This document shows positions 1 to 64,000 of a DNA stretch of 64,000 bases, one piece after another. Source of the DNA: Polaromonas sp. (lineage in GTDB: Bacteria > Pseudomonadota > Gammaproteobacteria > Burkholderiales > Burkholderiaceae_C). Under the pieces are notes generated by a model, which saw only the letters and a program-made list of their open reading frames with translations, was not told the origin of the DNA and searched no databases. The DNA lies in the NCBI RefSeq assembly GCF_030680935.1, contig NZ_JAUXUP010000027.1, positions 1 to 64,000 on the forward strand, given 5' to 3'. The first letter of the stretch is position 1, and every line of letters starts with the position of its first letter. The translations under genes were made by a program, and so were the position numbers.

Positions 1-1
1 G

Positions 2-2824
2 AAGTATCCGCCGCGCGAGATCCCGCACGTCGCTCCGCTGATGCGGCTTTCGGGCCTGGAACCGTTCACGCTCACCGGCGACATTCCCTTCGTCAACGTC
101 GGCGAGCGCACCAACGTCACCGGCTCGGCCAAGTTCCGCAAGCTGATCACCGCCGGCGATTACGCCAGCGCGCTCAGCATTGCGCGCGAGCAGGTGGAAA
201 ACGGCGCGCAGGTGATCGACGTCAACATGGACGAGGCCATGCTGGACAGCAAGGCGTCCATGGTCCGCTTCCTCAACCTGATCGCCAGCGAGCCGGACAT
301 CGCGCGGGTGCCGATCATGGTCGACTCCTCCAAGTGGGAGGTGATCGAGGCCGGCCTGCGCTGCATCCAGGGCAAGGGCATCGTCAACTCGATTTCGATG
401 AAGGAGGGGCTGGAGCCCTTCAAATACCAAGCCAAGCTGCTCAAGCGGTATGGCGCAGCGGCCGTGGTCATGGCCTTTGACGAGCAAGGCCAGGCTGACA
501 CCTACGAACGAAAAATCGAGATCTGCGAGCGTGCCTACCGCGTGCTGGTCGATGAGCTGGACTTCCCACCGGAAGACATCATCTTTGACCCGAATATTTT
601 TGCGATTGCCACCGGCATCGAGGAGCACAACAACTACGCGGTCGATTTCATCAACGCCACGCGCTGGATCAAGCAGAACCTGCCCGGCGCCAAGGTGTCG
701 GGCGGCGTGTCCAACGTCTCCTTTAGCTTTCGCGGCAACGACCCGGTGCGCGAGGCCATCCACACGGTGTTCCTGTACCACGCGATCCAGGCCGGCATGG
801 ACATGGGCATCGTCAACGCCGGCATGGTCGGCGTCTACGACGACCTCGAGCCGACGCTGCGCGAACGTGTCGAGGACGTGGTGCTGAACCGCACGCCGGT
901 GTACAAGGACGGCGAGGAACACCTGAGCCCGAGTGAGCGCCTGATCGAGGTCGCCGAGACCGCCAAAAGTGGCGCCAAGGACGACAGCAAACGCAATGAA
1001 TGGCGCGCGCTGCCGGTGCGCCAGCGCCTGTCGCACGCGCTGGTGCACGGCATGAACGAACACATCGTGACCGACACCGAAGAGGTCTGGCAGGCGATCA
1101 AGGCCGAAGGCGGCCGACCTCTGCATGTCATTGAAGGCCCGCTGATGGACGGCATGAACGTCGTCGGTGACCTGTTCGGCCAGGGCAAGATGTTTTTGCC
1201 GCAGGTGGTGAAAAGCGCGCGTGTGATGAAGCAGGCCGTCGCGCATCTGCTGCCTTATATTGAGGCTGAAAAGCTGTTGCTGGAAGCGGCCGGTGGCGAC
1301 GTCAAGACCAAGGGCAAGATCATCATTGCCACCGTGAAGGGCGACGTGCACGACATCGGCAAAAACATCGTGACCGTGGTTTTGCAATGCAACAACTTCG
1401 ACGTGGTCAACATGGGCGTGATGGTGCCCTGCCATGAAATCCTGGCACGCGCCAAGGTCGAGGGCGCCGACATTGTCGGCCTGTCTGGCCTGATCACACC
1501 CAGCCTGGAAGAGATGCAGTATGTGGCCGGTGAGATGCAGAAGGACGACCACTTCCGCATCAAGAAAATTCCGCTGATGATAGGCGGCGCCACTACCAGC
1601 CGGGTGCACACCGCGGTGAAGATTTCGCCGCATTACGAAGGCCCGGTGGTGTACGTGCCCGACGCCTCGCGCAGCGTCAGCGTTGCGCAAAGTCTGTTGA
1701 GTGACCAGGCCGCCAAATACATTGACGAGCTCAACAGCGACTACGACAAGGTGCGCACCCAGCACGCCAACAAGAAACAGACACCGATGTGGCCGTTGGC
1801 CAAGGCCCGCGCGAATGCGACGCCGGTTGACTGGGCGCATTACACGCCGCCGCAACCAAAATTCATTGGCCGGCGTGTGTTCAAGAACTTCGACCTGGCT
1901 GAGCTGGCGGACTACATCGACTGGGGCCCGTTCTTCCAGACCTGGGACCTGGCGGGCCCGTTTCCGGCCATTCTCAAAGACGAGGTGGTGGGTGAGGAAG
2001 CGGTGCGCGTTTTCGGTGATGCCAAACGCATGCTGAAGCGCCTCATCGAAGGCCGCTGGCTCACCGCCAGCGGTGTGATCGGTTTGTACCCGGCCAACAG
2101 CGTGGGCGACGATATCGAGATCTACACCGACGAGTCGCGCAGCGAAGTGGCCATGACCTGGTACGGCCTGCGCCAACAGGCCGAGAAAACCGCGGTGGAT
2201 GGCGTGATGCGGCCCAGCCGCTGCCTGGCGGATTTCGTTGCGCCGAAAGTGCTGTCAGCCGAAACCAAGGCCGTGCGCGCCGGACATGCGGGCGCCGAGG
2301 GCCACAACACCTTCATGCTGCCGGACTACATCGGGTTGTTTGCCGTGACCGCTGGCCTGGGTTCGGAGAAGAAGGAAAAGTACTTCAACGATGACAACGA
2401 CGACTACTCGTCCATCATGCTCAAGGCGCTGGCCGACCGGCTGGCCGAAGCCTTTGCCGAGGCCATGCACAAACGCGTGCGTCAGGATTTATGGGGCTAC
2501 GCGGCCGGCGAAACGCTGAACCCCGAGGACATGATTGCCGAAAAATACCAGGGCATACGTCCGGCACCCGGCTACCCTGCCTGTCCGGACCACAGCGTCA
2601 AGAAAGACATGTTCGAGCTGCTCCAGGCGGGGGATATTGGCATGGCGTTGACCAGCAGCCTGGCCATGACCCCCGCCGCAAGTGTCAGTGGTTTTTACCT
2701 GAGCCATCCGCAAAGTGTGTACTTCAACGTTGGCAAGATTGGCGACGACCAGCTTCACGACCTCGCCAAACGGCGCGGTGAAAAAGCCGAAGACCTGCAG
2801 CGTCTGCTGGCGCCGAATCTTTAA
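2..2824 (+). CDS. metH: Cobalamin-dependent methionine synthase, C-terminal part (5' end outside window)
   Basis: Transfers a methyl group from methyltetrahydrofolate to homocysteine through bound cobalamin, in the cytoplasm. The frame is open to the left edge; the first in-frame ATG is at 41, but the residues before it ([10 protein letters not shown]) align with the linker preceding the pterin domain of E. coli MetH, so the real start is upstream. Domains in order: pterin-binding domain (starts [21 protein letters not shown]), cobalamin cap and binding domains with the ligand motif GDVHDIGKN (His at about residue 437 counted from the ATG at 41), and the AdoMet-binding reactivation domain ([24 protein letters not shown] region). 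The homocysteine domain is not in view. In many Burkholderiales metH is split into two genes, so this may be the second gene rather than a fragment of a single-chain enzyme. Confidence 0.96.
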
Positions 2825-2891
2825 CGCCGGGCCGGCAAGGGTCTTGCGTTGGGGGCAGAATTCCGGCACCGATGTTGTTGAAACTGCTGAA

Positions 2892-3623
2892 ATGAAACTC
2901 TCTTACGGCCTGTTTTTTGCGATCGTATCGTCTGCTGCATCGAGTCTGGCCGCGCAAACCGGCATGCAGCCGATCGGTTCATTCAGTATGGACCGCACCG
3001 AGGTCTCGGTCGAACAGTTTCAAAAGTTTGTGGACGCCACGGGTACTGTCACGGCGGCAGAGCGGGCTGGTGGCGGACGCACCTTTGAGAACGGGTGGGA
3101 GCAGCGCGGGGGTTGGACCTGGAAAGCGCCGTTCGGCACGCCAGCCACACCGTTGGAGCCGGCGGTGCATGTCACCTACGACGAGGCCGCCGCCTTCTGC
3201 AAGTGGTCAGGCAAGCGCCTGCCGCGCGATGCAGAGTGGGGCGAGGCTGCCTACACCGAACGCAGGGTCAGTCCGCCCGCCGGTTTTGTGACCGGCAAGA
3301 CCTATCCCTACCCCACCGGCGACCAGCCGCTAGGCGCCAATTGCCTCGGTGACTGCGGGGTTGTCAAAACGGTTGCCAGCGCGGTGACCTCGCGCGGGCG
3401 CGGCCACGCACCCACCGGCAGCACGCGGCAAGGTGTGAACGGCTTGTGGGACATGGGTGGCAACGCATGGGAATGGGTGGACAGCGGCGGCGCGCAGGAC
3501 AAGCGCACACGCGGCGGCTCGTGGTGGTATGGCGCCGCCAGCATGCGCGACGATCACCAGCAGAGCAAACCCCGCGACACGGCAGTGGTGTACATCGGCT
3601 TTCGGTGTGCCCGGGACCCATAG
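2892..3623 (+). CDS. Secreted formylglycine-generating enzyme (SUMF1/FGE)-like protein
   Basis: A 243-residue protein. I start it at the ATG at 2892 because this gives a clear signal peptide (MKLSYGLFFAIVSSAASSLAAQ) and avoids overlap with metH; the frame itself extends further upstream. The mature part has the FGE-sulfatase fold signature: MDRTEVSVEQFQKFV near the start, WSGKRLPRDAEWGEAA in the middle, GLWDMGGNAWEWV, and the C-terminal RGGSWW...GFRCARD. Family members either convert a sulfatase cysteine to formylglycine or are non-catalytic relatives with other roles; the usual catalytic cysteine pair is not evident, so sulfatase activation is not claimed. It lies 67 bp after metH and converges on the comM remnant. 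Confidence 0.85.
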   Translation: MKLSYGLFFAIVSSAASSLAAQTGMQPIGSFSMDRTEVSVEQFQKFVDATGTVTAAERAGGGRTFENGWEQRGGWTWKAPFGTPATPLEPAVHVTYDEAAAFCKWSGKRLPRDAEWGEAAYTERRVSPPAGFVTGKTYPYPTGDQPLGANCLGDCGVVKTVASAVTSRGRGHAPTGSTRQGVNGLWDMGGNAWEWVDSGGAQDKRTRGGSWWYGAASMRDDHQQSKPRDTAVVYIGFRCARDP

Positions 3624-3654
3624 ACCACGCTACTGCCGTCAGCCCCCGGGGTTT

Positions 3655-4278
3655 TCAGGCGCCGGCTTTCAGTGCCCGCCGGTACTGCACCGCTTCAGCC
3701 ACATGCGTCACCTGCACGCTGGCAGCACCCGCCAGATCGGCAATGGTGCGTGCCACCTTCAGGCAGCGGTGGATGCTGCGGCCCGACCAGCCGAGCCGCG
3801 CTGCTGCGGTGTTTAAAAACTTGGCGGCTGCCGTGTCCAGTTGACACTGCGTGTCTATGGCCTTGCCTTGGAGTGCCTGGTTGCTGCTGCCCTGGCGCGC
3901 CATCGCCCGCTCGCGCGCCGCAACCACCCGCTGGCGGATGTGGGTGGTGCTTTCGCCGGGTGCGGTGTTGACAAGTTCGTCTGCAGCGAGCGCACCCACT
4001 TCGACGTGTATGTCAATCCGGTCCAGCAGCGGGCCGCTGAGTTTGCCCTGGTAACGCGAGACCTGGTCCGGCGAGCAGCGGCAGGGCCGAAGGCTGGAGC
4101 CCAGGTAGCCGCAGGGACAGGGGTTCATGGCCGCGATCAACTGAAAACGCGCCGGGAATTCCGCGCGCTGAGCGGCGCGCGAGATCGTGATGGTCCCTGA
4201 CTCCAGCGGCTCGCGCAGGGCTTCAAGCGCGGCGCGTGGAAACTCTGGCATTTTACTTTTTAGCATTAAAAGTGGCAA
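3655..4278 (-). pseudogene. comM: comM/yifB remnant (Mg-chelatase-like AAA+ ATPase), 5' half missing
   Basis: The 3' end of a ComM/YifB gene. Recognisable pieces in order: PEFPRAALEALREPLESG, the sensor region FQLIAAMNPCPCGYLG with its cysteine cluster, RYQGKLSGPLLDRIDIHVEV, and the C-terminal helical domain ending SVQVTHVAEAVQYRRALKAGA. Intact proteins are about 500 residues and begin with a Lon-like domain and a Walker A motif; both are missing. Homology starts abruptly at the proline codon at 4246-4248, where the family normally reads LDELPEFPR. The eleven codons before it are AT-rich, foreign-looking sequence that happens to supply an ATG. ComM is a hexameric helicase that helps recombination during natural transformation, so this strain has lost it unless a second copy exists. 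Confidence 0.85.
4244..4256. other. Left boundary of the accessory island in comM
   Basis: The comM homology ends at 4248 and is followed at once by AT-rich sequence (TTTTACTTTTTAGC) with no similarity to comM. Bases 1-4248 are dense backbone genes; sequence after this point has looser packing, uneven base composition and accessory content. The interrupted codon corresponds to the LPEF motif just before the middle of ComM, near the part of comM that is a known target for genomic islands in other bacteria (for example AbaR-type islands in Acinetobacter). The matching right junction is not in the window. Confidence 0.6.
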
Positions 4279-4751
4279 AAGTTGTCAATAACCAACGAAA
4301 TTTGCCAAAGCCCGATCAAGTATTGAATTGATAGTAGCTGCTTATTGCAACAGCAATGCCACAGGAGGAAAAAATTTATCTAAAACCGCACGTTCAGCCC
4401 ACGCAAACTGGTGCAGCTACGTTTGCTATCGAGCAGCCCGCTCAAATTTTGGCGCCGCAGTTGTGCCTTTCGAAGGTCGCAATCAGTGCAGACTTTGTAG
4501 CATCCAGCTTGACCGGATTGGTCTTCGCTGAAAGCGCAGCTCGCGCCTTGCCTCCCATGAAGTAAGCGATCCGTTCGCTATTTGCTAGTGAAGGATGGGG
4601 TAGGTCGAATCCGCATCTATCGTGCGGTTCCTTTTTTGTGGTACGGGTCTTACCCATGGTAGCGAGCTTATTTTGCGACTTTCACTTAGCGTCGCCTTAA
4701 ACAGGCTCAAGCGTGAGTATCGTTAGTCGCAGAATCTGGGAGAGCGCAAAG
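4279..4751. other. Island edge without a convincing gene
   Basis: About 470 bp after the comM junction. The most protein-like frame is on the minus strand at 4442-4657 (71 residues, starting MGKTRTTKKEPHDRCGF, basic), but it lacks a good ribosome binding site and I cannot connect it to a family. Plus-strand frames at 4328-4531 and 4356-4565 overlap it and look like shadows. The stretch probably holds the terminal sequences of the mobile element. Confidence 0.3.
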
Positions 4752-4780
4752 TTGACAAACGAGATCTATTCACTTAGTCT
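4752..4780 (+). promoter_or_regulatory. Sigma-70-type promoter upstream of the peptide gene
   Basis: A perfect -35 hexamer TTGACA (4752-4757), a 17-bp spacer, and a weak -10 TAGTCT (4775-4780). Transcription would start near 4787, about 22 bp before the ATG at 4809, leaving room for the GGAGG at 4798-4802. Confidence 0.45.
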
Positions 4781-4808
4781 TGAACCAACTACCTTGTGGA
4801 GGTTTCTT

Positions 4809-5003
4809 ATGCGAAGCAAGTCTCAGGCAAAGATCGGTCTAGGGGGCAGTGATCTAGTCCGTGCAGTCGCGCCGATACCAACCGTTAAGCCCAAGCACGA
4901 TATGCGTGGCATCGGCTACGGTGACAACGGTGAGGGTGACGAAGGCAGCCGGGTGCAAACACTATCTGCCAAGCGGCAAATGAGAGTCAAGATCAAACTC
5001 TAG
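4809..5003 (+). CDS. Small hypothetical protein, candidate modified-peptide precursor
   Basis: A 64-residue protein. The start is fixed by a near-ideal ribosome binding site, GGAGG at 4798-4802, six bases before the ATG. Three parts can be seen: a basic N-terminus (MRSKSQAKIGLGG), a middle with prolines and valines, and a glycine/acid-rich stretch (MRGIGYGDNGEGDEG) followed by a basic tail ending RQMRVKIKL. No known family is recognised. It sits 43 bp before a JmjC/cupin_4 oxygenase gene in the same direction. Short leader-like proteins next to such oxygenases can be substrates of ribosomal-peptide tailoring; that role is an inference from order only. Confidence 0.6.
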   Translation: MRSKSQAKIGLGGSDLVRAVAPIPTVKPKHDMRGIGYGDNGEGDEGSRVQTLSAKRQMRVKIKL

Positions 5004-5046
5004 CCTTGACGCGTTTGAGTTAGCCGAGCAGAGCCAGCTCTCGCCT

Positions 5047-6180
5047 GTGTACCAATTTGACCATTTGATAGCGCCTCTGACTGAGGCGCAGGTCCGACCA
5101 CACCTGGGCATCTCCGCGATACACATAGCTGGTGCTGACATGCAGCGGTTTGAACAACTGCTTCAGTTTGAAGAGCTCAACCATGTGCTCGATTCGATTC
5201 GATTGCCGTCTGAGAACGTACGGGTCGTTTTGGACAATGTTTATCAGGACTACTCCGACGCAGATGACGTGGCGAAACATCTTGGCAGGGGTGCGACGCT
5301 GATAGTTAACAAAATTCACCAGAGTTCGGCCAAAATCCATCGTGTCGTGGATGCAGTGGCGGCTTACTACCGCAGCACTGCGGTGGCCAATCTGTATTTG
5401 TCCCAAAAGGGTGTTGGTGGCTTCGGCGTGCACTACGACGCACATGACGTCTTCATCTTGCAGGTTCAAGGATCCAAACGGTGGAAAATTCATCCGCCAA
5501 CGACACCGCATCCACTTTTTGACATGAAGCGGCATGACCGTGATGGTCCTGCATTAGCTCCGTACTTTGATCTGTTGTTGCGGCCGGGAGAGGTACTGTA
5601 TATCCCCCGCGGCCACTGGCACTGCGCAAGCGCCGAAACCGGTACCTCAATGCATCTCACGGTCGGCGTCAACGCTCCGACAGGCATTGACTTTCTCAAA
5701 TGGTTAGCCGATGAATTGGTCGATGATGAAAGCTGGCGCAGGCCCCTGTTCGCAGACAATCCAGAGGCGCTTATTGCGCTAGTAGAAAGCCTCGGATCCA
5801 GGCTGAGGGACCAGGATTTTCCGGAGACGTTCTGGAAGGATCGATCAGCGGGTTTAATTATGGGGGGGCGCTTCAGGCTGCCCTATCAGTTGGCTGCTGA
5901 TCACTTCATCGAATTTCCAGTCGCGATGATGGTGAGTAAACGTCCTGCCTTGTCATACGTTGCTCACTCAGGCGCTGGTCTAGAGATCTTTTTCCACGGA
6001 AAAGTCCTTGAGCTTGATGGAGCTGCTAGCAGTTTTGTGAATGCTGTTGAGGCGAGCGGCAACATCGCTCTCTCACTGGGGGCGGAGCTGCGGTTTGGGT
6101 TAAGCCGTACAGCTTTCGAAAAGCTCATCAGACAACTGATTGCGGAAGGCTATATCCAGCTGCAAAGTTGTACGAAATGA
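5047..6180 (+). CDS. JmjC/cupin_4 family Fe(II)/2-oxoglutarate-dependent oxygenase
   Basis: A 377-residue protein from a GTG start. The cupin core carries the metal-binding HxD motif at H129-Y-D131 (within GVHYDAHDVFILQVQG) and a later histidine in YIPRGHWH (H190/H192), the pattern of JmjC/cupin_4 hydroxylases such as ribosomal oxygenases. KRWKIHPP after the first motif is also typical. Family enzymes hydroxylate side chains of protein or peptide substrates. A C-terminal region of about 150 residues matches the helical/winged part often found after the cupin in this group. It follows the small peptide gene at 4809 and overlaps the next gene by four bases, so the peptide is its most obvious candidate substrate (inference). 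The ribosome binding site is weak. Confidence 0.8.
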   Translation: MYQFDHLIAPLTEAQVRPHLGISAIHIAGADMQRFEQLLQFEELNHVLDSIRLPSENVRVVLDNVYQDYSDADDVAKHLGRGATLIVNKIHQSSAKIHRVVDAVAAYYRSTAVANLYLSQKGVGGFGVHYDAHDVFILQVQGSKRWKIHPPTTPHPLFDMKRHDRDGPALAPYFDLLLRPGEVLYIPRGHWHCASAETGTSMHLTVGVNAPTGIDFLKWLADELVDDESWRRPLFADNPEALIALVESLGSRLRDQDFPETFWKDRSAGLIMGGRFRLPYQLAADHFIEFPVAMMVSKRPALSYVAHSGAGLEIFFHGKVLELDGAASSFVNAVEASGNIALSLGAELRFGLSRTAFEKLIRQLIAEGYIQLQSCTK

Positions 6181-6962
6181 GTTTCGAGATATCTGTAGAT
6201 GCGCTGAAGCAACTGGACTTTCGCTGGCCGCCAGCCAAGGTCGCCCAAGTCATCCAGTTGGTCAAGGCCGTGTGGGAACTATCGCCGAAGAGACACTCAC
6301 TTTATTTCCGCGGATCGGTGCAGCGTTACTCAACGCATGCGCCGATTGACCTTGACATGTACTATGTGTTGCAAGGGCCGGATATGTCAATGTCTGACAG
6401 TGTGCAGATATGCCTTAAGCTCCACGAAGGTTTCCCCGACTTGCCGCGTCCAGATCTTTCGATTTTTACTCGGGACAATCTCTTAGACCCGGACCGGCGG
6501 CAGATGACTCGGCTCATCCTTCAATACGATGGTACCTTCGTCTGTGGCGAGAACCTGCTCCCCGCGATTCCACCCGTCGAATTTTCGGAAGCGAATGCGG
6601 ATCTCATCTGGAAGAAGCAAACGGGCATCGCGTGTGCGAAGATTTCCGCCATATCTTCTCCTGCATTCGTGTCCCTTGATAGCAATCTGCAGGCTTACAT
6701 TTGCAGCTCAGTGGCCAAATCTGTCCTGAGGTTGGTCATGCACGAGTTCATGAGGGTAGAGAAAGACTTTGTACGCGATACCGAAAAGTGCGCGCAGTTG
6801 ATTGCGCGCAAGTATCCCGATCTATTAAGCGCTGTGGAGGATCTGGGTCGTATTGCCCCGCATAAGCCTGCGCACCCACGTGAGGTATTGCGGGCGGCAC
6901 TACCTGTCTATGAGAGGTTAATGTGGCATGCTGATCAAACTCAATGTTCTCCGCGTCGCTGA
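6177..6962 (+). CDS. Nucleotidyltransferase-like protein
   Basis: A 261-residue protein. The ATG at 6177 overlaps the stop of the oxygenase gene (ATGA), which decides the start; a TTG nine bases upstream is also in frame. The N-terminal half has a minimal nucleotidyltransferase pattern: RGSVQRY, then IDLDMYYVL giving a DxD pair, and PRPDLSIF as a possible third acidic residue. The C-terminal half is helical, with no recognised motif. Enzymes of this fold attach a nucleotide to proteins, RNA or small molecules. Tight coupling to the oxygenase suggests they act on the same target. The assignment rests on the motif only. Confidence 0.6.
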   Translation: MSFEISVDALKQLDFRWPPAKVAQVIQLVKAVWELSPKRHSLYFRGSVQRYSTHAPIDLDMYYVLQGPDMSMSDSVQICLKLHEGFPDLPRPDLSIFTRDNLLDPDRRQMTRLILQYDGTFVCGENLLPAIPPVEFSEANADLIWKKQTGIACAKISAISSPAFVSLDSNLQAYICSSVAKSVLRLVMHEFMRVEKDFVRDTEKCAQLIARKYPDLLSAVEDLGRIAPHKPAHPREVLRAALPVYERLMWHADQTQCSPRR

Positions 6963-7105
6963 CGCGAGCCGAAGATTCAGCGTCGAAGTATGCCTTTGAC
7001 CTAGCGCGTCTGGGGAGCAACATCGCACTGGCTCTTCGCGAGCTCCTCGCGGCACATCTCTACGTTGTGGCGGGCTCCCTCTGGCGCGCCGTACGACATG
7101 GATGA
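6944..7105 (+). CDS. Possible 53-residue amphipathic/membrane peptide
   Basis: A short frame beginning MFSASLTRAEDS whose second half is a strongly helical, hydrophobic stretch (LGSNIALALRELLAAHLYVV, then AGSLWRAVRHG). It starts inside the last codons of the nucleotidyltransferase gene, in another frame. Composition is more protein-like than the surrounding non-coding sequence. There is no clear ribosome binding site close to its ATG, so it could instead be the decayed end of a longer gene. Confidence 0.25.
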   Translation: MFSASLTRAEDSASKYAFDLARLGSNIALALRELLAAHLYVVAGSLWRAVRHG

Positions 7106-7782
7106 CCTCATTTACACGCCGTCCCCCATTAGGAGCGGCTATATGCACCACCGTCGCCGAGCGCGAACAGACGCTAGCACGCGTTGCCTGGCCTGAGCTC
7201 CGCATTTCGGGAGAGGCAATCCTGTGCGACGGTTGCCGCCAGCCGGGGTGCTCATCGTCTAGCTGGACCTTTCACGAGCGCATCTGCAGTCGCTGCCCGC
7301 TATCTTCGCAAGTCTTGACCTTAGCGCGAAAGCGCCTTGATTAGCCCAGGCTGCTACCGGAGTGATCATTGCAACCTCCCTCAATCACGGAAGGTCGGGT
7401 GGCCCATGAAAAGTACCGCGAAGGCGTGGGAGACGAAGCACTGCAAGTTGCGGGTGCGGGGTGAGGGGCGGCGACGGGGCGTCGGCGGTCCCCCCGGTCG
7501 GGCAGAAAGGGGAGGCCGTCGACCTTTGGCGGTAGAGTTCTCAGCCCACAGATGTGAATAAACGGGTCATTTGCGTCTAAAGGCCCGGCGAATGAACGGG
7601 AGATCCGTCGCGCTCGGGGATTGCATCTTGCGTCGTGTTCACTTTGGATGGCTGTCGAGCAATCCGATTAGTATCAAGTTTGATGCTAAAAATAACTAAA
7701 AAGACACTGTTTATGCGTTTAGTACGGTTGGATAGTCAGTTTTTAGCTCATATTCGGGCACACCGTTTGCAAATCAAACACT
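7106..7782. other. Intergenic region, 680 bp, no supported gene
   Basis: Frames here are short, lack start signals and have no recognisable product. The left part contains a cysteine-bearing frame (7102-7344) and a G-rich patch near 7440-7530. The right part (about 7675-7760) is markedly AT-rich and probably holds the promoter of the ABC operon, although no clean -35/-10 pair stands out. The segment may be decayed mobile DNA. Confidence 0.4.
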
Positions 7783-8547
7783 ATGCTTTCGCTAATTAAC
7801 ATTTGCTGGACAACAGAAGCAGGCTTGGAGGTATTGCGTCGAATCAGTTTCGACGTACATCCGGGTGAATTTGTTTGTATTGTCGGCCCCTCCGGAAGCG
7901 GCAAAACGTCGCTCCTTCGCATGATGGCAGGCATACAGGAGCAAACCTCTGGTCAATTAACTGTTCAGGGCTCGCAACCCCGCGTATTTGCTCAGCTCTC
8001 CTATGTATTTCAGGAGCCTGTGCTGCTTCCATGGTTAACAGTCAGGCAAAACGTCGACATCATATTCACCGCCAAGGGGCAAGAAGTGCCTCGCGACCGC
8101 GTCGACGCAAGCCTGGAACTGGTGCGCTTGGCAGACTTCGCAGACTACTTACCCAGACAATTGTCAGGTGGCATGCAGTCGCGCGCTTCGATAGCGCGGG
8201 CGCTTGCCAACGATCCATTGCTGCTGCTCATGGACGAGCCCTTCTCCAGTCTGGACGAGATCAGCCGGGAGCACATGAATGCAGAGCTCCAGCGCATCAT
8301 GGCGCTGACCCCCGCCAGCGTGGTATTCGTCACCCACGATCTGGCAGAGGCGGTTTTTCTGGCCGACAGAGTCATTGTGCTGACAAGCAGGCCTGGCCGA
8401 GTATTCGACGATATCGCCATTCCCTTTGCCCGGCCACGAATTACCGAGTTGCTCGAATCTCGCGAATTCGAACTCGTATTAAACCAACTTCGCCGCTCAT
8501 TGCGCGCAGCTGCCCATTGCGACGCACAGTACGTGGAGCAGACATGA
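7783..8547 (+). CDS. ABC transporter ATP-binding protein, NitT/TauT (SsuB/TauB) type
   Basis: A 254-residue ATPase subunit. Walker A is GPSGSGKT (residues 35-42), followed by the Q-loop (YVFQEPVLLPWLTV), the signature LSGGMQSRASIARAL, Walker B LLLMDEPFSSLD and the switch histidine in VFVTHDLAEAV. The FQEP-LLPW variant is typical of the nitrate/sulfonate/taurine importer family. With the permease at 8544 and the binding lipoprotein at 11178 it completes an importer for an unknown small molecule. It is the first gene of a ten-gene operon in which almost every junction is an ATGA overlap. Confidence 0.92.
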   Translation: MLSLINICWTTEAGLEVLRRISFDVHPGEFVCIVGPSGSGKTSLLRMMAGIQEQTSGQLTVQGSQPRVFAQLSYVFQEPVLLPWLTVRQNVDIIFTAKGQEVPRDRVDASLELVRLADFADYLPRQLSGGMQSRASIARALANDPLLLLMDEPFSSLDEISREHMNAELQRIMALTPASVVFVTHDLAEAVFLADRVIVLTSRPGRVFDDIAIPFARPRITELLESREFELVLNQLRRSLRAAAHCDAQYVEQT

Positions 8548-9335
8548 GCAAAGGGTCCATCGGAAAGCGCAAGCTGGCCAATGCGGTTGCCAGCTGGAAT
8601 CTGCTGTACCCACTGGCAGCGCTGAGCATCGGCCTCACCGCATGGGAAGCCTTCGCACGCCTGCTCGAGTTGCCCCGCTATTTGTTGCCCGCGCCCAGTG
8701 TCATTGCCCAGGCCGCGTCACTGCGCGCCTCAGAACTTGCACTGGACACTTTGGTCACCCTGCTCGAGGCGGTCGCCGGATTTACCGCCGGCTCCCTCGC
8801 GGCGTTTGCAGTCGGCACGGCATTCGCGCAATTTCGGCGCGTCGAGCGGGCGTTCTCGCCGATCTTCGTCGCTCTCCAAGCCGTGCCCTTGGTGGCCGTG
8901 GCGCCGCTCCTGATAGTCTGGATGGGGAACGGATATGCCAGCAAGGTCACTATGGCCGCGATGATCTGTTTCTTTCCAATGGTGGTCACCACCGCCATTG
9001 GGTTGCGCCAGACGCCAAAGGATGCGGAAGACCTGTTCACCGTCGTGCGGGCGAGCGCGCTGCGAAGATTCATCAAGCTGAGGCTGCCTTACAGCGTCCC
9101 TTACCTGCTGGCGGGATTGAAGGTCAATGCGGCGCTCGCCGTCATAGGCGCCATCGTGTCCGAACTGGCCGGCGCGGACCGGGGGATCGGCTACCAGATC
9201 CTGATTTCTTCTTACAAGACGGACACCCCCATGCTGTTCGCGGCCATCGCATTCGCGTCCGCGGCAGGCGTCTCTTTCTACAAGGTCATCGAGGCTATCG
9301 AAACGATGGTGACCAAGCGATACCAAACCACATGA
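8544..9335 (+). CDS. ABC transporter permease, NitT/TauT (SsuC/TauC) type
   Basis: A 263-residue inner-membrane protein. The ATG at 8544 overlaps the stop of the ATPase gene by four bases; a longer open frame reaching back to 7875 is a shadow of that gene. About six hydrophobic segments are visible, the first near LLYPLAALSIGLTAW. The cytoplasmic coupling loop of the binding-protein-dependent permease family is present around RASALRRFIKLRLPYSVPYL. It would form a homodimeric channel energised by the ATPase encoded just upstream. Confidence 0.9.
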   Translation: MSKGSIGKRKLANAVASWNLLYPLAALSIGLTAWEAFARLLELPRYLLPAPSVIAQAASLRASELALDTLVTLLEAVAGFTAGSLAAFAVGTAFAQFRRVERAFSPIFVALQAVPLVAVAPLLIVWMGNGYASKVTMAAMICFFPMVVTTAIGLRQTPKDAEDLFTVVRASALRRFIKLRLPYSVPYLLAGLKVNAALAVIGAIVSELAGADRGIGYQILISSYKTDTPMLFAAIAFASAAGVSFYKVIEAIETMVTKRYQTT

Positions 9336-10282
9336 ACGTAATTTTTTCGCAGAACAAGCGCATTCGCCAAGACGCATTAGCGCGGATGGAAACCAGCCTC
9401 GAAGGAACTGGCTGGGGGAGATGCCATGTCGACGAAGCCCGCCAAATCCTGCAGCTGATGGATGGAGACACCGGCGATGAAAATATTTCTGCTGCTGCCC
9501 GCTCCAAGGCGCAAATACTCAGCAAAGACCGGTACTTTGACTATTGGTATTTTGAGGGTGCGCCGCTGTCGGTGCAGATCGCGTTGGCGATTGCGCTAGA
9601 TACCGGCGCCTTCGTCCCGGCGGCGCGGCAGGAACGCAAGTGCGAGGAATTCCTCGCGTTTTTCAGAGGGCAGCTGGCGTTCAAGCGTGCGCTGAACTGG
9701 TCGGAAACGGTCGGCGGCTGGCTGTTTCCAGGCGAGGCAGAAAACCTCTGGAAGACGGTGCAGGACTATTCGGCGACCGACTTTGGCATCTGCGAAATCG
9801 GCTCGTGGACCGGCCGCTCAACCACCTTGCTTGGCGCGGCGCGCGCGCATTTTTGCCCCGGCAAACCACTTCATGCCATAGACGACTGGAACTTCGGCGG
9901 TCAGCCCGATCTGTATCCGTACCTGTCTGGCGCCAGGGCGCTGCGGCTCGAATTTGAGGCCAATACTGCGGCGTTTCTGGATGCGCCGACCATTCACGAG
10001 GCCAAGTTCCAGGACTTCGCGATCTCGCCGGCCGCGGCCGGCCTGAAGTTCGATCTCGTGTTCCATGACGCTGGCCACACAGTTGAAGATTTCGAACGAG
10101 ACCTGCCACTGTTGGCACCGCTGCTCGCGCCTGACGCCACGCTGCTGATACACGACTACGTGTCGCATCATTTCAGCGCGGCCCGCCAGGTCATCGACCA
10201 ATGGGTGGCCGCAGACAGCGGTAGGTCGCTGGAGCGGACGCTGGGCTCGACCGCGGTTATCCGCATCGGACGGCGCCCATGA
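9332..10282 (+). CDS. Class I SAM-dependent methyltransferase
   Basis: A 316-residue protein whose ATG at 9332 overlaps the permease stop. The AdoMet-binding motif I reads CEIGSWTGRSTTLL (E155 to about residue 167), followed by an acidic strand end (LHAIDDWNFGG) and FDLVFHDAGHTVEDFERDLPLL, a pattern of the Methyltransf_24-like group, whose members often act on sugars or small acids. About 150 residues precede the catalytic fold and do not match a known domain. Together with the methyltransferase encoded next, it suggests that the operon makes or modifies a small molecule which the ABC importer handles (inference). Confidence 0.75.
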   Translation: MNVIFSQNKRIRQDALARMETSLEGTGWGRCHVDEARQILQLMDGDTGDENISAAARSKAQILSKDRYFDYWYFEGAPLSVQIALAIALDTGAFVPAARQERKCEEFLAFFRGQLAFKRALNWSETVGGWLFPGEAENLWKTVQDYSATDFGICEIGSWTGRSTTLLGAARAHFCPGKPLHAIDDWNFGGQPDLYPYLSGARALRLEFEANTAAFLDAPTIHEAKFQDFAISPAAAGLKFDLVFHDAGHTVEDFERDLPLLAPLLAPDATLLIHDYVSHHFSAARQVIDQWVAADSGRSLERTLGSTAVIRIGRRP

Positions 10283-11181
10283 CCGCGTCCCCGACCCTGG
10301 CCGACTACGCCTATGCAAAGTATCTCGAGCAAGTCAACAAGCAAGAGGCCACAGGCAACAGCCTCACACGCCTGGTGCTGGGACAGCTTGCGGACAAACC
10401 ATCGATACGCATCCTGGATGTGGGCGCCGGCAACGGCGCAATCGCCGCAGCATTGATCAGCGCCTGCCGACGCCTGGGCCGCAACGTGTCGGCGACACTG
10501 GTGGAGCCCAACCGACACCGCCTGGCTACTCTCCAGGCGCGATTCGCCGGCGATAGCGGCGTGGCACTGGTGCCGCACAAATGGCCCAGCGCGGCGCCGC
10601 TGTGCGGCGGCGGCTTTGACGTCGTGCTGGGCGCCAACATCGCCTATCACTTCGCGGATCAGCGTGCCCTGTTCAAGAGTTTGTGGATGGCGGTCGCTGC
10701 GGGTGGCGTCCTGTGCTGCACCGCCGCGACCGCCGGCACGCTCCAGCACCCTCTGTACACGGAAATGTTGCCCCGGATGATCGAATCGGCCGAGCTCGAG
10801 CGAACTTTCGCCAGGCATGGCCACGCCGCCTGCATCGAAGAAGTGTGTGCGGCGGCTTTCAATCTTAGCGTGCCCGCCCGTCTGACCGTCGTGGCCGCCG
10901 ACTTCACCATCGCGCCGGCGGAGGTGCGGCGCGGGCTCGACGCGCTGGCCTCCAGGACCGCCGCGGCCGTCGACCCGTTTTGCCTGTTCCTGTCTTTCGC
11001 ATTGCGCGTCACAATCGACTCCTTGGTGTGGCAGTCGGCGATCGTCAGGGCGTTCGCGGTCAGCCAGAGATGGGCGGATGACGGCTTTTTGATGCGGGCG
11101 CAGGAAGGCCAGTTACTGTCCATCAAGGCGGATCCTGGTTCCGACCGTTCGCATTCGATATCTACTAGGAGTTGGAGATGA
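10279..11181 (+). CDS. Class I SAM-dependent methyltransferase
   Basis: A 300-residue protein starting at the ATG that overlaps the previous stop. Motif I is ILDVGAGNGAIAAAL (D47-G53), then ATLVEPNRHRLATLQ as the acidic strand end, FDVVLGANIAYHFADQRALFKSLW and GGVLCCTAATAG. This is a complete small-molecule methyltransferase fold with a C-terminal helical extension of about 80 residues. Its substrate is unknown. It is unrelated in detail to the methyltransferase before it, so the pair is not a recent duplication. Confidence 0.78.
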   Translation: MTASPTLADYAYAKYLEQVNKQEATGNSLTRLVLGQLADKPSIRILDVGAGNGAIAAALISACRRLGRNVSATLVEPNRHRLATLQARFAGDSGVALVPHKWPSAAPLCGGGFDVVLGANIAYHFADQRALFKSLWMAVAAGGVLCCTAATAGTLQHPLYTEMLPRMIESAELERTFARHGHAACIEEVCAAAFNLSVPARLTVVAADFTIAPAEVRRGLDALASRTAAAVDPFCLFLSFALRVTIDSLVWQSAIVRAFAVSQRWADDGFLMRAQEGQLLSIKADPGSDRSHSISTRSWR

Positions 11182-12176
11182 ATTACAGATCGCTGGTTGC
11201 GTCAGTGCTGATGCTCGGCTTGTTGCATGGCTGTGGCAAGGAGACCGGCGCGCCACAACCCGCTGCGCCGGCGAAACAGGAAGTTTCGACGCGCCTGAAA
11301 TGGTTGCCCGGCGCGCTTTATCTCGGAAGCATCGCGGCCAGGGAAAAAGGTTTTTGGTCCGCGCAGGGTCTGAACGTGAAGATCGAAACCGGCGGTTTCG
11401 AGGCGGACCCGATCAAACTGGTGGCGGCCGGCTCCAATGACTTTGGGATCACCGGCGCCGAGCAACTGCTGCAGGCGCGCGCCAATGGCGTTCCCATCGT
11501 GGCCATCTACATGGAGCTCAAGGACAGCCCGGTGGGCTGGATGACCGAAACGCGCAGCGGCATCACCACGCCGCAGCAGTTCGCTGGCAAGACCGTGGGC
11601 GCCTGGTACGGCACCAACAGCGAACCAACATTTGACGCACTCATCTCCAAGCTGGGGATGAACCCCAAATCGATGAAGCGTGTGGCCGTCAAGTTCGACA
11701 TGAATCCGCTCTACACAGGGCAGGTCGATGTCATACCCGTGTACCTCAATGGCCATCCTCTGGAGGCGCGGCGCCAGGGCAAGAGTGTCAACACCATTAA
11801 CCCGCGCGACTACGGTATCCGCCTTTATGGCAACGTGTACTTCACCACCGAAAAGATGATTCAGGAAAAGCCCGAGCTGGTGCAGAAATTCGTGTCCGGT
11901 CTGGCGCAGGGCTGGAACTTCACTTTCACCGACCAGGCGGCGGCTCTGGACGCGCTGATCAAGGCCGAGCCCAAGCTGGACCGCGCGCTCGAGCAGGAAG
12001 TTCTCCAGGCGAGCAAGTCCTATTTCGACGGCGGCAAAAGTGACGAGCGCCCTGGCTTGATGACCACCGAGCGCTGGGAAGAAACCAAATTCATCATGTC
12101 GACGTATTCGGATTTGCCCAAGACAGTGGAGGTATCCAAGGCCTTCACGAACAAGTTCGTCGAGGCGGCGAGGTAA
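11178..12176 (+). CDS. ABC transporter substrate-binding lipoprotein, NMT1/SsuA-like
   Basis: A 332-residue protein. The start is the ATG at 11178, which overlaps the previous stop and has AGGAG and GGAG sequences just upstream. A lipoprotein signal ends in LLHGCGKE, so Cys is the likely lipidation site and the protein is anchored in the periplasm. The mature part is an NMT1/THI5-type binding fold: TRLKWLPGALYLGSIAAREKGFW, LVAAGSNDFGITGAEQLLQA, FAGKTVGAWYGTNSEPTFDALI. Relatives bind pyrimidines, sulfonates or similar compounds. The ligand cannot be read from the sequence. It completes the importer encoded at 7783 and 8544. Confidence 0.9.
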   Translation: MNYRSLVASVLMLGLLHGCGKETGAPQPAAPAKQEVSTRLKWLPGALYLGSIAAREKGFWSAQGLNVKIETGGFEADPIKLVAAGSNDFGITGAEQLLQARANGVPIVAIYMELKDSPVGWMTETRSGITTPQQFAGKTVGAWYGTNSEPTFDALISKLGMNPKSMKRVAVKFDMNPLYTGQVDVIPVYLNGHPLEARRQGKSVNTINPRDYGIRLYGNVYFTTEKMIQEKPELVQKFVSGLAQGWNFTFTDQAAALDALIKAEPKLDRALEQEVLQASKSYFDGGKSDERPGLMTTERWEETKFIMSTYSDLPKTVEVSKAFTNKFVEAAR

Positions 12177-12180
12177 GGAC

Positions 12181-14514
12181 ATGGCGGCCGGCGTCAATCC
12201 TTTGCAATCCCGCCTCGAAGCGATGCTGGAGACATTGAGGAAGGATCGTGTATTGCAGGTCGAGACCGACACCGCGTGGATGCACGGGGACGTCACAAAG
12301 GAGCAGTTCCATACTTCTTTCCGCCGCAGTTGGGAATATCTGTACGTTCCGCTGGGCGCAATGTTCCCAATGCGTCCCGCGTCCGCGTCGGGCCGCAAGA
12401 GGACTGCAACGCATGACAGTTCGGGAGTTCCTCCAGGCGCTTATTCGAAGCTGGGGCGACACGCGGCACCGCTGCAGATCGAGATTTCGCAACACGTTGC
12501 CAAATTCATGCTCGATCCCGGATATAGCGTCGATAGCTTCGATAAGCTCGAGCGGCCGTATGTTCCAGAAACAGAGCCGTGGAAAGTTTTTTTCCTCAGC
12601 GAGTTGCTGTCCGAGCTGATCTGGCTTGTGAAGCGCGGCGTGCCGGATAAGCAGGTTGGGCTGGCGGGCTTCCGGCGCGGCCCAAAACTGGATCCGAAAG
12701 AAGCGCAATGCGTCTGGCTTGATTTGCTGTCGATCTGGGCTTTCGACGCACGCAAACCCCAGCTTCTCGATGACATCAGAATCAATTTCGATGGCTACAA
12801 CGAGAACACTGGATTGCGCTGGTCCGCAAGTGCTCACCCCCGCAATGAGTATGCGGGGCGGATTTTTTCGACAAATGATGCTGGAGACGAATCGGCCGAA
12901 AAACGAATCAAATCGGTGTTGCGGTACAGGGCTTTCTACGATGATCAGGAATGCAGCGGCACCCTGCTTTTTTCCCACCGCGATGATAGTGCATACTGGA
13001 ATGGCATCCCGCTCGATTGCGTGCCAGACGGACCGTTCAAGACCGAAAGTCTGCACGAGCTAGCTACGGCCATGCGGACCCGTTTGTTCGAGGGGTTTGA
13101 CTATTCGGCTTTTGTCATGTTCGGCGCCAGCCCTGATCTTGAAGGCGTTCATGGACAGGCACTCCCGTTGGAACGACCACTGAGCATCAGCGCCTCTGGC
13201 ACTTTCATCCATTTTGGTATGCGATGCAGCAAAGCCGAAGCACTTTCGATTTCGCGGCGCATACATATCGGCATGCGCAATTTGCAGTCGGAGCTCTTCT
13301 CGCACATGGCCAAAGTGCGAATTGATCAACTCAATCTGGAACGTGCCCGACTCGTGGCGCAAAACGATGTCTTCCAGACGGTTCGACTGCCGATCGCGCG
13401 GATCAATGATGCGATTGCTCGGCTGCAGTCGGAGGTCCAGTTTGTCAACTTGCACTTGTCTCGCGCCCAAGACGGTCTCTTTTCGGCGTATGCAGAGGTT
13501 GAGAACCTCTTTGAAGGCTCGAAGGGTATTGTAATTCCCGGGCGTGCGCAACACATCACGGTTGATCACGATTGCGGCTACGAAAATGCAGGCCGCAATG
13601 CGGAATTGGTTTGGGTTTTATCGTGGGCTATCAGCTACTTCATCGGCGAAAATCCAGCCTTGACGCCAGCGGATCCCGACCGAATCGAGAGGCCCAACAG
13701 CCCGCAAGATTTGAGCGCTGCGTTGGCGCACCTGAATGCTAGCCTTGAAAAGGCTATTCAACACGCGGAGAGCGGAAATCGCGTGGCGATGGCGTTATTG
13801 CGAATTTTGCATGAAGACAACGCTCGTAGTCCGGATGCCATCAAGGAGTTGCGGACGGCGTGGCAACCAGAAAAGACTTCCCTGCGCAGCCAGATGCTGC
13901 TTTGCTTGAAAAACCGATTTCACCATGTGTTGAAGACGCGGGAGGCGACTTGGCTGTGCGTTTCACAACTCGCGCCTTATGTTGCCATGGAGCCCAAGTT
14001 AGACTCCCGGCATCGCATTTGGACCAATCACGGATTCGCTTCTCACGAACCGCTGCTACGTTTCCTGGATTACTTTCTCGCGTCTAAAGATGCGGCGCTG
14101 GGCAAGCCATTGCACTACTACGAGGTCTGCGCCGGAGAAGCTCGCTACGAGGTGGTTTTTACCCTCATGCAACAAAGCACGGAAGCTGCCAGTGGCGGCA
14201 AGGTCGTCCCCTTGCTCAAGGAATCTCTTGGCGGGCCAAGGCTTGCGGCGGCTCTGATCGACCTCCATAAGCGCTATACCAAAGGTGGCGGCGGGAACGA
14301 TTTAACTGGCTACGCAAACGGAAGCGTCGTGACGCCGTTCTACAAGCTCATGCGGTCTTCGCTCGGCAGCGCCACCTGCATTCCTTCCAGCCGCGTCGAA
14401 GAGCGCTTGCAGATTGTTTTCAATGATCAGCTTGAGATGTCCGTATCCATTGAAAAAGGGGGAAGATTTGTCGACTCCATTCGATTTAAGACCTCTCCTG
14501 TAAAGCCCGTGTAG
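12181..14514 (+). CDS. Large protein of unknown function in the ten-gene operon
   Basis: A 777-residue soluble protein starting four bases after the lipoprotein gene. I do not recognise a family. The first 230 residues are globular and tryptophan-rich. Residues around 355-450 are predicted long helices that look like a coiled coil (NLQSELFSHMAKVRIDQL, LQSEVQFVNLHLSRAQDG). The C-terminal third contains YTKGGGGNDLTGYANGSVV, which could be a nucleotide-binding loop but matches no standard motif. It links the transporter half of the operon to the phosphorelay half. A degenerate sensor kinase is one possibility, but no H-box or ATP lid can be shown. Confidence 0.75.
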   Translation: MAAGVNPLQSRLEAMLETLRKDRVLQVETDTAWMHGDVTKEQFHTSFRRSWEYLYVPLGAMFPMRPASASGRKRTATHDSSGVPPGAYSKLGRHAAPLQIEISQHVAKFMLDPGYSVDSFDKLERPYVPETEPWKVFFLSELLSELIWLVKRGVPDKQVGLAGFRRGPKLDPKEAQCVWLDLLSIWAFDARKPQLLDDIRINFDGYNENTGLRWSASAHPRNEYAGRIFSTNDAGDESAEKRIKSVLRYRAFYDDQECSGTLLFSHRDDSAYWNGIPLDCVPDGPFKTESLHELATAMRTRLFEGFDYSAFVMFGASPDLEGVHGQALPLERPLSISASGTFIHFGMRCSKAEALSISRRIHIGMRNLQSELFSHMAKVRIDQLNLERARLVAQNDVFQTVRLPIARINDAIARLQSEVQFVNLHLSRAQDGLFSAYAEVENLFEGSKGIVIPGRAQHITVDHDCGYENAGRNAELVWVLSWAISYFIGENPALTPADPDRIERPNSPQDLSAALAHLNASLEKAIQHAESGNRVAMALLRILHEDNARSPDAIKELRTAWQPEKTSLRSQMLLCLKNRFHHVLKTREATWLCVSQLAPYVAMEPKLDSRHRIWTNHGFASHEPLLRFLDYFLASKDAALGKPLHYYEVCAGEARYEVVFTLMQQSTEAASGGKVVPLLKESLGGPRLAAALIDLHKRYTKGGGGNDLTGYANGSVVTPFYKLMRSSLGSATCIPSSRVEERLQIVFNDQLEMSVSIEKGGRFVDSIRFKTSPVKPV

Positions 14515-14530
14515 CCAGAAAAGCCCGGCC

Positions 14531-15085
14531 ATGAATATTTATGTCATCGATCACAGGGGTTTGGCTGCGGCAACGGAGGTAGCGAGCACGTTGCGCGAAT
14601 TGGATCCAGGTTCTACGTTGTTTCCCAATATCAGTTTCGATACGGCTGTCGACAACCAATACGACTTTCCTGCCCTCTTTTTCATTCACGCGGGTCTACT
14701 CGAACGCGCCGAGCTTGAGAATACTTTGACGAATAGCTATGCTGCCGAGAAGTGGGCGCTGGTTCATTTCTATCGCGACGCCTCGTGGCACCAGCCCAAA
14801 CAGGATCCGAGAATCTGCCCAGAAATCTATGATGCCGTTGAGCTGCTACAAGTCGAGCGGCAATGGCTATTGATGCTCCGAAATAGCACGTTGAATGGAG
14901 GGCCCGAATTCAGTGGCGGGCGTGAAAACCTCCCAACAGCCGCCGTCGCCGCCCTGCTAATGCAAAAGGCTGGCCTGGATTTCAGCCTAGTCCCCGGACT
15001 TGATGAAGCCGCGCAGCGGGAATGTCCGGACGGGCAGTACGAGCAAGCGCTCAAGTCTTACTTCGCCCGGGTACGGCCTTCATGA
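14531..15085 (+). CDS. Unknown 184-residue protein, possibly a degenerate receiver
   Basis: Starts MNIYVIDHRGLAAATEVAST, which has the strand-acid-helix opening of a response-regulator receiver. The position expected for the phosphorylated aspartate reads ALFFIHAGLLE, without the acid, and HFYRDAS could be the next strand. The C-terminal 80 residues are helical and unrelated to output domains I know. It lies 16 bp after the 777-residue gene and overlaps the next gene (ATGA). In an operon rich in receiver-like regions a pseudo-receiver is plausible, but the call is weak. Confidence 0.6.
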   Translation: MNIYVIDHRGLAAATEVASTLRELDPGSTLFPNISFDTAVDNQYDFPALFFIHAGLLERAELENTLTNSYAAEKWALVHFYRDASWHQPKQDPRICPEIYDAVELLQVERQWLLMLRNSTLNGGPEFSGGRENLPTAAVAALLMQKAGLDFSLVPGLDEAAQRECPDGQYEQALKSYFARVRPS

Positions 15086-15600
15086 TGTGCATCGACGACG
15101 TGCAGTTCGCCGGCGAGGTCGTCTCGCTGCGCGCCAAAGTGAGCCACAGCTGGCTGGACCACGAAATCTCGATGATCGATACCCCCGTGGCTGTCACCCG
15201 CTGGCGCTCGGGAAACTGGCCGACGATCGCGTGCAAGTGGGAATCCATGCATGACCTGGCGCTGGAGTTTGGTGAGATGCTGCACCGGTTCAGCGCAGCG
15301 GCGCTGGTTGACACGCTGCCTGTCTTCGATGCGATGGAGCTGGCGGCCAAAGGCGAGCTTAGGGCGCGGCTGGACGCATTGCACCAAAATTTCATCGATA
15401 CACCCGCGCTGCGTACGGAGTACCTCGCTCGTCTGCAAACGCTGTGGAGCTGCGCCGTTTCCTTCTTCAGCCTGGCGCAGCAACCGGGCGCTGGCGAAGC
15501 CGAGATCGTTTCGGCTTGGGGCCAGGTGCGCGGCGCCGGCGCGCAAATGAAAGCCTTGTTCACCAGCGGTCTCATCCCCAGCGGGGTGGTCCTGCCATGA
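15082..15600 (+). CDS. Unknown 172-residue helical protein
   Basis: The start is the ATG at 15082, which overlaps the previous stop; a longer frame from 15022 would overlap that gene. The first 60 residues look like a small beta domain (FAGEVVSLRAKVSHSWLDHE), the rest is helical (FGEMLHRFSAAALVDTLPVFDAMELAAKG). No catalytic motif is seen. It overlaps the receiver-AAA+ gene by four bases on its 3' side, so its product is likely made in step with that protein and may bind it. Confidence 0.6.
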   Translation: MMCIDDVQFAGEVVSLRAKVSHSWLDHEISMIDTPVAVTRWRSGNWPTIACKWESMHDLALEFGEMLHRFSAAALVDTLPVFDAMELAAKGELRARLDALHQNFIDTPALRTEYLARLQTLWSCAVSFFSLAQQPGAGEAEIVSAWGQVRGAGAQMKALFTSGLIPSGVVLP

Positions 15601-17252
15601 CGATCCGCATCTTGGTGATCGACGACGAACTGGCGCGACTGGCGTACAAGCGCGAAGAATTTCTCGCGCGCTGGAACCTGTTTCCGGGCCGCGCCTTCGC
15701 GCGCGCGCCGCAGTTCACCTTCATCTCCAGCCAGCATGTTCTGGCCGACCGCATCGACAACGATGCGCAGCTAGCTGTCGAGTTTGTCGCCGAAGACCCC
15801 GAAGCCTGGAGCATGGTGCTGCTGGACATGCAGTTTGACCACGGCGAATTGGTCAACGGCGAGCCACGGCGTGCCGATCCCCGGTTCGGGCTGAAGATCC
15901 AGGCCTTGCTGGAGCGCGAGTTTCCCGAACTCCCCATTTTGCAGTTCACGGCGCAGATGCATGCTGACCTGGCGCACGAAGGCGGGTACTACCTGTCCAA
16001 GATCGATGGAACGACCGAGGATCTGCGCAACCAGCTGATCGAGCGCGGCAGGCTTTCACTGGAAGATCGGCGATTGCTGCTGCGGATTCCTGCCGACACC
16101 ATCATCGCCAGCGATGCCACAGTCAAGGCGTATGCACAGGTACACCGGCTGGCGGCCACCAACGCCGCGCTGCTGATCGTGGGCGAAACGGGGACCGGCA
16201 AGACCCATCTGGCGCGTTACTTCCACGACATGTCGCCCCACGCGTCCGGACCTTGGGTGGTGATGGAGATGACGTCCAAACCAGATAATCTCTTCGAGGC
16301 CCTGCTCTTTGGCCACGAGAAGGGTGCGTTCACCGGGGCCGACAGGTTTTCGCCAGGCCTGTTCAGCGAGGCAGAGGGAGGCACTCTTTTCCTCGACGAA
16401 ATCGGCGCGCTTCCCCCGCAGCTACAGGCCAAGATGCTTCGCGCGGTCGGCGAGCGCCGCTATCGACGGATCGGCGCGGCACAAGATCAGGAACTGCGCT
16501 GCCAGTTGGTGGCGGCGACGCAAGACCCTATCGACGCGGATGCTTCGCGCAAGGATCTTTGGGCGCGCTTTCAGACAGTTTCCATTCCGCCACTGCGCGA
16601 GCGTCCGCAGGAGATCGGAAAGCTCGCGGAACATTTTCTGGCGATCTCCCAAAAAAAGCAGGCCAAAAAGGGCATGAAATTTTCCGCGGTTGCGCTGGCC
16701 ACCCTAGCTGGGCAGCCCTGGCCCGACAACTCTCGCGGGTTGGAGAACATGGTCCAGAACGCGGTCCTGCGCCTTTCCTCCAACAGCGTGGTGCAGCTGA
16801 GGGATCTGGACCTTGTGGCTCCCGCCACGCCGCCAAAGGCTCACGCGCAAGCAACCGCATCACCCTCGCAGGCGCACGAAGCCACAATTTCGCCGTCGAG
16901 CCCGGTGGTGCGTCTGGCAGACCTGCTGGCCTCGATGGACGAGGCAGCCATCCCTGACACGGACGAAGCCCTGCGCGGCTTGCTGTCCAGATTCGATGAC
17001 AAGAGCCGGCGCGTTCGGCAGGAATTGATGCTGGCCGCGATGCATCGATGCCGCCACAAGGTGTCTGGCAAGGTGAACCTGCTGGCCAGCATGCGCTTCC
17101 TGACCAACGATGCAGCTTTGAGTTCGACAGATGCCAAGCGCGATCTCAAGATGGCGTTTGGCTTGACTACAAAAGGCCCGGTCGACCGTGAATGGCTGGA
17201 ACGGCTGCTGCAGGAATGGGTCGCGCGCAAGTACGGCTCGCACGGGCCATGA
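15597..17252 (+). CDS. Receiver plus sigma-54-activator-type AAA+ protein
   Basis: A 551-residue protein. The N-terminal receiver has the acidic pair D9-D10 (ILVIDDELARL), the likely phosphorylation site D77 (MVLLDMQFD) and a conserved lysine in YYLSKIDG. The AAA+ domain follows: Walker A GETGTGKT (196-203), the GAFTGA loop (243-248), Walker B GGTLFLDEIGALP and arginine fingers in RFQTVSIPPLRERPQEI. GAFTGA contacts sigma-54 RNA polymerase in known members. Oddly the C-terminus (LADLLASMDE, then RRVRQELMLAAMHRCRHKV) is not the usual Fis-type helix-turn-helix, so DNA binding is doubtful. It overlaps genes on both sides. Confidence 0.85.
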   Translation: MTIRILVIDDELARLAYKREEFLARWNLFPGRAFARAPQFTFISSQHVLADRIDNDAQLAVEFVAEDPEAWSMVLLDMQFDHGELVNGEPRRADPRFGLKIQALLEREFPELPILQFTAQMHADLAHEGGYYLSKIDGTTEDLRNQLIERGRLSLEDRRLLLRIPADTIIASDATVKAYAQVHRLAATNAALLIVGETGTGKTHLARYFHDMSPHASGPWVVMEMTSKPDNLFEALLFGHEKGAFTGADRFSPGLFSEAEGGTLFLDEIGALPPQLQAKMLRAVGERRYRRIGAAQDQELRCQLVAATQDPIDADASRKDLWARFQTVSIPPLRERPQEIGKLAEHFLAISQKKQAKKGMKFSAVALATLAGQPWPDNSRGLENMVQNAVLRLSSNSVVQLRDLDLVAPATPPKAHAQATASPSQAHEATISPSSPVVRLADLLASMDEAAIPDTDEALRGLLSRFDDKSRRVRQELMLAAMHRCRHKVSGKVNLLASMRFLTNDAALSSTDAKRDLKMAFGLTTKGPVDREWLERLLQEWVARKYGSHGP

Positions 17253-20200
17253 GCCTGATTCGCGATTCGCTCGGTAAGATTGCCGGCCAGGCCGGGCGGC
17301 GCGTGGCCTCGGCGCCGGACGCAGCCCACCGGATCTGGGTACTCGATTACGAGCCCAACTTTTCGGCACTCTGGGATTTTGATGGCGCGGCCTGGTCCGC
17401 CGAGCTCGATCTTGTCGTGCTCGTCGAGGGCGGAGATCTTCGCGGCATCGGCGAGGTGGAATACACCCGGCATCTAGGCGCGCATGACTGGGCGCTGATG
17501 TGCTGCAGCTCGCGGACCCTCGATGGGAAGGCGCGCCCCGAAATCCTGATCGTCGATGCGCGTAACTACGCATCCGGCAGGGTGGACTACGGCAGCGAGC
17601 TGGTCGATCTCCTGCGGCGTCGGCGCGGCGTGCCGCTACCCATCCACAATTTCAGCCCGTATGCGCCCGGACAGCTGGACGATCTGGTGGATCGCGTGAA
17701 AGATATTTCAGGGCCGCAACGCAGCGCGGGCGACATCTCGAGGGCGCAGGCAACGCTAGTCCACCAGCTCTGGGTGCGCCAGCTCAGCGACTCGGACGAC
17801 CGCAACGAGCACCACTTCTTGAACAACGCCCTGGCTCCGCTTGCCATCGCTGCGCAAAGCGCGCGAGGCTCCAGGGCATTCGAAGAGGTTGCAAAATGCC
17901 AAGAGCGCTCGAGGATCGCACGCCACACCCTCATGGAAGTGCTGCGCCGCGTTGCCGGCGCGCCGGAGGGGGCGGCGGATGCAAGTATGCAGCAAGTTCC
18001 GGAACTGCGAGATGCCGGGTTCATCCTGGTCGATGACCAGGCCGACTTCGGCTGGTCGGCGCTGCTGGGTGCGGGTCTGGCGCAAGCCGGTGTCCAGAAG
18101 CCTTTGCGTTGCTTCACCAACGTAGATGCCGTCTTGACCAGGCTCGAAGAGCTCGCGCGCGAGGCAGTTATGGACCCTTACCGTTCGCTGCGGTTACGCC
18201 TGTCGCTCGATGGCCAGGAAAGCGAGGCGCTGTTTCTGGACATCCGGCTGTTCGGCAGCGAAACGCCCGAGTCAACCCGACGGGAAGCCGCATTCTTCAG
18301 GGCGCTGCTGGGGACTGACAGCGTACCGGGGCTGATCGAGCGGTTATATGCCCAAGGAAGCGATGACGAGGCGCGTCAAGGCCTTGCCATTGGGCAGGAT
18401 GAAGTCGCTGATCTGCGTACTTGGCTCGCTCCCGTCGAGGCGGGGCAGGCGGCAGACTGGCGCGCTGCACCTCAGTATCTGCAAGCCATCACGCTGCTGG
18501 CCCGTCTGCTGGCATGCATGGACTGTAGCTATCCGGTCATCTTGTTTTCGTCCAGCGGTCAGCGCAGGCTGGCACAACTGTGCGCGCCTTACCCCTCTAT
18601 CTATCTCGATTTCCCCAAGCCGCGGTTCGGTGCCTACGCCTCAAGCGAGATCGGGGCTGAATTTCGGCAGCACCAGGCCAAGACTCTCGCGTTCGTCAGA
18701 AAGCGGCTGGCCGCTCGCGGCGCCGCGCAGGCGATGCTCTCGCGCAGCAATGCGGCGGGTCCCAAGCGGGACGGCGTGGTCAAGGCTCAGAGCTACGTCG
18801 AAATCTTCACTGATGAGTCGGGGCGAGACGATAGTCACCATTTCGTTGTCACCGCGCTAGCTGTGATTTACCGCCGTGCCCGCAGTTCCGTGGAAGCCGC
18901 CGAGTTGGAACCAGCGCTTCATAAGCGCACCGTCCGGATCCGCGATCCCAAGAATCCTCTTGCCCGCATCAACGTGCCTTTCAGGTGGCGCAAGGGTAGT
19001 GTGTATGCGGAGAACCAGCCAATGCCCAAGAGGATGGAGAACGAACAAGACGGCGAACAATGGAAAGTCTTCCGGGACAACACCCCGGCGTTGCTCAATA
19101 GCGCCGCGGGTTGGAATGAGGTTGAGCGCATCGTGGCCGTCAGCATGTATTCGCGAATGGAAGACAACGCTCGGGAGGGTCCCGACGCGCTGAAAGATTT
19201 TTCTCTTGATGCATTGAATTTCAAGCATTTGCTCAATTGCCTGGAAGTGCTGACGGTCGAGCTGCTGGGCGAAGGACTGCACAACCCGGACTATCCATTG
19301 TCTGTTTTTTTGGCTAATCGGCTGCGATTTGTTTCGAACGCTGCAGACACGACCGGGTTTGCGGAGAAATCGAAAGCCGATCAACTGGGCAAGACATTCA
19401 CGTCGAGGTTTGGCATCGATACGGAGCCTTTCATAAACAGCAAAACAGGCAAGCACGGAGTTGCTTACCATTCGATAGGACCGGCAACGCCAGCGCGCCT
19501 TTGGACCGAACTGGCCAATCGAAACCCGGCGATCAGAAAGCTGCAGCCCCAAATTTGCAGGGGTGAGGGCATGAATTCAGAGGATGGCGCGCTGCGCACG
19601 CTGCACAACCTAGCCGACTCCCTGGCATCCACTATCCATTCCTCGACGTTTGTGCCGCTGCCCGGTGAGGACCCGAGCGAACAACTTCGATGGTTTGCCG
19701 AGTGCCAGGACAATGCCGCCATTTCGCTGACCAACACCCATGCCGGCCGGGCCACCGACCTAGCCATGGACAGCTGCCGTTATCACAACCTGGGTGACTT
19801 GGGCGGCTGTGTACTGCTGGGGGCGCTGGCCGCGTGCGCTGAAACCAAAGAGGACCGCGCGCACCCGATATCCTCGGTGTTGCCCCGGCTGCTGTGCAAA
19901 GGCGCCGATGCCATGCGCAAGCTGAATGCAGCGCAATACGAAGTGTTTGTCGACGATTTCAACCGTTTGGGAACGCGCGACAGTTCGCTGGCAAGACGCT
20001 CGGCCATCCTGGTGGCAGGCGCGCCTGAGGCGCTGCCGGAGGTAGCACCTGTGGCGGCTCCGGAGGCGACCCCTGAAGCCACAACACCCAACCTCGAAAC
20101 GCTAGAAGAACCCGGGGGCACCTTCAGCGCGTGCGTGATGAGCGCACTGGTGAAAAAGAAACCGACTTGCGTCGAGCTGCTGATAAACGGCAAGCACTAC

Positions 20201-20326
20201 ATCGCGGATGTGGGCAGCCAGGATTTGGCAGACACGATGCGCAGCGAGCAAGCTCGTATCCGTGTGGAAACCACACGCGAAATCGCGGGTCCGTCGGTCT
20301 ACAGGGCCATTTGGATCAAGGTCTGA
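17249..20326 (+). CDS. 1025-residue protein with two receiver-like regions and a DUF3800-like domain
   Basis: The start at 17249 overlaps the previous stop. Region 1 (about residues 28-150) resembles a receiver with EILIVDARNY, aspartate 103. A helical segment with EHHFLNNALAPL (H188, H189) recalls the histidine box of some sensor kinases. Region 2 (about 255-490) opens GFILVDDQADFG, has LFLDIRLFG with aspartate 331, and ends YLDFPKPRFG with the usual lysine. From residue 518 SYVEIFTDESGRDDSHHFVV opens a DUF3800-like domain, a fold seen in uncharacterised, probably nuclease-related proteins. The last 120 residues hold a proline/alanine/glutamate linker and a small beta domain. It is the last gene of the operon. 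The domain order is unusual and I know of no characterised equivalent. Confidence 0.75.
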   Translation: MSLIRDSLGKIAGQAGRRVASAPDAAHRIWVLDYEPNFSALWDFDGAAWSAELDLVVLVEGGDLRGIGEVEYTRHLGAHDWALMCCSSRTLDGKARPEILIVDARNYASGRVDYGSELVDLLRRRRGVPLPIHNFSPYAPGQLDDLVDRVKDISGPQRSAGDISRAQATLVHQLWVRQLSDSDDRNEHHFLNNALAPLAIAAQSARGSRAFEEVAKCQERSRIARHTLMEVLRRVAGAPEGAADASMQQVPELRDAGFILVDDQADFGWSALLGAGLAQAGVQKPLRCFTNVDAVLTRLEELAREAVMDPYRSLRLRLSLDGQESEALFLDIRLFGSETPESTRREAAFFRALLGTDSVPGLIERLYAQGSDDEARQGLAIGQDEVADLRTWLAPVEAGQAADWRAAPQYLQAITLLARLLACMDCSYPVILFSSSGQRRLAQLCAPYPSIYLDFPKPRFGAYASSEIGAEFRQHQAKTLAFVRKRLAARGAAQAMLSRSNAAGPKRDGVVKAQSYVEIFTDESGRDDSHHFVVTALAVIYRRARSSVEAAELEPALHKRTVRIRDPKNPLARINVPFRWRKGSVYAENQPMPKRMENEQDGEQWKVFRDNTPALLNSAAGWNEVERIVAVSMYSRMEDNAREGPDALKDFSLDALNFKHLLNCLEVLTVELLGEGLHNPDYPLSVFLANRLRFVSNAADTTGFAEKSKADQLGKTFTSRFGIDTEPFINSKTGKHGVAYHSIGPATPARLWTELANRNPAIRKLQPQICRGEGMNSEDGALRTLHNLADSLASTIHSSTFVPLPGEDPSEQLRWFAECQDNAAISLTNTHAGRATDLAMDSCRYHNLGDLGGCVLLGALAACAETKEDRAHPISSVLPRLLCKGADAMRKLNAAQYEVFVDDFNRLGTRDSSLARRSAILVAGAPEALPEVAPVAAPEATPEATTPNLETLEEPGGTFSACVMSALVKKKPTCVELLINGKHYIADVGSQDLADTMRSEQARIRVETTREIAGPSVYRAIWIKV

Positions 20327-20676
20327 TTCCGCGCCCAACCCCTGCCGTCTTCACCTTTATCGGTAGCACTTCTGCTACCAAAGCGTGCTGCAACGCATGT
20401 AAACACCTGTGGTTCCTCCTGTTTCCGCCCCCGCGCGCTGGCCTTAATATTGCTCTTTCCTTAACGAGCCGGACGAACAGCAAGCTTCCTTCCGGTTCAG
20501 TGTCCTTCTGAAATTCTGCTGACAACACAGCGCACGCCATTCGGCTGCGCTTCCTGACGAAACCCAAGCCGGGCGCGGTCACCACCGCGGGACGGCACCC
20601 TCCCCCGGGGCGCAGCTGCGCCTGCGGGCAGATGACGGGAATCGTCCGGCAGAAACCAACTTTCAGGAGACACACA
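20327..20676. other. Gap between two operons, with one perfect hairpin
   Basis: 350 bp without a gene. A perfect 7-bp stem with a 4-base loop lies at 20362-20379 (GGTAGCA-CTTC-TGCTACC), 36 bp after the end of the ten-gene operon. It has no T-tract, so it may be a weak terminator or RNA-processing site. The promoter of the next operon must lie in the right half, but I cannot point to a clear -35/-10 pair. Confidence 0.4.
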
Positions 20677-21066
20677 ATGGCCAAGACCGCTTCCGAACGC
20701 CGACTCGCCAAGCGCAGCAGCGCTTTGGCCCAGCTGGCCGACAGCAATCCAGAGCACCTCAAGCGTGTGTTGGAAACCTTGCTGCGCGGCTGGGTCAACG
20801 AGGCGCGCTACCGGGCCAGCGCCTTCCGGCATGAGACCGGCAACGACGCGCCCTTGAAGGCCTTTGCCGTGATCGAGCACGCCCAGCGCGCGCTGCTCGC
20901 GCTCGGACCGCAGGCTGTGAGCCTCGGCCAAGGCATGTTGGCGACCCTGCGGCACGAATGCGCCAAAGCGGTCGCCGAAGCCGGCGGCCGCCACCTGTAC
21001 TTGTCTGCCGTCGATTGCACGACCAAGTTACGCATGTGCAATGTGCGCGACCGCCGGCGTGATTGA
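20677..21066 (+). CDS. Unknown 129-residue helical protein, first gene of the ubiquitin-like operon
   Basis: Starts at the ATG at 20677 with AGGAGA eight bases before it; an upstream start at 20632 is less likely. The sequence is helical and basic (MAKTASERRLAKRSSALAQL). A central part reads HLKRVLETLLRGWVNEARYR, and the end contains VDCTTKLRMCNVRDRRRD with two cysteines. No family is recognised. It stands 33 bp before a small membrane-protein gene and in the same direction as the whole conjugation operon, so it is probably a component or regulator. Confidence 0.65.
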   Translation: MAKTASERRLAKRSSALAQLADSNPEHLKRVLETLLRGWVNEARYRASAFRHETGNDAPLKAFAVIEHAQRALLALGPQAVSLGQGMLATLRHECAKAVAEAGGRHLYLSAVDCTTKLRMCNVRDRRRD

Positions 21067-21099
21067 GACCGCTGGTTTTTAAAGAAAGGACTTCGCACT

Positions 21100-21492
21100 A
21101 TGACTGAAAATATCGTCGCGCTCGGATGCGTGCTCTTTCTGCTGGGGGTGGTGCTGATGTTCACCGGCAGAGTTGGCATCGGCGTCAAGCTGACCGTCAC
21201 CGGTGTGCTGCTGATCGCAAAGACCTTCGCGATCCTGGGCGCGATGGAGTGGCTGCGCCAACACCCCTCGGGCTCAGTAGATACCTGGTGGTGGGTGCTA
21301 GCCATCGCAGCAGCTGCGGTGGTGGGGCTGCTGATGGGCGTGCTCCTGGTAGTGCGGGTAATTTTTCGCGGCATACGCCGCACGCTGGCGCCGCCAGAGG
21401 CCCGGGCCGCGCTGGGCGGAGCGGTGATCGGCCACCTGATTGCCAATGCGCTGGCCTCTCGCAACGCCCGTGACAACAGGAGAATCCGTTGA
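21100..21492 (+). CDS. Small membrane protein, three predicted transmembrane helices
   Basis: 130 residues, start at 21100 after AAAGAAAGGA. Hydrophobic segments are at about residues 5-23 (VALGCVLFLLGVVLMF), 27-47 and 63-87 (WWWVLAIAAAAVVGLL). The C-terminal 40 residues are charged, with RRTLAPPEARAALG, and probably face the cytoplasm. It overlaps the next gene by four bases. With the DUF4407 protein it ties the conjugation operon to the membrane. Confidence 0.75.
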   Translation: MTENIVALGCVLFLLGVVLMFTGRVGIGVKLTVTGVLLIAKTFAILGAMEWLRQHPSGSVDTWWWVLAIAAAAVVGLLMGVLLVVRVIFRGIRRTLAPPEARAALGGAVIGHLIANALASRNARDNRRIR

Positions 21493-22361
21493 ACGCGCCA
21501 GGCTACGCCGCCGATTTTGCGCAGTTCTTGCGCGCCGGGCGCATCGATCTGCCCGAGCCCGAACTGCAGATCGCGCTCGATGGCGGCGCCAGCGCGGCAC
21601 CCACCGCCCTGGTGAGCGGCACGGTACACGCGTCGCAGGCGCAGGTTCGCCAGCTGTTCTGGCGTATGCGCGGCGATGACGCCTGGTCGCCCGCCGCGCT
21701 GCAGGGTGGGCGGTTCGCGATTGCCGGCTGCGGCCGCGCCGGTACGATGGAGCTGCGCTCGCTGGGCGCCGCCGACGGCGACGGCGCGCAGGTCATCGCC
21801 TGGGCTTTCCTCGAACTCGCTTGGCCAGCTGCCCAAGTCGATGTCGCCAGCGCGCCGGCCCAGGTGCTGCGCCACTCGCCGTGGTCTGCACAGGTGAGCG
21901 CGCTGTGGATCGAAGAGCTGACGGTGACGCAAGCCGACGGTTCCCTCACCCGGCACGCCGCCGCGCCAGGTGAGCAAGCCATGTTCGAAGTAGCGGGTGG
22001 CACCGGTGTCATCGGCCACCACGTCGTGGAGCTGGCCTGGCGAGCTCTGGATGGCAACCAGGGCGCCATGACGCTGGAATACGAGGTGGGGGCACGGCCA
22101 ATGCGCCTGGAGATGCGTGCGTCGCGCACGGGTGGTTTGTATTACCGCGCCGAAAACGCCGAGGCACTTGAGCTGTTGTTGCACGGCGCGGCCGCGGCGC
22201 AGCCGCTGCCCTCGGAGGGCGTGATCGAGAACAGCTTGCTCGCGCCCTTGTGCGGCGTACTGCGCTACCGCGATGAAGCCGGCCAATGGCGGGCCGAGCC
22301 CGTCCGACTGGATCACTCGCCGCGCGGTTGGCCGCAGGCGCGCGGCTTTGCACCCTACTGA
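21489..22361 (+). CDS. Unknown 290-residue protein in the ubiquitin-like operon
   Basis: The start is a TTG at 21489 that overlaps the previous stop (TTGA). The protein appears to be made mostly of beta strands (ALVSGTVHASQAQVRQLFW, QVIAWAFLELAWPAAQ, GALTLEY-like repeats) and has no signal peptide or obvious catalytic residues. It has no cysteine-rich or nucleotide-binding motif. I cannot name a family. Its position between two membrane-protein genes suggests a peripheral subunit or a substrate of the conjugation enzymes. Confidence 0.65.
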   Translation: MNAPGYAADFAQFLRAGRIDLPEPELQIALDGGASAAPTALVSGTVHASQAQVRQLFWRMRGDDAWSPAALQGGRFAIAGCGRAGTMELRSLGAADGDGAQVIAWAFLELAWPAAQVDVASAPAQVLRHSPWSAQVSALWIEELTVTQADGSLTRHAAAPGEQAMFEVAGGTGVIGHHVVELAWRALDGNQGAMTLEYEVGARPMRLEMRASRTGGLYYRAENAEALELLLHGAAAAQPLPSEGVIENSLLAPLCGVLRYRDEAGQWRAEPVRLDHSPRGWPQARGFAPY

Positions 22362-22402
22362 AACGACGTACTTCTCATCCACCCTACATCAGGAGACATA
22401 CC

Positions 22403-23695
22403 ATGAACGCAGACCACAACGCATTGGCGCAGATCACGCAAACCGGCCGCAACGCCGTCGCCGCCGTCCGCGCGGCGCTCTTGTGGTTCGTGGGCGTGCC
22501 TGCCGATGCCATCCTGGCGCACCGTATGGACGTGCAGATGCGCTACACCGGCGCGGGTCTGCTGGTGTGCATCTGGTATGTGTTCATGCTCGTCACCTGG
22601 GTCAAAACCGGGCTGTATTTCTTCGGCACCGCGGGAGGCGCGGCCTTCGCGCTCATCCCGACGATGATGCTCGCGGTTGACCGCATGATTGTCTCGCAGC
22701 CGCGCAACCCGCGAGGCGCGCTCGCCAGCTATGCTATCGATGGGCTGCTGCCCAATCGCTGGGAGTTTGCGCTGCGCTCTCTGGCCGCGCTGTCCTTCAG
22801 CGTCGTGACCACCGCGGTGTTCCTCATCAACCACTCCGGCGCGGAAATCCACGCCCGGCAGCAGCGCGACCAGCAGGCGTCCAACGCGCCGCTGCGCGCG
22901 GAAATCGCCGCCCGCATCGACTCGCAGATCGGCGAGCGCACGCGCAGCGTTACCAAGCGGTCTGCCGAACTGGAGGCGCAAGCGGTCATCCTGCGCGAGG
23001 ACTACGCCGCCAGCCGCAAGCTCGCCGAAGTGGCAGAAGAGCGTATGCACGGCGCACAGTTCAACGTGGCGGCCGAGCTGGGAGGCATCGCGGGCCGCGC
23101 CAGCGGGCCGGGCGTGCGCCACGACGCCTACCAGATGATCGCGCGCCAGAGCCAGGACGCCGGGGTCAACGCCCGCGCACGCGAGACGCGCAGCCGAGAA
23201 GCGCTGGCCAAGGTGCAGGCCGAGCTGCAGCAGCTCAACGCCGACCGCGAGCGCATCGCCGCCGACCGCGCGGGCGCAATGGGCAACATCGAAGCTGACA
23301 TGCAGGAGGATGCGCGCTACGTGAAGCGCAAGCGCGGCCTGTTCGCCGAAGCCAGCACCCTGATCAAGCTGTACGGCGACAGCGACGTTGGGCCGGGCCT
23401 GGTGCTGGTCACCTTTATCGCGGCGGTGTTTCTTTTCGTTCTGGAGATGTCGCCGCTGCTCGGACTGGCGTTCCTGTCGACGACACCCTTCGACGTGGAG
23501 CGCATTGCGCAGGACCGCAGCGCTGCCGCAGGCATCCTGGCCCACCACGAGATGGAACTGGTACAGGCCGCCGCACGGCGCTCGGTGCGGGTGCGACCCG
23601 CGACCGCCGCAGAATCGGGCGGCGCGCCAGCGGCGCAAGCGGACCCGGAGCATGCCCCAGGGACACCGGCAGCGCGTGAGAAAGGTGAGGCATGA
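22403..23695 (+). CDS. DUF4407-like membrane protein
   Basis: 430 residues, start at 22403 after AGGAG (22391-22395). Transmembrane segments flank a long coiled coil: about residues 50-90 (AGLLVCIWYVFMLVTWVKTG and the next hydrophobic run), 128-145, then a helical region from about 150 to 310 rich in charged heptads (QLNADRERIAADRAG), and a last segment near 335-360 (LVLVTFIAAVFLFVLEMSPL). This is the layout of DUF4407 proteins, whose function is unknown. The C-terminal tail is proline/alanine-rich. It overlaps the E2-like gene by four bases, so the membrane protein and the conjugating enzyme are translated together. Confidence 0.75.
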   Translation: MNADHNALAQITQTGRNAVAAVRAALLWFVGVPADAILAHRMDVQMRYTGAGLLVCIWYVFMLVTWVKTGLYFFGTAGGAAFALIPTMMLAVDRMIVSQPRNPRGALASYAIDGLLPNRWEFALRSLAALSFSVVTTAVFLINHSGAEIHARQQRDQQASNAPLRAEIAARIDSQIGERTRSVTKRSAELEAQAVILREDYAASRKLAEVAEERMHGAQFNVAAELGGIAGRASGPGVRHDAYQMIARQSQDAGVNARARETRSREALAKVQAELQQLNADRERIAADRAGAMGNIEADMQEDARYVKRKRGLFAEASTLIKLYGDSDVGPGLVLVTFIAAVFLFVLEMSPLLGLAFLSTTPFDVERIAQDRSAAAGILAHHEMELVQAAARRSVRVRPATAAESGGAPAAQADPEHAPGTPAAREKGEA

Positions 23696-24129
23696 AAGCG
23701 CGCGCCGAGCTGCTCGAGTGGGAGCTCAACAACCTGGAGCAATGGCTGGGCAGGTTCCAGTGCGCGGTGCGCCCGCGCGTGGCGATCACGCCGTCGGGCG
23801 AAACCATGATTCTGCGCGACTTTCCGCTGCCCGACAGCTACGCGCCGGACCGCATCGACATCGCGTTGATAGTCACCGCCTTTCCGGCCGACCCACCCAA
23901 GGGTCTGTACATCCTGCGCCGGCCTGACAACAGCCGTGTCGTGGCTAGCCTGCAGGCGCGGTTCAACGTGTTTCGCGAAAAGGGGTTTCACGGCGCGCCG
24001 TCCGTAACCGGCTTCGAGTGGCTGTGCATCGGCTATCTCGACGGCTGGCTTTACGACGCGGCCCAGCCTAACAAGGGCGACAACATCCAGAAGATGTTGA
24101 GTGAGTTTTGGCGTTTATCAGGAGTATAG
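23692..24129 (+). CDS. E2-like (UBC-fold) conjugating protein
   Basis: 145 residues, with ATG overlapping the stop of the DUF4407 gene. The order of elements fits a bacterial E2/UBC fold: a helix (AELLEWELNNLEQWLGRF), a beta sheet (ALIVTAFPADPPKGLYIL, where FPADPP corresponds to the YPxxPP turn of E2 proteins) and the candidate catalytic cysteine C112 in GFEWLCIGYLDGW, followed by NKGDNIQKMLSEFW, the helix that usually carries D-N-L. In E2 enzymes the cysteine carries the modifier as a thioester. The JAB-E1 gene follows three bases later. The call depends on motif and neighbours. Confidence 0.72.
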   Translation: MKARAELLEWELNNLEQWLGRFQCAVRPRVAITPSGETMILRDFPLPDSYAPDRIDIALIVTAFPADPPKGLYILRRPDNSRVVASLQARFNVFREKGFHGAPSVTGFEWLCIGYLDGWLYDAAQPNKGDNIQKMLSEFWRLSGV

Positions 24130-24131
24130 AT

Positions 24132-25652
24132 ATGCAAATCGATCGACACAGTTTCGGCGGCCGGCTGCGCATCAGCGATGCGGTCGCGGCCAAGCTCGAG
24201 GCCCACCACCTGGCGCCGGGCAAGGACGTCGAGTCCCTCTCCTACGCGCTCGGGCACGCGTACCGCGGCGCCGACGGGCAACTCACCATCGTTGTGGCCG
24301 AGCCCGGCGACGTGCTGCTGTTCGCACCCGACTGTTTCATCAGCTCCGGTTATGGCCACGTCACTCTGGACCGGCAGATCAAGGCGAAGGTATTCCACCG
24401 CGCGGTCGAGGGCGGGTTCACGGCGGTGGTCGATATCCACGACCACCACTTTTCCCACTCTGCGCGCTTCTCCTCAACGGACACCCGCGACGACCGGGTC
24501 AACGCGCGCTACCTCAAGCACACTGTGCAGGCCTTCATGCCGCCTGGCCGTGAGTTGTTCGCCGCAGCGATCGTCATCTCCCGAGGCGATTGGGCCGCGC
24601 GCTTCGTCGACGACCAAGCGCCCGGCGGCCCAGCCTTCAGCGCCTTGCGGATCGACCGGATCGGCGCACGCGCGCAGTGCATGAGCGACATCGGCACGCC
24701 GGTCATCGAGGAGCGCTTCGCACGCAACGAAGGCTTGGTCAGCGCCCGTGAGCAAAACCTTATTGGGCGCTCTCACGCGGTTGTGGTTGGCGCAGGTGGC
24801 ACCGGATCGATCGCGCTCGAGAGTCTGCTGCGACTGGGCTTTGGAAAAGTGTCAGTGATCGATGCCGACCGGGTTGAAGCCAGCAATCTCAACCGCCTGC
24901 AGGGCGCCGGTCCCGCGGACATAGGCCGGCTGAAGATTGACGTGCTGGCGGACCACGCGCGGCGCATTGCGCCAGCAACGCGCTTTGAGGGCGTGGCGGC
25001 AAAGTGCTTCGACGAGGCGGCGCGTCCGTTGCTCGAAAGCGCAGATCTCATCCTGGGCTGCGTGGACAACCCCGAAACCCGCTGGTGGCTCAACCAGCTG
25101 GCCGTGCAGTACATGATTCCCTGGTTCGACTGCGGCGTGCTGTTGCACACGCAACCGGCGGTCCACCATGAAGTGCGCACCAGCATGGTGTTACCCACGG
25201 TCACCGCCTGCGGCCATTGCGCGCCGGTCGAGTTCTGCCCGCGCAAGCTGCCGACGCAGTTCATGGACCTAGAGTCCTTGCGCCAACAGCGCGCCGCCGG
25301 CTATCTGGCGCAGGAGCCACAAAAGGCGACGCCATCGGCCTATCTCGTCAACCAGCAAGCTGTCAGCTGGATGCTGCGTGAAGTCATGAACTGGTACTGC
25401 GGCTGGGCGCCAGCGGCGGCGTCTGTCTTCTGGCGCAGCGACAGCACGCAAATCCAGCGCCTGGACGCTACGTTGGCCGATCTTTGGCCCGACCCGGGTT
25501 GCCCCGTCTGTGGGACGCAGGCCGGCCTGTGCCGCGAAGGCCGTTTGCCGGCCACTGGCTCGCATCTGGTTCTTGCCGCCGCTGCGAACGCATTGTTGTC
25601 CGAAGCGATGAACGAAGTTGTCCCTGTCCCTTGTCTCTCCAAATCCCACTGA
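24132..25652 (+). CDS. Fused JAB-type metalloprotease and E1 (ThiF-like) activating enzyme
   Basis: 506 residues; AGGAG lies just before the ATG at 24132. Residues about 1-180 form a JAB/JAMM domain with DIHDHH (H103, H105), S114 and D117, the zinc-binding HxH-Sx2D set; these enzymes trim ubiquitin-like proteins after Gly-Gly or remove them from targets. Residues about 195-480 form an E1/ThiF domain: VVGAGGTGSIALE (G220-S226), VIDADRVEASNLNR (D244, N252, R255) and CVDNPETR (D312). Two cysteine pairs, CGHC (360-363) and CPVC near residue 455, probably bind structural zinc. Activation would adenylate the modifier with ATP. Its substrate is most likely the 91-residue protein encoded next. Confidence 0.88.
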   Translation: MQIDRHSFGGRLRISDAVAAKLEAHHLAPGKDVESLSYALGHAYRGADGQLTIVVAEPGDVLLFAPDCFISSGYGHVTLDRQIKAKVFHRAVEGGFTAVVDIHDHHFSHSARFSSTDTRDDRVNARYLKHTVQAFMPPGRELFAAAIVISRGDWAARFVDDQAPGGPAFSALRIDRIGARAQCMSDIGTPVIEERFARNEGLVSAREQNLIGRSHAVVVGAGGTGSIALESLLRLGFGKVSVIDADRVEASNLNRLQGAGPADIGRLKIDVLADHARRIAPATRFEGVAAKCFDEAARPLLESADLILGCVDNPETRWWLNQLAVQYMIPWFDCGVLLHTQPAVHHEVRTSMVLPTVTACGHCAPVEFCPRKLPTQFMDLESLRQQRAAGYLAQEPQKATPSAYLVNQQAVSWMLREVMNWYCGWAPAAASVFWRSDSTQIQRLDATLADLWPDPGCPVCGTQAGLCREGRLPATGSHLVLAAAANALLSEAMNEVVPVPCLSKSH

Positions 25653-25664
25653 AAGGAAATCTCC

Positions 25665-25940
25665 ATGGCCAAGTTCAATCCTCAACGCCTGAAGCCCATC
25701 ATCGTCGACGGTGAAACCGTGTTCGCGCCCGAAAACGCGACGATTGGCGACGTCGTCCCCGGCGACGTCAACGCCGTGACCGTTTTCGACGAGGCCGGCA
25801 AAGGCCAGTTGCTGCCTCGCAGCGCGTTCCGACGACCCTTGCCCGAAGGCTTTGATACCCACCTGACGCACGTGGCAAAGGGCGGGCCGCCACGCAAGCG
25901 GAGAGCAGCCAGCGCGAAAGGAGCCGGCGCGCATGGTTGA
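25665..25940 (+). CDS. Candidate ubiquitin-like modifier with a tail after Gly-Gly
   Basis: 91 residues, start at 25665 with AAAGGA upstream. Residues 10-72 look like a short beta-grasp domain (PIIVDGETVFAPENATIGDV, FDEAGKGQLLPRSAF), and the domain ends in a Gly-Gly at 73-74. A basic tail PPRKRRAASAKGAGAHG follows, so a protease would have to cut after Gly74 before activation; the JAB domain encoded immediately upstream could do this. The beta-grasp reading is by eye, and a multiubiquitin- or PRTRC-C-like relation is possible. It is the last member of the conjugation operon that I can support with confidence. Confidence 0.65.
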   Translation: MAKFNPQRLKPIIVDGETVFAPENATIGDVVPGDVNAVTVFDEAGKGQLLPRSAFRRPLPEGFDTHLTHVAKGGPPRKRRAASAKGAGAHG

Positions 25941-25982
25941 TGCCATCGCCGCGCTTTTGATTTCTAGGTCCTGGAGGAAGTC

Positions 25983-26198
25983 ATGAACTTGGTTTGCGGC
26001 TGGTACGAACCCGCAGCCTCGCTTTACAGGCACAGCTGTGAAGAAAAGGCGCAGAAGATTGATTCCTCGATCACTAACCTGGAGAGCAATCCGGATTGTT
26101 CCGTCTGTGCAACCCTGCTCGCTAAATGTAACGACGAAACGCTTGCCCAACATGCCAAATTTGTGGATCTTGCAGCCGCAGGAGCAGTATTCAACTGA
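25983..26198 (+). CDS. Small cysteine-containing hypothetical protein
   Basis: 71 residues, MNLVCGWYEPAASLYRH at the start, with GGAGG five bases before the ATG. It has four cysteines besides C5, in HSCEEK, NPDCSVC and LAKCND, which could bind a metal. It starts 42 bp after the modifier gene in the same direction and could be a late member of that operon. No family is recognised. Confidence 0.55.
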   Translation: MNLVCGWYEPAASLYRHSCEEKAQKIDSSITNLESNPDCSVCATLLAKCNDETLAQHAKFVDLAAAGAVFN

Positions 26199-26268
26199 GC
26201 TGCAACAACTGCCTTCGGTAAAGGCACCGTCTCGGCAACATCAAAAATCAAAAGGAGTTCACATAGAT

Positions 26269-26700
26269 ATGCGCTTTGGAAGCAACGTTTCTTCGGCCGG
26301 TCCAGGAGGGGCTGACGCTACCCAAGCCTTGCGCCTCGTCAAATGTCCCCTGTGGCTCCGATCCATCGCGCGCCGATCCCGTTGCAACGCTTCGGGCCTG
26401 CTAGACAAATTGAGTGCGAGCTGGACAGCTGCTTCTCTCGCTAGATCGACTTCCCCGAAAACCATGCTGATGCCAAACCCCACCGCCCTGCTCCGTCTGG
26501 GTGAGCGCGCTCGCCAACACTTGGAGCGCGCGTTTGCTCACTGGAGCGCTCGCTCACTGCTGGGCTTTGATATTGGCCGCGCGTGGACGTTCGGCCCTAG
26601 GCCTAGTAGTCCGTTCCGGACTGCACTCGGCTACGGCCGCTCGTTTGGCGGGCTGAGCCGGGGTTCGCGGGCGCAAGCGCATTCTAGGAGCCCGGCATGA
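26269..26700 (+). CDS. Hypothetical basic protein upstream of the ATPase gene
   Basis: 143 residues from the ATG at 26269, with AAAGGAG about 12 bases upstream. It is serine-, arginine- and leucine-rich, has no hydrophobic segment and no recognisable motif. The main support is that its stop codon overlaps the ATG of the large ATPase gene at 26697, the coupling style used throughout this island. Low-complexity composition leaves some doubt that it is translated. Confidence 0.45.
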   Translation: MRFGSNVSSAGPGGADATQALRLVKCPLWLRSIARRSRCNASGLLDKLSASWTAASLARSTSPKTMLMPNPTALLRLGERARQHLERAFAHWSARSLLGFDIGRAWTFGPRPSSPFRTALGYGRSFGGLSRGSRAQAHSRSPA

Positions 26701-29700
26701 TGCCAGACGTGACAATGCAGGACTTCACAGGCGTCGTTGTACCCGAGCCATCGCCGGTCGATGTGCCGGCTAGCTTCGCAGATTCGGGAGATCGACGAGT
26801 CGCCAAGAGCCGCGGAAATGATGGGCGCATTGAATCCCATATGGACTCTCCCGCGCTGGAAATCGCTCCACTTGCATCCCGGATCAGCCCGGTTTTTCAG
26901 CTCGCCAGCGTAAGTCACGGCGACGCGCTTCGGCTTTCCTTTTTGCAGCAGGAATCCGCGCTTGCTGATGGGCGTCTGAAGTCCAACATCGATGCAGCCT
27001 TCTCCTTGCTTGTCGCGCGACTCAGTGAGGGCGAGTCCCTGATCGCCACCCACTCGTTTTATCCGGAAGGCAGCGGCTGCATGGGCGTTTCGTCCCGCTT
27101 TCATATCGAGCGAGAGGGTGACTCGAGGCCGACGGGTGCCCCACCGGACAAAGCGCCTTCGCTGTTGGCCGACGTCATTACCGACTGGCGAGGCGTGTTT
27201 CGCACTGGACTTGCGCTATTGAGTGAAGAGTATTCGTTTCGGCAATTGGAATCCCTAGACCTGATACCGCAAGCAAACCGGGTTTTTCTGCAGTTCGATT
27301 CATGCAGCGTGACGGATCAATCGAGCATGGGGTTCACCGCTGCCGCGGACCCACCCGTCCAGGTTTCGTTGGCGCTCTGGGCTGCGGTCAGTGGGTCGTC
27401 GCTTTGGCCCGGCACGCTGGAGCGCACCTTCAAGGCCGCCCGGGCTCAGGAAGCGGCGGTCGCTGTCGGGGTCAGGATTTCACGCTTTGCCCTGATCGGT
27501 CAGCAGCGTTCCGCCTTGGAAAAGCTTGATGTGAGCTCGGATTTTCAAGGTCGTATCCACGGCGCTGTCTTGTCTAAGGTGAAGCAAACGTTTGTTGACC
27601 ACGTCGGTGAGTTTTTACGGGTTGAACCCTTCATCGAAGTCACCCTGGATCCGATGCTATCGGGCGCCATTGCGCCCTGGTCTTCCAGGCGTGTGTCGGC
27701 GCTGGTTGACGTCTTTGCCAAGGAGGTCCTGCCACTGCACACGGGCGGTCGCCTTGTGTCCGGCGTTGAGCGGCCCAGATTTTTGCCTTGTACGAATGCC
27801 TCCGTTGGCTTGGACCTGACGACGGCGATGCCGTTCAGCGGGTCGCTGCCGCCGTTGCTTGCCAACCCGGAAGCGTTGCGGGATCTCGATTTTCCTCGCC
27901 ACCATCTGAACAGTGCACTGCGGCTCCCCCAAGACGGCTTGCTGTTGGGAGCCGCGCAAGTTGGGGGCTTTGAGCATGAAGTGCGCCTGCGTCAAGCTGA
28001 TCGCTCGCGCCACGTCTACATGGTAGGCGGCACGGGCGTTGGCAAGACCAAAGCCATTTTCCACATGATCAGGCAGGATATGGATCAGGGCGGAGGACTG
28101 GCTCTAGGCGACCCAGCGGGAGATCTCTTTGAAGAAGTTTTGGAGCACGTGCCAGACCATCGCCTGAAGGACGTGGTCGTCATCGACCCCAGCGATGCCA
28201 GCATGGCCGTCGGACTCAATCCCTTGGACCTTGGCGACAACCCCTCGCCACTGGCGGTCAACCACCTTACTGGGGACCTGCTCGACATATTCGATCACCT
28301 GTACGACATGAAAACTGCAGGAGGACCGGGTTTCGAACAGTTCTTCAGATACACCATGCTTTTGGCTGCCACTGCGCCCTACGAAAGCCCATCCCGTCAA
28401 GACGGATGCCCCAGCTTCTTCACGGTCTTGGCGTTGCTGCGCGACAAGGATTGGCGCGACTGGGTTCTGAGCAAGGCGAGGATGTCGTTCCTCGGAGAAC
28501 ACATGGCCAACGAAGTCGTGGAGTTCTTTAAGGCCGCAGAAGCAACCAGCGGCGAGACGTCTTTTCGGAACTGGGTGCCCTACATCTCCAACAAACTGAC
28601 TCGATTCACCGACAACCCGCTGCTGCGACCGCTCCTGTGCAGCAGACGCCGGACAATAGATTTTCGAAAGATCATGGACGAACAGAAGATCTTGCTGGTC
28701 AACTTGAGCAAGGGCGCCATCGGGGCTCTCGACGCAAAAATGATCGGCATGCTCATTACCAAGGGACTCTTTGGGGCTGCCATGAGCCGATTCGATCTGC
28801 CCAGAGCGCGAAGGGTGCCATTTACGTACTACTGCGATGAATTTCAAGACTACTTAAGCCCTGATATTGGCGCCGTTCTGGACCAGGGCCGGAAGTGGGG
28901 GCTGCAGATGGTGTTGGGGCATCAATCGATAGGGCAACTTCGCACTGGAACCTCACGCGCTACGCTGGACGCGGTCCTCGGCAACGTTCCGACTCGTTTG
29001 ATCTTTCGAACAGGTATAGAAGACGCTGCACTGCTGGAGCAGGCTCTGCAACCTCAGATTAACCGTTTAACCCTATCGCAACTTGCTGACCGCCAAGTTG
29101 CCGCACGTCTGCTGATTGACAACAAGGTGTCGATGCCATTCATTTTCACCACGCAAACGGTGCTTGAAGATCGGTCTCAGGCGGAGCGGGCCCAATCAGC
29201 GGCATCGGCGCGAAAATTCTCCCGTGAAATGTACGGCATTGCAGCCAGGGATTCCATGCTGGCAGGCGCGGCGCCACCGCCAGCTCTGTTGCCTGCGCAG
29301 CTAGTGGACGGGGTTGCTGTAAGCGCAACGACAGTGAATGAAATCAAGCCACTGCAGAGTTTGATGAAAGGGTTCGTCAAGCTGCGCGGAACCCTGACTC
29401 GTGATGAGAGCAGCAAACTCGCTGAGGCCGACAGGGTCGCCCTTGTCACGTGGCTGCATACGGCGCAGCACTCCACATCGTCGTCGCCAGTAAAACCAAT
29501 GGCCAGCCGGCTCTACCGAACCAGCAACCGATCGCTGGTGTTCGTCACCTCGGTGGATGGCAACGGGGCTGCCAAAGCTGTCGTACTTGAAGGTGGACAT
29601 CGGGACGCAGCACTGCTGGGTGAAAGACCGGGTTCATTCTTTGACCTGAAGCCGACTGGTGAATACTGCAGCAAACAGTCATCAAGTCGCCTGCTGGGGA

Positions 29701-30164
29701 TGTCGCTCCAAAAGGAAATACAGGTTCGGGAAGTCAGCGAACTCTGTAGCGCACCACAGCGTGAATGCTCATTCAATTGGTTGCTTGAACAAGAATTGGC
29801 CAACACTCATACCCTTAAGACGGTTGGAGGTAGCTTCTATCAAACACTGGACGGCAGTGTTGTGTACGTGACCTGTAAGCAGGACGCGGACGGCGAATAC
29901 AAGGCCGTTGTTCTATCTGGTGGGCACGGCATTGACCAATTGAGGGGAACTACAGCAACCGACTTCTTCTTTGTGGATTCCTCCGGAACGTACTGCCTTG
30001 CCAGCGAACTCGCCAAAAAGGCAACGCCGACCAAAATCGCCGCCGCAAGTGGAATGTCGCTCGTTCGCCGTCTGGAAGCACCTGCCCTTGATTCACAGCA
30101 AGCTGAGTCCAGCACCGACCTGGCGGCTACGTCGGTGAACGGTGTAGCGAACTCTTCAGACTAG
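26697..30164 (+). CDS. Large HerA/FtsK/VirD4-like ATPase
   Basis: 1155 residues. The first 430 residues are an uncharacterised N-terminal region. The motor domain has Walker A GGTGVGKT (444-451) and Walker B FTYYCDEFQDYL (D714, E715). LGHQSIGQLRTG follows, in the place of the T4SS coupling-protein motif Q-x-x-x-Q-L. DPAGDLFEEVLEH is the DPHGDL-like motif of TraD/VirD4-type proteins. The C-terminal 250 residues carry two related segments (RLYRTSNRSLVFVTSVDG and FYQTLDGSVVYVTCKQDA), a duplicated small domain. Relatives pump DNA or act in defence complexes. No transmembrane helices are visible, unlike classical coupling proteins, so it is likely cytoplasmic. Confidence 0.8.
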   Translation: MMPDVTMQDFTGVVVPEPSPVDVPASFADSGDRRVAKSRGNDGRIESHMDSPALEIAPLASRISPVFQLASVSHGDALRLSFLQQESALADGRLKSNIDAAFSLLVARLSEGESLIATHSFYPEGSGCMGVSSRFHIEREGDSRPTGAPPDKAPSLLADVITDWRGVFRTGLALLSEEYSFRQLESLDLIPQANRVFLQFDSCSVTDQSSMGFTAAADPPVQVSLALWAAVSGSSLWPGTLERTFKAARAQEAAVAVGVRISRFALIGQQRSALEKLDVSSDFQGRIHGAVLSKVKQTFVDHVGEFLRVEPFIEVTLDPMLSGAIAPWSSRRVSALVDVFAKEVLPLHTGGRLVSGVERPRFLPCTNASVGLDLTTAMPFSGSLPPLLANPEALRDLDFPRHHLNSALRLPQDGLLLGAAQVGGFEHEVRLRQADRSRHVYMVGGTGVGKTKAIFHMIRQDMDQGGGLALGDPAGDLFEEVLEHVPDHRLKDVVVIDPSDASMAVGLNPLDLGDNPSPLAVNHLTGDLLDIFDHLYDMKTAGGPGFEQFFRYTMLLAATAPYESPSRQDGCPSFFTVLALLRDKDWRDWVLSKARMSFLGEHMANEVVEFFKAAEATSGETSFRNWVPYISNKLTRFTDNPLLRPLLCSRRRTIDFRKIMDEQKILLVNLSKGAIGALDAKMIGMLITKGLFGAAMSRFDLPRARRVPFTYYCDEFQDYLSPDIGAVLDQGRKWGLQMVLGHQSIGQLRTGTSRATLDAVLGNVPTRLIFRTGIEDAALLEQALQPQINRLTLSQLADRQVAARLLIDNKVSMPFIFTTQTVLEDRSQAERAQSAASARKFSREMYGIAARDSMLAGAAPPPALLPAQLVDGVAVSATTVNEIKPLQSLMKGFVKLRGTLTRDESSKLAEADRVALVTWLHTAQHSTSSSPVKPMASRLYRTSNRSLVFVTSVDGNGAAKAVVLEGGHRDAALLGERPGSFFDLKPTGEYCSKQSSSRLLGMSLQKEIQVREVSELCSAPQRECSFNWLLEQELANTHTLKTVGGSFYQTLDGSVVYVTCKQDADGEYKAVVLSGGHGIDQLRGTTATDFFFVDSSGTYCLASELAKKATPTKIAAASGMSLVRRLEAPALDSQQAESSTDLAATSVNGVANSSD

Positions 30165-30263
30165 GGGCAGCCTGTTCTGACGGCGTATCAGGAGCGTCAG
30201 ATCGACGAGGCAGTTCGAGGATATCGGGAAGACGCCCGAGGGTTTTTCAGGAAAGAAGAATCC

Positions 30264-30500
30264 ATGTCAATTCCACTAGCGCTCGCCTTCGCGATCGTTG
30301 CGTCCTTTGCGCTGCTTTCTCACGCAGGTAACGACGCACCTTCCAGCCTAGCTTTAGGTATGACCCTTGAGCAGGCGCAAGCGGTGGTTCCATCGATGGA
30401 AGAGCTCTTCGATGACCGAAATATCAGCATCAATACAGTCAAAGTGGTGCCCTTAGCTCATGCGCGCCGTTCTCCCGTCGATACGAGTCAGTCCAAATGA
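30264..30500 (+). CDS. Small secreted or membrane-anchored hypothetical protein
   Basis: 78 residues with an N-terminal hydrophobic stretch IPLALAFAIVASFALLSHAG that can act as a signal peptide ending near SHAG. The rest is short and mixed (LGMTLEQAQAVVPSMEELF). AGGAAAG lies before the ATG at 30264. It overlaps the zinc-ribbon gene by four bases, which supports translation. Confidence 0.5.
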   Translation: MSIPLALAFAIVASFALLSHAGNDAPSSLALGMTLEQAQAVVPSMEELFDDRNISINTVKVVPLAHARRSPVDTSQSK

Positions 30501-31660
30501 TTCCAGTTCCTCCCCTTTCAGTCGCCTGCCCTAACTGCGGGCGTTTGCACGAAGACCCTCAGCATGTCATATCTTCCACTTGGGCCACAAGTATCTATTC
30601 TGATCTCGAGCGCGTCGTGCTTTCAAACCGGATGCCGCGGCCAAAGTATGTGCGGTGCCAAGGATGTGGTCGGGTCGGATTGCGCGCGCACTACGTTGTG
30701 TCGCAGAGCGGACATTACCTCGTCCGACCTGCGAAGTGGGTCGAAGCATCCCCTCTACAGGCGGCCGCGGCCCTCGACTCGGCGCAGGCCCCGTTCCTTG
30801 CTGATTCTCGCGAAGCACATGAACTCCGTCTGTGGCTTTGGCGGAAGGAAAACCACCGGATTCGCGCCGGATTCCCTGTAGCGGACCCCCTGCGGCGCGA
30901 GGCAATGCTGGAGGTCCTCCTGACAGAGTGTCGCGCCTTCACCGAGGCGCCGCTGTATCGATGGGTTGCCGGGGGGGTTGAGAGACAAAAGGGATCGGTT
31001 GAAGTGCCCGTGCACCTCTTTCTTGAAGCTGAGATTCACAGACAACGACGCGAGTTCGAACAGGCCGCAAAAAACTTCAAAATGCTTTGCGAGGTGAAGG
31101 GGGACGCTGTGCTCGCATGGTACAGCCGGCAGCAAATGGAGTGGTGTGCGGAGGGCCGCTCCACGCTAGAAGTACTGCAGTCGTATTCCAGGCCTGCGGA
31201 CGAGGTGCCTGTAGACCGAACGCCCATTCGAATCAAGCACAAATTTGTGATTGCGGCAAGTTCGCGGGAAACGCGCGATAGGATCAGCGCTTGGGTCAAT
31301 TTTCCTGACGGGGCGATGACCGTCGAAAATCTGAAAGTACTCTGCGACGCGGCTACGATGTGCGATCCGCTAGCAGGCATCATCGTGTCCGAGGAAGATG
31401 TGTCCACCATCTGGCCCGGGGAGGCAGGGGCAGCCGCGTTCATCGACTCGCTGGTGAAGATCAACAGGTCCGTTTCCTGGCTTGTGGTGGGTGACTTGCC
31501 AAGGGCTCGCGCCCTGGTCACGAACCTGCGCCTGGCAGGCTTCCCTGCAAGCTCAATCGACCGCGAACACCTCAATCATGCGCGTTTCGAAAGCTGGGCC
31601 TTGCATGGCAAGCGCAAAGTCGACCAGCAATGGCGTCGTGCCCAAGGATATTGGGCCTGA
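30497..31660 (+). CDS. Zinc-ribbon protein of unknown function
   Basis: 387 residues, ATG overlapping the previous stop. The first 60 residues hold two CxxC pairs (VACPNCGRLHE and VRCQGCGRVG), a zinc ribbon. A helical middle with LFLEAEIHRQRREFEQAA looks repeat-like. The last 130 residues have alternating strands and helices (DPLAGIIVSEEDVSTI, VSWLVVGDLPRARAL) that could be a Rossmann-like or receiver-like fold lacking a phosphorylation site. No known family is recognised. Confidence 0.65.
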   Translation: MIPVPPLSVACPNCGRLHEDPQHVISSTWATSIYSDLERVVLSNRMPRPKYVRCQGCGRVGLRAHYVVSQSGHYLVRPAKWVEASPLQAAAALDSAQAPFLADSREAHELRLWLWRKENHRIRAGFPVADPLRREAMLEVLLTECRAFTEAPLYRWVAGGVERQKGSVEVPVHLFLEAEIHRQRREFEQAAKNFKMLCEVKGDAVLAWYSRQQMEWCAEGRSTLEVLQSYSRPADEVPVDRTPIRIKHKFVIAASSRETRDRISAWVNFPDGAMTVENLKVLCDAATMCDPLAGIIVSEEDVSTIWPGEAGAAAFIDSLVKINRSVSWLVVGDLPRARALVTNLRLAGFPASSIDREHLNHARFESWALHGKRKVDQQWRRAQGYWA

Positions 31661-31726
31661 TGGCGCCGACAGGACCGGCAATCTCTCTTTGTTTTTCACA
31701 AACCGCCCAACCAACAAAGCCGCCCC

Positions 31727-32188
31727 ATGATCTTCCGTCTGACCGCCGCAGCCGTCATTGAAAAGGAAAGTCGCTTCCTGCTCGTAGAGGAAAGGGCTCA
31801 AGGACGTGTCGTTTTGAATACCCCATCGGGCCGCTGGGAAACTGGCGACCGATCGCTCGCGGATACTGCCATCCGTGAGGCCGCCGAGGAAGCAGGCGTC
31901 ATTTTCGTCCCGGCGTTCTTCCTAGGAAGCTATGTCGCAACGCACACGTCCCTGACAGGCCAGCCTATTTGCACCGTCCGCTTCGCCTTTGGGGGCACCG
32001 TAACCCAGGGTGTGCCAGATGTGGCCCGTGACGCGAGCATTCTGGGATGCCACTGGCTCACGCTTGAGCAGGTGCTGGCCCAGCGCGCGCTTCATCGAAG
32101 CAGCGCGGTCATGCGCTGCATCGAAGATCATATGGCCGGGCGAAACTACTCGCTGGATGCTGTCAAACAAATGGATGACAACAAATGA
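31727..32188 (+). CDS. Nudix hydrolase
   Basis: 153 residues. The Nudix box reads GRWETGDRSLADTAIREAAE followed by EAG, matching G-x5-E/D-x7-RE-x2-EE-x-G with an aspartate in place of the first glutamate. Family members hydrolyse nucleoside diphosphates linked to another group. The N-terminus FRLTAAAVIEKESRFLLVEE is also typical. It lies 66 bp after the zinc-ribbon gene and overlaps the phosphatase gene (ATGA). The substrate is unknown; dinucleotide, modified NTP and sugar-nucleotide are all possible. Confidence 0.88.
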   Translation: MIFRLTAAAVIEKESRFLLVEERAQGRVVLNTPSGRWETGDRSLADTAIREAAEEAGVIFVPAFFLGSYVATHTSLTGQPICTVRFAFGGTVTQGVPDVARDASILGCHWLTLEQVLAQRALHRSSAVMRCIEDHMAGRNYSLDAVKQMDDNK

Positions 32189-32784
32189 AAACTCTGTATC
32201 TCGTTCGTCACGCGGCTTCCCATACCAATGTGGGTTTACATTGGAACGATGGCCCTGCAACGATTCCGCTGACTGCCGAGGGGCACGCCAGAGCGCGAGA
32301 GTTTGCAAGGGCCTGGAGTGTTCGGCCTGACATCCTCGTTGTTTCCTCGTACGTGAGAAGCGTGCAAACCGCACTGCCATTGGCGGAAAAGTTCACTTTG
32401 CCACTGATGACGCATCGCGTTCAGGAATTCACCTATTGGGACTTGAAGTACTCGCAACCGCTGCCCTCCGAGGCGGATCGGCGAAGCCAGGTCGAAGAAT
32501 TCTGGGCGCGGCTCGATCCGCTGGAGAAGGAAGGCGGAAGCAACGCTGAGAGCTTCGTGGATTTCATCGAGCGCTGCATGGCGTTCCGCCTCTGGGTCGA
32601 GCAAACCGATTTTGAATCTTGCATCGTCTTCACTCACGGATACTTCATGCACGCCTACCGGGCACTGATGAACGACATGGTCCTGCCGCCCAAGGAGATG
32701 TTGTCGCACTTACACACCACCCTGGCTGGCACAGCCTACGCGAACCTGGAAGTCGCCAAGTACCAGATCGGAGCTGCGAAGTAG
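32185..32784 (+). CDS. Histidine phosphatase superfamily protein (RHG-type variant)
   Basis: 199 residues. The catalytic opening is LYLVRHAASHTN, where the family usually has RHG; the RHA form is known in functional members. Further family residues are VSSYVRSVQTALPLAE and the second histidine in IVFTHGYFMHAY. Members remove phosphate from sugars, nucleotides or proteins. It overlaps the Nudix gene, so the two probably act in sequence on a nucleotide-derived compound (inference). Confidence 0.85.
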   Translation: MKTLYLVRHAASHTNVGLHWNDGPATIPLTAEGHARAREFARAWSVRPDILVVSSYVRSVQTALPLAEKFTLPLMTHRVQEFTYWDLKYSQPLPSEADRRSQVEEFWARLDPLEKEGGSNAESFVDFIERCMAFRLWVEQTDFESCIVFTHGYFMHAYRALMNDMVLPPKEMLSHLHTTLAGTAYANLEVAKYQIGAAK

Positions 32785-32809
32785 CGTTACTGCGAATCAG
32801 ACCCCTTTC

Positions 32810-33898
32810 ATGAACAACGTCTTTAGTCAAACTTATTCTCCTGTTCGGATCGCCGTGGTCACCAGCGCGGGTGGGTCAGAGCATGCGGTATCAATACGAA
32901 GTGCAGAAAACGTCTGTTCGGCATTGCGATCAAGCTTTCCCGTGGTCCAAACCTTCGCATTCGACACGCACATTCAGTCCCGGCTGACGGCATGGCAGCC
33001 GGACGTCGTTTTCCCTGTTGCACACGGATCCGGCGAAACCGGTGAGCTGCAGCAACTCCTGGAGTCCCTTGACATGGCTTATGTCGGCAGCGACGTGGTA
33101 AGCAGCGTCCTCTGCTGGAACAAGGTTGACGCGAATCGAGCGGTAGCTCAATGGTTCACGCGCGCCACCGAATGGCCGAACGAGTCGGGCCTGTGCGCAG
33201 TCCCTCCTTTTGTGACCCTGCGACAGGGCGATGACATCCGCCGCTGTATCCAGGAGTTTTCCGAAGCCCACTCCAGTACCAGTCTCCTGATTGTCAAACC
33301 GGCAAGAGAGGGCAGCTCGGTGGGAATTTCGTTCTGTGTCATGCCCAACCACAAGTCATTGACCGCCGAGGAAGCAGTCCTCACGATCAACGGCTCGATG
33401 GCAAAGTATCGCCTCGCCCGAATCATCGAGCGCGTCGAACAAGCATTTGCCTACGACGACCTGGTTATTTTGCAAGTCGCCGTCACTGGGGTCGAAATCA
33501 CTGTCGCCGTTCTGGAGGACCCGGAACCGGCGGCCTTGCCCGTGGTGGAGATCGTGACGCCCGCGGGCACCTGGTACGACTACGAGCACAAGTACTCAAC
33601 CGGCGGAAGCGAGCACATCATCCCGGCCCGGCTGCGTGCGGCGTGGCTCGGCTTCGTGCAGACCGCTGCGGTTTCAGTGCATTGCGCGCTGGGCTGTCGT
33701 GACTATTCACGTGTCGATTTCATCGTGGAAGAAGGCGACGCTGAATTAATGTCGCCTCGCCTTTGGTTTTTGGAGTGCAACACGCTGCCGGGCTTCACGG
33801 CAACGTCGCTCTTTCCGGATGCGGCCATGGCAGCCGGCTACGCAATGCCAGAGTTGGTCAAGCGGCTGGTCTTACGTGCTTGGCGGCGACACAGCTAG
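32810..33898 (+). CDS. D-alanine-D-alanine ligase-like ATP-grasp enzyme
   Basis: 362 residues. Motifs of the Ddl group: FPVAHGSGETGELQQLLESL (Ddl has HGxxGE), the following AYVGSDVVSSVLCWNKV, the ATP-binding lysine strand LLIVKPAREGSSVGIS, and the metal site WFLECNTLPGFTATSLFP with YDYEHKYSTGGSEHIIPA. It is complete in length for Ddl (about 310-360 residues). In this accessory setting it may ligate amino acids or dipeptides to a small molecule rather than build peptidoglycan. It follows the phosphatase gene by 25 bp. Confidence 0.85.
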   Translation: MNNVFSQTYSPVRIAVVTSAGGSEHAVSIRSAENVCSALRSSFPVVQTFAFDTHIQSRLTAWQPDVVFPVAHGSGETGELQQLLESLDMAYVGSDVVSSVLCWNKVDANRAVAQWFTRATEWPNESGLCAVPPFVTLRQGDDIRRCIQEFSEAHSSTSLLIVKPAREGSSVGISFCVMPNHKSLTAEEAVLTINGSMAKYRLARIIERVEQAFAYDDLVILQVAVTGVEITVAVLEDPEPAALPVVEIVTPAGTWYDYEHKYSTGGSEHIIPARLRAAWLGFVQTAAVSVHCALGCRDYSRVDFIVEEGDAELMSPRLWFLECNTLPGFTATSLFPDAAMAAGYAMPELVKRLVLRAWRRHS

Positions 33899-33934
33899 TT
33901 CGTTTGCGCCCTATCCAAAGTCAAAGGAGCCTCC

Positions 33935-34384
33935 ATGCCGAATAAACCGACTCTTCAGCCCCGCGTCCTGCTTATAGAGGATAACGCAGACCGTATCGCA
34001 CTCTTTCGGCAATGGCTGTCGGGAACGCCCTATATACCGGTGGAAGTGACATCTGGAGGCCAAGCCATGGGAATGCTCAAATATGGTGCTGAGGGTGTTG
34101 CCGGCATTTGCCTCGACCACGACCTGAACAGCCAGCCACGCACTCTCTCAGACGAATGGGTATCGGGGAGTGACGTGGTTAACCTGATATGCCGAAAAGT
34201 TCCCAAAACGGTACCAATCCTTGTGCACAGCATGAACACAGTCAAGGCACCTGATATGGTGAAGCGACTATCGGGAGCCGGGTTCTCGGTGATGCGCATC
34301 CGTATGGTGATACTGAACCAGGCGAACTTCAGCGATTGGCTCGCTGACGTGTCGATTTCCTGGGAAGACCGGTCTGAGAATTGA
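33935..34384 (+). CDS. cREC-like receiver protein (cyclic-phosphate-processing type)
   Basis: 149 residues, AAAGGAG before the ATG. It has the receiver opening VLLIEDNADRIALFRQWL, but the phosphosite strand reads GICLDHDLNSQ, and LVHSMNTVKAPDMVKRLSGA follows. The DHDL and HS-x-N motifs are those of the cREC family, a receiver derivative associated with processing of cyclic phosphates in RNA. It starts 36 bp after the ATP-grasp gene, ending a Nudix, phosphatase, ligase, cREC series. Confidence 0.65.
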   Translation: MPNKPTLQPRVLLIEDNADRIALFRQWLSGTPYIPVEVTSGGQAMGMLKYGAEGVAGICLDHDLNSQPRTLSDEWVSGSDVVNLICRKVPKTVPILVHSMNTVKAPDMVKRLSGAGFSVMRIRMVILNQANFSDWLADVSISWEDRSEN

Positions 34385-36259
34385 TTGCACACGAGCCGCA
34401 TGTTGTCGCCAATCCAGACCATCTCTGTACATGTTGTACAGAATCACCTGACCGCTGGCGAGAACGACACGGTCTCGTGGATTGCCGTGCAATCCCCTTA
34501 CCGGAGTACTCAGCGTGCAGGGTTGCGCCATATGCCTTCCACGGTCCTTCTCAGACTCCAAGACGGAACTGCATGGTTGCTGTCCACGATCACGATCGAT
34601 CACCCTTGGGACACCAGCAAGGTGAATCAGGCAGCAACGTTGCTAATTGAATTGGGCGATTCATGGTCTTGGGACAGACTGGCCACGCGATTGGCCGACG
34701 ATCTGGAGATCCCAAAGATCTCCGTCGAAAATACCCCGTTGCATAGCGGTGCCGAAGCTCTTTTCAAGTTGAACAAGGTCACTGATTCAATAACTCGGCA
34801 ATGGCTTCAGGATCGGCCTTACGAATCGTGTCTTGTCCGTATCGTTGACGACCGCCAGTCGTTGAATCGTGAGCTGGTTGCGTGCGTGCAAGTCGCTGTT
34901 GGGCAGTTCGTGGCGCAGTTAGATGCAGATGTCGTCGCGCTGCTACGTCCCAGAGGCATAGTTCTAAGTGAATTTAACTACCTAGCAAGGCGCCATCATC
35001 ATCGACTGTATCGCATGCAATTTGCGCAGAACTTGCCCCTACTTTTGAGGGCAGTTGTCGGGCAGGATTCAGACAAGCGATGGTCTGCTGTTCGTTCGGA
35101 AATTGATCTTGGTCAATCCCCCATCAGTTCGATTTCTAAACAGTTTCACGTATCCCCGTCGACCGTCCGATGCCTGAGGCGAGTAAGCCCTTCCGAGGCG
35201 GGACCTGAATGGGAGTCGAAGCCCCACAAGCTGCTCACCGCGCTTGACACCATCGCGCCTGAACATCGTCCTCGAAATGTCCAGCAGTGGCAACTGCTAT
35301 CCCGACAGTACAAGCAATTCACTGATCTGTTTCATGGTTCACCAGCGCACGCCGCACTTGTGGGCGCACGACTGCGGCACGCCATGCGGATCACTGCCAG
35401 GCAAGGTCTCCAATTTCCAGAGGCCGATACAAACGACATTGAATTAATTGAGCGTTTTCGCGATGCATTCAAGCAAATTGTGCTCAACCACTTTGAACTG
35501 GATCGTAGCCACACGGCCGCGGGAATGGAGCGTCGCGGCATTATTGCGATCGGTATTGATCGCTATCTCGGTCGATTGGCCTGGCCGAGGTTGACAGAGC
35601 TGGCGCGCAAGTTCTCGCAAGAGCTTTCCTTCGCAGTCGTCCGCCATCGCGACCTGATTGATTTTATTGACAGCCAACGGTATTGGTGCTTTATCCCCGA
35701 TGGCGAATTCATTGCTCCGAACGGAATGGTTGTGATATGTCTCGAGGACATTGCGGCCTTGAGAAAACATGGTCAAACGATCAACAACTGTCTGGCAGGT
35801 GGACACCGCGCCCAATATCACGAAGCGTGTGCTTCCGGTCGCTCCATGATCGTTGCCGTGCTGGCGCAAGAATCTCGTAGGACGCTTTCAACTGCCGAAT
35901 TTCGCCTTCAAACCGCGATCGCTACGACATCCTCTGGTCATAATCTCAGAGTTTCTCTGAAATTAGTTCAACACACTGGGCGCGGCAACACATCGCCAGG
36001 CTTTGCCGAAACACAGGCAATCTCGGCGCTCGTTTCGGTTTTTGAATCCTCGATATGGCAAGCGCACGCGATCAAAGGTATGCGGGCGATCGCTCAGCGC
36101 GGGCTTGTCGCCGCGTCGGCTGGCACCACCAAACCCATGCTATTCGCAAGCCGTGAAGCGCTTCAGCGCACATTTGGAGAATCTAGAACAGTCCAGGTCT
36201 TTCAGGAAGTAGCTAGTGGAGAAGCACATGGATTGCCCAACAGAATTGAATTGAAGTGA
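34385..36259 (+). CDS. PcfJ-like protein
   Basis: 624 residues from a TTG at 34385; an ATG at 34400 is the alternative start. The C-terminal half has the PcfJ signature: a region rich in aromatic and basic residues, then LRKHGQTINNCLAGGHRAQY, HEACASGRSMIVAVL, and TAEFRLQTAIATT. PcfJ proteins are found on conjugative plasmids and islands with unknown function. The N-terminal 300 residues are not recognised; SISKQFHVSPSTVRCLRR inside them reads like a helix-turn-helix. It follows the cREC gene directly. Confidence 0.65.
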   Translation: MHTSRMLSPIQTISVHVVQNHLTAGENDTVSWIAVQSPYRSTQRAGLRHMPSTVLLRLQDGTAWLLSTITIDHPWDTSKVNQAATLLIELGDSWSWDRLATRLADDLEIPKISVENTPLHSGAEALFKLNKVTDSITRQWLQDRPYESCLVRIVDDRQSLNRELVACVQVAVGQFVAQLDADVVALLRPRGIVLSEFNYLARRHHHRLYRMQFAQNLPLLLRAVVGQDSDKRWSAVRSEIDLGQSPISSISKQFHVSPSTVRCLRRVSPSEAGPEWESKPHKLLTALDTIAPEHRPRNVQQWQLLSRQYKQFTDLFHGSPAHAALVGARLRHAMRITARQGLQFPEADTNDIELIERFRDAFKQIVLNHFELDRSHTAAGMERRGIIAIGIDRYLGRLAWPRLTELARKFSQELSFAVVRHRDLIDFIDSQRYWCFIPDGEFIAPNGMVVICLEDIAALRKHGQTINNCLAGGHRAQYHEACASGRSMIVAVLAQESRRTLSTAEFRLQTAIATTSSGHNLRVSLKLVQHTGRGNTSPGFAETQAISALVSVFESSIWQAHAIKGMRAIAQRGLVAASAGTTKPMLFASREALQRTFGESRTVQVFQEVASGEAHGLPNRIELK

Positions 36260-36298
36260 AGATCCACGGTTACCTAGCCTGCCGCCCAGGAGTACGAC

Positions 36299-36478
36299 AT
36301 GATGGCCCGATGGATGCACCCCCGCATTACGACGCTGCCCAAGCGGCAGTCGGCCGATCATCGCTCGCGAAATTCCACGAACTGGCCAATCAACTACCTC
36401 AAATGCAAACGCGACTCCCGAAGTATCCAGCGGGAACAACGAAGGTTTCCTTGGCTGCAAGCAGTCATCCAGTTCTGA
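36299..36478 (+). CDS. Small basic protein downstream of the PcfJ-like gene
   Basis: 59 residues beginning MMARWMHPRITTLPKRQ. AGGAG (36288-36292) stands six bases before the ATG, a far better signal than for the overlapping 94-residue frame from the GTG at 36256. The product is rich in Arg and Trp (NSTNWPINYLKCKRDSRS). No family is recognised. Either this frame or the GTG one, coupled to the PcfJ-like stop, is the real gene; only the ribosome binding site argues for this one. Confidence 0.4.
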   Translation: MMARWMHPRITTLPKRQSADHRSRNSTNWPINYLKCKRDSRSIQREQRRFPWLQAVIQF

Positions 36479-36698
36479 TTTCTCTCTGTTTCACTATTCA
36501 TTTCACAACGGTGTCGCGGAGGCTATGTCAATTTGTGTGATATCAGCCAGGCCTCAATGCTTTATAAAATTACCTTGAGTTTTGAGTGCCGATAACTCGA
36601 CGAAAAGCTACCGGTTAGCGGTCATTGGCGAACGTCTGCTTCTGGCCCAAACCGGTAGTTCAAGCGGTACGGGTGAATGACTGCTTCCGCTGGCGCAT

Positions 36699-36719
36699 TC
36701 AACCGGTCGACGCAACACA
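36699..36719 (+). repeat. Left inverted repeat of the IS30-family element
   Basis: 21 bp, TCAACCGGTCGACGCAACAC plus A, an exact reverse complement of 37840-37860. The transposase stop codon (36699-36701, minus strand) lies inside it. Confidence 0.85.
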
Positions 36720-37811
36720 TTCGCGGACCATCTCAGCGGGTGTGTGGAAGCCGAGCGTTTTGCGCGGCCTCTCGTTCAATTGTCTCGCGATCGCGTTGAG
36801 TTGAAGCTGTGAGAAACCCGAAATATCCATGCCCTTGGGCATGTACTGCCTGAGCAGCCCATTCGTGTTCTCGTTGCTTCCGCGTTGCCACGGGCTTTGT
36901 GGATCGCAGAAGAAGACCTGGATGTCGGTGGCCATGGTGAACTGCTTGTGCGCATGCATCTCCGTGCCTCTATCCCAGGTCAGTGACTTGTAGAGCTCTT
37001 GCGGAAGTTTTCGGGGGTTCTTGATGAGCGCGTTGACGACCGTTTGCGAGTCTTTGCCATCCAGCTTCACCAACATCACATATCGCGTTTGACGCTCGAC
37101 CAATGTCGCGATCTGGCTCTTGCCACTACCAAAGACCAGGTCTCCCTCCCAGTGGCCGGGCACCGCTCGGTCTTCGACGAAGGCAGGCCGCTCGCTGATC
37201 GAAACAGCATCGACGATCTGTCCGTGAATTGCGGTCTTTTGCGTGTAGTGACGAGATCGACGCATCCCGCGGGTACGTCTCAGGTGCTCCAGCAACTCCC
37301 TCTTCAAGGCACCACGCGCTTGAATGAACAGACTGCGGTAGATGGTCTCGTGTGACACGTGATGGCTCTCGTCGCTCGGATAAGTATGCTTGAGCCAACC
37401 TGCGATTTGTTCTGGCGACCAGAGCAAGCGCAACTTGTCAGCGACGATTCGCGCCAAGGCACGGTCCTCAATCAGCTTGCAGCGCTTTGGGCGCCGCGCT
37501 CGCTCCCAAGCCGCTTCATCGGCCTGATTTGCACGGTAGCCTTCACCGCCACCATTGCGCTTGATCTCCCTGCTGATCGTCGATGGTGCGCGCCCGAGCC
37601 TCGCCGCTGTTGATCGAATCGATTCGCCTGCCACCATCGCTCGCGAGATCTCTTCGCGTTCCGCCAGGGTCAATGCACTTGATGCACGCAATCGCTGCGC
37701 CGGGCGAAATCCACCTGTCTCCGCAAGTATTCTGTGAATCGACGTATGGGCACGATCGAAGAGCTTGCCAATCTCATGAAGCGTCCAGCCTTGCTTCCAG
37801 CGCTCCCACAT
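36699..37811 (-). CDS. IS30-family transposase
   Basis: 370 residues from the ATG at 37811 (a TTG just upstream is also in frame). An N-terminal helix-turn-helix region (LGRAPSTISREIKRNGGG) is followed by the DDE domain: first aspartate in GHWEGDLVFG, second in LTWDRGTEM, glutamate in GSNENTNGLLRQYMPKG. The C-terminus LNERPRKTLGFHTPAEM is the usual IS30 ending. The frame is complete, so the element may still be active. Confidence 0.95.
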   Translation of the reverse strand: MWERWKQGWTLHEIGKLFDRAHTSIHRILAETGGFRPAQRLRASSALTLAEREEISRAMVAGESIRSTAARLGRAPSTISREIKRNGGGEGYRANQADEAAWERARRPKRCKLIEDRALARIVADKLRLLWSPEQIAGWLKHTYPSDESHHVSHETIYRSLFIQARGALKRELLEHLRRTRGMRRSRHYTQKTAIHGQIVDAVSISERPAFVEDRAVPGHWEGDLVFGSGKSQIATLVERQTRYVMLVKLDGKDSQTVVNALIKNPRKLPQELYKSLTWDRGTEMHAHKQFTMATDIQVFFCDPQSPWQRGSNENTNGLLRQYMPKGMDISGFSQLQLNAIARQLNERPRKTLGFHTPAEMVRECVASTG

Positions 37812-37839
37812 CAAGGCCTTCCGCCTAAGCGGTGGTTAG

Positions 37840-37860
37840 TGTGTTGCGTCGACCGGTTGA
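37840..37860 (-). repeat. Right inverted repeat of the IS30-family element
   Basis: 21 bp, the exact reverse complement of 36699-36719. The transposase start is about 30 bp inside it. Confidence 0.85.
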
Positions 37861-37941
37861 ATCCGCCCTGCGTAGCGGACGATCTGGGGCACAGCTTGAT
37901 CGGCGGCAACCGAGACATCGTAGCCGAGACCTGAACGGGCT

Positions 37942-38674
37942 TCACGCTATCAGCGTCATTGGTCGCCAATGGTACGGGAGCAGTTCGTCGATGCGGCTAT
38001 TCGGGTGGGTTGGCAGGCGCCGGAGTACGTCGTTGATATATGCCCATGGGTCATGCCCGTTCATGCGTGCTGACTGGATCAGGCTCATGACCGCTGCCGC
38101 CAGCTTGCCCGCGCGCAAGCTGCCGGCAAACAGCCAGCTGTTGCGGCCGATGGCGACGGGCCGGATCTGGTTCTCGATCCAATTGTTGTCTACGGGCAAA
38201 TGTCCGTCATCTGCGAAGCGGATAAGTGCGGCCCAGCGTTTGAGGCTGTAATCCAGCGCCTTGGCTGTGGCCGATCCGTCAGGGAGCCTTGCGCCACTGC
38301 AGCGTCATCCATTCGTGCAGGTCGTCCAGGAGCGGCTTCGTTCTCTCCCTCCGGACTGCCAAACGCTGCTCGGCGCTGAGCTCCTTGACCTCACTCTCGA
38401 TCTCGTAGATGCAGGCCAGCTGCTCCAGCGCGCTCTGGGCGATCCGGCTCTGGTTGGTCGCGTGCAGATCGAAGAGCTTGCGCCCCGCGTGGGCGAGGCA
38501 GCCCACCTCGGTGACGCCGGCAGCCAGAATGCAAGTGCTACTCCGGCCACTGAAGCGGCAGAGACCTGGTATTCGGCCACGATCTGGACTTTGAGTTCTG
38601 GGGGGTAGTAGCGCGGCTTGGGGCGTTGGGCGGTCGCCTCGTTTGCCATCGTGTGCATGGTCTTCATCGTACAC
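37942..38674 (-). pseudogene. IS66-family remnant (tnpA start fused to tnpC end, frameshifted)
   Basis: Reading on the minus strand: the start of an IS66 TnpA (RYYPPELKVQIVAEYQ, then ASVAGVALAF) at about 38530-38670 runs straight into the middle of a TnpC (GCLAHAGRKLFDLHATNQS) in another frame, so about 1 kb is deleted. TnpC is then broken by a frameshift near 38281 and resumes as DGSATAKALDYSLKRW and DNNWIENQIRPVAIGRNSWL to its C-terminus at 37942. No IS66 ends or tnpB are seen. Confidence 0.8.
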
Positions 38675-39097
38675 ACGATGCCCCAGTGGTGGGTATATCT
38701 CAAGAAGGGATTGCCAGACGCATACAGATATTTTGCGCTCTCATCTGAACCGACATCAGTGGCGTGTGTGTCTGTCCCAAATTCACTGAGATCAATGCCC
38801 ATGCTTCGCTAGGTTCTTGTTTTCGGGACCCGGATATCTAATCCAGGCCTCCATAGTCGGGAGCATCGTCTGCAGAACCTTGACACAGCTCCCCGTGTTG
38901 CCGCAACTTACTCAATGGCGGCGAGACCTTGAGCGTCGCGCAGAATTGACTGCCCCGATGATCAACCCTTGTATCGGCGGACTCGGGGCGCTTGCCGTAG
39001 GCATCGCAGGATTCAGTTGCGCAGCGTATGCGGATGCGCCCCCGGAGTTCCGCCTGAAGAGACGAGATATGCAGGTCGTCTGTTCCGAAGAGCCAGC
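38675..39097. other. Gap beside the IS66 remnant, no supported gene
   Basis: About 420 bp. A plus-strand frame from 38817 runs into the end of the helicase gene and has no start signal; its codons look like a shadow. The left part may be the end of the IS66 element. Nothing else is recognisable. Confidence 0.35.
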
Positions 39098-42000
39098 TCA
39101 GCCGATGGCCGCCTGCGAAGCAGCCTCGATCCGGACCGCCTTTGCTGACACTGGCAGAAATAGCCAGCGTTCGGTGACCTGCTCCTTCGTCGCCAACTGG
39201 ACTGCATAGGCATAGGCTTCCAGTTGTCCGCCATGCGCCCGGGCGAGCCGGTCGTCGACGCCAGCGCCACGAGGATCAGACTTGTGGTCAATCAGCACTC
39301 GTCCGGCACCGACCTTGAGTAGAAGGTCGATTTGGCCTCGTATGATCGACCCGTCTTCCATTCGGGCCTCTACCGGAACCTCCACCTCGGGTGTCGCATC
39401 GGGCCATCTGGCGCGCCACCAGGCGGTGAACGCAGTGATCTGTTTTTGGACAGCAGCAGGGCTGATGGAGCCATACACACTCCAACGCCGCAGAATCTGC
39501 TCGATCTCCTCTTCGTTCAGCCCCCGTACTGGATCAATCGTCGCGCATGCAATGCACGCATGTATCGCGGAGCCAAGGGATTCGAAATCCGTTCCTGGTT
39601 GAACAGCGATTCGTGCACCGACATCCTCAATGGTGGCCACCTTGAACGCCCCTTCGCGCTCCTTGATGGAGCTCGGTGCATACCAGAGCCGCGAGAGCTT
39701 CTTGGGCGCACCTGGCTCAAAAAACTGCAGGACTTGAGCCGGCCGGGCTGGTGGCGCCGCACTGGCTTCTGCCGGATCCCAGGCCGCGCGCTCGCACCGC
39801 AGTTGAACACCGTTGATTTCCCGAGTTCCCTCATGGCCCCAGAGTTTGTCGGATGCGCCGACCTCGTCCAGCCAATCCCGTGCGGGAGCCTCGTCGGCAT
39901 CCTTTGTGGCGCCTACCAGTACCACCATGTCGCGGGCGCGCGTCAAAGTCACATACAGCAGCCGGCAGTTTTCTCGTCGAGCTTCCTCCGCCATATGTAG
40001 CCCTGCCTGGCTGTCCTCCGCGGTTTGCGTAGCAGGGACGTCTGAAGAAGCACCATAGGGGTATGGCCAGCAGTGGATGAAGCGGCGCGCCAACGGTTTT
40101 TGCGCGTCAAAAGCGCCCTCCGTCCTAGCGCGCACGTTCCAGAGATCTGTACGGTGGCCATGGTTCAGGCCAAGGACGATCACGACCGGCCATTCCAGAC
40201 CCTTGGCACCGTGACACGTCATGATCTCCACAGCACCATAAGCCGCGGCAGCCCGTCCATCCATGGCCTTGTCGGCGAGGTCGGCCAGATGAAGCAGCAA
40301 GCCGTTGATGGTGGCCGGCTTGCGAGAGTTAAGGCACAGTTGCTCGTACTCGCGCCCGAGCATCAGCAGGGCCTCTACGTTTGCGATTCGCACTTGGGCA
40401 GAGCGGTCGTTGCCCGACCACTGGTGGGCCAGGCGGGCGACGCCTGATCGCGCCTTTGCGAAGCGCAACGCTTCGTGCGGCGTCATCGAGAGCAAGCGCC
40501 CTCGTTCGGCGTGAAGGTGCGCGAGTAGAGGGTGAGCACCTTCGCCTTCGACCTTCCAGGAGGACCGAGCGTGCCGGGGGTGCTCCTGTTCGTCCATGTC
40601 CAACTTTGCGAGAAAGCTCAGACGGTCTTGGAGCCACTCCACCGGCTCCTCAGCATCACTGAGCGATACGATCAGGGCCGATGCGACGGTGTCCTCAGGG
40701 TCATGCATTCTCCGCAGGCATGCAAGGACGAGCTGACACTCGGGTGTGTCGAGCAAGCCCGGGCTCTCTGCCGCCGCTGGAATGCCCCACCGACCAAGCG
40801 CTGCAACAGCGTCACGTACAGTCTTGTTAGAGCGACAAAGGATCGCGACGTCATCCGGTCGCAGAGGCCGGGGCTCTCCGGTGACCTTGTCTTGGATCTG
40901 CAGTCCGCGGTCGAGTAGCTGGGTGACGGCTGGACCGAGCGCAGTGACATCGAGCGCCCGCTTACCTTTGGGGAGGACGAAACTCCAATTCAGCAGGTTC
41001 GGGCCTTCAAGGGCTGGCCGTTGCGCTGTCAGGGTGATATCGGCGGGTGCTGCAGGCGCAAAGGCCGGCACGAACACCTGATTGGCCAACTCAACGAGGG
41101 GGGCGGTCGAGCGCCAAGATTGTGTCAACGGCGCACCCAGCGTCCCGCCCCATTCTCTTACAGAGCTGAGAATTTGCTGAATGAGGCTCGAGTCAGTACC
41201 CCTGAATCCGTAGATGGCTTGTTTCTGGTCGCCGACCCAGACGGACGCTTTGGCAAGCTTCGCCAACTCCACGAAGATGGCCAACTGCAAGGGGTTAGTG
41301 TCCTGAAATTCATCCACGAGAACGAGATCCAGTTCTTCACGGAGAGCCTGCCGCACAAGGTCGCTGTCTTTTAGCGCGCGAAGTAGCATCACTTCCTGAT
41401 CGTTAAAGTCAACGACGCCAAGCTCACGCTTGGCATCAGCAAAGGCTTGCAGGGCGCGAGCGGCCAGCTCGAAAACGAGCGAAAGGTACTGCCGGATATC
41501 GTCATGGAAGCCGACATGGGAGTCGTGCAGGCGGGCAACGTCCTGGACGGGGACGAGCATCGGTCGTTGCTTGGCACCCGCTTCGACTCCGGCCAGTTTG
41601 TGCCAATCGCTCCAGGCCAAAGTGCCTCGAGCGATACCCTGAATGGCCTGCTGAACCTGATCAATTCCCTTTGCCAGCACTGCGGTCGTGTTGCCGGCAG
41701 CCTGGACGGCTTGCAACTGCGGCAAGGCCGTCAGTAAGGCCTCCAGAAGTGCAGCTGTGTGGTGACCAGTGGGCGTCGGCCAGCAGGCCAACATGGCATC
41801 CGCATTGCGCGGTCCCATTGCCCACACGTCATCCGCAGACAGGTCGTTGGAGCGAGCCGCATCGATCACGGCACCGATCGTGGCGGTGAGTGCGTCACGG
41901 CGCTTCTGTTCGGTGTTCACCGCCCGTCGATCGTCGCTTCCGATACTGAATCGGTGGCCTAGATCCATCAACGCTTGGACCTCTAAAGGCGACTGAACGC

Positions 42001-42346
42001 TTTCGATGGCGATCCCCACCAGTTGCTTGCCTTGATGTTCGTCGAGCACCGTCTGATCAGGAGAAATCCCGAGCTCGAAACAGAAACGCTTGATCAGCTG
42101 CCCGCAGACACTGTTGATGGTTCCGATCTTGGCTTGGCCAATCGCAGCAGACAGGTCCAAGCGTCCCTCTTTCAGCAGGCGTGCTCGGGCCCGTTCTCGT
42201 AGCTCGCTTGCCGCTTTCACGGTGAATGTGGTGGCCAACACGGCATGAGGACGCGCGGCCCCATCCTTTAGTCGTTGCGCAAGCAGCTGCGTGAGGTAGT
42301 GGGTCTTCCCGCTTCCTGCCCCGGCCCGGACAAATTCGACATTCAT
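39098..42346 (-). CDS. AddA-like UvrD-family helicase with C-terminal nuclease domain
   Basis: 1082 residues. I start it at the ATG at 42346, which overlaps the stop of the AddB-like gene; the frame extends 25 codons further. Walker A is RAGAGSGKTHYL (K14). Walker B LVDEFQDTNPLQL, RAGAGSGKT and the UvrD motifs VWVGDQKQAIYGFRG, MTCHGAKGLEWPVV and LYVTLTRARD follow. The C-terminal 220 residues are a PD-(D/E)XK nuclease: GSAIHACIACA, RGQIDLLLKV (D), VLIDHKSD (D, K). This is the layout of AddA/RecB enzymes, which process DNA ends. Its length is close to that of AddA (about 1150-1250). Confidence 0.85.
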   Translation of the reverse strand: MNVEFVRAGAGSGKTHYLTQLLAQRLKDGAARPHAVLATTFTVKAASELRERARARLLKEGRLDLSAAIGQAKIGTINSVCGQLIKRFCFELGISPDQTVLDEHQGKQLVGIAIESVQSPLEVQALMDLGHRFSIGSDDRRAVNTEQKRRDALTATIGAVIDAARSNDLSADDVWAMGPRNADAMLACWPTPTGHHTAALLEALLTALPQLQAVQAAGNTTAVLAKGIDQVQQAIQGIARGTLAWSDWHKLAGVEAGAKQRPMLVPVQDVARLHDSHVGFHDDIRQYLSLVFELAARALQAFADAKRELGVVDFNDQEVMLLRALKDSDLVRQALREELDLVLVDEFQDTNPLQLAIFVELAKLAKASVWVGDQKQAIYGFRGTDSSLIQQILSSVREWGGTLGAPLTQSWRSTAPLVELANQVFVPAFAPAAPADITLTAQRPALEGPNLLNWSFVLPKGKRALDVTALGPAVTQLLDRGLQIQDKVTGEPRPLRPDDVAILCRSNKTVRDAVAALGRWGIPAAAESPGLLDTPECQLVLACLRRMHDPEDTVASALIVSLSDAEEPVEWLQDRLSFLAKLDMDEQEHPRHARSSWKVEGEGAHPLLAHLHAERGRLLSMTPHEALRFAKARSGVARLAHQWSGNDRSAQVRIANVEALLMLGREYEQLCLNSRKPATINGLLLHLADLADKAMDGRAAAAYGAVEIMTCHGAKGLEWPVVIVLGLNHGHRTDLWNVRARTEGAFDAQKPLARRFIHCWPYPYGASSDVPATQTAEDSQAGLHMAEEARRENCRLLYVTLTRARDMVVLVGATKDADEAPARDWLDEVGASDKLWGHEGTREINGVQLRCERAAWDPAEASAAPPARPAQVLQFFEPGAPKKLSRLWYAPSSIKEREGAFKVATIEDVGARIAVQPGTDFESLGSAIHACIACATIDPVRGLNEEEIEQILRRWSVYGSISPAAVQKQITAFTAWWRARWPDATPEVEVPVEARMEDGSIIRGQIDLLLKVGAGRVLIDHKSDPRGAGVDDRLARAHGGQLEAYAYAVQLATKEQVTERWLFLPVSAKAVRIEAASQAAIG

Positions 42347-44991
42347 TGTGCGGTGTCCCAGCTGCGGTAGAGCGCCTCGAAATCCCCGTACCAAGGCCCG
42401 AGCTGCTTGAGGGGCAAGCATCCATCAGGGGGGACTGTAGGCTCTGGATCAAGCCCGCTCCCGATAACCTCGATCCTGCCTTCTTGCCACTGCCTCACGC
42501 GCCACTGCCAGGAGGCAGACGCCATCTGCACCAGCTGGACCGGGGTAGCGCCATTCTTTGCCGTCACCACTTTGGCTGAGGGAGCAAACAACTCCGGGGT
42601 CAGCGTCAATAGCGTTGCGTCTAGGAAAGTGAAATAACCTACAGCGATCGGAGCCTGCCCCAATTCGTGCTCTACCATACCGGCGTAGAAGGCAAGCTGG
42701 AGGTATTCACCCTGCTTCAGCACGTCGTAGAACCGGCTAGCCCGGGACCATTTCAGGTCCAAAGCAGCGGTTCGACCGCCACTGAGGTGGACCAGCAGAT
42801 CCGTGGCTCCGTTCAGCGGCACGTCCCCCATCGAGCCGCTCAAGGCGCGCTCAGCCTCGACCCTAAAGGCGCCAGCGTGCTGCAGGTGGACCAGAAGCAC
42901 CTCAATGCCGTGTCGCGCCGTTTGCCGGAACTGGTGAAGCTGGACTGCACTGCCTGGCGCAAGTAGGGGCGCTCCCTCCTGCTCCAACAGCAATTCCAAT
43001 GCGTTCGGGAACCAAGCATCTAGCCGTGCGGTGTTCCAGCCCAGGGCGCCCTCTTCCCCGAACAAGCGTTCGACCAATCGGTGAGCCAGGGTCCCGAGAA
43101 GACGCGTCCCGTCGTCGACCTTGACGGTATTGGATGCGCGCAGTGCAGCGGCATCTTTCAGGATGGCCAGCGCTGGATTATTCAGCTGGATCTCCAGTGA
43201 GCTGTACGACTGCGTGGACATGCGCGTTGGACGAGGGAAGTGTGCCCGCCATGGCGCCGTGGGATCCAGCATCCAAACCCCAGCCGGCGGCCGCAGCGGC
43301 CGGGCCGGAACAACTTCCAAGACGCCGTGGTTGGCTGCAAACTGGTCCAGAGGTATCGTTTGTATGCTTGGCGCGATGTTCTTCATCAGCTGCCAAGCAG
43401 GGTGCTCTTCGGTGCCTTCTGGAGGGAGCATCAGGATCAGGTGCTTGCGCGCGGCAAGCACCGGACGCACCCACTCAGCCATCAGCGCCGCCATTTCCGC
43501 GGCGGGATCACGCAGTTGCACGCCCCCCGCTTTCAGGGATTCGAGTTCTGACGCCACCCAGGGGTGAGAAGGCGGCAGAGCAGGCTTGGCGGGCATCCAC
43601 CAAATGACCTCGTCGGCCGATTCGACAGAGCAAGCCGCCGGCGTCGAAGCGCTCTGCGCGCACTTCACTTCCGCAATTGCCAGGCTACTGCTGGTGCCTG
43701 ATGTCGCTTGGGCGGTGAGCTGCTCCAAAAGGCGAGGGCGCACCAAAGTCAGGTCACTGCCACGCAATTCCTGCAAACCCTGCAAGACTGCGGAGCACTG
43801 CTTGACTGCCGCTAGCAACTCACCCTGCTCGGTTGCGCTTTCATCCAAAGCGGAAGCCCTACCCTGAATGGCCTGCTGCAACTGGCTGACCCGCGCGATC
43901 ACCAGCTCCAAGGATGCGCCTTCCGTGCGGCTGAACCGGGTGCTTTCCAACCATGCATCCACTGCGAGCAAGGCTTTGTCGCCGGATTCGGCGCGGATAC
44001 GTTCACGGGCGGCGAGCCACTGAGGCCCCCCAATACCGGGCTGCTGTGCGTATGCCTTCCCTAGAGTCCGACGATCTTTTCGGGAAAAGGGTCCAACCGG
44101 ATGCATCAGGAACTCAAGGAGTCGGTTCGGCTCAGCCGGGTCCCACAGCGTTTCCAGCGCGAGCGGCAACGCCTGCATCGCAGGTCGGAGAGTGCTTGCC
44201 TCTCCGAAGCCGCAGGCCGGAGCTCCGTGCGCTCTCAGGGTCTCATCAAGCGACGCGCCGTGTTCCTCGCTGACGATCATCCTTGATGCGTCTGGCGTGC
44301 ACCGGATTCGATGCGCCAGCCAGTGTTCGGCCACTTCGCAACTCAAGGGTCTCAGCACGTGAATCGTGGCGTCGTGCGCCAAAGAGTTCACCACCGGAAG
44401 ATTGCGCTGCTCTAGCGCCTGCCTGCACCCGGTTTGCAGTCGTCCCAAGTCACCAACGGGGGTTGCAACCTCAGAAGGCTGCCGGTCTAGTGGAAGCAGC
44501 TCGAGGACAGTGCGCCAACGTGCTGGATAAAGGGCAAAAGGATCCAGCAGCCGTATGCTTTCAATCTGCGTGGAACGGACCTTGAGTTTTTCAGCGACCT
44601 TCGCCAACCGCTCCCCCTCGCCTTGGGGAACCGTACCCACCACAAAATTCTCGACCGCAGCAAGATCAGCCAGGCGTTGGGGCCAGGCTTGGCTCCCGAA
44701 TCCGTCCCAACCGCCGAGCATCCACTCGTCCCGCCACCGCAATAGGTGGGCAGCCGTCCCAATCTCGTCTGCCGCGAGGCTGCCGTGATAAAACCTTGAT
44801 GGGTCGTCGGCCTTGCGCAGCGCTACTAGGTAGGCGGCGGTGCGCCGGGCGGCTGGCACCGCAGGCGCCGAGAGTCCAAGTTGCACTTCCAACAAGTTTA
44901 GGAAGGCCGATTGACCCACCACTGGATTCCCAAGATGGGCCGCTCCTGGCCCGTGCCATGACCCGACGTGCAGGCCGAAAGTAATGCGCAT
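42343..44991 (-). CDS. AddB-like nuclease subunit
   Basis: 882 residues, ATG at 44991. It lacks the Walker motif of active helicases. The C-terminal third has a PD-(D/E)XK nuclease site: GATDLLVHLSGGRTAALDLKWSR, where TDL and DLK supply the metal ligands, and LLGTLAHRLVERLFGEE supplies the helix with the first histidine. The N-terminus GNPVVGQSAFLNLLEVQLGL replaces the P-loop of AddB. It pairs with the AddA-like gene, which overlaps its stop, so the two should form a helicase-nuclease complex. It is shorter than housekeeping AddB (about 1000-1150 residues). Confidence 0.75.
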   Translation of the reverse strand: MRITFGLHVGSWHGPGAAHLGNPVVGQSAFLNLLEVQLGLSAPAVPAARRTAAYLVALRKADDPSRFYHGSLAADEIGTAAHLLRWRDEWMLGGWDGFGSQAWPQRLADLAAVENFVVGTVPQGEGERLAKVAEKLKVRSTQIESIRLLDPFALYPARWRTVLELLPLDRQPSEVATPVGDLGRLQTGCRQALEQRNLPVVNSLAHDATIHVLRPLSCEVAEHWLAHRIRCTPDASRMIVSEEHGASLDETLRAHGAPACGFGEASTLRPAMQALPLALETLWDPAEPNRLLEFLMHPVGPFSRKDRRTLGKAYAQQPGIGGPQWLAARERIRAESGDKALLAVDAWLESTRFSRTEGASLELVIARVSQLQQAIQGRASALDESATEQGELLAAVKQCSAVLQGLQELRGSDLTLVRPRLLEQLTAQATSGTSSSLAIAEVKCAQSASTPAACSVESADEVIWWMPAKPALPPSHPWVASELESLKAGGVQLRDPAAEMAALMAEWVRPVLAARKHLILMLPPEGTEEHPAWQLMKNIAPSIQTIPLDQFAANHGVLEVVPARPLRPPAGVWMLDPTAPWRAHFPRPTRMSTQSYSSLEIQLNNPALAILKDAAALRASNTVKVDDGTRLLGTLAHRLVERLFGEEGALGWNTARLDAWFPNALELLLEQEGAPLLAPGSAVQLHQFRQTARHGIEVLLVHLQHAGAFRVEAERALSGSMGDVPLNGATDLLVHLSGGRTAALDLKWSRASRFYDVLKQGEYLQLAFYAGMVEHELGQAPIAVGYFTFLDATLLTLTPELFAPSAKVVTAKNGATPVQLVQMASASWQWRVRQWQEGRIEVIGSGLDPEPTVPPDGCLPLKQLGPWYGDFEALYRSWDTAQ

Positions 44992-45414
44992 GCTTGGTCC
45001 CCTGATTTCAGTGTTCTAGTGTGCCGGGGTGTCTCAGATGCGTCAACAATATGTGACCGCTAACCTCCCGTCGGCGTCATTCTTTCGTGCACAGAGGCAA
45101 CGGTTGGCAACTCTCAATCGCTGGCTTCCCCCTCACTTGGACAACCGCCGTGTGTTCGAAAACGCATGGCGGCTTGGGCTGTTGCCGCGTCCGTCGCCTG
45201 ACTTCACCATTGAGGGGTACTTTCCGCCAGCTCTGATGCTTGCTTTTCGAACTTATCAGATGCGAGCATTACCGCGACCGTTCAGACTCTGCGCCAAGCT
45301 ATCGTTGAAAGTCAATATTTCGGCATTCCCCATGGGGGCTGGACTGATTTGCCTGTGGCGCACGCTTGGCTCTTTTTACCGTCTTAAGCGGGTAAGCGTT
45401 AGCGGTACCCACGA
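44992..45414. other. Gap upstream of the AddAB-like genes
   Basis: About 420 bp. A plus-strand frame (45029-45484, GTG start) has a composition that is neither clearly coding nor clearly shadow; it runs into the end of the HD gene and has no ribosome binding site, so I leave it out. The promoter of the AddAB-like operon should lie here, on the minus strand. Confidence 0.35.
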
Positions 45415-45987
45415 TCATTTGATGGTGGCAAGCCGTTCCATTTCATCAACGGCACTGGTCAAAGCTGCGTGCATCGGAGCTTGACGATTGGCAAAAATAT
45501 CAGCCAGCGCGCGGTAATACCACAGCGTGCCGTCCCTTTTTGCAGTAAATCTTTCAAACACTGAAGGCCCGACAGTGAGCAGATCGCTCAGGATCGCTCG
45601 CGCGTTGTGCAATTTGTCCGCGCCCGAAACGAGTAACACTTCTGCGTCTGCTTCGGCCAGATGGGCAAGATAAAATTTCTTCCGTTCTGCCCAGGGCGCC
45701 TTCTCTCCAGCAGCATCGGGGACGCCGTCCGTACAACCCTCGACCAACTTTAAAACGCGACGGCCGAAGCGTTCCTCGATCACGGGGGCAAACTGCAGGC
45801 CCCCGTCCTCCAGCACATCATGCAAGAGTGCGGCAATGGCCTGATCCTCATCCGCACCGAAGTCCAAGGCCAGAGAAGCGACCCCCATGGGATGCGCCAC
45901 GTACGGAATCTGGGTGCCCTTGCGCACCTGCTTATCGTGAGCCTCTACGGCTAACGCGAGCGCCTGGGAAATCCGTTCGGTCAGCAT
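45415..45987 (-). CDS. HD-domain hydrolase, MESH1/SpoT-hydrolase-like
   Basis: 190 residues. The metal and substrate residues are EAHDKQVRKGTQIPYVAHP (H17, H32), ALLHDVLEDGG (H56, D57 and the ED pair) and VSGADKLHNARAI (late aspartate). The sequence resembles the hydrolase part of RelA/SpoT enzymes, and single-domain relatives act on (p)ppGpp or related nucleotides. No synthetase domain is present. It is transcribed leftward, but at some distance from its neighbours on both sides. Confidence 0.82.
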   Translation of the reverse strand: MLTERISQALALAVEAHDKQVRKGTQIPYVAHPMGVASLALDFGADEDQAIAALLHDVLEDGGLQFAPVIEERFGRRVLKLVEGCTDGVPDAAGEKAPWAERKKFYLAHLAEADAEVLLVSGADKLHNARAILSDLLTVGPSVFERFTAKRDGTLWYYRALADIFANRQAPMHAALTSAVDEMERLATIK

Positions 45988-46354
45988 GGTGCTCCTCGAC
46001 AGTGTGGTTGTGAATCGATATCACCTTGATCGCGTCTGTTCAATAGGCGGCTAGGGCTATGAAAGAGGCCGACGCTCAGGAGGTAAGTTAGACAAGAAAT
46101 TTTAGGTCATGCCCAGGGCGGTTTCAAACAAGGCCCCTCTGATCACCTCGAACGTCACTAAACTCATCCGAAAAGGTTGCTGCCCCTCTGGCTGCTCGGT
46201 TGGAAGTCCTGTACCGAGCCCTTCTGGTACGAACGCCACCTGGTCATCGCTTCCCTGTACTGCTCCGGTCGCGCCTGCTAAACGGGTTCCACTGAACTTT
46301 ACGACATGCCCGCGGATGGCTTGCCGGATTGCTTTTGTCCTGCTTTGGTATTGC
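45988..46354. other. Intergenic stretch with weak frames
   Basis: 370 bp. A minus-strand frame (46102-46437) overlaps the end of the next gene, and a plus-strand frame (46109-46492) covers the same bases. Neither has a start signal. The minus frame has ordinary codon use (ending IRGALFETALGMT), so a small gene cannot be excluded. Confidence 0.35.
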
Positions 46355-46747
46355 TCACTCCTTATCCAGGTCACTAACTTCCGGAAATTTGGGCATATCA
46401 ATTCCCACCAATGGCGCAAGTGCGGTAGCAGCCGCACAGTCGAGCGTAGCCAACCTGTTTATGACCTGCTTCCAGTTCAAGCTGATTTCTAGAACTTGCT
46501 GGGCATCCTCCAAAGCGTTCTTTAAGTCAATGGCTGTTCGAAGCCCTTTCATTCGTGCAACGGTGGACCACCGTCGGTCACCGACCCGTTCCGAAAAGTC
46601 CCCGTGTTTGCGGCAAAAAACGGAGAATTCTTTCTTTCCGCTGCGGGTCACCACCACAGCGTCGGTCCAGTCACTAGCCATCGTTGATCGCCATTCCTGA
46701 TGAATCACGAGACTTTCGCCACGCGAGAATGATGTGACTGTAGTCAT
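46355..46747 (-). CDS. Unknown 130-residue protein in the metK operon
   Basis: The start is the ATG at 46747, which overlaps the stop of the DUF3293 gene (ATGA). The protein begins [20 protein letters not shown], has a beta-rich first half (DAVVVTRSGKKEFSVFCRKH) and a helical end (DLKNALEDAQQVLEISLNW). No signal peptide or catalytic motif is seen. It is the third gene after metK and DUF3293 and is translated with them. Confidence 0.6.
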   Translation of the reverse strand: MTTVTSFSRGESLVIHQEWRSTMASDWTDAVVVTRSGKKEFSVFCRKHGDFSERVGDRRWSTVARMKGLRTAIDLKNALEDAQQVLEISLNWKQVINRLATLDCAAATALAPLVGIDMPKFPEVSDLDKE

Positions 46748-47247
46748 GGCGTCTCCCTCGCTGACATGGCAGTGCGAATCGCAGGGTGCCAAAGCAGCCG
46801 ACATGTTCCATTTTTGTCGGCCCGCACAACCGCATACTGTTCAAAACGCTGCATCCACTCGTTGACCAAAGTTAGGGGTACATCGAATACGCAAAAACTT
46901 GCCTCTGGCTCCCAATTTCCGCTTCGCGCACAACCGCTTGCAGACACACTGCGAAGGCCAGCGATCTCTATGGCTCTCCCAAGTTCTTGATTGCGCCTAG
47001 TGTTCTCCTCCATTGACAGCGACATGCTGAATGGATTCCAGGCAGAAATGACAACGGCGCTTGCCGACTTTTGCGCTTCAAGCCAGTGCTTGAGCTTACG
47101 AACCGGGTGGTCAACCTGCAGGACTATGGGATCGTCGGTTTTCTGCACTACGAAATCAGTCAGCCGATAGGCGTCGACCAAGCCTTGAGCCGGCATGACA
47201 GGCCGCTCATTTGGCGGCTGTGATTGAATTGCTTCTGCGATGCTCAT
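46744..47247 (-). CDS. DUF3293-like protein
   Basis: 167 residues; ATG overlaps the metK stop. The family pattern is visible: YRLTDFVV near the start, then [20 protein letters not shown] with the conserved [18 protein letters not shown], and a phenylalanine-rich [12 protein letters not shown] before the end. DUF3293 proteins have no assigned reaction. Coupling to an accessory AdoMet synthetase suggests that the protein uses or senses AdoMet (inference). Confidence 0.75.
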
Positions 47248-48389
47248 CGAACTTGCTCCCAGGGAAGGTCGACGTCGGTCCGCCCGAAATGGCCATAAGC
47301 CGCCGTCGGATAATAGATAGGCCGAAGAAGGTCCAACTCTTCGATGATGCCTTGTGGACGCAGATCGAATTCGCGCAGGAGCAGTGCTGCAATATCACGA
47401 TTGCTGCTTGTCTCGGTGCCGAATGTCTCCACTACAAAACTGACCGGCTCGGCCACCCCGATGGCATATGCCAGTTGGACAAGTACCCTGGATGCCCAGC
47501 CACGAGCCACTACTTGCTTTGCAAGAAAGCGTGCCATGTAGGCTGCTGAGCGGTCCACTTTTGACGGGTCCTTGCCCGAGAAAGCTCCGCCACCGTGCGG
47601 CGCAGAGCCTCCATAGGTATCCACAATGATTTTGCGACCGGTGAGTCCGGCATCGCCCTTAGGGCCGCCAGTAACAAAGCGCCCGGTGGGGTTTATGAGC
47701 AGTTGCACTTTGGGTCCCCGTCTGACGCCCTCCAACACCGGGTCGATGATGAAACGTTCTACCTGCTCGCGCAACTCTTCGAGGGAAACGGTCTCATCGT
47801 GCTGCGTGGACAGCACCACTGCTTCGACGGTAATGGGCTTTCCATTCACGTAGCGAAAAGTCACCTGTGACTTTGCATCTGGCTGTAGCCAAGGAAGCGC
47901 TCCCAACTTGCGCAGTTCTGCTTGGCGCTGCACAAGCCGATGAGCGTAAACAATTGGCGCTGGCATCAGCTCGGGTGTCTCGTCGCAGGCGAAGCCAAAC
48001 ATCAGGCCTTGGTCTCCCGCACCGAGTTCTCCGTCAGCTCTGTCTACGCCCTGGCTGATGTCTGCCGACTGCCGGTTGAAAAGTACGCGCACTTCGCATT
48101 GCTGCGGATCTATGCCCGTTTCTGCACTTTTGTAGCCAGTCTCCCAGAGCACAGAACGAACAATTCCCTCCGCGGCCCCGCGAACCGTTTCAAAGTCTTC
48201 AGGTCGCCTTGTCTTGAACTCGCCTGCAACGACGACATGTTGGTCAGCAAGCAGCGTCTCGCACGCAACCCGGGCATTGGGGTCGAGAGCGAGAAAAGCA
48301 TCCAGGATGCGATCAGAAATGCGGTCAGCGCACTTGTCAGGATGTCCCTCGGAAACAGATTCCGAAGAGAAAAGACCGTTTTGAATCAT
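47244..48389 (-). CDS. metK: S-adenosylmethionine synthetase (accessory copy)
   Basis: 381 residues, full length for MetK. It makes AdoMet from methionine and ATP. Motifs: [33 protein letters not shown], and [19 protein letters not shown] with the P-loop-like lysine. I start at the ATG at 48389, which has GGAG eight bases upstream; a longer frame from 48422 would translate the hairpin leader. It sits in an accessory block, and the organism probably has another metK in the backbone, so this looks like a dedicated copy. Two AdoMet-dependent methyltransferases are encoded far away at 9.3-11.2 kb. Confidence 0.93.
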
Positions 48390-48410
48390 ATGGTGGCTCC
48401 AAAAACAACT

Positions 48411-48451
48411 CAGCCCCTGCAAGAACCGGCATTGCCGGTCACCAGGGGCTG
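48411..48451 (-). promoter_or_regulatory. Structured RNA leader hairpin upstream of metK
   Basis: In the leader the outer arms CAGCCCCTG (48411-48419) and CAGGGGCTG (48443-48451) are perfect complements, and inside them ACCGGC (48425-48430) and GCCGGT (48434-48439) form a second stem with a 3-base loop. On the transcript a run of five U follows near the ribosome binding site. It could be an attenuator or a metabolite-sensing element. It does not match any AdoMet riboswitch class that I can recall. Confidence 0.5.
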
Positions 48452-48518
48452 TTTCTGGGCCGACGGTTTAGCTGCATTTATTACTCGCCCGCAAGTAGTC
48501 CTAAATCGGCGAAGCTTT

Positions 48519-48577
48519 ATTCTGCAGGAAACTGTATGGCCAGTCAACAATGCGCGTTGCAACCTGTTGGCCATACA
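48519..48577 (-). promoter_or_regulatory. metK: Promoter with overlapping 10-bp inverted repeat, metK operon
   Basis: On the minus strand TTGACT (48547-48542) and CAGAAT (48524-48519) are spaced by 17 bp. The same region has a perfect inverted repeat, TGTATGGCCA (48533-48542) and TGGCCATACA (48568-48577), whose inner arm abuts the -35 box. This suggests an operator. The leader to the metK ATG would be about 120 bases. Confidence 0.4.
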
Positions 48578-48735
48578 ACTCCCTCGCACGACCCACTGAG
48601 TCGACAAACTACCAGTGGACTAGCCACTTCTCAGGCATGACTTCCCTCAGTCAGACGCGCCCAGCTTTCCAGGCCGCTCCTGCGTGAAATGCAAGTCGCT
48701 GGAATGCATGCACCAGACAAGCACGTGTGAAGTTG

Positions 48736-49605
48736 TCACCCTAGGTGCAACAGCGTGTCAATGCCATGCAAGGCTTCCTGCGAACCTGTGCCAATGCCAA
48801 TATCTCTGGAACTTGGCACTTGCGGTTCTCGTGGGTTAATGCGGATGATGCAGCCATCGAATTCGTGACTGATCCGATGACTAAAGTGACGTACAGAAGG
48901 AATGGATGTCCCTGCCCCAATCTCCACAACAACGACTCGCGCCTGACTCTCGGTAATGGTCTCTAGCCATTTCGATTCCCGCCTCGCCTGTGATTCGGTG
49001 CGCTGGGTAATCCAGTTCCAATCGTTAAACATGAGGACATTCGGTCGGGCTAAAGCTCCACATTGTGGGCAGCGCGGTGGTGGATTCAGCAGTCGACAGC
49101 TTTCTACATCTAACTCGGGTTCAAAATTATCTGCCCGCCAGACCCCAGATCTGCACTCGTTGATACATTGCAAATGATGAATTGAGCCATGGCATTCGCG
49201 AATTTGGTCCTCAGAAAACCCAGCTTTCTGAAACTGACCGTCCACGTTGCTGGTGAAGATCCGCGCACCGAGCGCCATGTGCTCACTCCAACGCTTCAGG
49301 ATGTCGAACCCAGCGTGAGGGGCAGTCTTACGGTACAGAGCCAAACGGTGGCCATAGAAGCCCCAAGCGAGGCTCGGGTTGTGCTCAAACGTGTGCGGGC
49401 TGGCGACTTCGGCGAAGTTGAGATTTGCCTTGGCTAGGGCGGGATAGGCACGCCAAAAGCCCCCATTGCCCCGGAAGTCCGGCAGGCCGGAGTCCACCCC
49501 GATGCCAGCACCCGCTGCAATAACTAGGGCATCAGCGCTGTAGATTACATCGGCCGCATGTCGAAACTTGGATTCGCCGCAGCTTGCGCTCAAGGTCAGC
49601 CCCAT
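48736..49605 (-). CDS. Sir2-family NAD-dependent enzyme
   Basis: 289 residues. NAD-binding AAGAGIGVDSGLPDFRG (GAG 32-34, D43-F44-R45), FTSNVDGQF, and the catalytic histidine in ECHGS (H139) are all present. A zinc site is formed by C147, C151, C179 and C182 (CINEC and CPQC). With a full zinc site it resembles protein deacylases or ADP-ribosylating sirtuins more than the NADase-only Sir2 domains of known defence systems. It overlaps the preceding 557-residue gene by 10 bp, so the two products likely work together. Confidence 0.87.
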   Translation of the reverse strand: MGLTLSASCGESKFRHAADVIYSADALVIAAGAGIGVDSGLPDFRGNGGFWRAYPALAKANLNFAEVASPHTFEHNPSLAWGFYGHRLALYRKTAPHAGFDILKRWSEHMALGARIFTSNVDGQFQKAGFSEDQIRECHGSIHHLQCINECRSGVWRADNFEPELDVESCRLLNPPPRCPQCGALARPNVLMFNDWNWITQRTESQARRESKWLETITESQARVVVVEIGAGTSIPSVRHFSHRISHEFDGCIIRINPREPQVPSSRDIGIGTGSQEALHGIDTLLHLG

Positions 49606-51269
49606 ACTGGAAATCCAGTCTTTAGCATGATCTGCCGCGTTTCTGCCGACAGCCTGACACCATGCACTTCATAGAGGATTTCATGGCCGCCGTCTGGCAC
49701 AAATCGCCTCGCTTCTTCGAGAGTCGCGGCTGTGCCCAAGAGCGAGGCCCGTCGCAGCGTTGATGCTCGGACTTCATACCCTGATTCGGACTGCTTGATA
49801 CTAAAGTTCTCTGGAACGAAAACTCCAAGTTCTACACAGGCAATTCCAAAGGGTTTAACCAGCCGATTGACTTCGCGCGGCAAGATCTGGTCGTAGAGTT
49901 GTTTCAGGCCTTTGGCGCCGAATCCCTCATAGCGACGGACCTGATGAACGCCCTTGGTCCAACCCACGGCATCTACCCCTTGGTAGGCCGCATGCAAAAG
50001 TACCAGCTTCATGGTGAGGGACGACCACTCCCGCCACAAAGGCGGAAACTGTTCGTGTGCGGGATCTGCTTCGAGCATGTCAATTGCGTCGCGGGTACTT
50101 TTCGCCCAATCGCTTTGGACTTCGTGAAGCATCAGCACCTTCTCATCATCTGGACCATCGCGGATGTCGCAGCGGATATGAGCCAGCACATTCCGAATGC
50201 TGAAATGGGTCGAGAAAAAACTATTCGGGTAGTAGGGCAAAGTCACCAGCCATTCCCGGTAGTCCTGCCCACCCGTCCAAGCGTGATCGTTCCACCGTCC
50301 TAATGCCACGCGCTTGGGAAATCGCTTTTTAGCATCCTTTTTCGACGCCAATGCCGCCCAATAAGGCGTCTCAAACAGCGCTTTGTTTTGAGAATCTGGA
50401 AGCGTTCGGCCATCGTGGGAGATGGCAAGCCAGTGGCGCTCTGTACCCCATAGGGTTTGGTGCTCGACCTCCTCTATGCGGTAGCCGAGCACAGGATCAA
50501 ACTCAACAACATGGCGCTCCTGACCGGCCTGAGGCTTAGGGGCCTTGGCCGCTCGCTTGAATCGGTGCTCTGTAGCGGGCACGAAATTGAGTTGTCGTTG
50601 GGCATATCCCACTACGGGGATGACAGACAAACGCGCAGAGGAAAAGTCACAGGCATCCAGCATCTGCTGGGCAGTGACTTTTTTGCCACTTTGTTTCAAA
50701 GCTTCCAGATAGTGCAGCAGGCCTGATCGCCTGAGTTCGTCGGAACGTAGCCCCCTATTCTCAAGATTTCGAACAGTACCCTCCCACTGCTTTCCATCAG
50801 CCGCTGTTTTACCCATGTCCTGTAATAAGCGCTGCAAGGTACTGAAGACAAACGGCGACCCAAAAGTGTCTTTCGCTGTGGCGGCCGGAAAGAAGTCCCC
50901 ATGCTGATCGCGGGTTGCCCGCCGCTCTGCCACGACCTCAAGATGTTTTGCTACCGCTTTGAGGAAAGCTATCACTTCGGGGGACCGAAGCTGGCCGCGG
51001 TCGGGAGGCTCGCCGTTGGCTTCGGCGTACACGGCATCGCGCCCATTTTTCCAGTCATGTAAGGTACAACCAAGCAGAGAGAGGCCCGTGGCGTACATCC
51101 AGGCCACATCTACGAACTTGGCGGGATCGTTGCGACTAGGCTCGGTGCTGATTGCCAGCTGAAATACGTTAATCTGCCCAGATTCCGTGTGCTCCCAAAG
51201 GCGGCGCGCTGAAAGGCCATAAGCACTTCCTTCGAGGCGTACTTCCAGGGTTTGGGGGCTAAGCGTCAC
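49596..51269 (-). CDS. Protein with a phage polyvalent-protein-like domain, coupled to Sir2
   Basis: 557 residues from a GTG start. From about residue 330 to 470 the sequence has GGQDYREWLVTLP, a histidine/arginine segment (VLAHIRCDIRD), LHEVQSDWAKS (382-388 HEVQSDW), VGWTKG (436-440) and GLKQLYDQILPREVNRL. This series closely resembles a domain in large phage polyvalent proteins that reads (E/H)-x-QSDWHQ and W-T-G-x-QQ. Its activity is unknown. The N-terminal 200 residues, with LENRGLRSDELRRSGLLHYL, are not recognised. Such a domain as part of a two-gene unit with Sir2 is unusual. Confidence 0.6.
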   Translation of the reverse strand: MTLSPQTLEVRLEGSAYGLSARRLWEHTESGQINVFQLAISTEPSRNDPAKFVDVAWMYATGLSLLGCTLHDWKNGRDAVYAEANGEPPDRGQLRSPEVIAFLKAVAKHLEVVAERRATRDQHGDFFPAATAKDTFGSPFVFSTLQRLLQDMGKTAADGKQWEGTVRNLENRGLRSDELRRSGLLHYLEALKQSGKKVTAQQMLDACDFSSARLSVIPVVGYAQRQLNFVPATEHRFKRAAKAPKPQAGQERHVVEFDPVLGYRIEEVEHQTLWGTERHWLAISHDGRTLPDSQNKALFETPYWAALASKKDAKKRFPKRVALGRWNDHAWTGGQDYREWLVTLPYYPNSFFSTHFSIRNVLAHIRCDIRDGPDDEKVLMLHEVQSDWAKSTRDAIDMLEADPAHEQFPPLWREWSSLTMKLVLLHAAYQGVDAVGWTKGVHQVRRYEGFGAKGLKQLYDQILPREVNRLVKPFGIACVELGVFVPENFSIKQSESGYEVRASTLRRASLLGTAATLEEARRFVPDGGHEILYEVHGVRLSAETRQIMLKTGFPVWG

Positions 51270-51405
51270 AAAAGTCTCACGTAAATCGTATGGCTGGCAT
51301 CAATCTGACTTTAAGCAATGCGCACGTCACGTAGAACTACCGATGCCCGAATCATAGAGCTGATGTGGTGAGATGAAGGGCCTAACTCAAACCCAGTGGG
51401 CTGAG

Positions 51406-52104
51406 CTAACGCAGCTGGGCCGCCTTCACCTTTGGCGGCATCGGGGTGGCCACGAGGTTGTCGGCCGAGTAATGCTGGATGAAGTCCACGCCCCGGTCAG
51501 CCGGCGTATTCAACCAGTCACCGTAGCGGCTCTCCGGCAGGATCACAATGATCCGTTTTTCGTCCTCTGCTCGGTGGTAATCCTTCAACAGCGCATGGTC
51601 GGTCGCGTTCATCGTGAGCATGGTGAAACTCAGCAGGGGCGGCTTGCCAGGCTCAGTCCACACATCCCACAGCCCTGCTATGCCTACTGGCTGACCGTCT
51701 GCCCGGGCAAATCGCGTTGCCACGGCCTTGCCCGTGCGCCAGTCAGGCTCATAAAAGGCGTCGGCCGGCACAATGCAACGCTGTCCCCGTTGCCAGGCAG
51801 GGCCAAAGGTGAAGTTCTTTTCGATGCCCTCGATGCGGGCATTGAAGGTCGAACGTACCATCGCCTTCTTGATGTTTTCGGGATCCGGCTTCAGGCGCCA
51901 TGGCACCAGGCCCCAGCGGCCGAGCATGGCTTCCCTAGCCGGTACCGCCTCGTCGTGTGGATCGCTCTCAGGCGGCTTTCGGACGAACGTGCCGGTGTAG
52001 CGCGGCCACATGTCCAGCTTGCCCTGGGGTGGTGTCGGCTGCAGGACGTCGAAATACTTTTTGTAGTCTTCGTAGGCCCGAAGAGCTTCGTAATGGCTAC
52101 ACAT
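51406..52104 (-). CDS. SRAP-domain protein (HMCES/YedK family)
   Basis: 232 residues. I start at the ATG at 52104, so the mature protein begins with Cys2 (MCSHYEALRA), the residue that forms a thiazolidine cross-link with abasic sites in single-stranded DNA. STFNARIEG, the glutamate in DAFYEPDWRTG and MNATDHALLKDYH supply other family residues. GAGAGG lies just upstream. It protects abasic sites during DNA damage responses. The setting near umuDC fits this. Confidence 0.9.
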   Translation of the reverse strand: MCSHYEALRAYEDYKKYFDVLQPTPPQGKLDMWPRYTGTFVRKPPESDPHDEAVPAREAMLGRWGLVPWRLKPDPENIKKAMVRSTFNARIEGIEKNFTFGPAWQRGQRCIVPADAFYEPDWRTGKAVATRFARADGQPVGIAGLWDVWTEPGKPPLLSFTMLTMNATDHALLKDYHRAEDEKRIIVILPESRYGDWLNTPADRGVDFIQHYSADNLVATPMPPKVKAAQLR

Positions 52105-52147
52105 CAAAACCTCTCGTAGCGCATTAGGCCATTCGTATCAAGGCCAA

Positions 52148-52444
52148 TCATCGGGCTGCGGATCCTCGCTGCGCGATAGCCGCATTCATGGATGCAATGG
52201 AAACGGACTTCTTAGCCAGACCAAACATCCCTTTGAGTTCGGTCACCTCCCGGGTAGCCGCAACAACCTCATAGCGACCTAGCTTGACAGCAAGCTCACG
52301 CAGGGCATGGTGAATCACTTGCGTTTCGTCGATCCCCAACAGGTCCGCCAAGCGTTTGGCTGCTACCCGCGTCACACCACTCACGCTATCGGTTGTCCGG
52401 TAGCGAACTGTGATTTGGTTGGATGAACGGCGGGCGGCAGCCAT
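52148..52444 (-). CDS. RHH-like (ribbon-helix-helix) protein, second of a tandem pair
   Basis: 98 residues from the ATG at 52444; a longer frame from 52513 would overlap its neighbour. N-terminal MAAARRSSNQITVRYR is a strand-like, basic RHH opening, then AKRLADLLGIDETQVIHHAL gives the two helices. The first 60 residues match the product of 52464-52769 closely, so the two arose by tandem duplication. Its C-terminal tail differs. It lies between that copy and the SRAP gene on the same strand. Confidence 0.65.
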   Translation of the reverse strand: MAAARRSSNQITVRYRTTDSVSGVTRVAAKRLADLLGIDETQVIHHALRELAVKLGRYEVVAATREVTELKGMFGLAKKSVSIASMNAAIAQRGSAAR

Positions 52445-52463
52445 ATTTCCTATTACTTGATGC

Positions 52464-52769
52464 TCAAAACCTCTCAATGCCAACACGGCCGGAGACCATG
52501 GCCTCACCGCCATGCCGCTCGGGATCGAACAATTTCAGCCTGTCAGCAAGTGTGCGCTGCTGGCGCCCTGGAGCTGGGCCTTCATCGGCTTCGTACTGGG
52601 GCAGGTGCTTTACAGCAAGCTCACGCAGGGCAAAGTGAATCACCTGGGTTTCGTTGACCCCCAACAGCTTCGCCAAGCGTTTTAACGTCTCTCGCGACAC
52701 ACCGCTCGGGCTGTCGGACGCCCGCAAACGGAAGGTGATTTGGTTGGACGAAAGGCGGGCGGTGGCCAT
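52464..52769 (-). CDS. RHH-like (ribbon-helix-helix) protein, first of a tandem pair
   Basis: 101 residues from the ATG at 52769, preceded by AGGA. It begins MATARLSSNQITFRLRAS and continues LKRLAKLLGVNETQVIHFAL, the same pattern as its neighbour. Antitoxins and small repressors have this fold; no toxin gene is visible beside it. It is the first gene of a leftward unit (RHH, RHH, SRAP) whose promoter region holds a LexA-type site. Confidence 0.65.
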   Translation of the reverse strand: MATARLSSNQITFRLRASDSPSGVSRETLKRLAKLLGVNETQVIHFALRELAVKHLPQYEADEGPAPGRQQRTLADRLKLFDPERHGGEAMVSGRVGIERF

Positions 52770-52810
52770 GGCAATAAATCCTATTAAAAAACATTTCTCC
52801 AGGCCCAGCC

Positions 52811-52832
52811 AATATACTGTATGAATGTACAG
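52811..52832. promoter_or_regulatory. LexA-type SOS box between umuD and the RHH/SRAP unit
   Basis: CTGTATGAATGTACAG (52817-52832) fits the CTGT-N8-ACAG consensus exactly. On the minus strand a -10-like TATATT (52816-52811) abuts the box, giving a transcript start near 52805, so it can control the RHH/SRAP unit. On the plus strand it covers the first codons of umuD. Confidence 0.75.
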
Positions 52833-53265
52833 CAACCTTCCTCCGGGTGCAGTGGCCTATTCCCCCGGGCCACCATTGCCGATCGCCTGGGTGGAAGGCA
52901 CAGTGCCGGCAGGATTTCCATCCCCAGCCGCTGATTTTGCAGTCAAACGGCATGACCTGAATGAGCTGCTGATCACCCACCCGGCCGCCACTTTCATGTG
53001 GCGGATCTCGGGTCAGTCAATGATTGAGCTGGGGATTTTTGACGGGGACATTGTGGTCGTCAACCGGGCCCTGCTGCCGGCCAAGCACGGCGACATCGTG
53101 GTTGCAGAGGTCGACGGTGACTTCACCGTCAAACAGTTCTGGCGCCGCGCTGGCGTGGTGCAGCTGCGGCCGGCTAACCCCACGTACCCAGCCATCCTGT
53201 TCCGTGACGGTCAAACCATGACGATCTGCGGCGTTGTCACTGCCACCATCAAGCGCTTCAAGTAA
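52825..53265 (+). CDS. umuD: UmuD-like SOS mutagenesis protein
   Basis: 146 residues. The self-cleavage site is A29-G30 (VPAGFPSPAADF), and the catalytic pair is S65 (SGQSMIE) and K103 (GDFTVKQF). Cleavage after DNA damage activates the UmuC polymerase. The ATG at 52825 lies within the SOS box and has no ribosome binding site; the internal GTG at 52852 is another possible start. It precedes umuC by five bases. Confidence 0.88.
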   Translation: MYSNLPPGAVAYSPGPPLPIAWVEGTVPAGFPSPAADFAVKRHDLNELLITHPAATFMWRISGQSMIELGIFDGDIVVVNRALLPAKHGDIVVAEVDGDFTVKQFWRRAGVVQLRPANPTYPAILFRDGQTMTICGVVTATIKRFK

Positions 53266-53269
53266 TGCC

Positions 53270-54565
53270 ATGTTTGCGCTGGTCGATGGGAACAATTTTT
53301 ACGTCAGCTGCGAGCGCGCTTTCCGCCCTGCCCTGAAAAACCGCCCTGTGGTGGTCCTGAGCAATAACGACGGCTGCGCCATCGCCCGTAGCAACGAGGC
53401 CAAGGCCTTGGGCATTCGCATGGGCGCGCCCTGGTTTGAATGCCGGCAGCTGGCCGAAGAACACGGCGTAGTGGCCTTGTCCGCCAACTTCGTGCTGTAC
53501 GGAGACATGAGCGACCGCATGATGTCCGTCGCCGCCGGGCTGGGCCCGGGGCAAGAGATCTACAGCATCGATGAGTCCTTCATCGACATGACCGGCCTGC
53601 GTGGCGACATCACCGAGCGCGCAAGGCGCGTGCGTGAACGTGTGTTGCAGTGGACCGGCATCCCGACCGGTATAGGCATCGCCAGCACCAAGACCCTGGC
53701 CAAGCTCGCAAACCACATCGCCAAGAGCGCCGACCGCAAGCCTGGCAGCTACCCAGCCGAGCTTGCCCGAGTGTGCAATCTGGCCAACCTGCCGGCGGCT
53801 GATCTGGACGCCGTGCTACAGGCCACCGCCGTGGGCGAGGTGTGGGGAGTTGGCCGGCGCATCGCAGACCAGCTGAACGAGGGCGGCGTGTTGACCGTGC
53901 TTGACCTTGTGCGTCTGGACCCAGCCACCGTGCGCAGGCGCTGGAGCGTGGTGCTGGAGCGTACGGTGCGCGAGCTACAGGGCCAGCAATGCATCAGCCT
54001 GGAAGACCAGCCTGCGCCGAAGAAAGAAATCGCCTTTACCCGCAGCTTTGGCGGCGCAGTGACCGAACTGGCTGACTTGGTGGCGGCAGTGACGCGCTTT
54101 GCCAGCGGCGCGGCCATCAAGCTGCGCACGCAGGGGAGCAAGGCCGGGCAGCTACAGGTGTTTGCGCACACCAGCGCCTTCAGGCCAGGGCCGAAGTACA
54201 GTCGCAGCTTGATCATTCCCCTGCGTCGACCCACAGACGACAGCGTGGTGCTGGTGAACGCGGCAGTGCGCGGCATTGAGGCAATCTACCGACCGGGCTA
54301 CAACTTCGCCAAGGCTGGCGTGATGCTGCTCGACCTACAGGAAGGTGGCATCGAGCAAGGAGAACTAGACTTGGAGCCCGAACCACAGTCTCGCGGTCAT
54401 CTAATGGGCACTCTGGACAAGCTGAATGATCGCTTCGGCCGAGGCACCGTGACGCTGGCCAGTGCCGGCGTCAAAGGACCCCAGCGCGATTTCGAAATGA
54501 AGCAGAACCTGCTAACGCCGCAATACACCACCAGCTGGGAAGACCTGCCTGTAGCGAAAGCGTAA
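53270..54565 (+). CDS. umuC: DNA polymerase V subunit UmuC
   Basis: 431 residues from the ATG at 53270, four bases after the umuD stop. Y-family motifs: FALVDGNNFYVSCERAF near the start, IYSIDESFIDMTG with the catalytic acid pair, GIPTGIGIASTKTLAKLANH, and the helix-hairpin-helix GEVWGVGRRIADQL. The C-terminal region ends ARG-type LMGTLDKLNDRFGRGTV. It copies past DNA lesions with UmuD' under SOS control. The frame is complete. Confidence 0.95.
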   Translation: MFALVDGNNFYVSCERAFRPALKNRPVVVLSNNDGCAIARSNEAKALGIRMGAPWFECRQLAEEHGVVALSANFVLYGDMSDRMMSVAAGLGPGQEIYSIDESFIDMTGLRGDITERARRVRERVLQWTGIPTGIGIASTKTLAKLANHIAKSADRKPGSYPAELARVCNLANLPAADLDAVLQATAVGEVWGVGRRIADQLNEGGVLTVLDLVRLDPATVRRRWSVVLERTVRELQGQQCISLEDQPAPKKEIAFTRSFGGAVTELADLVAAVTRFASGAAIKLRTQGSKAGQLQVFAHTSAFRPGPKYSRSLIIPLRRPTDDSVVLVNAAVRGIEAIYRPGYNFAKAGVMLLDLQEGGIEQGELDLEPEPQSRGHLMGTLDKLNDRFGRGTVTLASAGVKGPQRDFEMKQNLLTPQYTTSWEDLPVAKA

Positions 54566-54796
54566 CGCTCAGGAGTATTTGGAATTTGGGGTTGAGGAGG
54601 CGGCTTCTTCATTAGAACGAAGTAGTAACTTCCCATTGCCACTCAGTTTGGGCAGCCATGAATCTTTCTTCCTGCCATAAGGGAGACGGTTGACCTTAGT
54701 CCCATGAAATAATCCCAACAGCGTGGACCCGATTCGGCAACGAGGCGGGAGGTTCGGTATCCGCCGCGTGCCACCAAACTAGTACGCCCAAGTCAA

Positions 54797-55348
54797 ATGA
54801 TCGTTTTTCTAGACATCGAATTCACCGATCTTCTGGATCCCCAATTGCTCAGCCTTGGACTTGCGGATCTTGAGGGCCACGAGTTCTACGCAGAGCTCGA
54901 CCTGGAATCGGCTATCGGCAAAGCCCGTCTCAAGACCTCATCGGAGTTTGTCCGCTACAACGGCGTCATTGACCAATGGGGCCTTGTCTCGGGTGCTTCA
55001 GGAACTGAGTGGGAAATGGGCCGTCGAGCAGGAGAATGGATCCTTGGGCTTGCTACCGGCACTGGACGAAGTATTGAAATCGCTTTCGATTACTCCATGG
55101 ACTATGAGTTGTTGGAGTACGCCATACGGGATGCCGGCTTATGGGAGCAAGTGCGAGAAGTCGTGATCCCGAGAAATATCGACGCTATCTCTGGAACCAT
55201 CACAGGAGAGCTCGCGGCTGAAGAATGCTATCGCTCCCTCAAGACCCGAGGTCTTGCACGACACCATGCCCTCGCTGACGCCCTGGCTCTCCGGGCGGCC
55301 TACTTGGCGAAATCCGCTGCGCTTCTGCTTGGGTCCCAATCAAGTTGA
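54797..55348 (+). CDS. DEDD-type 3'-5' exonuclease (exoribonuclease-like)
   Basis: 183 residues. The DEDD residues are D6 and E8 (VFLDIEFTDL), the aspartate in AFDYSMDYELL, and RHHALADALALR, giving H and D. This is the DEDDh set of RNase T/DnaQ-like exonucleases. It is small and has no other domain, so it probably acts alone. It lies 230 bp after umuC and has no overlap with a neighbour. Confidence 0.8.
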   Translation: MIVFLDIEFTDLLDPQLLSLGLADLEGHEFYAELDLESAIGKARLKTSSEFVRYNGVIDQWGLVSGASGTEWEMGRRAGEWILGLATGTGRSIEIAFDYSMDYELLEYAIRDAGLWEQVREVVIPRNIDAISGTITGELAAEECYRSLKTRGLARHHALADALALRAAYLAKSAALLLGSQSS

Positions 55349-55446
55349 ATTTTGGGCGGATGGACGCCTGCGTACCCCTACAAGTCGGCATGCTCTTGAG
55401 CCCCAAGCGACTCGACCAGCCATACAGATCGTTAGGCGAGTGCTTA

Positions 55447-55899
55447 CTACTTCAACGGAAACGTGCGGTAGAGAACCCTTTTGTGAAAGCTTTTAAGTGG
55501 TGTGGCAAGCAGGGAGTCAGCATACGTCGCCCCCTCTGCTGTCTCGTAGAGATCGGCCAACTGCCCAATCTGCGACGGCTCTTCAGCACTCCAGACCGCC
55601 CGCAATGGCTCCATCTTCCATTGGCTGGTGCCGTTGAAGGGACCAGGGGTAACGATGAATACCGAGTCAAGCTGCAGTCCCCCATTCTCTTCCATTTGTG
55701 CCAATCCTTCGACATCAGTGATGTTGGAGACAAGCATCGTTCGGCTGACTCGTGATGAGTCATCGTCAATCGATTCGGGTTGAGTCAGCGAAACAAGAAA
55801 CCACGGGCGCTGAAGAGCCAGCTCTGCTGCTCTCCAATGAGCCAGTCCGTCTCCAAAGGGGTTCAATGGCGCTTTGTGCTCTTTATATGTAACAAACAT
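55447..55899 (-). CDS. Hypothetical 150-residue protein
   Basis: I start at the ATG at 55899 (MFVTYKEHKAPLNPFGDG); a longer frame from 55947 is possible. The sequence has a regular strand-helix alternation (PWFLVSLTQPESIDDDSS, VFIVTPGPFNGTSQWK) and no signal peptide or known motif. It is transcribed toward the exonuclease gene. I cannot assign a family. Confidence 0.55.
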   Translation of the reverse strand: MFVTYKEHKAPLNPFGDGLAHWRAAELALQRPWFLVSLTQPESIDDDSSRVSRTMLVSNITDVEGLAQMEENGGLQLDSVFIVTPGPFNGTSQWKMEPLRAVWSAEEPSQIGQLADLYETAEGATYADSLLATPLKSFHKRVLYRTFPLK

Positions 55900-56156
55900 G
55901 TTAGTGCCCCGGCAAAAATCAGTAAGTAGATACCAAGGGTGGTCCACAGCGTTGCTCTTGCAGCAAACCCAGTAACCTAGCCATTTGACCTCTGGACAAT
56001 AGCGCTACGCGCCAGCTTGAGCCTATGAAAGGAGCAAGCCATATAAAAGGGCGGACTTGCAGAATTTAGTGGCGTCACACATGATCAACTCCAAAAGTCA
56101 TTTAGCTGTCTATAGACACGTGTCAAAAGTATACAACCTTGCAATAGTCGTCTGTA

Positions 56157-56426
56157 ATGCGACCGAGCAAGAATCAGGAACTTATCCAGGCAATGGCCGT
56201 TGAAATCAAGGCGCGTCGGCACACCCTGGAATTGAGCCAAGACGATCTGGCTGGGCGTTGCGAACTTGACCGTCCTTACATTTCCCTAATGGAAGTAGCT
56301 CGCAAGCAGCCAACAATTAGCGTGTTGCTGCGATTGGCTGAGGGTTTGGAGTACAGCCTGCCTGAATTTATGAAGCGCGTCATGAAGCGGTATCAACATG
56401 AACAAGATGCGAGAGGCAAGCGGTAG
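56157..56426 (+). CDS. XRE-family helix-turn-helix regulator
   Basis: 89 residues. The helix-turn-helix is RRHTLELSQDDLAGRCELDR and PYISLMEVARKQPTISVLL, typical of HTH_3/XRE repressors. It ends in a basic tail. It is isolated, with short gaps on both sides, so its target is unknown. Confidence 0.85.
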   Translation: MRPSKNQELIQAMAVEIKARRHTLELSQDDLAGRCELDRPYISLMEVARKQPTISVLLRLAEGLEYSLPEFMKRVMKRYQHEQDARGKR

Positions 56427-56537
56427 GTCATTTTTCCTGAATAGGGATGTCTGCTTTGAATTCCGAAGCAGATACCCGACAGCATGGGATACATTGTCTA
56501 AACCTGATCTATAAATCGGGCTACACAAGGAGCATTC

Positions 56538-56786
56538 ATGTTCAAGAAATTTATCGCGATCGCCGTTCTCGGTTTCACCGGCTCAGCCTTCGCTCAAGAC
56601 GCCACCTGCACCGCCAACGCCACTGAGAAAAAGTTGTCCGGCGCCGCCAAAATCTCTTTCCTCAAAAAGTGCGAGAAAGATGCGGCAGCCAAGTGCGACA
56701 TCGCCAGCAAAGAGAAGAAGCTTTCCGGCGCAGCCAAGAACAGCTTCAGCAAGAAGTGCGTCAAGGACGCCGTCGGCGCAGCTTAA
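56538..56786 (+). CDS. PsiF-repeat secreted protein
   Basis: 82 residues with a signal peptide (MFKKFIAIAVLGFTGSAFAQ). Two repeats of the PsiF type follow: EKKLSGAAKISFLKKCEKDA and EKKLSGAAKNSFSKKCVKDA. AAGGAG lies upstream of the ATG. PsiF proteins are small periplasmic proteins of unknown role, phosphate-starvation-induced in E. coli. Its stop overlaps the nuclease gene on the opposite strand by four bases. Confidence 0.88.
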   Translation: MFKKFIAIAVLGFTGSAFAQDATCTANATEKKLSGAAKISFLKKCEKDAAAKCDIASKEKKLSGAAKNSFSKKCVKDAVGAA

Positions 56787-57358
56787 TTTCCTGCGGGTGC
56801 TTGTCGGACGGCGGCCTTGATCCGCCGAACCTCCCACGGCGCTGATGGCATTTTTTCCCGCCAAAGGCCGCGCCGCTGAGATTTAGCCTCTGCTTCGGCA
56901 TTCGCATATGCTTCGCGGTCTGCCGGCGCTTGCTCATTCGCGTAAGCGATGTAGTGCCAAGCCATGCCTTTCTTGACCTGTTCAAGATTCACGTCTGTAC
57001 CCTCGTGCTGTACCTTGCCGACCTTGCGCCGGTACCGGTCCTCTTTGCTGGATTCAACGACCACCTGCTTGTTGAACACCATCTCGCTCAGTGATTCCTT
57101 GGCCAGGTTTCCAAAAGGCTGTCCTTTCTCCGGCGCATCAATGCCAGACAAACGGATCTTGAACTGCTGATCGCTCGCATCCTTGACAGTGAGGGTGTCG
57201 CCATCAGTCACGCCCACAACCCGTCCCGCGATGGTTTCCGAACTGGCCACCTGCGAGCCAAGTGCCAGGATCAAGCCTATCCACACGCGGGATGAGCTGT
57301 TCCAGTCTCGGCCGGGGACCGGGGTTGAGAACGAGGGAAAAAGACGGCCGAACGTCAT
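56783..57358 (-). CDS. Staphylococcal-nuclease-like (thermonuclease) protein
   Basis: 191 residues from the ATG at 57358, chosen over a longer frame because it leads into WIGLILALGSQVASSET, an export signal. The nuclease core follows: VTDGDTLTVKD, KIRLSGIDAPEKGQPFG with the catalytic arginine and acid, and RYRRKVGKVQ. MAWHYIAYANEQAPADREAY and RRGLWREK are typical of the family. It likely acts outside the cytoplasm on DNA or RNA. It converges with the PsiF gene. Confidence 0.85.
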   Translation of the reverse strand: MTFGRLFPSFSTPVPGRDWNSSSRVWIGLILALGSQVASSETIAGRVVGVTDGDTLTVKDASDQQFKIRLSGIDAPEKGQPFGNLAKESLSEMVFNKQVVVESSKEDRYRRKVGKVQHEGTDVNLEQVKKGMAWHYIAYANEQAPADREAYANAEAEAKSQRRGLWREKMPSAPWEVRRIKAAVRQAPAGN

Positions 57359-57583
57359 GACTCGGTTGAGGATAACCAGTGCCTGGCGGTGGTGGCGATG
57401 ATCACTGCCGCGCGGGCACGAATGGGACAAGCAGCCGCTGGCTTGCGGCCGATGCTAAAAGGCCAGACCGGGGTACGCACCGGGCGCGTCGGCAGAGATG
57501 GAGGCGCAGCTTGAACGGCTGCGCGGAGGTGAGGGGAGGGACTCATGCTTAGTGCTCTGGTATCTGAATGGCAAGCATGGTAC

Positions 57584-57612
57584 TTGCAAACTGTATGGAT
57601 GTACAGTATGAT
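57584..57612 (+). promoter_or_regulatory. SOS-type promoter, LexA site filling the -35/-10 spacer
   Basis: -35 TTGCAA (57584-57589), 17-bp spacer, -10 TATGAT (57607-57612). The perfect LexA-type site CTGTATGGATGTACAG occupies 57591-57606, nearly all of the spacer. The predicted start falls at about 57618-57620, on the ATG of the next gene. Confidence 0.7.
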
Positions 57613-57618
57613 TTACCT

Positions 57619-57837
57619 ATGGATACGCTCCTGCCCACTCAGTGGATTGCCCAGTGCGCCGACCGGCTTCATCAGCGGTGGCGCACGGTCGAGCCGGCCC
57701 AATTGGAGGAACTGGCGGTGGACCTATGGAAAGACGTGCAGTTGCGCGCAATGCTGCCAGAAGAAGCTGCGGCGGTTTGGCTGGGTCCAGTGAAAGTCCA
57801 GGGAGACGTCTTCGCTAAAAACAACGCTGCGAATTAA
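57619..57837 (+). CDS. Small SOS-controlled protein of unknown function
   Basis: 72 residues, starting MDTLLPTQWIAQCADRLHQR, helical and acidic-to-neutral (QLEELAVDLWKDVQLRAMLP). The start codon coincides with the predicted transcription start of the LexA-type promoter, so the message may be leaderless; the longer frame from 57568 would include the promoter itself. No family is named, although similar short proteins occur beside SOS sites in this order. Confidence 0.7.
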   Translation: MDTLLPTQWIAQCADRLHQRWRTVEPAQLEELAVDLWKDVQLRAMLPEEAAAVWLGPVKVQGDVFAKNNAAN

Positions 57838-58025
57838 TGTCGCGAATGGAGTACCCGGCAGCGCGGCCCAGCGTGCGCTTGGCCGGGTTCTCAGAGCATG
57901 CTGTGATGCACTGAACCTGTACCCGCCCAGCTTTCGCGTGGGGCGAAAAATTCCCACATTTGCATTTGCATTGGCGGTTCGACCGTTTGTTGATAGTTGT
58001 TATCGAAAAAGGCAGATAATCAGGG

Positions 58026-58091
58026 TGCCTCAGGGGCGTGATCCATACTTCAGCAATTAGAGCTTCGGTATCCACGCACTGAGGCTTTTTT
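58026..58091 (+). ncRNA. Candidate small RNA with its own promoter and terminator
   Basis: GCCTCAG (58027-58033) pairs with CTGAGGC (58079-58085), CGTG (58037-58040) with CACG (58073-58076) and ATAC (58045-58048) with GTAT (58068-58071), giving a branched or stacked hairpin that ends in six T (58086-58091). A -10 GATAAT (58015-58020) and TTGATA (57990-57995, spacer 19) stand upstream. The transcript would be about 66 bases. The rest of the 480-bp gap (57838-58320) holds no supported gene; a minus frame at 57815-58183 overlaps this element and looks false. Confidence 0.4.
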
Positions 58092-58320
58092 ACGCCTAAA
58101 CATTTCAGACAAGCAAGCCACACGCCTCCCACAGTTCCCTCTGCATGTCCAAGTGGTCCGCGCAGGCCCGCATGACAGATCATCTATGGCTAGGTATTGA
58201 ACGACGACGCCGGAATCACCGGGAGATCATTTTCTATCATCTGCTGGTTAACATGTGCCCTTAAGGATGGGGAGGATTACTCGATATTCAGCCCTACCTC
58301 CAATGACAGGCCAGTAAACC

Positions 58321-61071
58321 GTGCAACATATCTGGAAACCTAACGCACCGGGAAAGTTTTTCACTAAAACGCCGGAATGGTCGTTGGAGCTAACTGACGA
58401 GGAGTTTGCCCTTAGGGTGCAGGGTCAAGCCATGAGGGGAAATGTTGAGCTCTTGGCCGGATTAGTCGTAAATCCAGGGACCTTTTGGGCGACATTGATA
58501 GTCCACGGAGCTCATGGAAACACCCTGGCACTTGATGGCATTCCCAATACCGCAGCGCTGGAACTGAAGAAGGCAGTTACCGCGGCCATCGAGGGCAAGA
58601 GGTACCGTGAAAAGGTCGCCGAGCTCATCAAGAGTTTTGGCGTTCACGTACACCCAGTGGTCAATTGGGCACGGACGACCGTCGAGGCGTGCAAATTTCA
58701 ACTGAATCAGCGAGGCTGGCTGAGTCACGAGTTCATGAATCGCATAAGTGCCGGCAAGCCTAAAGAGCTGCTCCAACTTCTGATGAACCCTGAAGTCGAG
58801 CGACATCTGGATGGACAGTCCGACCCCGTCAAAAATGCGGTCCAGCTGTGGCGCAGGCCCTGCGAGGAATTCATCAGCGGCATAAATCGGCGTCACGCGG
58901 ACAAGGTGGTCAAGGACGATCAAGCCTTTTTCGACAGTGTGGAGAAGTCTCCACTGACTACAGAGCAGCGCGAAGCGGTTATCTGCCTTGACAACCGAGT
59001 ACTCCTTGTCGCCTCCGCTGGCTCGGGCAAGACTTCGACCATGGTGGCAAAGGCCGGATATGTGCTTCAGCATGGCTATTTCTCAGCCGAAAAAATGCTG
59101 CTCCTTGCATTTAACAATGACGCCGCGGCGGAGCTGCGTGAGCGCATCCAAAGGCGCCTCCTGCCGCTGGGCCTACCGGCGGACAAGGTTGTTGCCAAGA
59201 CATTCCACGCATTTAGCCTGGACATCATTGGCATCGCAACCGGCAAGCGTCCATCCCTGGCTCCGTGGCTCGAGAACGGCCAGGACCTGGATGCACTCCT
59301 CCAGATGGCGGATGCGCTTAAGGATGGTGACCCAGTTTTCCGAACCAACTGGGACTTGTTCCGGCTCGTTTTCGGCCAAGACCTACCGAAATTTGGTCTG
59401 GAACAAGAGTCTCCCGACTCGTGGGACAACCAACAGCGTCGAGGCGGCTTCTGGACGCTCAACAACGAGGTGGTCAAAAGTCGAGGCGAGGCCCTTATAG
59501 CCAATTGGTTGTTCTACAACGGCGTGCGATACGTGTACGAAGGTCCGTACGAGCATGAGACCGCAGACGCTACGCATCGGCAGTACAGACCTGATTTCTA
59601 CTTGCCTGACGCCCAGGCCTACCTGGAACATTGGGCGTTGGATGAAAAGGGTGAGCCGCCGAAAGAGTTTGTTGGGTACAAGGATGGAATGACGTGGAAG
59701 CGCAATCTGCATGCGCAGCATGAAACCAAACTCCTCGAAACGACCATGGCCGAACTGTGGTCAGGCAAGGCGTTCAGGTACCTCGTCGATGAGCTGCCCA
59801 AGCTGGGAGTTGCCCTGGATCCCAACCCGGAGCGACCGATACCTGGGCGTAATCCCATTGAGAGCCCACGGCTGGCACGCACTTTCCGTTCGTTTTTGAC
59901 ACATGCCAAGAGCAACAGACTGACCATAGCCGAGCTGCGAAATCGGCTGGACGCTGGTGCCGCAGGGAGTTTTCGATTCCGACACGAGATGTTTCTTCAA
60001 CTCTTCGAGAAGTTGTGGATGGCATGGGAGGAAAAGCTGCGTTCCAGCCAATGCATCGACTTTGAGGACATGCTCAATCTGGCTACCGAGTGCGTAGAAA
60101 GCGGGCGTTGGGTCAGCCCGTATGAGCTTGTCATGGTTGATGAGTTTCAAGACGCCAGCCAAGCTCGGGCCCGTTTGGTGGCAAGTCTGATGCGCGGATC
60201 TGAGAAATACCTCTTTGCGGTCGGCGACGATTGGCAGAGCATTAATCGTTTCGCGGGCGCCGACCTGGCGGTGATGACCGATTTCGAAGGCAAGTTTGGT
60301 AAAGCCGTCACTCTTCGGCTCGAGATGACGTTTCGCTGCCCGCCATCTCTGTGTGAAATCAGTAGCACCTTTGTTCGAAAAAACCCACGGCAAATTGCCA
60401 AAAAAGTTCGATCTTCCAAGCCCGATATCGAATATCCGGTCCGCATCGTCAGCGTGGAGAGTGAGCACCACATCCGCTCCGCAGTGGAGGGTCGTGTTAA
60501 CGAGATTGCGCAAGAAGCGGCCAGCGTCGGAAAAAAGGCCAAGGTTTACCTTTTGGGACGGTATCGTAAGGATGTAGCCTTCCTGCCAGTAACGTACAAC
60601 GCCCAGTGGGTAGCGGTTGAGTTCATTACCGTTCACTCATCTAAGGGCCTGGAAGCTGACCATGTCATTCTTCCTCGGATGACGTCGGAGAAACTGGGCT
60701 TCCCGAGTCGAATTGCTGATGACCCCGTGTTGCAGTTAGCGATGCCTGACGGCGACTCGTATGAATACGCTGAAGAGCGTCGCCTCTTCTATGTTGCACT
60801 CACCCGAGCAAGGTCAACAGCTACCCTCATCACGCTCACACACAAGGAGTCGCCATTTATCAGTGAATTGGTGAAGGAGCAGCGGCTAGCGGTGCTCAAT
60901 GCTGATGGCTCTCCGAGTACAGGCGAGGTGTGTCCTGGGCCAAGTTGTGGAGGAGGCTTTCTGGTGCAGCGAAGGGGGAAGTACGGAATGTTTTTTGGAT
61001 GCAGCACTTTCCCTCGCTGTTCATACACGCGAAATATTCCTGGGGATATGCGACGGCGATCTAGCGGGTAG
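58321..61071 (+). CDS. UvrD/helicase-IV-type helicase with inserted nuclease-like domain and zinc finger
   Basis: 916 residues from a GTG start. Walker A is ASAGSGKTST (K237, T238), and the acid motif is VMVDEFQDASQA (607-611 DEFQD). VGDDWQSINRFAGADL, EFITVHSSKGLEADHV and LFYVALTRARS complete the UvrD set. Between the helicase motifs, around residues 400-460, GEALIANWLFYNGVRYVYEG and YRPDFYLPDAQAYLEHW form a PD-(D/E)XK-like insert. Near the C-terminus a four-cysteine finger (CPGPSCGG and GCSTFPRCSYTR) resembles the topoisomerase type. This is the HelD-like arrangement. It acts on DNA in repair or defence. Confidence 0.88.
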   Translation: MQHIWKPNAPGKFFTKTPEWSLELTDEEFALRVQGQAMRGNVELLAGLVVNPGTFWATLIVHGAHGNTLALDGIPNTAALELKKAVTAAIEGKRYREKVAELIKSFGVHVHPVVNWARTTVEACKFQLNQRGWLSHEFMNRISAGKPKELLQLLMNPEVERHLDGQSDPVKNAVQLWRRPCEEFISGINRRHADKVVKDDQAFFDSVEKSPLTTEQREAVICLDNRVLLVASAGSGKTSTMVAKAGYVLQHGYFSAEKMLLLAFNNDAAAELRERIQRRLLPLGLPADKVVAKTFHAFSLDIIGIATGKRPSLAPWLENGQDLDALLQMADALKDGDPVFRTNWDLFRLVFGQDLPKFGLEQESPDSWDNQQRRGGFWTLNNEVVKSRGEALIANWLFYNGVRYVYEGPYEHETADATHRQYRPDFYLPDAQAYLEHWALDEKGEPPKEFVGYKDGMTWKRNLHAQHETKLLETTMAELWSGKAFRYLVDELPKLGVALDPNPERPIPGRNPIESPRLARTFRSFLTHAKSNRLTIAELRNRLDAGAAGSFRFRHEMFLQLFEKLWMAWEEKLRSSQCIDFEDMLNLATECVESGRWVSPYELVMVDEFQDASQARARLVASLMRGSEKYLFAVGDDWQSINRFAGADLAVMTDFEGKFGKAVTLRLEMTFRCPPSLCEISSTFVRKNPRQIAKKVRSSKPDIEYPVRIVSVESEHHIRSAVEGRVNEIAQEAASVGKKAKVYLLGRYRKDVAFLPVTYNAQWVAVEFITVHSSKGLEADHVILPRMTSEKLGFPSRIADDPVLQLAMPDGDSYEYAEERRLFYVALTRARSTATLITLTHKESPFISELVKEQRLAVLNADGSPSTGEVCPGPSCGGGFLVQRRGKYGMFFGCSTFPRCSYTRNIPGDMRRRSSG

Positions 61072-61117
61072 AGTTGCGCTGTTGCAATTCGTCTAACAAC
61101 AAATGGGGAGGTAAAAA

Positions 61118-61921
61118 GTGTCGATATTTCAGATCATAGTTAGTGCAATCGAGTCGCAGTTTGAGGCACTAGCGGGAGTAGTGGAGCGACACCCGATCCC
61201 AGCGGCCGCTGTCACTATCGCTTCGATTGCAGTTGCAGCATGGACGAATCAGAAAAATCGGGCGACGACTATTTTTGGTCACTCGATGCAAGCCGTCACT
61301 CACTTGGATCATCGTTGGGAATCGGAGGATTTGAAGGCGCATAAGCGCTTGGCTGCGGCCTATCTTCACGATTGTTTAACAGAGCCCGGTACGCCTCGCC
61401 CGCGTACAGTTTATGAAGAAGAAGCGTTGACTTCGATATTCAATTTTCTAGAGACGGTGGGGTGCTTTGTAAAAACAGGCGCAATAGCACATCGCCTTTC
61501 ATGGCAGCTTTTTGGAAGCGCTGCTCAACTCTATGTCGAGGGTGCAAGCTCACAGCTCAAAGGCTATCGAAATCCGCACCTCACGGTCTACTCAGAGTTG
61601 CAGTACTTATACAACATTGCGCGAGTGGAAGAGCAGAGGTGGGATTGGCCATTGGCTTGGGTGTGGCGACGTTTGACTGCCGCCCGCCTAACCTGGAGCA
61701 GCCACCGCAACCACACTTCGAATTGGGCCTTGTGGTGGTGGCTACCGTATGCGATGGCATTTGGTCGTGTGCACACAAGTCGTGTATTACCGTCGCTTCT
61801 TTCGGAGGAGGAACTTCTCAGGACCTTTGAAAGTTATGGACGACCAGCGCCTCTTAGGCGAAAGCCTGTTTCTGCAAGGCAGATTGCTGTATCCCGGTTG
61901 AACAGAACTATCGTACGGTAG
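61118..61921 (+). CDS. Membrane-anchored hypothetical protein, DUF4760-like
   Basis: 267 residues from a GTG start with GGGAGG seven bases upstream. One transmembrane segment at about residues 27-42 (IPAAAVTIASIAVAAW) follows a short N-terminus. The cytoplasmic part has HKRLAAAYLHDCL and FNFLETVGCFVKTGAI, which recall DUF4760, and a tryptophan-rich end. It follows the helicase gene by 46 bp and may form a unit with it. Confidence 0.65.
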   Translation: MSIFQIIVSAIESQFEALAGVVERHPIPAAAVTIASIAVAAWTNQKNRATTIFGHSMQAVTHLDHRWESEDLKAHKRLAAAYLHDCLTEPGTPRPRTVYEEEALTSIFNFLETVGCFVKTGAIAHRLSWQLFGSAAQLYVEGASSQLKGYRNPHLTVYSELQYLYNIARVEEQRWDWPLAWVWRRLTAARLTWSSHRNHTSNWALWWWLPYAMAFGRVHTSRVLPSLLSEEELLRTFESYGRPAPLRRKPVSARQIAVSRLNRTIVR

Positions 61922-61945
61922 CTATAAGCTCCTAGCGGTAGATTC

Positions 61946-63376
61946 TTAGCTAGACTCATTCTGAGCGAAGTAATTGGTCATATCCAAATCCTTCCGCAAT
62001 GCTCTCACCAACTCACGCGTGCGTTCGAGTTGAACTTTGGGGTCGATGCCTTCCTCCAGTTCGAATTCGATGAAGTCTGCGCTGGCGTCAAACGAATCTA
62101 ATGCATTCCGAAGCAACGCGAGATCGACGGCTTTTCGCGCACCGCTAAGCTCGTCAAAAGCCAAGTGCAGATACGGCTCCAACGATTGCAGACTCTTATG
62201 CCCAGTCCACTCGAGCACTTGTCGTTTGAAATCCTCAGTTGAAACTAGCGCGCTGCGCAAGGACTCAACGTTGTCGAACTCGTGCTGCTGGATCAAGGCA
62301 ATAAAAAGTTTGGTGACGTAGCGATGGCGAAACATGTGCGCGCAAACTCTCTCTGGAATTTCAGCGACACGAGATAGAGCCGAGATCTCTTGCGTGATGG
62401 TGTTCGGTCGCAAGCCAAGGCCGGACGTTTCGCTCAGAAGAAGAATGCCGCAGTCTTTATCGATGGTTCCTGCCTTTTTAAGATCTGAGATAAGCGGTTT
62501 TCGGTTGAATTTGATGAACTCAAGGAGAAGCTTGACGTCATGACGCGCGATGGGAATCATACGCATGACATCCGTCCCGCCAGCTCGACCTTTTACCGTT
62601 GTCACTTCCAACATAGGCCTTGTCATTGTCGCGGCCCCTTCCACACTGCCTACAGTTAATAAGGCGATCTCTACGCGCCGTGCTCCGAGAATTTCCAGTA
62701 GCTTCAGCATCATGTAACGCCTCTTTTTAAGATAAGGCGATCTTGAGGCCGCGCTGCATTTAGCTACGGCATTCCGAAGTGCATTAATGGCAAGCCTGGA
62801 GACGGGCAGACGAGTCTTAAGCGGGGATGCCGGTGGAAATGAATTGTGATGCCAATACCTTATGGTTCGATGCTTTCCAGAGGCCAAAATTATGCGTGCC
62901 TCGCGAATCTCTGCGCGGATCTGGCCATGTTCACCTACAAGTTGTCGGCCATAGAGCGTTGATAGCGAGGACAAAAACGCTAAGCACAATCTACCGATAG
63001 CAATGGTGGAATTGGGCGTTCTAACCCTGAGATCATCCTGGGAATTCTTGCGTTCACCAGCTAGGGTGCGAATGAACATCGAGAACTGACTATCCCGCAA
63101 GGAATGAAAGTCGACCTTGTTGTTAAAGCAGAAGCGGATGAAATGACTGAGATTGGCCGCGTAAGTAAGAAGGGTTGAGCCGCCCTCTCGCCGGGAAAGC
63201 CCGCGTCTGGCTAGCTCTTGCATGAAAATGTTCGCCGGCACACACCATCGCCCATCTGGCCATGACAGCATGGGAATGCTACCCGAGGGCAGTTCGCGCA
63301 CATGTCCTGATGGCTCTACATATGCAACCAATCCGAAATCCGACCTGGTCAGGGCATATAGTTTCTTAGGGCTCAT
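61946..63376 (-). CDS. Tyrosine recombinase/integrase (possibly GmtY-like)
   Basis: 476 residues. The catalytic set is visible: arginine in GARRVEIALL (R233/R234), lysine in TVKGRAG (K262), HMFRHRY (H347, R350), the second histidine in WTGHKSL (H393) and the tyrosine in LEPYLHL (Y402). The N-terminal 190 residues hold a core-binding domain with SAM-like helices (STLLTYAANLSHFIRFC). The shape recalls recombinases of multi-gene recombinase modules such as GMT islands or RIT/Tn554 elements. Its start overlaps the upstream gene by 11 bp. It likely moves the island. Confidence 0.88.
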   Translation of the reverse strand: MSPKKLYALTRSDFGLVAYVEPSGHVRELPSGSIPMLSWPDGRWCVPANIFMQELARRGLSRREGGSTLLTYAANLSHFIRFCFNNKVDFHSLRDSQFSMFIRTLAGERKNSQDDLRVRTPNSTIAIGRLCLAFLSSLSTLYGRQLVGEHGQIRAEIREARIILASGKHRTIRYWHHNSFPPASPLKTRLPVSRLAINALRNAVAKCSAASRSPYLKKRRYMMLKLLEILGARRVEIALLTVGSVEGAATMTRPMLEVTTVKGRAGGTDVMRMIPIARHDVKLLLEFIKFNRKPLISDLKKAGTIDKDCGILLLSETSGLGLRPNTITQEISALSRVAEIPERVCAHMFRHRYVTKLFIALIQQHEFDNVESLRSALVSTEDFKRQVLEWTGHKSLQSLEPYLHLAFDELSGARKAVDLALLRNALDSFDASADFIEFELEEGIDPKVQLERTRELVRALRKDLDMTNYFAQNESS

Positions 63377-63932
63377 GAATGTTTCCCAATGCGTTAATCC
63401 ATCTCAAGGCCAGGGGTGTACGAACTAGGCCAAGAGCTGCAATTAGTTCTCGGCATTCTTTAGCGCAGAGCTCCTGCGTGGCGGCATCGCTCTGGGCCGC
63501 ATAGTTCCGACTGTTTTTGATGCTAGTAGTAAACGCCTGTGTGAAAACCATGAGATCTTCGCGCAAGACTTGATTCGCCTCTTTAAGGTGATCAATTTCA
63601 CTACGCAATCCGATCTTCGAGTTTCGCTTCGGTGTTCTGACTCTGTTTTCTACCGCTTCGAGCGTATCAAGACATGTCCGCCGTAGGCGATCCAACATGT
63701 TGTAGCCACCGTCGAGCACCGCACTGGCGGCCTGCTTTGCGGTATTGAGTGTCATCGCGACCACGTTAGCTGATGGTCGAGCGAACCCAGCGAGCTTACC
63801 TTGAGACGCCAACGCCTGGCGCAGGGGGAGATCATCCAAATAATCCAAAGGGCTGGATCGCACTTGGTCAAGAAACTTAATCAGTGCTCTGATGCTGGCT
63901 TGATTGCGTACTTTCCGTGCGTCCGTACTCAT
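63366..63932 (-). CDS. Coiled-coil accessory protein of the recombinase operon
   Basis: 188 residues, helical, with a central charged coiled coil (RSEIDHLKEANQVLREDLMV) and no catalytic motif. It begins MSTDARKVRNQASIRALIKF. The stop overlaps the recombinase start, and its ATG overlaps the stop of the gene to the right. Small helical partners of this kind accompany the recombinase in Tn554- and GMT-type modules, where they help DNA binding or orientation. The family is not certain. Confidence 0.65.
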   Translation of the reverse strand: MSTDARKVRNQASIRALIKFLDQVRSSPLDYLDDLPLRQALASQGKLAGFARPSANVVAMTLNTAKQAASAVLDGGYNMLDRLRRTCLDTLEAVENRVRTPKRNSKIGLRSEIDHLKEANQVLREDLMVFTQAFTTSIKNSRNYAAQSDAATQELCAKECRELIAALGLVRTPLALRWINALGNIHEP

Positions 63933-64000
63933 GTGATCGTGCCCTGGAGGGGTTTGACGATGATGTGAATTCTGTAGCTTTCGCCGCCAGGGAGGTTTAG
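63929..64000 (-). CDS. C-terminal end of a third recombinase-operon gene (cut by window edge)
   Basis: The last 23 codons of a frame open to the right edge, ending NLPGGESYRIHIIVKPLQGT with IT and stop. Its TGA overlaps the ATG of the coiled-coil gene (ATGA). This coupling implies that a third product, probably a larger protein of the mobility module, is encoded just outside the window. Confidence 0.6.
   Translation of the reverse strand, partial: LNLPGGESYRIHIIVKPLQGTIT

Follow-up and report, generated by a model that had tools for sequence, protein, structure and literature searches.

A Polaromonas operon likely to encode a ubiquitin-like conjugation cassette related to the Bub/type 6e group

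Seven genes lying on the forward strand at 20677..25940 form one operon-like block in the list of open reading frames of the window (the whole 64,000-nt stretch of DNA that was analysed), and we judge it likely, if well short of certain, that they encode a complete reversible ubiquitin-like conjugation cassette which belongs to a clade related to the Bub/type 6e group and works by the mechanism outlined below. The operon is real and conserved, and Bub/type 6e is its closest known kind, from which it departs in its E2, its modifier, its gene order, the absence of DUF6527 and its membrane neighbour. To our knowledge, few types of bacterial ubiquitin-like conjugation have been worked out. A purine-rich site precedes the start codon of each of genes 1 to 7, their GC content by codon position is of coding type (0.74 to 0.84 at position 3), 4-nt overlaps join genes 2 and 3 as well as genes 4 and 5, and genes 5 and 6 are separated by 2 nt.

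Gene 6 (24132..25652, + strand) encodes a 506-aa protein in which Pfam, PDB profile and alignment evidence identify a JAB (JAMM) peptidase, an E1-like adenylating domain and two CxxC pairs; the Pfam matches are ThiF (E 1.9e-38) and, below threshold, Prok-JAB (E 0.018). Scoring of 7,999 candidates yielded 36 homologues, and in all 28 that were aligned (P0001-P0028) the JAB and E1 residues lie on a single chain and no substitution occurs at E34, H103, H105, S114 or D117, nor at the residues of the nucleotide site, which bears out the earlier claim of a JAB-E1 fusion with full motifs. The single chain does not set the operon apart from known sets, as the preliminary description had proposed: in Iyer et al. 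(2006, PMC1779556), type 6e has the same fusion of JAB to the E1 N terminus, together with a metal-binding protein, and annotated plasmid operons carry such E1s. The closest solved structure is Citrobacter BubCD (best PDB match, E 1.4e-38), the match spanning profile positions 7-425 of 498 and therefore covering both domains, and F113-S114-x-x-D117 of gene 6 lines up with the BubCD JAMM stretch FSDTDD. The PDB listing also contains a BubCD D104A variant, from about the FSDTDD stretch.

Because BubCD and BubB match 6e-type proteins, we infer that type 6e and Bub form a single group, and gene 6 carries one of the features by which membership is recognised, a Bub-type E1 that bears a JAB domain at its N terminus. 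The alternative that survives best, unlikely as we hold it to be, is that the operon is an ordinary diverged Bub/type 6e operon, with the same oxyester chemistry, an incidental cysteine and membrane genes that are passengers. Bub is reported by Ye et al. 2026 to act through oxyesters. Two features of the E1 fit this alternative: (i) it is homologous end to end to Bub/6e E1s (hhalign E 4.5e-51), and the BubCD match points the same way; and (ii) in a joint alignment, Y391 occurs in 28/28 clade E1s and 6/6 Bub/6e E1s. The two sides also have in common the CxxC residues, an N-terminal JAB on the E1 and separate E2-like and Ubl genes adjoining it, and the JAMM and adenylation residues, invariant in the clade, are present in at least five of six Bub/6e E1s. 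The E1 tree nevertheless separates the two, with 30 clade rows on one side of a branch supported at 100/100 and seven Bub/6e rows likewise set apart from them (42 rows in all, five ungrouped rows being left out of both counts), and Y404 is found in 28/28 clade E1s and in the clade only when these are aligned with the six Bub/6e E1s. One Bub/6e row, L048, is drawn with two ungrouped rows and not with the other six, and the long branches of Vibrio albus, Ketobacter, L047, P0031 and P0034 make finer placement unsure.

The two partners of the E1 have diverged further from the Bub/type 6e pattern. Gene 5 (23692..24129, + strand) encodes a 145-aa protein for which the predicted-structure model is confidently of the UBC fold, and C112 is kept in 14 of 15 sequences (that of Vibrio albus has His), as expected from the earlier claim of an E2-like fold with a cysteine. 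BubB is its top match both in the PDB profile search (sub-threshold, E 0.18) and in Foldseek (E 0.023), again in favour of a diverged Bub operon; on the other side, neither Prok-E2_E nor any other Pfam family matched, profile comparison with the E2s of five 6e-type loci gave no significant relation, and the E2/RWD-like proteins of type 6e are said in PMC1779556 to lack Cys. Gene 7 (25665..25940, + strand) encodes a 91-aa candidate ubiquitin-like modifier, whose conserved body stops at K72-G73 and is followed by an 18-residue tail. K72-G73 is present in 15 of 15 sequences, seven of which end there, while in the eight tailed ones the first tail residue is Gly (five) or Ala (three), so by conservation only gene 7 has the conserved C-terminal Gly of ubiquitin-like modifiers; the structure model for its candidate beta-grasp fold is weak and of low confidence. 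Single-domain Ubls also occur in type 6e, whose Ubls, of the Multiubiquitin family, are described with one to three domains in Iyer et al. (2006, PMC1779556), but gene 7 has no Pfam match and no significant profile relation to the Ubls of four 6e-type loci, and clade Ubls are often tailed. The gene order, E2-E1-Ubl, likewise differs from the Ubl-E2-E1-DUF6527 of five plasmid Bub/6e operons (L047 among them has no separately annotated E2 gene); DUF6527 is annotated in all five operons inspected and had no match in the whole of the Polaromonas genome, in a search whose control matched in 1 of 14 genomes.

When 84,980 species, each represented by a single genome, were scanned by pattern, at least four further clade loci came to light, in Azoarcus sp. 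(L031), Betaproteobacteria MS502-56 (L032), Vibrio albus (L033) and Ketobacter sp. (L034). With single window proteins as queries, homologues of both the E2 (E 1e-38 to 7e-11) and the Ubl (E 2e-9 to 6e-3) lie beside the E1 in 4/4 loci, which lends weight to the earlier designation of gene 7 as a candidate modifier. The E2 homologues argue against a sulfur-carrier (ThiS/MoaD-like) system that forms a thiocarboxylate on a small protein and conjugates nothing to proteins, a reading that we consider very unlikely, the more so as no rhodanese or sulfur-metabolism family was found in those window proteins that were searched against Pfam.

Gene 4 (22403..23695, + strand) encodes a 430-aa membrane protein of the DUF4407 family (PF14362, E 3.5e-14; 53.2 bits against a curated cut-off of 31.3 bits) with hydropathy segments at 19-37, 49-67, 74-92, 124-142 and 329-347. 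The preliminary description had noted a DUF4407 gene in an operon with an E2, and the neighbourhood search encountered this pairing again, with homologues of gene 4 in L031, L032 and L033. DUF4407 scores above the Pfam cut-off in three of five clade loci (window, L032 and L033); the L031 copy is truncated by the contig end and falls below it (E 0.0067), and is clear in phmmer (E 1e-15) and with a profile built without that copy (E 2e-34). No DUF4407 was found in the examined part of L034. By comparison, the family exceeds the cut-off in 4 of 299 genomes of the phylum, the Polaromonas genome included; at a looser E <= 0.001 the contrast is smaller, with 22 of 299 matching. Its presence at the window locus is a further difference from Bub/type 6e and weighs against membrane genes that are passengers, since no DUF4407 match occurred in the examined flanks of seven Bub/6e loci.

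In both L031 and L032 the DUF4407 gene adjoins a Cas1 gene, and there it may instead belong to the Cas1 module. The order on one strand of L032 is E2, E1, Ubl, small protein, Cas_NE0113, Z, DUF4407, RT-Cas1, Cas2, Cas2, where Z denotes a protein common to L031, L032 and L033 (a profile from these three Z proteins finds a weak counterpart in L034, E 0.0015), and RT-Cas1 has an inferred start about 4 nt after DUF4407, counted from an internal ATG. L031 has a four-repeat CRISPR array, the array and Cas1-Cas2 lying beside Z; its other strand carries Cas2, a Cas1 region that is disrupted and includes a second Cas2 domain, and DUF4407. These arrangements favour a second alternative, namely that the cassette is a CRISPR-associated module which modifies or regulates the RT-Cas1/Cas2 adaptation complex or a CARF branch, the window holding a copy without CRISPR genes. 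We find this doubtful, as Cas1 had no match in the Polaromonas genome or in those of L033 and L034, and as the two relatives in which Cas1/Cas2 adjoin the cassette are both betaproteobacterial and perhaps reflect one event.

Other known systems share components with the operon and differ in their assembly. Bil (BilABCD) has a Ubl, an E1, a Cys E2 and a JAB within one operon; according to PMC11354881, its JAB is a separate gene, whereas that of the window is fused to the E1, BilA has two Ubl domains, and the Bil E1 has an inactive and an active adenylation domain. Type II CBASS Cap2/Cap3 likewise supplies E1, E2 and JAB functions, and PADLOC E1-E2 models match the E1 domain of gene 6, but Cap2 is an E2-E1 fusion while the window has separate genes, and no nucleotide cyclase was matched among the window proteins scanned. 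PRTRC resembles the operon in its ThiF-type and JAB-type proteins, the scores being far below the cut-offs (PRTRC_ThiF, 42.3 bits against 144.75; PRTRC_A, 17.1 against 101.8). The MoxR-vWA FtsH ternary systems with Ubl conjugation (Kaur 2020) find an echo in L034, where an AAA_5 gene, MoxR-type by our own reading, and a sub-threshold vWA gene lie about 4.6 kb from the E2; in such systems, as described in PMC7159879, JAB and E1 are encoded separately and the Ubl is fused to an E2, with EAD1.

Returning to a conjugation cassette as the preferred reading, we infer from sequence conservation, the confident E2 model and gene linkage a chemistry, target, regulation and purpose of the following kind: (i) the JAB domain would first cut after G73, releasing the 18-residue tail, and would later strip the modifier from targets; (ii) the E1 domain would adenylate G73 of gene 7; (iii) the modifier would form a thioester with the E2 at C112, passing there straight from the adenylate or, alternatively, by way of an oxygen nucleophile such as the invariant Y391; and (iv) the E2 would hand it on to its target, which most likely lies at the membrane and could plausibly be DUF4407, a protein that may serve as conjugation target or as an anchor near the membrane. 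Transfer without an E1 cysteine is proposed because the sole conserved clade cysteines, namely the two CxxC pairs (28/28), C310 (27/28) and C68 (27/28), are, we presume, none of them positioned like the catalytic Cys of known E1s. A bolder version, which we put forward tentatively and hold to be improbable, is a membrane ubiquitin-like system in which a Cys-E2 is charged by an E1 without a catalytic cysteine of its own and the tail-trimmed modifier is put on DUF4407, as a signalling layer wired into an RT-Cas1/Cas2 and CARF module in some betaproteobacteria. Since a JAB-E1 of Bub type is here paired with an E2 that has a Cys and with a modifier not recognisably related to known ones, the clade may help to explain how thioester and oxyester chemistries changed into one another. 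The recurrent DUF4407 neighbour gives an uncharacterised membrane family a functional context and opens a membrane target to direct testing, and Cas1/Cas2 beside the cassette in two relatives prompts one to ask if ubiquitin-like tags of bacteria have a bearing on CRISPR adaptation.

Stress response or defence would be the likeliest purpose because of the genes that neighbour the cassette in its relatives. The neighbours of defence type are the CRISPR array and Cas1/Cas2 pieces of L031 and Cas_NE0113, RT-Cas1 and two Cas2 of L032, and they make a defence role plausible; as for the Bub operons, PMC13373217 counts 544 identified and states that they are not known to protect against phage. Expression of the operon as a stress or defence response would probably be sigma-54 dependent. 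Within the 350 bp that precede gene 1 lies an exact match to the sigma-54 promoter-like core TGGC-N7-TTGC (TGGCCTTAATATTGC, 20439..20453, + strand), 224 bp upstream of the gene, where about 0.014 exact cores are expected on that strand, and a sigma-54 activator, a possible regulator (15444..17252, + strand; Sigma54_activat, E 1.9e-46), lies further upstream, as does the gene for a 1044-aa protein that belongs to no recognised family. The activator has a receiver-like N terminus by eye and no Pfam receiver match, the site at 20439-20453 is not listed by a search with the fuller consensus (<=2 mismatches), and the core is in no clear excess in the whole window (nine on both strands against 5.26 expected, a count reached in 13 of 100 shuffles); core and activator together are no more than suggestive of sigma-54 control. 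Near the Bub/6e loci L046, L049 and L050, by comparison, the regulators are of ImmA/IrrE type.

The block opens with three less familiar genes. Gene 1 (20677..21066, + strand; 129 aa), an open reading frame with a ribosome-binding site and GC3 of 0.82, has no Pfam family above cut-off and no significant match in L031-L034, and gene 2 (21100..21492, + strand), also with no Pfam family above cut-off, encodes a 130-aa small membrane protein with hydropathy segments at 5-23, 25-43 and 67-85. Gene 3 (21489..22361, + strand; 290 aa, TTG start) may correspond to the Z protein found at the clade's other loci, given a phmmer match to that of L031 (E 1e-3, computed within a set of five); the hhalign comparison with Z was not significant, and no match was found among 148 related genomes.

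The block is richer in GC than the window (66.3% against 58.6%) and was probably acquired, since the closest match to the gene 6 E1 outside its own genome, among 199 related genomes with its own included, reaches only 33% over residues 213-468. Beyond its 3' end lies the remnant of a second JAB-E1, a C-terminal piece (25968..26198, + strand) that, judged by tblastn (47% to P0009 and 37% to gene 6), is not a copy of gene 6, and this fragment shows that loci of such a kind decay.

Immediately 3' of the operon, the window carries a C-terminal piece of a second JAB-E1 protein (25968-26198, + strand), which, judged by sequence identity, is the remnant of a different family member. Duplication of the local E1 was rejected as its origin because the piece is 47% identical to the aligned homologue P0009 versus 37% to the local E1. 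Approximately 750 bp downstream of the operon lies a gene for a TrwB/TraD-like coupling ATPase (26697-30164, + strand), which may be part of a mobile element.

Among the relatives, alignment placed a His in the E2 of Vibrio albus (L033, 9416-9949, - strand) at the position of C112, where the others have Cys, offering a natural test of the need for this residue; the gene is divergent from that of the E1. In Ketobacter sp. (L034), genes for an AAA_5 ATPase and a vWA-type protein, the vWA match being sub-threshold, lie approximately 4.6 kb from the E2 gene on the opposite strand (2206-4475, - strand). The DUF4407 gene is followed by an RT-Cas1 fusion and two Cas2 genes in Betaproteobacteria MS502-56 (L032, 16239-18996), and in Azoarcus sp. 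(L031, 13081-15993) its neighbours are a CRISPR array, a Cas2 gene and a Cas1 region that has been disrupted.

Upstream in the window, the sigma-54 activator gene is followed by one encoding a 1044-aa protein (17192-20326, + strand), for which the family search found no known family (DUF3800 match sub-threshold, E 0.11); receiver-like stretches were noted by eye. Farther downstream, a UvrD helicase with a PD-(D/E)XK nuclease and an adjoining large protein that matches a nuclease weakly (39098-44991, - strand) are a possible AddAB-like pair, and two genes at 47244-49605 (- strand) are ones that we take, by motif only, to be S-adenosylmethionine synthetase-like and sirtuin-like.
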